Position numbers and translations under genes: made by a program | DNA from: an uncultured Aquimonas sp. | GTDB lineage: Bacteria; Pseudomonadota; Gammaproteobacteria; Xanthomonadales; Xanthomonadaceae | DNA: 22,055 nt | Reading direction: 5' to 3' | NCBI GenBank assembly: GCA_946481615.1 | Contig: CAMLOR010000033.1 | Coordinates: forward strand, 1-22,055 | Shown: in pieces, positions 1 to 22,055 of the stretch | Layout of the letters: each line of letters opens with the position of its first letter | Numbering within the stretch: the first letter of the stretch is position 1 | Notes under the pieces: generated by a model | Seen by the model: the letters and a program-made list of their open reading frames with translations, nothing else | Databases searched by the model: none | What the model was told of the DNA's origin: nothing

Positions 1-1951
1 CGAACAGCGCGGTGTGGCCGTGCAGCGGCGTCAGGTTCAGGCCCTGCATGTAGTAGAGCGACAGCGGCGGGTTGATGAGGAAGCCGAACAGGCCCGCGCC
101 CACGAGGTTCCAGAACGACACCGAGATGAAGAACAGGATCGGCCAGCGGTAGCGCGCCATCCACGGCGTGGCCTTGCCGTATTTCCAGGTCTGCCAGGCC
201 TCGAAGCCGATGTAGGCCAGCGGCACCACTTCGAGCGCGCTGAAGCTCGCGCCCAGCGCCACCACGGCGGTCGGCGTGCCGACGAAGTACAGATGATGCA
301 GCGTGCCGAGCACGCCGCCCGACATGAAGATGATGGTCGCGAACAGCACCGCCACCGTCGCCGAGCGCGCATGCACGAGGCCCAGCCGCGTGAAGATCAG
401 CGCCATCACCGCGGTGGCGAACACCTCGAAGAAGCCTTCCACCCACAGGTGCACCAGCCACCAGCGCCAGTATTCGACTTCCGAAATGTGGGTGTGCTCG
501 CCCCACATCAGCGCCGCGCCGAAGAACAGCCCGATGCAGACCGTGGAGAGGAACATCAGCCCGACGATGGACTTGGTGTCGGTGGACGGCCCGCGCAGCA
601 CCGGCCACAGCGCACGGCCCACGAGCGTGAGCCACAGCAGCAGGCCGACGAACAGGAACCACTGCCAGAAGCGGCCCATGTCGGCGTATTCCCAGCCCTG
701 GTGTCCGAACCAGAAATTGTTGTCGAGCCCGAGCTTCTGCATCACCGCCAGCCATTGGCCGGCGAAGGAACCGGCCACGATGATCAACAGACAGGTGAAG
801 AGGAAATTGACGCCCAGCCGCTGGAACTTCGGCTCATGGCCCGAAAGCGCGGGCGCGATGTACAGCCCCGTGCCGAGCCAGGCCACCGCGATCCACAGCA
901 CCGCCAGCTGCGTGTGCCAGGTGCGCGTGATCGAGTACGGCAACACTTCCGACAGCGCGAAACCGTAGGCTTCCTGGCCTTCCACCTGGTAATGCGCGGT
1001 GACCGCACCGAGGAAGATCTGCAGCAGGAACAGTGCCAGTACGACCCAGAAATACTTGGCGGTGGCGCGCATCGATGGCGTGACGCGCAGCGTCGCGAAA
1101 GGATCGCTATCGGGCAGGCGCTGCTGCAGGCTGTCGCGGTCGTGCGTCACCGCGTGATGCCAGCCCAGCGCCCCGATGCCGGCGAGCAGAAAGGTCACGC
1201 TGAACGCCGACCACACCCACATCGAGGGCGGCGGCGTGTTGCCGATCAACGGCTCGCTCGGCCAGTTGTTGGTGTAGGTGACGCGCTTGTCGGTCACGCC
1301 CTGCGGATCGGGCACCGGCGCCGCGCCGCTGTCGTCGGGCCGCTCGGTGGCGGCGGCCCACGCCGTCCACCAGAAGAAGGCCGTCAGCTTCTCGCGGTTC
1401 TCGAGCGTGTCGATCGTGTCGTTGCGCATGGCGTAGGCCTCGCGCAGCTCCGCGGTGGCCGGGTCGTTGCCGAACAGGCTCACGTAGTGCGCGGCGACGT
1501 TCGACATGGCCTGCGCGCGCTCGGCCGACACGGTGATCGTGCCGCTATCCGCGTCCCAGGTGTTGCGGCGCATCTGTTCCTGAAGACGCCCGCGCAGGCG
1601 CGCCTGCGTTTCGGCGTCGAGGCCGGCGTAGGTCGCCGCGCCTTCGACTTTCGCCCATTGGTCGAGCAGCGCGGTGGCCTCGCGATGCAGCCAGTCGGCG
1701 CTCCAGTCTGGCGCCACGTAGCCGCCGTGGCCCCAGATCGAGCCCAGCTGCATGCCGCCGATCGACTGCCAGACCTGGCGGCCGCGTTCGATGTCGGCGC
1801 GCGTGTAGAGCACGCTGCCGCTTTCGGTCACCACGCGTTCGGGCACCGGCGGCGCCACGCGGAAGATCTCGCCGCCCGCCCACAGCAGGACGCCGAACGA
1901 GATCACCAGCAACGCGCCCAATCCCAACCACAGCCTGCGGGTATCGCTCAT
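1..1951 (-). CDS. norZ: Quinol-dependent nitric oxide reductase (qNor), 3' end cut by window edge
   Basis: This inner-membrane enzyme reduces 2 NO to N2O with electrons from quinol, in denitrification or NO detoxification. The frame is open from ATG at 1951 to base 2 (650 codons). Full qNors are about 750-780 residues, so roughly the last 100 are missing. An N-terminal membrane anchor (about residues 8-27) is followed by a soluble domain with the qNor-type stretch RGRQVWQSIGGMQLGSIWGHG, which cytochrome-c-type NorB lacks. The core then has WHTQLAVLW (His346, a likely low-spin haem ligand), HLWVE (His501, Glu505) and LHHLY (His552, His553). The 501/505/552/553 spacing equals that of the FeB ligands 207/211/258/259 in cNor. 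The remaining haem ligands lie beyond the edge. A GGAGA ribosome site precedes the ATG. An FNR-type box lies 53 bp upstream. The family call is firm; the choice of norZ over norB as symbol is convention. Confidence 0.93.
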   Translation of the reverse strand, partial: MSDTRRLWLGLGALLVISFGVLLWAGGEIFRVAPPVPERVVTESGSVLYTRADIERGRQVWQSIGGMQLGSIWGHGGYVAPDWSADWLHREATALLDQWAKVEGAATYAGLDAETQARLRGRLQEQMRRNTWDADSGTITVSAERAQAMSNVAAHYVSLFGNDPATAELREAYAMRNDTIDTLENREKLTAFFWWTAWAAATERPDDSGAAPVPDPQGVTDKRVTYTNNWPSEPLIGNTPPPSMWVWSAFSVTFLLAGIGALGWHHAVTHDRDSLQQRLPDSDPFATLRVTPSMRATAKYFWVVLALFLLQIFLGAVTAHYQVEGQEAYGFALSEVLPYSITRTWHTQLAVLWIAVAWLGTGLYIAPALSGHEPKFQRLGVNFLFTCLLIIVAGSFAGQWLAVMQKLGLDNNFWFGHQGWEYADMGRFWQWFLFVGLLLWLTLVGRALWPVLRGPSTDTKSIVGLMFLSTVCIGLFFGAALMWGEHTHISEVEYWRWWLVHLWVEGFFEVFATAVMALIFTRLGLVHARSATVAVLFATIIFMSGGVLGTLHHLYFVGTPTAVVALGASFSALEVVPLAYIGFEAWQTWKYGKATPWMARYRWPILFFISVSFWNLVGAGLFGFLINPPLSLYYMQGLNLTPLHGHTALF

Positions 1952-1975
1952 GGGTCTTCTCCGTTCACTGGCGCA

Positions 1976-1981
1976 ACTATC
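1976..1981 (-). promoter_or_regulatory. Putative -10 element of the norZ promoter
   Basis: On the minus strand this reads GATAGT, matching 4 of 6 positions of TATAAT. Its centre lies about 32 bp downstream of the centre of the FNR-type box at 2004-2017. That is the spacing expected at class II FNR promoters, where the box is centred near -41.5. It would put the start site near 1969 and give a leader of about 18 nt. This is inferred from geometry only. Confidence 0.45.
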
Positions 1982-2003
1982 GGTCCGGTGCACGGGAGGC
2001 GTC

Positions 2004-2017
2004 TTGACGCAGATCAA
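2004..2017 (-). promoter_or_regulatory. FNR/Anr/Dnr-type binding box upstream of norZ
   Basis: The minus-strand sequence TTGATCTGCGTCAA fits the FNR-family consensus TTGAT-N4-ATCAA with one change in the right half (GTCAA). It lies in the 89-bp gap between the fnr stop and the norZ start, which fits control of norZ by an FNR/Dnr-type activator. The fnr-like gene immediately upstream is an obvious candidate. A separate NO-sensing Dnr elsewhere in the genome would bind the same motif. Confidence 0.8.
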
Positions 2018-2040
2018 GCAGCCCGCGAAGGACGACCGGC

Positions 2041-2790
2041 TCAGCCGCGCAACACGTCCTGCGCGAGCGCCTCGAGCGCCGCGCGATCCAGCAACTGCAC
2101 CTCGCGCCGGTCGATCGTCAGCAAGCCGTCGGTGCGCAAGCGCTTGAGCACGCGGCTCACGGTTTCCGGTGCCAGCCGCAGATAGTTGGCGATGTCCATG
2201 CGCGACATCGTGAGCAGGAACGCCGAGCCCGAGAATCCACGCGCCTCGTAACGATGCGAGAGCGCGACCAGGAAGGCCGCGAGGCGTTCGTCGGCCGAGA
2301 AATCGCCGCCCAGCAGTGCCGCCTTGCCGATGTCGCCGCTGAGCAGGCGGAACAGATGCTGCTGCAGGCCGGGCAGATGCATGGCCAGCATCGCCATGCG
2401 CGGGAACGAAAAGCGGCAGATGGTCACGGTGTCGAGCGCCACCGCATTGCAGGGATAGCGCGCCGAATGGATCGCATTGAGGCCGATCACCTCGCCCGGC
2501 AGGAAGAAGCCCTGCACCTGCTCGCGGCCCTGCGAATCGATGCCGTAGGTCTTCACCGTGCCGGCGCGCACGGCGGCGATGGCCTGGAACTCGTCGCCTT
2601 CGCGGAACAGATGCGTGCCGGCCGCGAACGGGCCGGCATGCTCGACCAGCACGTGCAGGTCGCGCAGGCGCGACTTGTCCATGCCTTCCGCCATGCACGC
2701 GGCGGAGAACGCGCAGGTGGTGCAGAAATGGAAGGCGTCGCCGTCGTCGGCGATCGGCTGCGGCAGCGCGACACGGTGCCCACCCTTCAT
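2041..2790 (-). CDS. fnr: FNR/Anr-type oxygen-sensing transcriptional regulator
   Basis: This is a 249-residue Crp/Fnr-family regulator. It carries Cys23, Cys26, Cys32 and Cys125. Each is exactly three residues offset from the [4Fe-4S] ligands Cys20/23/29/122 of E. coli FNR, so it should sense oxygen directly. The cyclic-nucleotide-binding-like beta-roll spans about 50-130, followed by the dimerisation helix. The C-terminal helix-turn-helix includes TMSRMDIANYLRLAPETVSR, with the E-x-x-S-R DNA-reading triplet that recognises TTGAT. I chose ATG 2790 because it places the cysteines at the normal distance from the N-terminus; frames further upstream run into hemN. It follows hemN by 22 bp, so the two are probably co-transcribed. 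The hemN-anr linkage is also known in Pseudomonas. The symbol anr would be equally appropriate. Confidence 0.93.
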   Translation of the reverse strand: MKGGHRVALPQPIADDGDAFHFCTTCAFSAACMAEGMDKSRLRDLHVLVEHAGPFAAGTHLFREGDEFQAIAAVRAGTVKTYGIDSQGREQVQGFFLPGEVIGLNAIHSARYPCNAVALDTVTICRFSFPRMAMLAMHLPGLQQHLFRLLSGDIGKAALLGGDFSADERLAAFLVALSHRYEARGFSGSAFLLTMSRMDIANYLRLAPETVSRVLKRLRTDGLLTIDRREVQLLDRAALEALAQDVLRG

Positions 2791-2812
2791 CGGAAGACGT
2801 CCGGGACGAGGG

Positions 2813-4207
2813 TCACACCGCGCGCGAATAGCGCGGCGCCGCATCGGTGCGCGGCCGGCCGAGATAGGCGTCGAAACACATCGCGACGATGCGCAGCAAC
2901 AGCCGGCCGCGCTCGGTCGCGGTCCAGCGGCCGTCGGCGCGTTCGAGCAGGCCGTCCGCGCACAACACTTCGAGCCTCGGCAACGCGTCGGCGAAGTAGA
3001 CGTCGAAGTCGATGCGATGGCGTTCCTCGATCGCGGCGATGTCGATCTCACCCTGGCACATCAGCTGCTGGATCACGTCCTCGCGGATGCGATCGTCGGC
3101 CTGCAGCGTGAGCCCGCGCCACAGCGGCAGATGGCCGGCGTCGACGGCGGCCTCCCAGCCGAGAATGTCGCGATGGTTCTGCCAGTAGCTGTCGCCGACG
3201 CGGCTGATCGCGCTCACGCCGAAACCCACCAGATCGGTGTCGGCATGCGTGGTGTAGCCCATGAAGTTGCGGTGCAGGCCGCCATGCGTCTGCGCGCGCG
3301 CCAGTTCGTCGCCCGGCAGCGCGAAATGATCCATGCCGATGTAGCGATAGCCCGCATCGCCCAGCCGTTCGATGGCCAGCTGCAGCAACCCCAGCCGCAG
3401 CGAGGCATCCGGCAGTTCGCCGGCCACGATCTGCCGCTGCGCCTTGAACAGTTCCGGCATGTGCGCGTAGCCGTAGACCGCGAGGCGATCGGGCCGCGCC
3501 TCGATGATGGTGTCGAGCGTGCGGCCAAAGCCTTCCAGCGTCTGGCGCGGCAGGCCGTAGATCAGATCGACGTTGACCGAGCGGAAACCGGCATCGCGGC
3601 AGGCTTCGATGACGGCCAGCGTCTCCTCCACCGACTGGATGCGGTTGACCGCCTGCTGCACCGCCGGATCGAAATCCTGCACGCCGAGGCTGGCGCGGTT
3701 GAAGCCGAGTGCGCCGAGCTTGCGCACTTCGTCGGGGCGCACGAAGCGCGGGTCGAGTTCGATCGAGAAATCGCGGTCGGGGCGCTGGCTGAAGGTGAAC
3801 TGCTGGCGCAGCGAATCGAGCAGATCGCCGAGTTGTTCGGGCGTGAGGAAATTGGGCGTGCCGCCGCCCAGGTGCACCTGCAGCACTTCGCGGTCGCGGT
3901 CGAAGGCCGGTGCCAGCGTGGCGATCTCGCGCAGCAGCCGCAGCAGATAGGTTTCGCCCTTCGAGGCGTCGCGCGTGATGATGCGGTTGCAACCACAGTA
4001 GAAGCACGGGCTGGTGCAATACGGGATGTGCACGTAGAGCGAGAGCCCGCGCGGGATGGGATCGCCGTTGCTCTGCGCCACCTGTTCGCGCAGCGCGCCG
4101 GCGTCGAAGCCGGCGTGGAACTGCGGCGCGGTCGGGTAGGAGGTATAGCGCGGCCCCGGCCGGTCGTAGCGGCGCAGCAGGTCGGCGTCGAAGCGCAGCG
4201 GCGTCAT
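2813..4207 (-). CDS. hemN: Oxygen-independent coproporphyrinogen III oxidase (HemN)
   Basis: This cytoplasmic radical-SAM enzyme decarboxylates coproporphyrinogen III to protoporphyrinogen IX without oxygen, allowing haem synthesis under anaerobiosis. The protein is 464 residues (E. coli HemN is 457). It has the N-terminal GPRYTSYPTAPQF motif typical of true HemN. The cluster motif YCTSPCFYCGC places Cys64, Cys68 and Cys71 as [4Fe-4S] ligands, with Cys73 also conserved. HLGGGTPNFL and the VDLIYGLPRQT stretch are typical of the SAM-binding barrel. The C-terminal HemN domain is complete. These features separate it from the HemW-type haem chaperones. It starts 16 nt after the stop of the small HMA-like gene and is followed by fnr. 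The FNR box at 4535-4548 probably drives all three genes. Confidence 0.95.
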   Translation of the reverse strand: MTPLRFDADLLRRYDRPGPRYTSYPTAPQFHAGFDAGALREQVAQSNGDPIPRGLSLYVHIPYCTSPCFYCGCNRIITRDASKGETYLLRLLREIATLAPAFDRDREVLQVHLGGGTPNFLTPEQLGDLLDSLRQQFTFSQRPDRDFSIELDPRFVRPDEVRKLGALGFNRASLGVQDFDPAVQQAVNRIQSVEETLAVIEACRDAGFRSVNVDLIYGLPRQTLEGFGRTLDTIIEARPDRLAVYGYAHMPELFKAQRQIVAGELPDASLRLGLLQLAIERLGDAGYRYIGMDHFALPGDELARAQTHGGLHRNFMGYTTHADTDLVGFGVSAISRVGDSYWQNHRDILGWEAAVDAGHLPLWRGLTLQADDRIREDVIQQLMCQGEIDIAAIEERHRIDFDVYFADALPRLEVLCADGLLERADGRWTATERGRLLLRIVAMCFDAYLGRPRTDAAPRYSRAV

Positions 4208-4223
4208 GGCGCGATCGCGGAGT

Positions 4224-4463
4224 TCAACCGCCGCAGCCGCCGCAGCACTGCGAAGGCAGCCGCGTGATCTGCGTCGCCGGCAATTCGTAGCCGGCGCGCC
4301 CGAGCAGTTCGCTCAGCTCCGCCGCCGCGACCACCGACGAAACGCGCAGCGCGCCGCTGGCCGGATCGCGATCCACCAGCGCCGCCGCGTCCACGGCGCG
4401 CAACAGGCTTTCGAAGGCGGCAGCGTCGGGCAATCCGGCGGCGCGGGAAATCTCGTATTGCAT
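4224..4463 (-). CDS. Small HMA-like protein with Cys-rich C-terminal tail
   Basis: This 79-residue protein is the first gene of the hemN-fnr unit. AGGAG lies 7 nt before the ATG. The predicted pattern (strand at 2-5, helix at about 11-25, strand near 28-33, strand near 38-43, helix at about 46-56, then a GYELPA turn) resembles the beta-alpha-beta-beta-alpha-beta ferredoxin-like fold of heavy-metal-associated domains. The CxxC metal loop that should follow the first strand is absent. The protein instead ends in QCCGGCGG, a possible metal-binding tail. Such domains occur in CcoI copper ATPases, which lie near hemN-anr in other proteobacteria, so a role in metal delivery to respiratory enzymes is conceivable. 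The reading frame is well supported by context; the fold assignment is my inference from pattern alone. Confidence 0.7.
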   Translation of the reverse strand: MQYEISRAAGLPDAAAFESLLRAVDAAALVDRDPASGALRVSSVVAAAELSELLGRAGYELPATQITRLPSQCCGGCGG

Positions 4464-4507
4464 CGTGGGCTCCTGGCGCAGCCGGCACGGCTCGCGCTTC
4501 GGAAGCC

Positions 4508-4513
4508 ACGATA
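4508..4513 (-). promoter_or_regulatory. Putative -10 element for the HMA-like/hemN/fnr unit
   Basis: This reads TATCGT on the minus strand, a 4 of 6 match to TATAAT. It is centred 31 bp from the FNR box at 4535-4548. It implies a start site near 4500 and a leader of about 37 nt. Confidence 0.5.
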
Positions 4514-4534
4514 GCGGCCGCCCGCGGAAGCATC

Positions 4535-4548
4535 TTGACCTGCGTCAA
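4535..4548 (-). promoter_or_regulatory. Perfectly palindromic FNR-type box upstream of the hemN unit
   Basis: TTGACCTGCGTCAA has perfect inverted half-sites (TTGAC and GTCAA), one base per half away from the FNR consensus. Its centre at 4541.5 is 41-42 bp upstream of the start site implied by the minus-strand -10. That is the class II activation position. Confidence 0.8.
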
Positions 4549-4567
4549 GCCCGCGGCGGCAGCGCGC

Positions 4568-4581
4568 TTGATCCAGGTCAA
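4568..4581 (+). promoter_or_regulatory. FNR-type box upstream of the porin-feoAB unit
   Basis: TTGATCCAGGTCAA has one perfect half-site (TTGAT) and one near-consensus half-site (GTCAA). A weak -10 candidate GACAGT lies at 4604-4609, giving class II geometry and a start site near 4616. It suggests the porin and ferrous-iron genes are induced when oxygen is low, or by NO if a Dnr protein binds. Confidence 0.75.
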
Positions 4582-4637
4582 GGCTCGAGGGTGCGCGCGC
4601 GCAGACAGTAGTCGCGTCCGCCTCGAGAGGTTCCCGA

Positions 4638-5807
4638 ATGCACCTGCGCACCTGCTTCGCTGCTGCGCTTCTGATGGCACCGCTGGCCCCGGCGCAAGCC
4701 GAGGTCGCATGGACCGCCGCATGGCGCACGCGCCTCGAACACGTATCGCAGGACGGCGCGTTGCTCGACGCGCTCGCGCCGACATCGCGCTTGCGTGCCG
4801 GTGCCACTTGGCAGGCGCCGGGTTCGCCCTGGCGCGCCTTGCTGGAATTCGAAGGCGTCGCCGGCATCGGCTCGCGCTACAACTCCGGCGCGAACGGGGC
4901 CACACGTTACGCCACCGTCACCGACCCGACCGGCGCCGAGGTGAACCAGGCCGCGCTGTCGTGGCGCGACGAGGGCTGGGAGATCTCGGCCGGCCGCCAG
5001 CGCCTGCTGTTCGACAACCAGCGCTTCATCGGCAACTCGGGCTGGCGCCAGAACGAGCAGACCTTCGATGCGCTGCATCTGCAGTTCGCGGCGCGTGGCT
5101 TCGAGTGGCGCTACGCGTGGCTCGATCGCGTGCATCGCGTCGCGGGCGACCGCGCGCGCGACCGGCGGGCACGCGAGCATGCGCTCGATGGCCACGCACT
5201 TCACCTCGCACGCGCGACACGCTTCGGAACCGCGGCGGCGTATCTGTACCTCGTCGAGAATCGCACGCTGCCGTCCGCTTCATCGCGCAGCGCGGGGTTG
5301 CGCTGGTCGCCGGATCCGCAGGCGAGATTCGGCGTCGCAGCGGAGTTCGCGCGGCAATCCGAATGGCATTCCGCCGGCACTCCGTTCTCGCACGACTATG
5401 TTCTGCTCGAAGCGACGGCGCGTCTGCGCGGGTTGGCATGGAAGGCCGGCGTGGAACGCCTCGGCGGCGATGGCCGGCACGCCTTCCAGACGCCGCTCGC
5501 GACGCTGCATGCCTTCAACGGCTGGGCCGATGTCTTCACCACGACGCCGCTCGACGGACTCGAGGATCGCTACGCCGGCGTGGGCGGTTCCTGGAACGCG
5601 GCGAAGGCGTCGTGGAACGTCGCGTGGCACGATTTCACCGCGGCGCATGGCGAGTCGTCGCGGCGCTACGGCCGCGAATGGGATGCGTCGCTATCGAAGG
5701 CGCTTTCGCCGGCATGGAATGCGTTGGCGAAGGTCGCGTTCTACGAAGCCGATGCTTTCGGCGCGGACACCGCCAAGCTGTGGCTGCAGATCGAATGGAC
5801 GCATTGA
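4638..5807 (+). CDS. Outer-membrane porin, alginate-export (AlgE-like) family
   Basis: This 389-residue protein has a clear Sec signal peptide: a short basic start, a hydrophobic core FAAALLMAPLAP, and a likely cut after AQA at residue 21. The mature part alternates short amphipathic strands with polar turns, as in an outer-membrane beta-barrel. It contains the stretches RLRAGATWQAP, EVNQAALSWR and GRQRLLFDNQRFIGNSGWRQNEQTFD. The last of these is typical of the alginate-export domain family, which also includes many porins unrelated to alginate. A GAGAGG ribosome site precedes ATG 4638. The gene overlaps feoA by 13 bp, so translation is probably coupled. I infer a role in passage of iron or another small solute across the outer membrane in low oxygen. 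The substrate cannot be read from the sequence. Confidence 0.82.
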   Translation: MHLRTCFAAALLMAPLAPAQAEVAWTAAWRTRLEHVSQDGALLDALAPTSRLRAGATWQAPGSPWRALLEFEGVAGIGSRYNSGANGATRYATVTDPTGAEVNQAALSWRDEGWEISAGRQRLLFDNQRFIGNSGWRQNEQTFDALHLQFAARGFEWRYAWLDRVHRVAGDRARDRRAREHALDGHALHLARATRFGTAAAYLYLVENRTLPSASSRSAGLRWSPDPQARFGVAAEFARQSEWHSAGTPFSHDYVLLEATARLRGLAWKAGVERLGGDGRHAFQTPLATLHAFNGWADVFTTTPLDGLEDRYAGVGGSWNAAKASWNVAWHDFTAAHGESSRRYGREWDASLSKALSPAWNALAKVAFYEADAFGADTAKLWLQIEWTH

Positions 5808-6091
5808 TCGGCGCCGATGCGCCGTCCTGGTCGGCGCCGGCGCGTCTCGGATCGTTGCGGCCGGGCCAGCGCGCCGTGATCGTCGCGCTCGGCGGTAACG
5901 CCCGCGGCGACGAGACCTTGGCCGTGCGCATCGCGGCACTCGGGTTCAATCCCGGCCGCACGCTGCGGCTGATCGCGACTGCCGCCTTCGGCGCACCGCC
6001 GTTCGCGGTGGAGATCGGCGGCCGCGTCTTCGCACTCGGCCGGCGCGAAGCCGGACTGGTGTCGGTCGCGCCGGAGCACAGCGCGCGATGA
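5795..6091 (+). CDS. feoA: Ferrous iron transport protein A (FeoA)
   Basis: This is a 98-residue cytoplasmic SH3-like protein that assists FeoB. The FeoA pattern is visible: LGSLRPGQRAVIVAL near residues 18-32, RIAALGFNPGRTLRLI near 45-60, PFAVEIGGRVFALGRREAGLV near 68-88. It is slightly longer than typical FeoA (75-90 residues) because of an N-terminal extension. ATG 5795 lies inside the end of the porin gene. A shorter protein from a later start cannot be excluded, but no better start codon precedes the SH3 region. It overlaps feoB by ATGA at 6088-6091. It is too short to stand out on its own in a larger upstream-open frame, but the family match and the coupling on both sides support it. 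Confidence 0.9.
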   Translation: MDALIGADAPSWSAPARLGSLRPGQRAVIVALGGNARGDETLAVRIAALGFNPGRTLRLIATAAFGAPPFAVEIGGRVFALGRREAGLVSVAPEHSAR

Positions 6092-7896
6092 GCCACTGGC
6101 TGCGGTCGGTGGCGCTGGTCGGCATTCCCAACAGCGGCAAGAGTTCGTTGTTCAACCGGCTCACCGGCGCGCGCCAGAAAGTGGCGAACTACGCGGGCGT
6201 CACCGTCGATTGTCGCGAAGGCCAGGTCGCGCACGAAGGCCTTGCGTGGCGCCTGCTCGATCTGCCCGGGCTGTACGGGCTGCGCCATGCCCGCGCGGAA
6301 GAGCTGGTCACGCGCCGCGTGGTGGACGACATGCCCGCCGCGCAGGTCGATGTCGTCGCCTGCACCGTCGATGCCGCCAATCCCGAACTCGGACTGACGC
6401 TCGCGCTCGAACTGACCGACCGCGGCAAGCGCATCGTCGTGGTGCTCACGGCGGGCGACCTCGTCGACGACCGCGTGCTCGCCGCCGGCGTCGCCTCGCT
6501 CGAAAAGGCGCTCGGCGTGCCGGTGATCGCCACCTCGGCCTTCCGCAGCGACGGTGCGCGCGGCTTGCTCGAACGTCTGGCGGAACTCGCGCGCGCACCC
6601 GGCATGCCGTGGCCGCCCGCGAACCGGCGCAGCGATGCCGCGCGCCGCCATCGCGCGCGCCAGCTCGCGACCGAAGCCTTCGGCATCGCCACGCGCAGCA
6701 CGCTCGGCACGCGCCTGGATCGGCTCGCGCTGCATCCGGTGGCCGGCCCACTGATCCTGCTCGCGGTGTTGTTCCTCGTGTTCCAGGCGGTCTACCGTCT
6801 GGCCGAGTATCCGAGCGCGGCCATCGAAGCGGGCATCGCGCTGCTCGGCGGCGCGCTGCAGCATGCGCTGGGGCCAGGCGCGCTGCGCGATCTGCTGATC
6901 GACGGCGTGCTGGCCGGGGCCGGCAGCGTGCTGGTGTTCCTGCCGCCGGTGCTGATCCTGTTCGCCTTCCTGATCGTGCTGGAGGAATCGGGCTATCTGC
7001 CGCGCGCGGCATTCGTGCTCGACCCGCCGATGGCCAGGCTCGGGCTCGGCGGCCAGTCGTTCATCCCGCTGCTGTCGAGCTTCGCCTGTGCAGTGCCGGG
7101 CATCCTGGCGACGCGCACGATCGCCGATGCGCGCCATCGCCGCGCCACCATGCTGCTGGCGCCGCTGATGACGTGTTCGGCGCGTCTGCCGGTCTACACC
7201 CTGCTGATCGGCGCCTTCGTGCCGCAGCGCACGCTCGGCCCCGGCCTCGATCTGCAGGGCCTCGTGCTGTTCTCGCTTTACGCCGCCGGCGTCGGCAGCG
7301 CGGTGGCGCTCGCCGCTTGCGCGCGCCTGTGGCAACGCGCCGAACCGGCGGGTCTGTTGATGGAACTGCCGGCGTGGCGGCGCCCGGCGTGGCGCAACGT
7401 GTGGCTCGGCCTGCGCGAGCGCGCGCTGGTCTTCCTGCGGCGCGTCGGCGGCATGCTGATGGCCTTGTCGGTGGTGATGTGGGCGCTGACGCGCTTTCCC
7501 GGGCCGGACCTGCAGCACAGCATCGCCGGCCACCTGGGCCACGCGCTGCTGCCACTGCTCGCGCCGCTCGGCTTCAACTGGGAAATCAGTCTTGCGCTGG
7601 TGCCCGGCCTCGCCGCGCGCGAAGCGGCGGTCGCCGCGCTCGGCACGGTCTACGCCGCCAGCGGCGAACCGCTGCTCGCCGCCACGCTCGCGCAACGATG
7701 GTCGACGGCGACCGCGCTCGCGCTGCTGGCCTGGTACGTGTTCGCGCCGCAGTGTCTTTCCACCCTGGTGGTGCTGCGGCGCGAGGCCAATGGCTGGACG
7801 CTGCCGCTGGCGATCACGGCGGGCTATTTCGCGCTCGCCTGGCTCGCGGCCTTCGCGACCTATCGGATCGCGAATGTCTGGATCGCGGCCACATGA
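6088..7896 (+). CDS. feoB: Ferrous iron transporter FeoB
   Basis: This inner-membrane Fe(II) importer has an N-terminal G domain. The protein is 602 residues, shorter than E. coli FeoB (773). G1 is GIPNSGKSS (12-20), the G2 threonine is Thr39, and G3 is DLPG (58-61). G4 should be NxxD but reads TAGD (121-124). G5 is near ATSAF. The membrane part starts near residue 215 with LHPVAGPLILLAVLFLVF. It carries both Gate motifs, FACAVPGILATRTI and TCSARLPVYTLLIGAF, with the conserved cysteines that may form the iron path. The C-terminal helices are complete. Start and stop are both ATGA overlaps, with feoA and with the small downstream gene. Function as an iron transporter is well supported. The altered G4 raises a question about nucleotide specificity. 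Confidence 0.95.
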   Translation: MSHWLRSVALVGIPNSGKSSLFNRLTGARQKVANYAGVTVDCREGQVAHEGLAWRLLDLPGLYGLRHARAEELVTRRVVDDMPAAQVDVVACTVDAANPELGLTLALELTDRGKRIVVVLTAGDLVDDRVLAAGVASLEKALGVPVIATSAFRSDGARGLLERLAELARAPGMPWPPANRRSDAARRHRARQLATEAFGIATRSTLGTRLDRLALHPVAGPLILLAVLFLVFQAVYRLAEYPSAAIEAGIALLGGALQHALGPGALRDLLIDGVLAGAGSVLVFLPPVLILFAFLIVLEESGYLPRAAFVLDPPMARLGLGGQSFIPLLSSFACAVPGILATRTIADARHRRATMLLAPLMTCSARLPVYTLLIGAFVPQRTLGPGLDLQGLVLFSLYAAGVGSAVALAACARLWQRAEPAGLLMELPAWRRPAWRNVWLGLRERALVFLRRVGGMLMALSVVMWALTRFPGPDLQHSIAGHLGHALLPLLAPLGFNWEISLALVPGLAAREAAVAALGTVYAASGEPLLAATLAQRWSTATALALLAWYVFAPQCLSTLVVLRREANGWTLPLAITAGYFALAWLAAFATYRIANVWIAAT

Positions 7897-8165
7897 TGCA
7901 GGGCGCGCTCGCGACGCTCGCCGTGCTGGCCGCACTGATCCATCTGGCCGCGCGCCTGCGGCGCGCCGCGGGCGCCATGGCTGTGTCGTCACGCACGCCG
8001 GATTGCAGCGGTTGCCCGAAGTCGGCCGGATGCCGTGCGCAGGCGCCGATCAGTCCGTCGCCGGCACCGCTCGATCGCCGCGGCGCCGCTCCAGCCACCA
8101 GGCCAGCGCCATCACCGCCAGCCACGCCGCCAACAGCAGCGCGCGCAACGAATCGCGATCGGTGA
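7893..8165 (+). CDS. Small FeoB-associated membrane protein with CxxC-x5-C motif
   Basis: The start overlaps the feoB stop (ATGA), so it is probably translated by coupling. The 90-residue product has one hydrophobic segment at residues 5-20, then basic residues, then CSGCPKSAGC (Cys38, Cys41, Cys47). The remaining tail is rich in Pro, Ala and Arg. Short one-helix proteins with a cysteine cluster often follow feoB in bacteria and take a FeoC-like place. This one fits that type, perhaps the DUF6587 or FeoB-associated Cys-rich families, but I cannot assign it firmly. Its last 116 bp overlap the end of the convergent gene at 8050-9774. The low-complexity tail is the shadow of that gene and may be dispensable. 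Function is unknown; cysteines near the membrane suggest iron or redox sensing. Confidence 0.72.
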   Translation: MMQGALATLAVLAALIHLAARLRRAAGAMAVSSRTPDCSGCPKSAGCRAQAPISPSPAPLDRRGAAPATRPAPSPPATPPTAARATNRDR

Positions 8166-9774
8166 CTTCGGTCGGCGCTGGCGCGCTGCCATGCACCAGC
8201 GCCTGGGTGGCCGCGCGTCGTTCGTGCGCCAACAACGATGTGAAGGCGTGCGGATCGCGGACGGAGAAACGATGCTCCGTGTCGCCGACCTGCAATCGAT
8301 GCCAGCCCGCCTCGCGCGGCCAGAACGCGGCGCAGCCATTCTCGATCGACAGCGCGGCGCGTTCACCGCGCGGCGTGACGATGGCTGCGTCCTGCGCCAG
8401 ATCGCAGACGGTCGCCCGCTCGCCCGCCACCGCAGGCTCGGGCAGGCGCGGCGCAGGCTCGCCGCGTGCGCGCGCCAGCGTCGCGACGGCATCGGCCCAC
8501 AGCGTGGCGTGCCGCTCGCGTTCGCCGCGCGTGTAGAGCCGGTGCGTGTCGAGCAGGCGCCAGCTGCCGACGCGGCCGCGGCCGCGCGCCTGCCATTGCG
8601 CGAGCGGCGTGCCGTCGCTCGCGGCGAGCAGCAAGGGCTGTGCCGCGTCCACGGGTGCAGGCCAGGCATGCAGTTGCGTCCGTGGCGAGGCCGCGACGCG
8701 CACCGGCTGCGGTGCGTTCGCATTGGGCACCGCCAGGCCCCACGCCGCCCATTCGCGCGCCACGCGCTCGGGCACCGCGCCGGTGGTGCGCACCAGCAAG
8801 CCGAGTCCGGAAGCCACCGCCTCGCGCAAGGCCGGCTGCAACGCCGCGAGCTGCGGCCAGCTGCGCTCGTCGACGATCAGCAGATCGAGTTGCGCCAGTT
8901 GCGCGGCATCGAGCGTGGCTGGCCCGCGCCGCTGCGCCAACCCCGGCGCCAGCGCGATGCGCGCGTCGAGCTGCACGCCCGCATCCAGGGCCCAGCGCCG
9001 CAGGTATTTGAGTTCGGGCGACGGCGCTGCCGCCAGCAGCATCACGCGCGGCGGCAGCGCGGCCTGCGCGGACAACGGCACGGGCAATGTCTGCAGCACG
9101 TCTTCGCCGCGGCGCAGCTGCAATTCGAAATCCGCCGTTCCGGCTGCGCGCGCGATCGCGTCCAGCGCGAAGCGGCCTTCTTCGTCCGGGGCGTCCTGCG
9201 CCACCTGCGCGCCGCCCGGGTCGAGCAGCACGAGCATCGTGCCGGCGGATGCGTGCACGCGGCCGCGCAGCATCCACCAGCTGCCCGCGCGCACGGCGGC
9301 GGGCGCCTCGAGTTCGACGATCGAAGGCACGGTCGAGGCGGGCGAGGGGCGGAACTCGAGGCTGCGCGCGCCCACCGCTTCGCGATCGTGCGCGCGCAGC
9401 CCATCGCCGTGCACGATCAGATGCCGTGCGCGATGGCGGCGCAAGGCCGTGGCGAGATCGGGCACACGCTCGATGCCTTCGCCTTGCGGCGCGCCCGGCA
9501 GACCGACACGCGGCGCACGCGGCCCGGTGGCGAAGGCCGCGGCATCGGCGCCCGGCGTGAGCACGATCAGCGCCGCCGGGGCGGGTGCCTCGCGCAATGA
9601 CAGCGCCGCGAGCAGCAGCCCCGCGGCCAGCGGCTGCAGCGCGATCAAGGCCGCCCGGCGGCGCCCGCCGGAACGCGCGGCGAGCACCATCGCTGCGAGC
9701 AGCGCGAGCGCGAGCGCCGCAAGCACGACCGGATCGACACTGAAATCGCCGATGACGAACGCCGTCGCGCTCAT
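8050..9774 (-). CDS. Membrane protein, possible GATase-like, last gene of the tldD-moxR operon
   Basis: This 574-residue protein begins with ATG 9774 inside the stop of the preceding gene (ATGA overlap). Two membrane helices lie at about 15-33 and 39-56, and one at the C-terminus (about 547-563) is followed by basic residues. The long part between them is probably periplasmic. It contains a beta-sandwich-like region (about 150-230, including SWWMLRGRVHASAGTMLVLLDPGG). A region with LDLLIVDERSW and SGLGLLVRTTG follows; it resembles the core of glutamine-amidotransferase-like folds found in large membrane partners of MoxR/BatA clusters. No catalytic Cys-His-Glu triad is evident. It is probably a structural or binding subunit of the operon's complex. 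No specific function can be given. Confidence 0.82.
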   Translation of the reverse strand: MSATAFVIGDFSVDPVVLAALALALLAAMVLAARSGGRRRAALIALQPLAAGLLLAALSLREAPAPAALIVLTPGADAAAFATGPRAPRVGLPGAPQGEGIERVPDLATALRRHRARHLIVHGDGLRAHDREAVGARSLEFRPSPASTVPSIVELEAPAAVRAGSWWMLRGRVHASAGTMLVLLDPGGAQVAQDAPDEEGRFALDAIARAAGTADFELQLRRGEDVLQTLPVPLSAQAALPPRVMLLAAAPSPELKYLRRWALDAGVQLDARIALAPGLAQRRGPATLDAAQLAQLDLLIVDERSWPQLAALQPALREAVASGLGLLVRTTGAVPERVAREWAAWGLAVPNANAPQPVRVAASPRTQLHAWPAPVDAAQPLLLAASDGTPLAQWQARGRGRVGSWRLLDTHRLYTRGERERHATLWADAVATLARARGEPAPRLPEPAVAGERATVCDLAQDAAIVTPRGERAALSIENGCAAFWPREAGWHRLQVGDTEHRFSVRDPHAFTSLLAHERRAATQALVHGSAPAPTEVTDRDSLRALLLAAWLAVMALAWWLERRRGDRAVPATD

Positions 9775-11816
9775 GGCGATGCCTCCGGCGCGATCGCGTC
9801 GAGATAGTCGGCGCCGGCCTTGTCGGGCCGCGCGCGCAGCAGCGGTGCCGCCGCCGGCGGCGTCAGCACGGGCCAGAGTGCGCGGCCGAGGCGATCGCGG
9901 CATTCGCTGCAGGCCGGATCGCGGCGCAGGCCATCGAGTTGCTCGAGCACCGCGAGCGGATCGGCGAGACGATCGCGTTCCTGCGCGATCCACGCGGCGA
10001 GCGCATCGAGATCGGGCGCCGCCCCCGCCTGCAGCGCGGCATACGCCGCATCGGGCACGTGCGCTGCCTCGGCGGCGCGCGCAGGATCGTTGCGGCCAGG
10101 CAGCGAACCGCGCTCGCCGCTGAGCCGGCGCGAGGCGTCGAGTTGCGGCAGCTCCAGGCCGACGCGCGCAAGGTAGATGCGGTCGGCCTGCTGCGCGCGC
10201 TTGATGAAATCGAGCGCGCGATGTTCGTAGGGCAGCGCCGCCACCGGATCGCCCACGCGCAGTTCGCGCTCGGCCTGCCACATCTCGCGCAGCGCATCGC
10301 GCAGTAGCGCGCGTGTGCCCGGGTCGAGCAGCGTCGCGGCTTCGGGCAGGTCGTGCAGATGGCCGGCGGCGGCCATCAGTTCCTGCGCCGCGGAACCGTG
10401 CGACTCGCCCGGCCCTTCCTCGTGTTGCTCGCCTTCGGTTTCCGACTCCTCGCCGAGGAACTGGCCGTAGCGCAGCCGCAGCAGGCGCTGGTCGGCGCCG
10501 ATGGCATCCGACTTCGCCAGCGCTTCGTCGGCATCCAGGCGCGGGCGCTCGGCGATCAGCGCTTCGGTGTCGATGATGATCTGCCGCTGGCTGCGGAAAT
10601 AGGCGGGCATCGCCTTCTGCACCAGGCCTTCGACGCCCGTGCCTTCGGCCGCGGCCGGCGGCGGCCAGCGCAGGATGAAGCTCGCGCTGCGCGTCACGTT
10701 CGGCGTCGGCGTGCGGCGGTCGCTCACCTGCACCGCGGCGATCACGTCGTCGCCCTGCGCGAAACCCAGCGCGGCCAGATCGATGCGGTGTTCGTAGCGG
10801 CGTTTGCGCGCATCGCCTGCACCGCGCAGCGCGATGCGGCGTTCGCTCACGGTGACCTGTTCGCCGCTGCCCTGCGCCAGCGTCAGTTCGAGCCGCGCCT
10901 CGCCGAGGCCGTGATCGTCGCTCGCTTCGAAGGCGAGCGTCCAGCTGCGCAGGCCTGCCTCGAGCACGGTGAGCGTGCGCTCGGGCTGCAGCACGGTGAG
11001 CCGCGGCGCAAGGTCGGGAATCACTTCGAGGCGTGCGGCGGGCATCGGCGGCAGTGCGGCAGCGCCGTCGATCTCGACGCGGTACAGCGTCGATCGGTCG
11101 AACGTGCGATGCCCGCGCCACCGACCCTGCTGCGCTTCGAGTTCGAGGGTGTCGCCTTCGACGAAGCGCAGTCGCACGCGCTGCGGTTCGTGCGTGAAGC
11201 GCAGGTCCCATTCGACCCGGCCGCCGGCTTCGACGCGCGCCGACAGCGATCCGACCTCGCGCACGGGCAGGCCGGTGTAGTCCGGCGGCACGATGCGCAG
11301 GCTCGCAGCGAGCGCCTGTGCCGCTGCGGGCGAAGCGGACGATGCTGCTCGCGACGCCTGCTCGCCGGCCGCTTCCGGATGCGGCCAGAACGCTGCGATC
11401 GCCGAGGCGACGATCGCAACGGCCAGCGCCGGGACGATTCGCCGCGCCGGCCAGGGCTCGCGCAGATCGGGCGCGCGCGCCTCCAGCGATTGCCGCACGC
11501 GCGCGCGTTGCAGCCGCTGCAGTGCGCCGAGCGCGGCTTCGTCCGCGAACAGCAGGTCGGCGCTGTCCTGCAGCGCCGGATCGCGCGCATCGAGCCGGCG
11601 CACCAGCCAGGCGCGATCGATTCCCCGCCACGCGGCGACGATCCGCCAGCCGAGCAGCGCAAATGCCGGCACGGCGATGGCGAGCGCCATCGGCAGGCCC
11701 GCCGCACGATGCGCGATGAATATCGCCGCCGCCGCGAGCGGCAACCACAGCGCGATCTCGCCCAGCACGCGTCGGCGCCGCGCGGCGATGTGCAATCGGC
11801 GCAGCTTCGGCGTCAT
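9771..11816 (-). CDS. DUF4175-like membrane protein
   Basis: This 681-residue protein starts at ATG 11816 in a 4-bp overlap with the BatA-like gene and ends in a 4-bp overlap with the next gene. It has two N-terminal membrane helices (about 22-36 and 42-58), a soluble linker, and a third helix at about 128-145 (RIVPALAVAIVASAIAAFW). It then has a large extracytoplasmic part. The stretch IVPPDYTGLPVREV matches the PPxYTG motif common in DUF4175 proteins. Later regions are Ig-like strands and then charged helices, including an acidic run near 468-485 (EESETEGEQHEEGPGES). A CSEC motif occurs near the C-terminus. DUF4175-type proteins accompany moxR/DUF58/BatA genes, where they are thought to be membrane partners. 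Molecular function is unknown. Confidence 0.85.
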   Translation of the reverse strand: MTPKLRRLHIAARRRRVLGEIALWLPLAAAAIFIAHRAAGLPMALAIAVPAFALLGWRIVAAWRGIDRAWLVRRLDARDPALQDSADLLFADEAALGALQRLQRARVRQSLEARAPDLREPWPARRIVPALAVAIVASAIAAFWPHPEAAGEQASRAASSASPAAAQALAASLRIVPPDYTGLPVREVGSLSARVEAGGRVEWDLRFTHEPQRVRLRFVEGDTLELEAQQGRWRGHRTFDRSTLYRVEIDGAAALPPMPAARLEVIPDLAPRLTVLQPERTLTVLEAGLRSWTLAFEASDDHGLGEARLELTLAQGSGEQVTVSERRIALRGAGDARKRRYEHRIDLAALGFAQGDDVIAAVQVSDRRTPTPNVTRSASFILRWPPPAAAEGTGVEGLVQKAMPAYFRSQRQIIIDTEALIAERPRLDADEALAKSDAIGADQRLLRLRYGQFLGEESETEGEQHEEGPGESHGSAAQELMAAAGHLHDLPEAATLLDPGTRALLRDALREMWQAERELRVGDPVAALPYEHRALDFIKRAQQADRIYLARVGLELPQLDASRRLSGERGSLPGRNDPARAAEAAHVPDAAYAALQAGAAPDLDALAAWIAQERDRLADPLAVLEQLDGLRRDPACSECRDRLGRALWPVLTPPAAAPLLRARPDKAGADYLDAIAPEASP

Positions 11817-12853
11817 GCGGCCCCCGCGAGCCGGCGGCCGTTGGCGAGCACGCGCTCGATCAGGAACAAAGCGGCCGCAAGCCACGCCAGCCAGGGGCGC
11901 AACGGCGCAGGCGGCGGTGTCGCAGGCTCGGCCGTCGCCGTGGGCGCGACCTGCGCGGCGTAGGCGTGGCCCGGCGGCGGCGGAGCGCCGAACAGCGCGC
12001 GATGCAGCCAGCGCGGGAATTCCGCCGATTGCAGCAATGCGGCATCGAGTGTCGCGGGATCGAGATCGAGCACCTTCGGCACTGCGACGGCGCGAAGCTT
12101 CGACGCGGCTTCGTTCGCTGGCGGGGCGCCGAGGCGCAGGACCGCATCGACCTCCTGCGGCACGGGCTTGTCGAGCGGACCTTCGTCGACGCTCGCGGCG
12201 AGATCCGGCGATGTCTTCCATGCCGCGAGCGCAGCGCGCACCTGACGCAACGCCGGCGTCGTTTCTTCCGCGTACCGCAGTGCCAGTTTCCGCGCCGCAG
12301 GCGCGGCAGGCCCAGGTCCGCCGGCCTCGCCCGCGACCACCCAGCGCACCTCGCGTGTCAGTTCGATCGCCGCGGCATCGAGTCCATGCAACACCTCGGG
12401 GACACGCACTTCGAGCGTGTCGTCGCGCGCGATCCGGGCATCGAACTCGCGCAGCAGGCTCGAAAGCGACGCCCCTTCCAACGGCGGCGCAGGCATCCGC
12501 ACCGAGGGAAACCCGGGTGCCAGCCATGCCGCGTGTGCGGCAGCCTCGCCCACCGGCACGTTCGCCGCACCGGGCATCACGACGATCCAGTGCGCCGGTG
12601 CAGGCGTCAGGCCGCGCAACCACGGTTGTGCGAGCCAGGCCACGAGCACCGCCACCAGCAGCAACCGCAAGGCCAGCAGCAGCCATTCGACCAGGCGCCA
12701 GGTGCGGCGCGGCCGCGCCTGCGCCGCCACCCAGCGCAGCGCGGCGAAGCGCAGCAGCTGCACGCTGCGGCGGCGGTCCAGGTGCAGCAGCAGCGGCACC
12801 AGCAATGCGGCCAGGCCCGCGAACGCCAGCGGCAGTCCCCAGGACAGGCTCAC
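11813..12853 (-). CDS. BatA-like membrane protein (aerotolerance N-terminal domain)
   Basis: This 346-residue protein starts with MSLSWGLPLAFAGLAALLVP, followed by LLLHLDRRRS. That is the typical BatA N-terminal domain: a first helix, then an HL-x-RR loop. A second helix lies at about 55-77 and a last one near 322-337. Where a von Willebrand A (vWA) domain would place its metal-site motif DxSxS after the strand HWIVV, this protein has VVMPGAANVP (91-100). The metal site is therefore lost. Overlaps of 4 bp with the DUF58 gene upstream and the DUF4175-like gene downstream suggest tight stoichiometric translation. It is probably an inner-membrane scaffold for the MoxR/DUF58 pair; a precise role is unknown. 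Confidence 0.85.
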   Translation of the reverse strand: MSLSWGLPLAFAGLAALLVPLLLHLDRRRSVQLLRFAALRWVAAQARPRRTWRLVEWLLLALRLLLVAVLVAWLAQPWLRGLTPAPAHWIVVMPGAANVPVGEAAAHAAWLAPGFPSVRMPAPPLEGASLSSLLREFDARIARDDTLEVRVPEVLHGLDAAAIELTREVRWVVAGEAGGPGPAAPAARKLALRYAEETTPALRQVRAALAAWKTSPDLAASVDEGPLDKPVPQEVDAVLRLGAPPANEAASKLRAVAVPKVLDLDPATLDAALLQSAEFPRWLHRALFGAPPPPGHAYAAQVAPTATAEPATPPPAPLRPWLAWLAAALFLIERVLANGRRLAGAA

Positions 12854-13731
12854 GCCAGCACGGCCCGCAAGGGACGATCCAGCGGCTGATCGAGCACGTG
12901 CTCGACGTGGCGCACGCCGCCGGCGGCGAGTTCGCGCGCCAGCGCCGCGCGCGCAGCCTGGAAGCGTGCGCGGAAGTCCGCGCGCGCCAGAACGCCATCG
13001 GTCTCGAGGCGTTCGCCCGTTTCGGGATCTTCCAGCAACAAGGAGCCCTGCAACTCGAAATCGCGCTCGTCGACACTGGTCAGGACGATGCTGCGCACGT
13101 CGCGCCGCGTCGCCGAGAGCTGCAGGGCGAACTGCGCCGACACCGGATCGAAACCATCACCGATGTTCACCACGACCGCGGCCGGCTCGATGCGGCTCCA
13201 TGCGCCGCGCAAAGTGGCCAGTGCAGGCCAGGCGCCGCGGCATTCGCGCCGCATCAGCGCGAGCGCGCAGCGATCGCGATGGCGCGGCCCGCGGCCGAGC
13301 GGCACCCATTCGAGCGCGGCATCGCCGACGCAGAGCAGGCCGAAGCGGTCGCCCTGGCGCAAAGCGATCTCGATGACCGACGCCGCGAGCGCGCGCGCCG
13401 CATCGAACTTGTTGCGCGCCGGCGTGGCGAGGTCGGCCTGCGACATCGACGCCGTGCCATCGAGCACCACCCAGACCGCCAGGCCGGCTTCGCTCTGCGA
13501 TTCGCGCACGAAGTAGCGGTCGGAACGCGCGTAGAGTTTCCAGTCGATGTGGCGCGGTTCGTCGCCGTGCTCGTAGGCGCGATATTGAGAGAACTCCAGC
13601 CCCTGCCCGCGCGCGCGGCTGGCGTTGTGGCCCAGCGGCCCGGAAGGCGGCGGCATGCGCGCACTCAGCCGCAGCCGCGCCAGCAAGGGGCGCAGTGGCG
13701 GCGGGATCAGGTCGACGGCCGTGACGCTCAT
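12850..13731 (-). CDS. DUF58 domain protein (vWA-like), MoxR partner
   Basis: This 293-residue soluble protein has the DUF58 signature GQGLEFSQYRAYEHGDEPR (42-60), followed by HIDWKLYARSDRYFVRE (61-77). It then has a vWA-like domain starting VVLDGTASM (88-96). The first serine of the DxSxS metal motif is replaced by threonine (D91, T93, S95), which could still bind a divalent ion. DUF58 proteins are almost always encoded next to MoxR ATPases and are thought to act with them in protein or complex assembly. ATG 13731 lies 85 bp after the moxR stop. This is the largest gap in the operon, and it holds a hairpin. Family confidence is high, biochemical function unknown. Confidence 0.93.
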   Translation of the reverse strand: MSVTAVDLIPPPLRPLLARLRLSARMPPPSGPLGHNASRARGQGLEFSQYRAYEHGDEPRHIDWKLYARSDRYFVRESQSEAGLAVWVVLDGTASMSQADLATPARNKFDAARALAASVIEIALRQGDRFGLLCVGDAALEWVPLGRGPRHRDRCALALMRRECRGAWPALATLRGAWSRIEPAAVVVNIGDGFDPVSAQFALQLSATRRDVRSIVLTSVDERDFELQGSLLLEDPETGERLETDGVLARADFRARFQAARAALARELAAGGVRHVEHVLDQPLDRPLRAVLA

Positions 13732-13779
13732 GGACGCGGCGCTGCGCGAGGTCGGATCCTCATCCGGCGCTGCGCGCCA

Positions 13780-13800
13780 CCTTCTCCCGGCGGGAGAAGG
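13780..13800. repeat. Palindromic hairpin between moxR and the DUF58 gene
   Basis: Arms CCTTCTCCC and GGGAGAAGG (9 bp, perfect) flank a 3-nt loop GGC. The hairpin sits in the 85-bp moxR-DUF58 gap. No T-run follows on the minus strand, so it is unlikely to be a classical terminator. It resembles the REP-like palindromes common between genes in Xanthomonadales and could stabilise the moxR end of the mRNA or dampen downstream expression. Confidence 0.75.
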
Positions 13801-13816
13801 ACGAGCGTCGCGAGGT

Positions 13817-14812
13817 TCACGCGGAGAAGGGAACGCCGGCCAGCAGCGCGTCGACCACGTCGCGCGCGGTGCGCCCGTCGGCCTCGGCGCCGAAACTCAG
13901 CAGCAGGCGATGGCGCAGCACGGGCAGCGCCAGCGCTTGCACATCGTCGCGCGTCGCCGCCAGCCGCCCGTGCAGCAGCGCGCGCGCCTTGGCGCACAGC
14001 ACCAGCGCCTGGCCCGCGCGCGGGCCGGCGCCCCAGCGCACCCAGTCGCGCACGGCGGCAAGTTCGCTGCTCTGCGGCCGCGTGGCGCGCACCAGGCGCG
14101 TGATCCACGCCATCAGATCGCCGCTCACGTGCACGTCGCGCACCAGCTGCTGCAGTTCGAGCACGCCCTGCGCGTCCATCACCGCGCCGGCCTGTGCGCC
14201 GGCGCGGCCCGTCGTGTGTTCGAGGATCGCGCGTTCCTCGGCCTCGCTCGGATAATCGACCATCACGTTGAGCAGGAAGCGGTCGAGCTGCGCTTCGGGC
14301 AGCGGATAGGTGCCGGCCTGTTCGATCGGATTCTGCGTAGCGAGCACGAAGAACGGCTTCGGCAAGACATGCGTGGTGCCGGCGTAGCTAATCGTGCCTT
14401 CCTGCATGGCCTCGAGCAGCGCCGATTGGGTTTTCGGCGGCGTGCGGTTCAACTCGTCGGCCAGCAGCAGGTGGGTGAACACCGGGCCCTGCTGGAACTT
14501 GAAGAAGCGATGCCCCGTGCCGTGTTCCTCTTCGAGGATCTCGGTGCCGAGGATGTCGCTGGGCATCAGGTCGGGCGTGAACTGTACGCGGCGGAAATCC
14601 AGATGCAGCGCGCGGCCGAGCGCGCGCACCAGCAGCGTCTTGCCCAGGCCCGGCACGCCTTCGAGCAGGCAGTGGCCGCCGGCCAGCAGCGCGACCAGCA
14701 GCTGTTCGACGACTTCCTGCTGGCCGACGATCTCGTTCGCGATGGCGGCGCGCAGCTGCGCCAGGCGCGCGAGCTTGCTTTGGAGGGCGGCTTCGTCGAG
14801 GGGCGCGTTCAT
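13817..14812 (-). CDS. MoxR-family AAA+ ATPase
   Basis: This 331-residue cytoplasmic ATPase has Walker A GVPGLGKT (about 52-59), Walker B LLLADELNR, sensor 1 ATQNP and the arginine-finger region LPEAQLDRF. The MoxR-typical VQFTPDLMPSDILGTE stretch is present. The C-terminal lid domain is complete. MoxR proteins are thought to act as chaperones for assembly or metal loading of partner proteins, often together with DUF58/vWA partners. I chose ATG 14812, one base after the stop of the DUF4159 gene. A GTG at 14821 would add three residues and overlap that gene. No strong ribosome site is visible for either, which fits translational coupling. Family assignment is certain; the client is unknown, but the tldD/pmbA-like proteins of the same operon are candidates. 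Confidence 0.95.
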   Translation of the reverse strand: MNAPLDEAALQSKLARLAQLRAAIANEIVGQQEVVEQLLVALLAGGHCLLEGVPGLGKTLLVRALGRALHLDFRRVQFTPDLMPSDILGTEILEEEHGTGHRFFKFQQGPVFTHLLLADELNRTPPKTQSALLEAMQEGTISYAGTTHVLPKPFFVLATQNPIEQAGTYPLPEAQLDRFLLNVMVDYPSEAEERAILEHTTGRAGAQAGAVMDAQGVLELQQLVRDVHVSGDLMAWITRLVRATRPQSSELAAVRDWVRWGAGPRAGQALVLCAKARALLHGRLAATRDDVQALALPVLRHRLLLSFGAEADGRTARDVVDALLAGVPFSA

Positions 14813-14813
14813 G

Positions 14814-15515
14814 TCAGGCACTCAGTGCGTACACGACGAGGTTCACCGCGAACTTGCTGTTGTCCTCGGCCAGCCAGCGCTTGTTGCGCCAGTCGTAATC
14901 CCATTCGCATCCGTAATCCTTGTTGCTGTAGAGCACGCCCAGGCGGCCGTCGATGGCGATGCCGCGCAGGTATTCGTGCACCAGGTCGTCGCCCCAGCCG
15001 TTGAGTTCCAGGCCGGTGGCGGGCGGGCCGTCGAAATCGAAGAAGGCGTGGTAGAGCGGGTGATCGTTCGGCAGCTTCTGCAAAGCGTCGCGTCCGAAGA
15101 TGCGCGCCATCTCGGCCTCGAAGGAGCGCGCGAACAGGCCGTCGATGTCGTGATTGCAATCGTCCACGAAGACGAAGCCGCCGTTGCGCACGTAGCGCTC
15201 GAAGTTGCGCCGTTCCTCCGGGTTGAACTCGACCAGCTTGTGGCCGGAGAGATAGCAGAACGGGGCTTCGAGCATGCGCGGATCGGCCAGCGGCACCACG
15301 CGCTCCTCCGGATCCACGCGCAGCTGCGTGTATTGCAGCAGCGCGTCGAGCACCGTGGTCGGCATGCGCTGGTCGACGTCCCAGTCGCCGGATTCGTACA
15401 TCAGGCGGGTGAACCAGAAGTCGTAGCGGCCGTCCTGGGCGCGCGCCGCGCGCAGCGGAAACAGCGCCGCCGCCACGGACGCGATGCCCAGCCGGAGCAG
15501 GGCACGGCGTTTCAT
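14814..15515 (-). CDS. DUF4159 protein with Tat-like signal peptide
   Basis: This 233-residue protein has an N-terminus (MKRRALLRLGIASVAAALFP, cut likely after ARA near 26) combining two arginines with a weakly hydrophobic core. It could be a twin-arginine (Tat) or a Sec signal. The mature part shows the DUF4159 pattern: WFTRLMYESGDWDVDQ, a Rossmann/GATase-like strand NGGFVFVDDCNHDID (about 111-125), LPNDHPLYHAFFDF, and a final domain with GVLYSNKDYGCEWDYDW. DUF4159 proteins commonly accompany moxR-DUF58-BatA operons, either free-standing or fused to BatA. It lies 22 bp after the pmbA-like gene and 1 bp before moxR. It is probably a periplasmic partner of the membrane subunits; activity is unknown. 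Confidence 0.88.
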   Translation of the reverse strand: MKRRALLRLGIASVAAALFPLRAARAQDGRYDFWFTRLMYESGDWDVDQRMPTTVLDALLQYTQLRVDPEERVVPLADPRMLEAPFCYLSGHKLVEFNPEERRNFERYVRNGGFVFVDDCNHDIDGLFARSFEAEMARIFGRDALQKLPNDHPLYHAFFDFDGPPATGLELNGWGDDLVHEYLRGIAIDGRLGVLYSNKDYGCEWDYDWRNKRWLAEDNSKFAVNLVVYALSA

Positions 15516-15537
15516 GGCGACGGCCTTCGCACGCGCG

Positions 15538-16872
15538 TCAGATCGCGTCGGACAGCGAGGTGAAGGTGAAGTCGCGCAGCTTCATCGCCGGCATCTTCAT
15601 CAGGATCGGCGCCTCGTCCGGCGAAATGCGCTCCGGCACGCCGAGTTCCTCGATGTTGTTCAACATGATCACGGGCGATTCGTTGAAGCGGAAGTTCTTG
15701 ATCGGATACTTCACTTCGCCGTTCTCGATGTAGAACGTGCCGTCGCGCGTCAGGCCCGTCAGCAGCATGGTCTGCGGATCCACCAGGCGGATGTACCAGG
15801 TGCGGGTGACGAGCACGCCGCGCTTGGTCGACTTGATCATTTCCTCGGTGGTGGCCGTGCCGCCTTTCATGATGAGGTTGGCCGGCTGGCCCACGGCGCG
15901 CTTGTTCTTCTCCTTGGCCCAGTAGCGCGAATACTGCAGATACTCGACGACGCCATCCTTGATGATGTCGTGCTTCTCCAGCGCCAGGCCTTCGGCATCC
16001 CACGGCACCACGGCCAGTTCCGGATCCCAGGGATCGGAATACATGTTGACGCGCTCGTCGAACACTTTCTCGCCGATGCGATTGCCACCGCCCTTCTTGG
16101 TGAGGAAGCTGCGGCCTTCGTCGGCCTGGCGCGCGTCGAAGCCGAACAGCATGAATCCGATGAGACCCGCAGCGGCCGCGGGCTCGAGGATGACCGTGTA
16201 CTTGCCGGGCTCCAGTGCCTTCGCATCCACCGAGCCTTTCGCTTTCTGCATGCCCGTGCGGATGCTCTTCTTCGCATCGAACTTCGCGATGTCGGCCACG
16301 TTGCTCGCCACCCAGCCCGAACCGCGCTCGTCGTCGGTGCGCACGGTGCAGGTGAGATCGGCCGCGGTCGTGCGCTGGTAGCCGAAGTTGCCGTTGGTGT
16401 CGGCGATGGCGGTGAAGCCCTGCGTGTCGTTGAAGAAGCCGGCGGCGACGAGCTTGTCGGCCTTGCATGGCTCGATGCAGTCGGCCGCCACCTGCGCGCG
16501 GAACTCCGGCGTGATCTTCGTGGTGGCTTCGACGAAGGTCGGCGTCGCCTTGTACTCCTGCTTGGGAACGAGCGGCATGAACTCGGGATTCTCCGGCGCC
16601 AGCTGCGCCAGTTCCTCCGCGCGCCGCACCACGCGTTCGAGCGCGGCGTCGTCGAATTCGCCGATGGTGGCGATGCCGACCTTCTTGCCGAACGACACCT
16701 GCACCGCCAGCGTGACCGTCTGCACTTCGCCGCTGGTGGAGACGCTGTTGCGCGCGAAGCGCACGTTGCCGGCGATCTGGCCCTGCAGCGTAGCCGTGGT
16801 CTGGTCGCCCTTGGAAAGCTTCAGCACCTTGTCGAGCAGTGCCTTGGCTTCGGATTCCGTGTAGAGACTCAT
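15538..16872 (-). CDS. PmbA/TldE-like subunit of a TldD/PmbA metallopeptidase pair
   Basis: This 444-residue protein is in the PmbA/TldE half of the TldD/PmbA family. In E. coli, TldD and TldE form a heterodimer that digests unfolded peptides, such as the leader of microcin B17 and the CcdA antitoxin. The sequence shows the N-terminal domain (VRFARNSVSTSGEVQT) and the C-terminal beta domain ending in RDFTFTSLSDAI. The region equivalent to the zinc helix reads LEPAAAAGLIGFM and has no HExxxH, as expected for the non-catalytic partner. No signal peptide is visible: the N-terminus MSLYTESEAKALLDKVLK is a soluble helix. GGAG precedes ATG 16872, 12 bp after the tldD-like stop. The lack of export signal contrasts with its partner. 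Confidence 0.9.
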   Translation of the reverse strand: MSLYTESEAKALLDKVLKLSKGDQTTATLQGQIAGNVRFARNSVSTSGEVQTVTLAVQVSFGKKVGIATIGEFDDAALERVVRRAEELAQLAPENPEFMPLVPKQEYKATPTFVEATTKITPEFRAQVAADCIEPCKADKLVAAGFFNDTQGFTAIADTNGNFGYQRTTAADLTCTVRTDDERGSGWVASNVADIAKFDAKKSIRTGMQKAKGSVDAKALEPGKYTVILEPAAAAGLIGFMLFGFDARQADEGRSFLTKKGGGNRIGEKVFDERVNMYSDPWDPELAVVPWDAEGLALEKHDIIKDGVVEYLQYSRYWAKEKNKRAVGQPANLIMKGGTATTEEMIKSTKRGVLVTRTWYIRLVDPQTMLLTGLTRDGTFYIENGEVKYPIKNFRFNESPVIMLNNIEELGVPERISPDEAPILMKMPAMKLRDFTFTSLSDAI

Positions 16873-16884
16873 GATTCGAACTCC

Positions 16885-18516
16885 TCAGCCCAGGTTGCGC
16901 GCAGTGTTGATGACGTTGATGCCGTTGAAGCGCGCGGTGGCGGAACCGTGCGAGACGGCCGACACCTGCGGCGGCTGACCCTTGCCGTCGAAGAAGGAGC
17001 CGCCGGTGCGGTAGTCGCGCTCGTCGCAGATCGCCACGCAGGCGTTCCAGAATTCCGGCGTGCGGATCTGGTAGGCCACGTCCTCGATCTGCTCGGTGAT
17101 CTTGCCGTCCTTGATCTCGAAGAACAGCTCGCCGCCGAACTGCGCGTTGTAGCGCTGCTGGTCGATCGAGAATGAACCGTCGCCGACGATGTAGATGCCG
17201 TCCTTGACGTCCTTGATCATCTCCTCGGGCGTGAGCTGTTCCTTGCCCGGCGCCAGCGAGATGTTGGCCATGCGCTGGAACTGCACGCTCGACCACGAAT
17301 CGGCGTAGCAGCAGCCGTGCGATTCCTTCTCGCCCAGCATGTGCACCTGGTCGCGGATGGCCTGGTAGTTGACCAGCACGCCGTCCTTGATGATGTCCCA
17401 GCGCTTGGTCTTCACGCCTTCGTCGTCGTAGCCGACGTTGCCCAGCGTGCGCGGCTGGGTCTTGTCGGCGAAGATGTTGACGATCTTGTTGCCGTACTGG
17501 AACTTCGCATCGCGCTTGTCGAGCGTGGCGAAGCTCGTGCCGGCGTAGTTCGCCTCGTAGCCCAGCACGCGATCGAGTTCGGTCGGATGGCCGACGGATT
17601 CGTGGATGGTGAGCCACAGGTGCGCCGGATCGAGCACGAGGTCGTACTTGCCCGGCTTCACCGACCTGGCCTTGAGCTTGGCCTTGGCCTGCACGGCCGC
17701 GGCCTTGGCGTCGGCGATCATGTCGTAGGACGACGAATAGCCCACCACGCCGCCCGGCATCGCGATGCGGCCTTCCGGCGCGGGTTCGAGGTATTCGTAG
17801 CCCATGCCCATCGGCGCCGAGAGCCCGCCGCGGTTGCGGAACTTGCCGCTCTTGGTGTCGACCGCCGTCACGTTCATCGGCGCCCAGATGCGGTGGATGT
17901 CCTGGTCGATGTAGCTGCCGTCGGTGCTGGCGAAGTACTTCTGCTCGTTGACCAGGAACAGCGTGGAGTTGATGTAGTTGGCGCCGGCGGCGAGCGCGGC
18001 GGCGTTGACCGCCAGCAGCAGATCCACCTTTTCCTTGATCGGCACTTCCATCGCGTTGCGCTTGATCGGCGTGGCCCAGCTCACCTCGCCCACGCCCTGC
18101 ACCGGCGCCAGTTCCACGGGCGTGGTCTGCAGGCGCGAATTGGCCTTGGCGATGGCCACCGCCTGCTTCGCGGCCCTGACCACGGCATCGGGGGTGAGTT
18201 CGTTGGTGGCGGCGAAGCCCCAGGTGCCCTTGGCGATGACGCGGATGCCCACGCCCGTCGTCTCGGTGTTGACGACGTTCTGCACCTTGTCTTCGCGCGT
18301 GACGACGAACTGGTTGAGATATTTGCCGATGCGCACGTCGCAATACGTGGCGCCGGCGTCCTTCGCGGCGCCCAGCGCCACGTCGGCGAGGCGCTTCTTG
18401 AGCGCGGGGTCGATGCGGTCGAGCAACGCCTCGGCGGCGATCACCCGATGGCCGAACGGGAGCAGCAGCGCGCCCACCCCCAGGCCTGTTGCCTTGACGA
18501 AATTACGCCGGTCCAT
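16885..18516 (-). CDS. TldD-like zinc metallopeptidase with twin-arginine signal peptide
   Basis: This 543-residue protein begins MDRRNFVKATGLGVGALLLP, a textbook Tat motif (DRRNFVK), with a likely cut after about residue 28-30. The catalytic site HESVGH (His305, Glu306, His310) matches the TldD HExxxH zinc site. The third ligand in E. coli TldD is a C-terminal cysteine; here Cys493 and Cys497 are candidates, followed by a longer insert before GQPPQVSAVSHGSAT. Start ATG 18516 has AGGAG 6-7 nt upstream. It is the first gene of the eight-gene operon. Known TldD proteins act in the cytoplasm, so an exported form implies a different substrate, possibly a periplasmic peptide or a self-modified maturation product. 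Family and Tat signal are well supported; the substrate is unknown. Confidence 0.93.
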   Translation of the reverse strand: MDRRNFVKATGLGVGALLLPFGHRVIAAEALLDRIDPALKKRLADVALGAAKDAGATYCDVRIGKYLNQFVVTREDKVQNVVNTETTGVGIRVIAKGTWGFAATNELTPDAVVRAAKQAVAIAKANSRLQTTPVELAPVQGVGEVSWATPIKRNAMEVPIKEKVDLLLAVNAAALAAGANYINSTLFLVNEQKYFASTDGSYIDQDIHRIWAPMNVTAVDTKSGKFRNRGGLSAPMGMGYEYLEPAPEGRIAMPGGVVGYSSSYDMIADAKAAAVQAKAKLKARSVKPGKYDLVLDPAHLWLTIHESVGHPTELDRVLGYEANYAGTSFATLDKRDAKFQYGNKIVNIFADKTQPRTLGNVGYDDEGVKTKRWDIIKDGVLVNYQAIRDQVHMLGEKESHGCCYADSWSSVQFQRMANISLAPGKEQLTPEEMIKDVKDGIYIVGDGSFSIDQQRYNAQFGGELFFEIKDGKITEQIEDVAYQIRTPEFWNACVAICDERDYRTGGSFFDGKGQPPQVSAVSHGSATARFNGINVINTARNLG

Positions 18517-18639
18517 CTGATTCTCCTGGCAGGAAGGGCAGCGGCCGATTCTCACCGCAAATCCGCGCGGGGCGTATGTGACGAAGGGCATGGCCCGGGC
18601 GACGGGCGTCGCGGTCCGGCGCACGGCTATGCTCGCTGC
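18517..18639. promoter_or_regulatory. Divergent gap between the tldD-like operon and the PIN gene
   Basis: This 123-bp gap must hold the promoter of the eight-gene minus-strand operon. I could not find a convincing -35/-10 pair in that direction. On the plus strand, TATGCT at 18628-18633 is a plausible -10 lying exactly 6 nt before the PIN gene start. Confidence 0.5.
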
Positions 18640-19065
18640 GTGGCCGCCACCGTCCCCCGCCTCGTGCTCGACACCAACGCCGCGCTCGATCTGCTGCTGT
18701 TCGGCGATCCGCGCTGCGCGCCGCTGCGGGCGGCGCTGGCGGCCGGCCGCGTGCAGGCCGTGACCAACGCGGCCTGCGCGGCCGAATGGCGGCGCGTGCT
18801 GCGCTATCCGGCGCTGGGACTGGACGCGACGGCGATCGGGCGCCTGGAGCGCGACCACGCGACGCTGTGCCTGGCTGTCGAGGATCGGCGTGAAGGCGCG
18901 TTGCCGCGCTGCCGCGATCGCGACGACCAGAGGTTCCTGGAACTGGCGCGCGATGCCGGCGCGGTGCTGCTGATCAGCCGCGACGCGGAATTGCTGCGGC
19001 TTTCCCGGCGTGCGCAGCGCGACGCCGGTTTCGCGATCGTGCCGCCGGAGCTATTCGGCGTCTGA
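18640..19065 (+). CDS. PIN-domain protein (putative ribonuclease, COG1569-like)
   Basis: This 141-residue protein, starting with GTG at 18640, shows the PIN-domain acidic residues in order: Asp11 in LVLDTNAALD, Glu49 in AAEWRRVL, an Asp cluster Asp93/Asp95/Asp96 before FLELARDAG, and Asp115 in LLISRDAELL. The order and spacing match the PIN family of putative toxin components (COG1569 type). These proteins cleave RNA in a Mg2+-dependent manner. I see no ribosome site before the GTG and no in-frame ATG nearby, so translation may be leaderless. No antitoxin gene flanks it: tldD lies on the other side and a secreted protein gene converges on it. It is therefore either an orphan or a housekeeping nuclease. 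Its last 15 bp overlap the convergent gene. Confidence 0.85.
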   Translation: MAATVPRLVLDTNAALDLLLFGDPRCAPLRAALAAGRVQAVTNAACAAEWRRVLRYPALGLDATAIGRLERDHATLCLAVEDRREGALPRCRDRDDQRFLELARDAGAVLLISRDAELLRLSRRAQRDAGFAIVPPELFGV

Positions 19066-20382
19066 GCCGAAGGCGTCCCAGGCCTCGCGCTGCCAGGCCG
19101 GCGTGACGAGGGCGTCGCCGACGGCGGGCCAGCGGATTTCGTCGTCTTCGTCGTAGCGCTGCGCGCGCCAGAGCACGGTGGCACGGTCCGGTTCCACGCG
19201 TTCGACGCGGCCCTCGCCCCGCACGTCGTCGATCTCGGCGCCGAAATCGTCTCCGGCCATCAGGCCGTGGCGCGAACCCTGGTCGATGGCCAGCTCGATG
19301 AAGGCGAAGCCATCCTCGTCCCAGGCGGCCGCCTTGGGCGGCGTGGCCAGTGCGAGCACCTTGCCGCGCACCGCGGCGCTGGTGTCCACATGGCAGCCGG
19401 TGCCGGCTTCGCGGCGCGTGGTGAAGCGCAGGCCGCGCGACGGAAGCTCGGGCGCATCGGCGGCCGAGAAACGCGAGACGTGCAGCTCCGCGACGCCTTC
19501 CTCGCCCTTCAATTCCACGACCTGCGCGAAGAAGCCCTCGTCGGGCGGCAGCCCGTAGAGGTCCATGTCCTGATACAGACCATGGTTGCTGCCGCGGTCC
19601 AGTTTCACGCGCACGGTGGCTTCGTGACTCTCCCACTTCAGCATCTCGGGGGTGTCGAGCACCTCGATCACGCTGCCCTGGATGGCATCGCGCCGCAACA
19701 GGCCCGCAAGCTCGATGGGCAGTCCGGCGGACAGCGGGTGGGCGATCTCGAAGGTCGGGAAGTCTTCCGTCGCATCGGGTGCGCGGCCGGGCGGCAGGCG
19801 CCAGGCCATCGGCATCACCTTCAGCGGCCCGCTGCCGTCCCACGACGCCGCCAGCGATTTGAGCGACCACTCGGCCACCAGCAGTTCGCCGCCCGCATGC
19901 GGGATGCGCAGCAGGCGCATGCCCGAGGGTTCGGAGTCTCCTTCGTCCGCAGCTTCTTCCGCTTCCTCTTCGGCGCCCGCTTGCGTGTCTTCTTCGATCA
20001 GGAATTCGGCCTGCGCTTCCTCGGTCTGTGCGTTCGCCTCGAACTCGGCGCGGTAGTCCTCCCACTCCTTGCGCGCCTGCGCCAGCGCCGCGTCGCTTGG
20101 ATACGCGACGTGTCCCTGTTTCAGCGTCAGCCACGCACCGTCGCCCTGCCAGGTGCCTAGCGCCGCGGGCTCGCCGTCGTCTCCGGGCCGCGCCGAGCGG
20201 GTCACCAGGCGGCCGTCGCGCGCCATCCAGTACGCCTGGTAGGCGTTCTCGAATTTCAGCGTGCCGGGGGCTTCGAGCACGGATTCCACGTCGCTCCATG
20301 GCCGCAGCATGGATTCGTCCATCTGCGCCGACGCGGACGCCGCCATCAGCACGCCCGACACGCCCCACAAAAGTTTGCGCAT
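19051..20382 (-). CDS. Secreted acidic protein with internal duplication, function unknown
   Basis: This 443-residue protein has a Sec signal peptide MRKLLWGVSGVLMAASASAQ, with cleavage likely near residue 19-20. A strongly acidic linker (about 120-151, dominated by Glu, Asp, Ala) divides the mature protein. The C-terminal half contains two related modules: LDRGSNHGL (261-269) and IDQGSRHGL (366-374). Each is followed by a D-x-(F/L) strand and an acidic strand-rich segment. The repeated motif xDxGSxHGLxxxxx resembles the small beta domains of envelope proteins that bind through a GD turn (FlgT C-terminal type). I do not recognise the family. An extended -10 (TGCTATAAG) lies about 27 bp upstream of ATG 20382, and GGGGAA could serve as ribosome site. 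Confidence 0.85.
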   Translation of the reverse strand: MRKLLWGVSGVLMAASASAQMDESMLRPWSDVESVLEAPGTLKFENAYQAYWMARDGRLVTRSARPGDDGEPAALGTWQGDGAWLTLKQGHVAYPSDAALAQARKEWEDYRAEFEANAQTEEAQAEFLIEEDTQAGAEEEAEEAADEGDSEPSGMRLLRIPHAGGELLVAEWSLKSLAASWDGSGPLKVMPMAWRLPPGRAPDATEDFPTFEIAHPLSAGLPIELAGLLRRDAIQGSVIEVLDTPEMLKWESHEATVRVKLDRGSNHGLYQDMDLYGLPPDEGFFAQVVELKGEEGVAELHVSRFSAADAPELPSRGLRFTTRREAGTGCHVDTSAAVRGKVLALATPPKAAAWDEDGFAFIELAIDQGSRHGLMAGDDFGAEIDDVRGEGRVERVEPDRATVLWRAQRYDEDDEIRWPAVGDALVTPAWQREAWDAFGSDAE

Positions 20383-20408
20383 GGTCGATTCCCCGGCTGG
20401 ATGCGCTC

Positions 20409-20414
20409 CTTATA
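20409..20414 (-). promoter_or_regulatory. Extended -10 promoter element for the secreted acidic protein gene
   Basis: On the minus strand the hexamer TATAAG is preceded by TGC, giving an extended -10 (TGCTATAAG). It places the start site near 20402, about 20 nt before the ATG. No good -35 is visible, which fits extended -10 promoters. Confidence 0.6.
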
Positions 20415-20514
20415 GCATTCGCGCCGCGCGGCGTGCGGCCCCCGGACGGGGTCTGTCCGATATGCGGATTGGATGTCGTTGCCCGCGCTCCCAATCGAGA
20501 AGGAACTGCCTCCA

Positions 20515-21198
20515 ATGAAAGGACTCATCGGCTTCGCCTTGCTTTGCTCGTTCGCCGCCGCGCAGGCCGCGGAAGTGGCGGACTATCGCTTCGACGGCGA
20601 TTTCCAGAGCCACATCGCCGGCGCGCCGGATCTCGTCGAGCTGGCGCCCTTCGGCGGTGTGTTTGCGCAGGAGGCGTCGCTGGGTCGCAATGCCTGGCTG
20701 TTCCCGTCCGGCACGGGGTTGACGCTCGACGCCGGCGAGCTGCTGCCCGCCAATCAATACAGCGTGGCACTGCAGATGCGCAGCGCGCTCGATCAGGTCT
20801 ACATGAAGCTGCTCGACACTTCCGACCGCCAGCGCGACCACGGCCTGTACCTGAGCTACGACGATCTGGGCTTCTATCCGCGCGCCTTCGGCGACGACAA
20901 CGAATTCGTGCAACCCAACACGTGGTACGTGCTGGTCATGACGCGCAGCGCGACGGGCGAGGTGGTGGGCTACATCGACGGCATGGAGCGCTTCCGTTTC
21001 AACGACGCCGAAGGCGAATCCCTGCTTCCGGCGAGCGGCCAGCTCTATTTCCTGCGCGACGATGTGGAAACCGGCGACGGCGAGAACTCGCAGGGCGCCA
21101 TCGCGCGCCTGCGCCTGTTCAACCACACGCTCACGCCGGCCGAAGTCATCGCGCTGGGCGGCGGCACGCGGATTTTCCGCGACGGCTTCGAGGACTGA
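20515..21198 (+). CDS. Secreted LamG-like (concanavalin A-like) protein
   Basis: This 227-residue protein has a signal peptide (MKGLIGFALLCSFAAAQA, cut before AEVADYRFDG). The mature part is a single LamG/ConA-like jelly-roll: DYRFDGDFQSHIAG, YSVALQMRSA, NTWYVLVMTRSATGEVVGYIDG, GAIARLRLFNHTLTPAEVIAL. These domains bind carbohydrate or protein ligands outside the cell. The C-terminus IFRDGFED is short and aromatic. The start at 20515 has AAGGA 9-10 nt upstream; an earlier in-frame ATG at 20473 would spoil the signal peptide. It stands alone, divergent from the acidic secreted protein, and ends 3 bp from the convergent neighbour. A cell-surface or matrix role is inferred. Confidence 0.85.
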   Translation: MKGLIGFALLCSFAAAQAAEVADYRFDGDFQSHIAGAPDLVELAPFGGVFAQEASLGRNAWLFPSGTGLTLDAGELLPANQYSVALQMRSALDQVYMKLLDTSDRQRDHGLYLSYDDLGFYPRAFGDDNEFVQPNTWYVLVMTRSATGEVVGYIDGMERFRFNDAEGESLLPASGQLYFLRDDVETGDGENSQGAIARLRLFNHTLTPAEVIALGGGTRIFRDGFED

Positions 21199-21201
21199 GC
21201 C

Positions 21202-21552
21202 TCAGCGGTGCAGGCGAAGCCAGTGCGCGGCTTCGCCCTCGTCGGTGAACACGTCGCCGCGCAGGCCGAAATTGCGCGCGGCGACCACGCCGAATTTCTG
21301 TTCGTCGATGAAGTGCGGCGGCGCGACGAGCGCGATCGTCACGCGCCCCTGCGCCGCTTCGGCCCATTGCCGCACCATGCGGTGACGCGCGGCGAGATCC
21401 GGCGCCTCGAACCCGCTGAGCCCCGTGATGACGACCATCAACTCCCGTCCACCCTGCTCGCGTGTGCGTGCAATCGCCTGCGCCACCGCGATTTCCGCCT
21501 GCGCGAACGAGGTCTCGCCCAGCGGGCGGAAGATTTCGATGTCGTCTGGCAT
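21202..21552 (-). CDS. Small SpoIIAA/STAS-like protein
   Basis: This 116-residue cytoplasmic protein alternates strands and helices: ELMVVITGLSGFEAPDL, a helix around HRMVRQWAEAA, strand RVTIALVAPPHFI, FGVVAARNFG, and a C-terminal helix EGEAAHWLRL. The layout and the C-terminal FTDEGEAAHWL resemble SpoIIAA-like/STAS proteins, where this motif ends the last helix. The conserved serine phosphorylated in anti-sigma antagonists is not obvious, so a partner-switch role is unproven. ATG 21552 lacks a ribosome site but is preceded by TACAAT and 6 nt, which suggests leaderless transcription. Assignment is by pattern only. Confidence 0.72.
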   Translation of the reverse strand: MPDDIEIFRPLGETSFAQAEIAVAQAIARTREQGGRELMVVITGLSGFEAPDLAARHRMVRQWAEAAQGRVTIALVAPPHFIDEQKFGVVAARNFGLRGDVFTDEGEAAHWLRLHR

Positions 21553-21558
21553 GGGTGG

Positions 21559-21564
21559 ATTGTA
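21559..21564 (-). promoter_or_regulatory. -10 element of the SpoIIAA-like gene
   Basis: TACAAT on the minus strand is a 5 of 6 match to TATAAT, with only 6 nt between it and the ATG at 21552. Transcription would begin at or next to the start codon. No convincing -35 is visible. Confidence 0.6.
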
Positions 21565-21615
21565 GTTCTTCGTCAGATGGCGAAAGAGCAGGTGGGTCGC
21601 GTGAGCGTGTCGCTC

Positions 21616-21817
21616 GTGCTCTTGCCGGGGTGGGGTGTGGCCGGCGAGGGCTACGGCGCCGGCTGCGCCGGAAGCTGAAGGTCGTCGGGGTTTTTCGATC
21701 GTACGTCCATGTACGAGCGAAAAACTCGCCGGCCTCCTGCCGGCGACCCTTCGGGCGGGAACCCGCCGACCTTCAGCCGCCTGCGCATCGCCGGCCACCC
21801 CACCCCGGCAAGAGCAC
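21616..21817. repeat. Large imperfect inverted repeat
   Basis: The outer ends GTGCTCTTGCCGGGGTGGGG (21616-21635) and the complementary CCCCACCCCGGCAAGAGCAC (21798-21817) match perfectly. Inner blocks GCTGAAGGTCG/CGACCTTCAGC (one mismatch) and TTTTTCGATCGTAC/GTACGAGCGAAAAA (one mismatch) continue the symmetry to a centre at GTAC-GTCCAT-GTAC. The right arm is longer than the left because of an insert holding two small hairpins. The mirror-like build fits a dispersed foldback element. No transposase or target duplication was seen. Confidence 0.85.
21720..21745 (-). terminator. Terminator-like hairpin with T-run
   Basis: On the minus strand, stem CGCCGGC/GCCGGCG with a 5-nt loop is followed by GAG and five T residues. 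It has the form of a weak rho-independent terminator. It would stop leftward transcription coming from beyond the window before it reaches the SpoIIAA-like gene. It is part of the larger inverted repeat, so it may be incidental. Confidence 0.45.
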
Positions 21818-21830
21818 TCCCTCACCCTTT

Positions 21831-21912
21831 CGTCGTCCCCGCGAAGGGGGGACCCAGTGACTTTGAAGCGCCCCGCAAAAGTCACTGGATTCCCGCCTGC
21901 GCGGGAATGACG
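21831..21912. repeat. 82-bp inverted repeat with nested hairpins
   Basis: The left arm starts CGTCGTCCCCGCGAAGG and ends CCAGTGACTTT. The right arm starts AAAGTCACTGG and ends GCGCGGGAATGACG. The inner 11 bp (CCAGTGACTTT/AAAGTCACTGG) are perfect. The outer parts are imperfect and can each fold into their own GC-rich hairpin. The sequence resembles the 'CATTCCCGCG...GCGGGAATCCAGTGACTTT' repeat scattered between genes in many proteobacteria. Confidence 0.85.
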
Positions 21913-21943
21913 GAGGTTGCGTAGCTGCTCAATACGCACGACT

Positions 21944-22020
21944 CGCATCGACAGTCGGAGGATGCGAGGGCGCTCTACTCGCACGGATCGCGTCGAGGGT
22001 CGGAGGACGCGGGGGCGCTC
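21944..22020. repeat. Two-copy tandem repeat, 45-bp period
   Basis: Copies at 21944-21975 and 21989-22020 are 32 bp each, with five mismatches. Each begins with a 6-bp stem: CGCATC/GATGCG in copy 1, CGCGTC/GACGCG in copy 2. The stem difference is compensatory (A-T replaced by G-C). More copies may lie beyond the window edge. Confidence 0.75.
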
Positions 22021-22055
22021 GGGGGTTCGGGGATGTGTGTAGCCGCCGCAGGTCG

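Follow-up and report, generated by a model that had tools for sequence, protein, structure and literature searches.

Does the gene run on the minus strand of this DNA encode a two-subunit metallopeptidase that leaves the cytoplasm on one signal peptide? This had been proposed in an earlier note on the window (the whole stretch of DNA analyzed, 22,055 nucleotides), and the comparisons described below make it likely that an exported metallopeptidase of the TldD/TldE type is encoded here, in which PmbA hitchhikes on the Tat signal of TldD and which works with a DUF4159 protein and membrane proteins. The following features were annotated:

16885..18516, minus strand: tldD-type metallopeptidase subunit, predicted to be exported (543 aa; Pfam)
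18430..18516, minus strand: Tat signal peptide of TldD, residues 1-29, MDRRNFVK...VIAAE (sequence motif; invariance of R3, R4 and F6)
17587..17604, minus strand: HESVGH metal-binding motif of TldD, residues 305-310 (sequence, alignment)
16987..16989, minus strand: Asp510 of TldD, at the column where E. coli TldD has its third metal ligand, Cys454 (alignments)
15538..16872, minus strand: pmbA/tldE-type partner lacking signal and metal motif (444 aa; Pfam, relatives)
14814..15515, minus strand: DUF4159 protein with an RR-type signal of its own at about residues 1-27 (Pfam)
13817..14821, minus strand: moxR, AAA+ ATPase (PF07726, E 2.8e-62)
12850..13731, minus strand: DUF58 (vWA-like) protein (PF01882, E 6.3e-34)
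11813..12853, minus strand: BatA-like membrane protein with two N-terminal TM segments (PF07584, TIGR02226; TM scan)
9771..11816, minus strand: D4175, membrane protein, weakly DUF4175-like (conserved operon position)
8050..9774, minus strand: G8, final gene of the run, encoding a membrane protein with TM segments at both termini (TM scan)

Three PmbA_TldD domains were detected in TldD as well as in PmbA, all above the Pfam gathering scores. The moxR, DUF58 and BatA-like genes are adjacent on one strand, with gaps of 85 and -4 bases, respectively. For the DUF4159 protein a glutamine-amidotransferase-like fold was predicted. The older label 'DUF4175-like' had to be qualified: one of the 11 aligned D4175 members matched DUF4175, but the window protein had no Pfam match of its own. 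The window G8 protein had no Pfam match either, and G8 proteins gave weak, scattered matches at most.

The N-terminus of TldD reads MDRRNFVKATGLGVGALLLPFGHRVIAAEA, with a twin arginine, an uncharged hydrophobic run and Ala-Ala before residue 29. Tat signals were called by explicit motif and hydrophobicity rules, not by a trained predictor, and by these rules TldD has the features of a Tat substrate: twin-arginine motif, uncharged h-region and a signal-peptidase or lipobox site. In an alignment of 21 TldDs R3, R4 and F6 were invariant while the remaining signal residues varied, which places the signal far beyond chance. The invariance is also specific, since an RR was found in the neighboring DUF4159 protein in only 20 of 70 loci. 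The signal was located at the start of 118 of the 120 best TldD homologues, and in the other two (P0053 and P0072) it followed an N-terminally extended predicted start. Across 80 related loci 128 of 129 TldD frames carried the RR signal (126 by rule, two after another choice of start), the last frame being a fragment. In 33 longer stretches, mostly from already sampled genomes, the signal was present in 53 of 54 TldDs and in none of 41 PmbAs; the single signal-less TldD belonged to a Cys-type pair of genome G445. A Tat lipobox, assigned by rule, replaced the cleavable signal in 11 TldD relatives, and 17 of 186 Tat-type TldDs failed the signal test on hydrophobicity alone. In the structural model of TldD residues 1-21 had pLDDT values below 50, and the best PDB match began at residue 34. 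At the level of sequence these results bear out the twin-arginine signal claimed in the earlier note, and the contrary case named there, related operons with a mostly signal-less TldD, was not seen in the loci examined. No paper in the searched literature combined TldD, twin-arginine and signal peptide. The co-occurrence of TatC was considered as a test of export in Bacteroidota and dropped, because TatC was found in 246 of 247 sampled genomes, including all 22 carriers, and thus offered no contrast.

If the N-terminal segment of TldD were not a working signal, both subunits would remain in the cytoplasm, where the roles named for E. coli TldD/E in PMC5810440, microcin B17 maturation (leader removal) and CcdA turnover, are performed. 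Taking into account that the RR is invariant while the rest of the segment varies freely, that lipobox variants occur at the same position and that the signal-less sister clade has no such segment, we consider this highly improbable.

The N-terminus of PmbA reads MSLYTESEAKALLDK and contains no signal; the window PmbA also has no HE pair anywhere. The metal motif was missing from all 124 PmbAs, so that in the window and its relatives HExxxH occurs in TldD and is lacking in PmbA, as is typical of the TldD/TldE family. A convincing signal was detected in none of 123 distinct PmbA partners, the 124th distinct PmbA belonging to the signal-less G445 pair. Eight of the 124 were flagged by the first signal rule and were rejected: seven were due to a hydrophobic stretch of the first domain, at around residue 25, and the eighth to a fortuitous RR. 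On hydrophobicity alone, under a rule controlled on a second exported pair with two signals (see below), eight of 124 PmbAs passed, in each case at residue 25, within the first domain, whereas all 40 scored subunits of the control pair passed. The comparison across loci thus agrees with the proposal that the partner has no signal and that TldD alone carries one, the arrangement characteristic of Tat hitchhikers.

The zinc site had been described as intact, which is true of the HExxxH motif, but the third ligand differs: in the alignments Asp510 occupies the column of the E. coli TldD ligand Cys454 (SFFD-GK here versus CGK in signal-less TldDs). Among 430 aligned TldDs, 274 combined Tat with Asp, 137 combined Cys with the absence of Tat, none combined Tat with Cys, and three were gapped; the other 16 had Asp and failed the Tat rule, nine of them lacking the N-terminus and seven having xRRxF with a weak hydrophobic run. 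The Tat/Asp TldDs formed one clade (SH-aLRT 96), whose sister was the signal-less Cys clade. Because the tree requires only one change, the association of Tat with Asp counts as one event, not many, and we treat Asp at the third-ligand column as a clade marker. The idea that Asp replaced Cys as an adaptation to the oxidizing periplasm was abandoned as a general rule, since the second exported TldD-like pair retains Cys (CGAES) and since, in the alignment of 21, Tat-type TldDs retain other invariant cysteines (C402, C403, C493 and C497). A downstream His (SAVSHG) was rejected as a substitute for Cys454, because the Cys-type sisters have this His together with Cys at the Asp column.

The predicted structure of TldD has the fold of the TldD/TldE family, whereas Asp510 departs from the Cys that serves as third ligand in the canonical E. 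coli-like subfamily, and the window protein scored 74.6 with the NCBIfam TldD equivalog PRK10735, whose cut-off is 513. As Asp seems able to replace the Cys ligand in some cases, according to PMC5810440, Asp510 bars the protein from the canonical subfamily but not from the family. The Asp in place of Cys, together with the membrane proteins encoded nearby, could also indicate that the exported pair is some other amide hydrolase, e.g. an N-deacetylase with envelope sugars or peptidoglycan as its substrate; we find this unlikely in view of the predicted fold and the metal motif, which match the E. coli peptidase.

Whether PmbA accompanies TldD was approached by comparison. TldD could be exported alone, either as a homodimer or with the two TldD copies dimerizing, and PmbA would then stay behind in the cytoplasm and have a function of its own there. 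This would be consistent with a PmbA that has no signal, and many Lysobacteraceae have two tldD genes per one pmbA, which makes TldD-TldD dimers possible; in one Bacteroidota genome (G133) pmbA and tldD lie on different contigs, and PMC5810440 cites an active TldD homodimer from Sulfolobus. However, pmbA adjoins tldD even in loci that showed no further gene of the operon (L067, L161, L164 and L179-L181), PmbA is devoid of the metal motif, and no signal-less TldD that PmbA could join was found in any of the 22 Bacteroidota carriers. In another exported TldD-like pair, distinct from this one and mostly Sec-type, signals were found on 21 of 21 catalytic and 19 of 20 other subunits (RRx[FL] occurs in four of these 40 signals, which might be Tat), i.e. 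there the non-catalytic subunit bears a signal as well. The lack of a signal-less TldD, the two-signal design of the second pair and the Tat lipobox of 11 relatives favor export as a pair, and the observation that E. coli TldD/E is active only when both subunits are present (PMC5810440) was counted on the same side. Joint export, as envisaged in the earlier note, is thus favored by comparison and stays at the level of inference, and solitary export of TldD appears improbable.

The order tldD-pmbA-DUF4159-moxR-DUF58-batA-D4175-G8 was found from Lysobacterales to Bacteroidota, in agreement with the conservation expected for its first five genes. The full set of eight was present in 50 of 80 loci, and 28 of the remaining 30 end at the edge of the available stretch. 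All 13 Pseudomonadota carriers and 15 of the 22 Bacteroidota carriers had the module genes linked; the other seven had no MoxR-side gene in the stretch examined, some of these stretches being short or at a contig end, and therefore the MoxR-side module may not be obligatory for tldD-pmbA. On account of these seven the pair could be viewed as a secretory paralogue of general proteolysis that stands beside the module by chance, an explanation which the frequency of the complete set and the linkage in both phyla render distinctly improbable. The suggestion that MoxR helps in folding or zinc loading found no support beyond gene order.

Conservation between the window and Bacteroidota was 61-67% for DUF4159 and 58-66% for TldD, which we take as equal. 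Of 70 loci, 59 encode a DUF4159 protein with a signal of its own and 11 (eight Oxalobacteraceae, two Nevskia and one gammaproteobacterial locus) one without, and by eye 11 of 13 Bacteroidota copies had none. These signal-less copies were weighed against the favored explanation; they are also what would be expected if DUF4159 could ride along, and PaoABC, a redox enzyme, would by analogy provide a precedent for a three-part Tat cargo (PMC4273604). That TldD, PmbA and DUF4159 form one such cargo on the TldD signal, assembled in the cytoplasm with MoxR/DUF58 as chaperone, is nevertheless a tentative idea and on balance rather doubtful; if true, it would amount to a peptidase machine dedicated to the envelope, with no described counterpart in the searched literature.

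In the favored explanation, export of the TldD-PmbA pair, TldD would fold in the cytoplasm, bind its metal through His305, His310 and Asp510, and pair with the signal-less PmbA before export. The folded pair would cross the inner membrane via Tat on the TldD signal alone and serve as a narrow-channel peptidase for unfolded peptides in the periplasm, in concert with the DUF4159 protein and with three membrane proteins, BatA, D4175 and G8. The assembly of this membrane set would probably be the task of MoxR and DUF58. Of the interpretation given in the earlier note, the Tat-type TldD, the one-signal design and the gene order were retained, co-export was kept as conditional, and the help of MoxR had no backing other than gene order.

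TldD/E is widespread and its general role is described as elusive in PMC5810440. The locus encodes a widespread relative of this two-part peptidase, so far known from inside cells, with the predicted export signal on the catalytic half only; the two halves are probably assembled in the cytoplasm and exported jointly. A conserved branch that is exported on a single signal, shared by two subunits, would extend the known Tat hitchhikers to a peptidase-type pair, and an uncharacterized eight-gene operon of Lysobacterales, Stenotrophomonas, Massilia and Bacteroidota would gain a testable envelope function. The existence of one-signal (Tat) and two-signal versions within one superfamily makes the hitchhiker idea directly testable.

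Among known systems, Rhizobium leguminosarum has a MoxR-linked operon, RL3499-RL3502, for which effects on cell shape and on the integrity of the envelope are reported (cited in PMC3893208); the likeness is one of description, not gene by gene. In Stenotrophomonas maltophilia an uncharacterized operon of nine locus tags, NIPOLPBK_01784-01792, was reported as down-regulated in biofilm (PMC7688217); two TldD proteins are listed for it together with a MoxR-like ATPase, one putative protease, one membrane protein and three hypotheticals, and the passages on it mention neither export nor pairing. The S. maltophilia loci L019-L021 contain nine genes of the tldD-pmbA operon, and NIPOLPBK_01784-01792 would appear to be this same operon. 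E. coli TldD/TldE (PmbA; PDB 5NJ5 series) shares the three-domain fold, HExxxH followed by a Glu/Asp pair, a third ligand followed by Gly-Lys, and a partner lacking the metal motif; unlike the protein described here, E. coli TldD has no signal peptide, and its third ligand is Cys454 instead of Asp. In E. coli K-12 tldD is flanked by aaeR and yhdP, and the 22 kb examined there contain no moxR. HybOC of E. coli is a redox enzyme. In HybOC and in PaoABC of E. coli, as in the pair studied here, the Tat signal is on one subunit and absent from the partner(s) (PMC4273604); their hitchhiking was demonstrated experimentally, whereas that of the peptidase-type TldD/PmbA pair is suggested by comparison.

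The operon comprises eight genes packed tightly on the minus strand of the window, of which the first six (tldD to batA-like) received Pfam assignments:

18516..16885, minus strand, tldD
16872..15538, minus strand, pmbA
15515..14814, minus strand, DUF4159 gene
14821..13817, minus strand, moxR
13731..12850, minus strand, DUF58 gene
12853..11813, minus strand, batA-like gene
11816..9771, minus strand, D4175, membrane protein gene (DUF4175 label weak)
9774..8050, minus strand, G8, membrane protein gene without family assignment

From tldD to G8 the intergenic gaps are 12, 22, -8, 85, -4, -4 and -4 bases. A PIN-domain protein (PF13470, E 1.5e-16) is encoded divergently from tldD on the plus strand (18613-19065). 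Positions 1-8000 encode a NorB nitric oxide reductase (incomplete, at the window edge), a Crp-type regulator, a HemN-like radical SAM protein, an alginate-export-like protein and FeoB, and look like an anaerobic/iron cluster.

The N-terminus of the window's TldD is MDRRNFVKATGLGVGALLLPFGHRVIAAEA. R3, R4 and F6 of this signal were invariant in 21 aligned relatives, and 118 of the 120 best TldD homologues had the RR motif and a hydrophobic run at the N-terminal start; in P0053 and P0072 the motif lies approximately 45 and 75 residues in, behind extended predicted starts. Tat signals were called by explicit motif and hydrophobicity rules, which 126 of 129 TldD frames passed in 80 loci, a set biased to close kin because it consists of the 80 top-ranked among 582 confirmed candidates. 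The remaining three were a fragment and two frames showing RR under an alternative start. These results bear out the Tat signal that the earlier note had read in TldD. In 11 distant relatives (P0194, P0203, P0204, P0208, P0217, P0222, P0224, P0228, P0230, P0233 and P0239) the Tat signal ends, by pattern match, in a lipobox (e.g. LAGC, LSAC). These variants appear to be an independent sign of TldD export: with cleavable and lipoprotein signals occupying the same place, a cytoplasmic TldD would make little sense.

The suggestion that the signal is restricted to TldD also held, as none of 124 distinct PmbAs, 123 of them paired with Tat-type TldDs and one belonging to a signal-less pair, had a convincing signal. 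HExxxH was likewise found in 0/124. In 33 longer stretches, mostly from genomes already sampled, the signal was present on 53 of 54 TldDs and on none of 41 PmbAs, the single exception among the TldDs belonging to the signal-less pair of genome G445 (locus L190), for which Methylocystis is the nearest named relative.

In the accessible part of PMC5810440, the ligands of E. coli TldD are His262, His267 and Cys454, the latter followed by Gly455 and Lys456, with Glu270/Asp272 as supporting residues, and in some TldDs Asp seemingly can stand in for Cys. Compared with the E. coli protein, the window's TldD has His305, His310, Asp510-Gly511-Lys512, Glu313 and Asp315 in the equivalent columns. In an alignment of 430 TldDs (minimum length 470 aa), a set that overlaps with the 120 homologues and the 80 loci and is not an independent sample, 274 combined a Tat-type signal with Asp in the ligand column, and two more had the signal and a gap there. 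The 137 Cys-type sequences all lacked a Tat signal by rule, and no Tat-type TldD with Cys in this column was found among the 430. Sixteen Asp-type sequences failed the rule, nine lacking the N-terminus and seven having a visible xRRxF. In a quick tree of 99 rows the Tat/Asp sequences formed one clade (SH-aLRT 96), with a signal-less Methylocystis-type clade as sister; a single joint origin of signal and Asp is the simplest reading. The signal-less pair of Methylocystis/Methylosinus relatives (L124, L190, P0241-P0360) has the Cys ligand, and no MoxR-side genes were found in the 20 kb of L190. The TldD of L012, a contig labelled Verrucomicrobia, clusters with Nevskia on the tree, and the contig is probably misbinned.

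The proposed tldD-pmbA-DUF4159-moxR-DUF58 order proved to be conserved, with 50 of the 80 loci containing all eight genes. The 30 incomplete loci include 28 that run to the end of the available stretch; of the remaining two, L080 has no batA that could be recognised, and the Chlorobiota locus L067 has the pair alone despite 8.6 kb of room. Tat-type TldDs were carried by 13 of 398 Pseudomonadota (even sample), with ten further genomes matched only by signal-less, Cys-type relatives (E <= 1e-30), and by 22 of 247 Bacteroidota. MoxR-side genes lay within the examined stretch in 13/13 Pseudomonadota and 15/22 Bacteroidota carriers; moxR itself was in 13 of these 15, the other two stretches ending short of it. 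Of the seven Bacteroidota stretches without MoxR-side genes, L161 and L179 are just 14 kb and L164 begins at a contig end. The link of MoxR to TldD/PmbA, which the earlier note had taken as possible help in folding and zinc loading, is strong as gene order but weak as mechanism. Tandem duplication of tldD beside a single pmbA is common (L014, L016, L018-L025, L033, L057 and others), and in Massilia the entire pair is doubled; the duplicated copies seen retain signal and metal site. Several contigs assigned to Sphingobium, Porphyrobacter and Brevundimonas (L031, L038, L055, L059, L060) also have the operon, whole or partial, and their TldDs are 71-74% identical to the window's copy, suggesting that the operon moved between classes.

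Other family members with which PmbA could pair were searched for in twelve genomes (eleven Pseudomonadota and one Chlorobiota). Ten contained 4-6 TldD/PmbA family members each, two of these members scoring as the canonical pair; the sequences read, from seven of the ten genomes, lacked signals, and the TldDs among them had Cys. Microbulbifer G006 had none beyond the operon's three, and in Chlorobiota G010 the pair were the sole members, no signal-less TldD being found. Only Tat-type members were present in 20 of the 22 Bacteroidota carriers (in G133 pmbA is on a different contig from tldD), and G176 and G220 had one additional pair each, both subunits of which carry signals. A signal-less TldD turned up in none of the 22; the assemblies may be incomplete, and members scoring below the family threshold would have escaped the search.

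Among 70 DUF4159 copies in the 80 loci, a signal was present in 59, containing RR in 20 and lacking it in 39, and was absent from 11; by eye, 11 of 13 Bacteroidota copies had none. Identity to the window's copy was 61-84% (20 sequences). The DUF4159 protein may be a third passenger of the exported cargo, or may be cytoplasmic in lineages with signal-less copies. No literature on DUF4159 was found.

The putatively exported TldD/E branch is real and conserved, and we found it undescribed in the literature searched. The search found no literature joining TldD, twin-arginine and signal peptide, although a paper pairing TldD with one Tat term may exist; the accessible parts of PMC7688217, PMC10885120, PMC8745565 and PMC4287336 do not describe an exported TldD. 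What looks like the same operon in S. maltophilia appears in the accessible part of PMC7688217, where every isolate showed lower expression of some of its genes in biofilm.

A second TldD-like pair (L195, L196, L227-L251; approximately 570-600 aa, HEIFGH, Cys ligand kept), which served as a two-signal control, was present in 23 of 247 Bacteroidota (E <= 1e-40) and was examined in stretches of 21 of these genomes. A hydrophobic signal was found on 21/21 catalytic subunits and 19/20 partners; for the twentieth partner (L234) the script gave no start, and the frame reads MIKLVLILFAIQLSLFAK. In one genome (L227) there is a single long reading frame, and the partner was left unscored. RRx[FL] occurred in 4 of the 40 signals, which might be Tat signals. 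Sec passes chains through unfolded, whereas Tat transports folded complexes. With Sec threading unfolded chains, each subunit needs its own signal, and one signal in the Tat pair versus two in the second pair is what joint export predicts. TldD and PmbA are most likely exported as a pair, and such hitchhiker export is documented, in the accessible part of PMC4273604, for HybOC and PaoABC.
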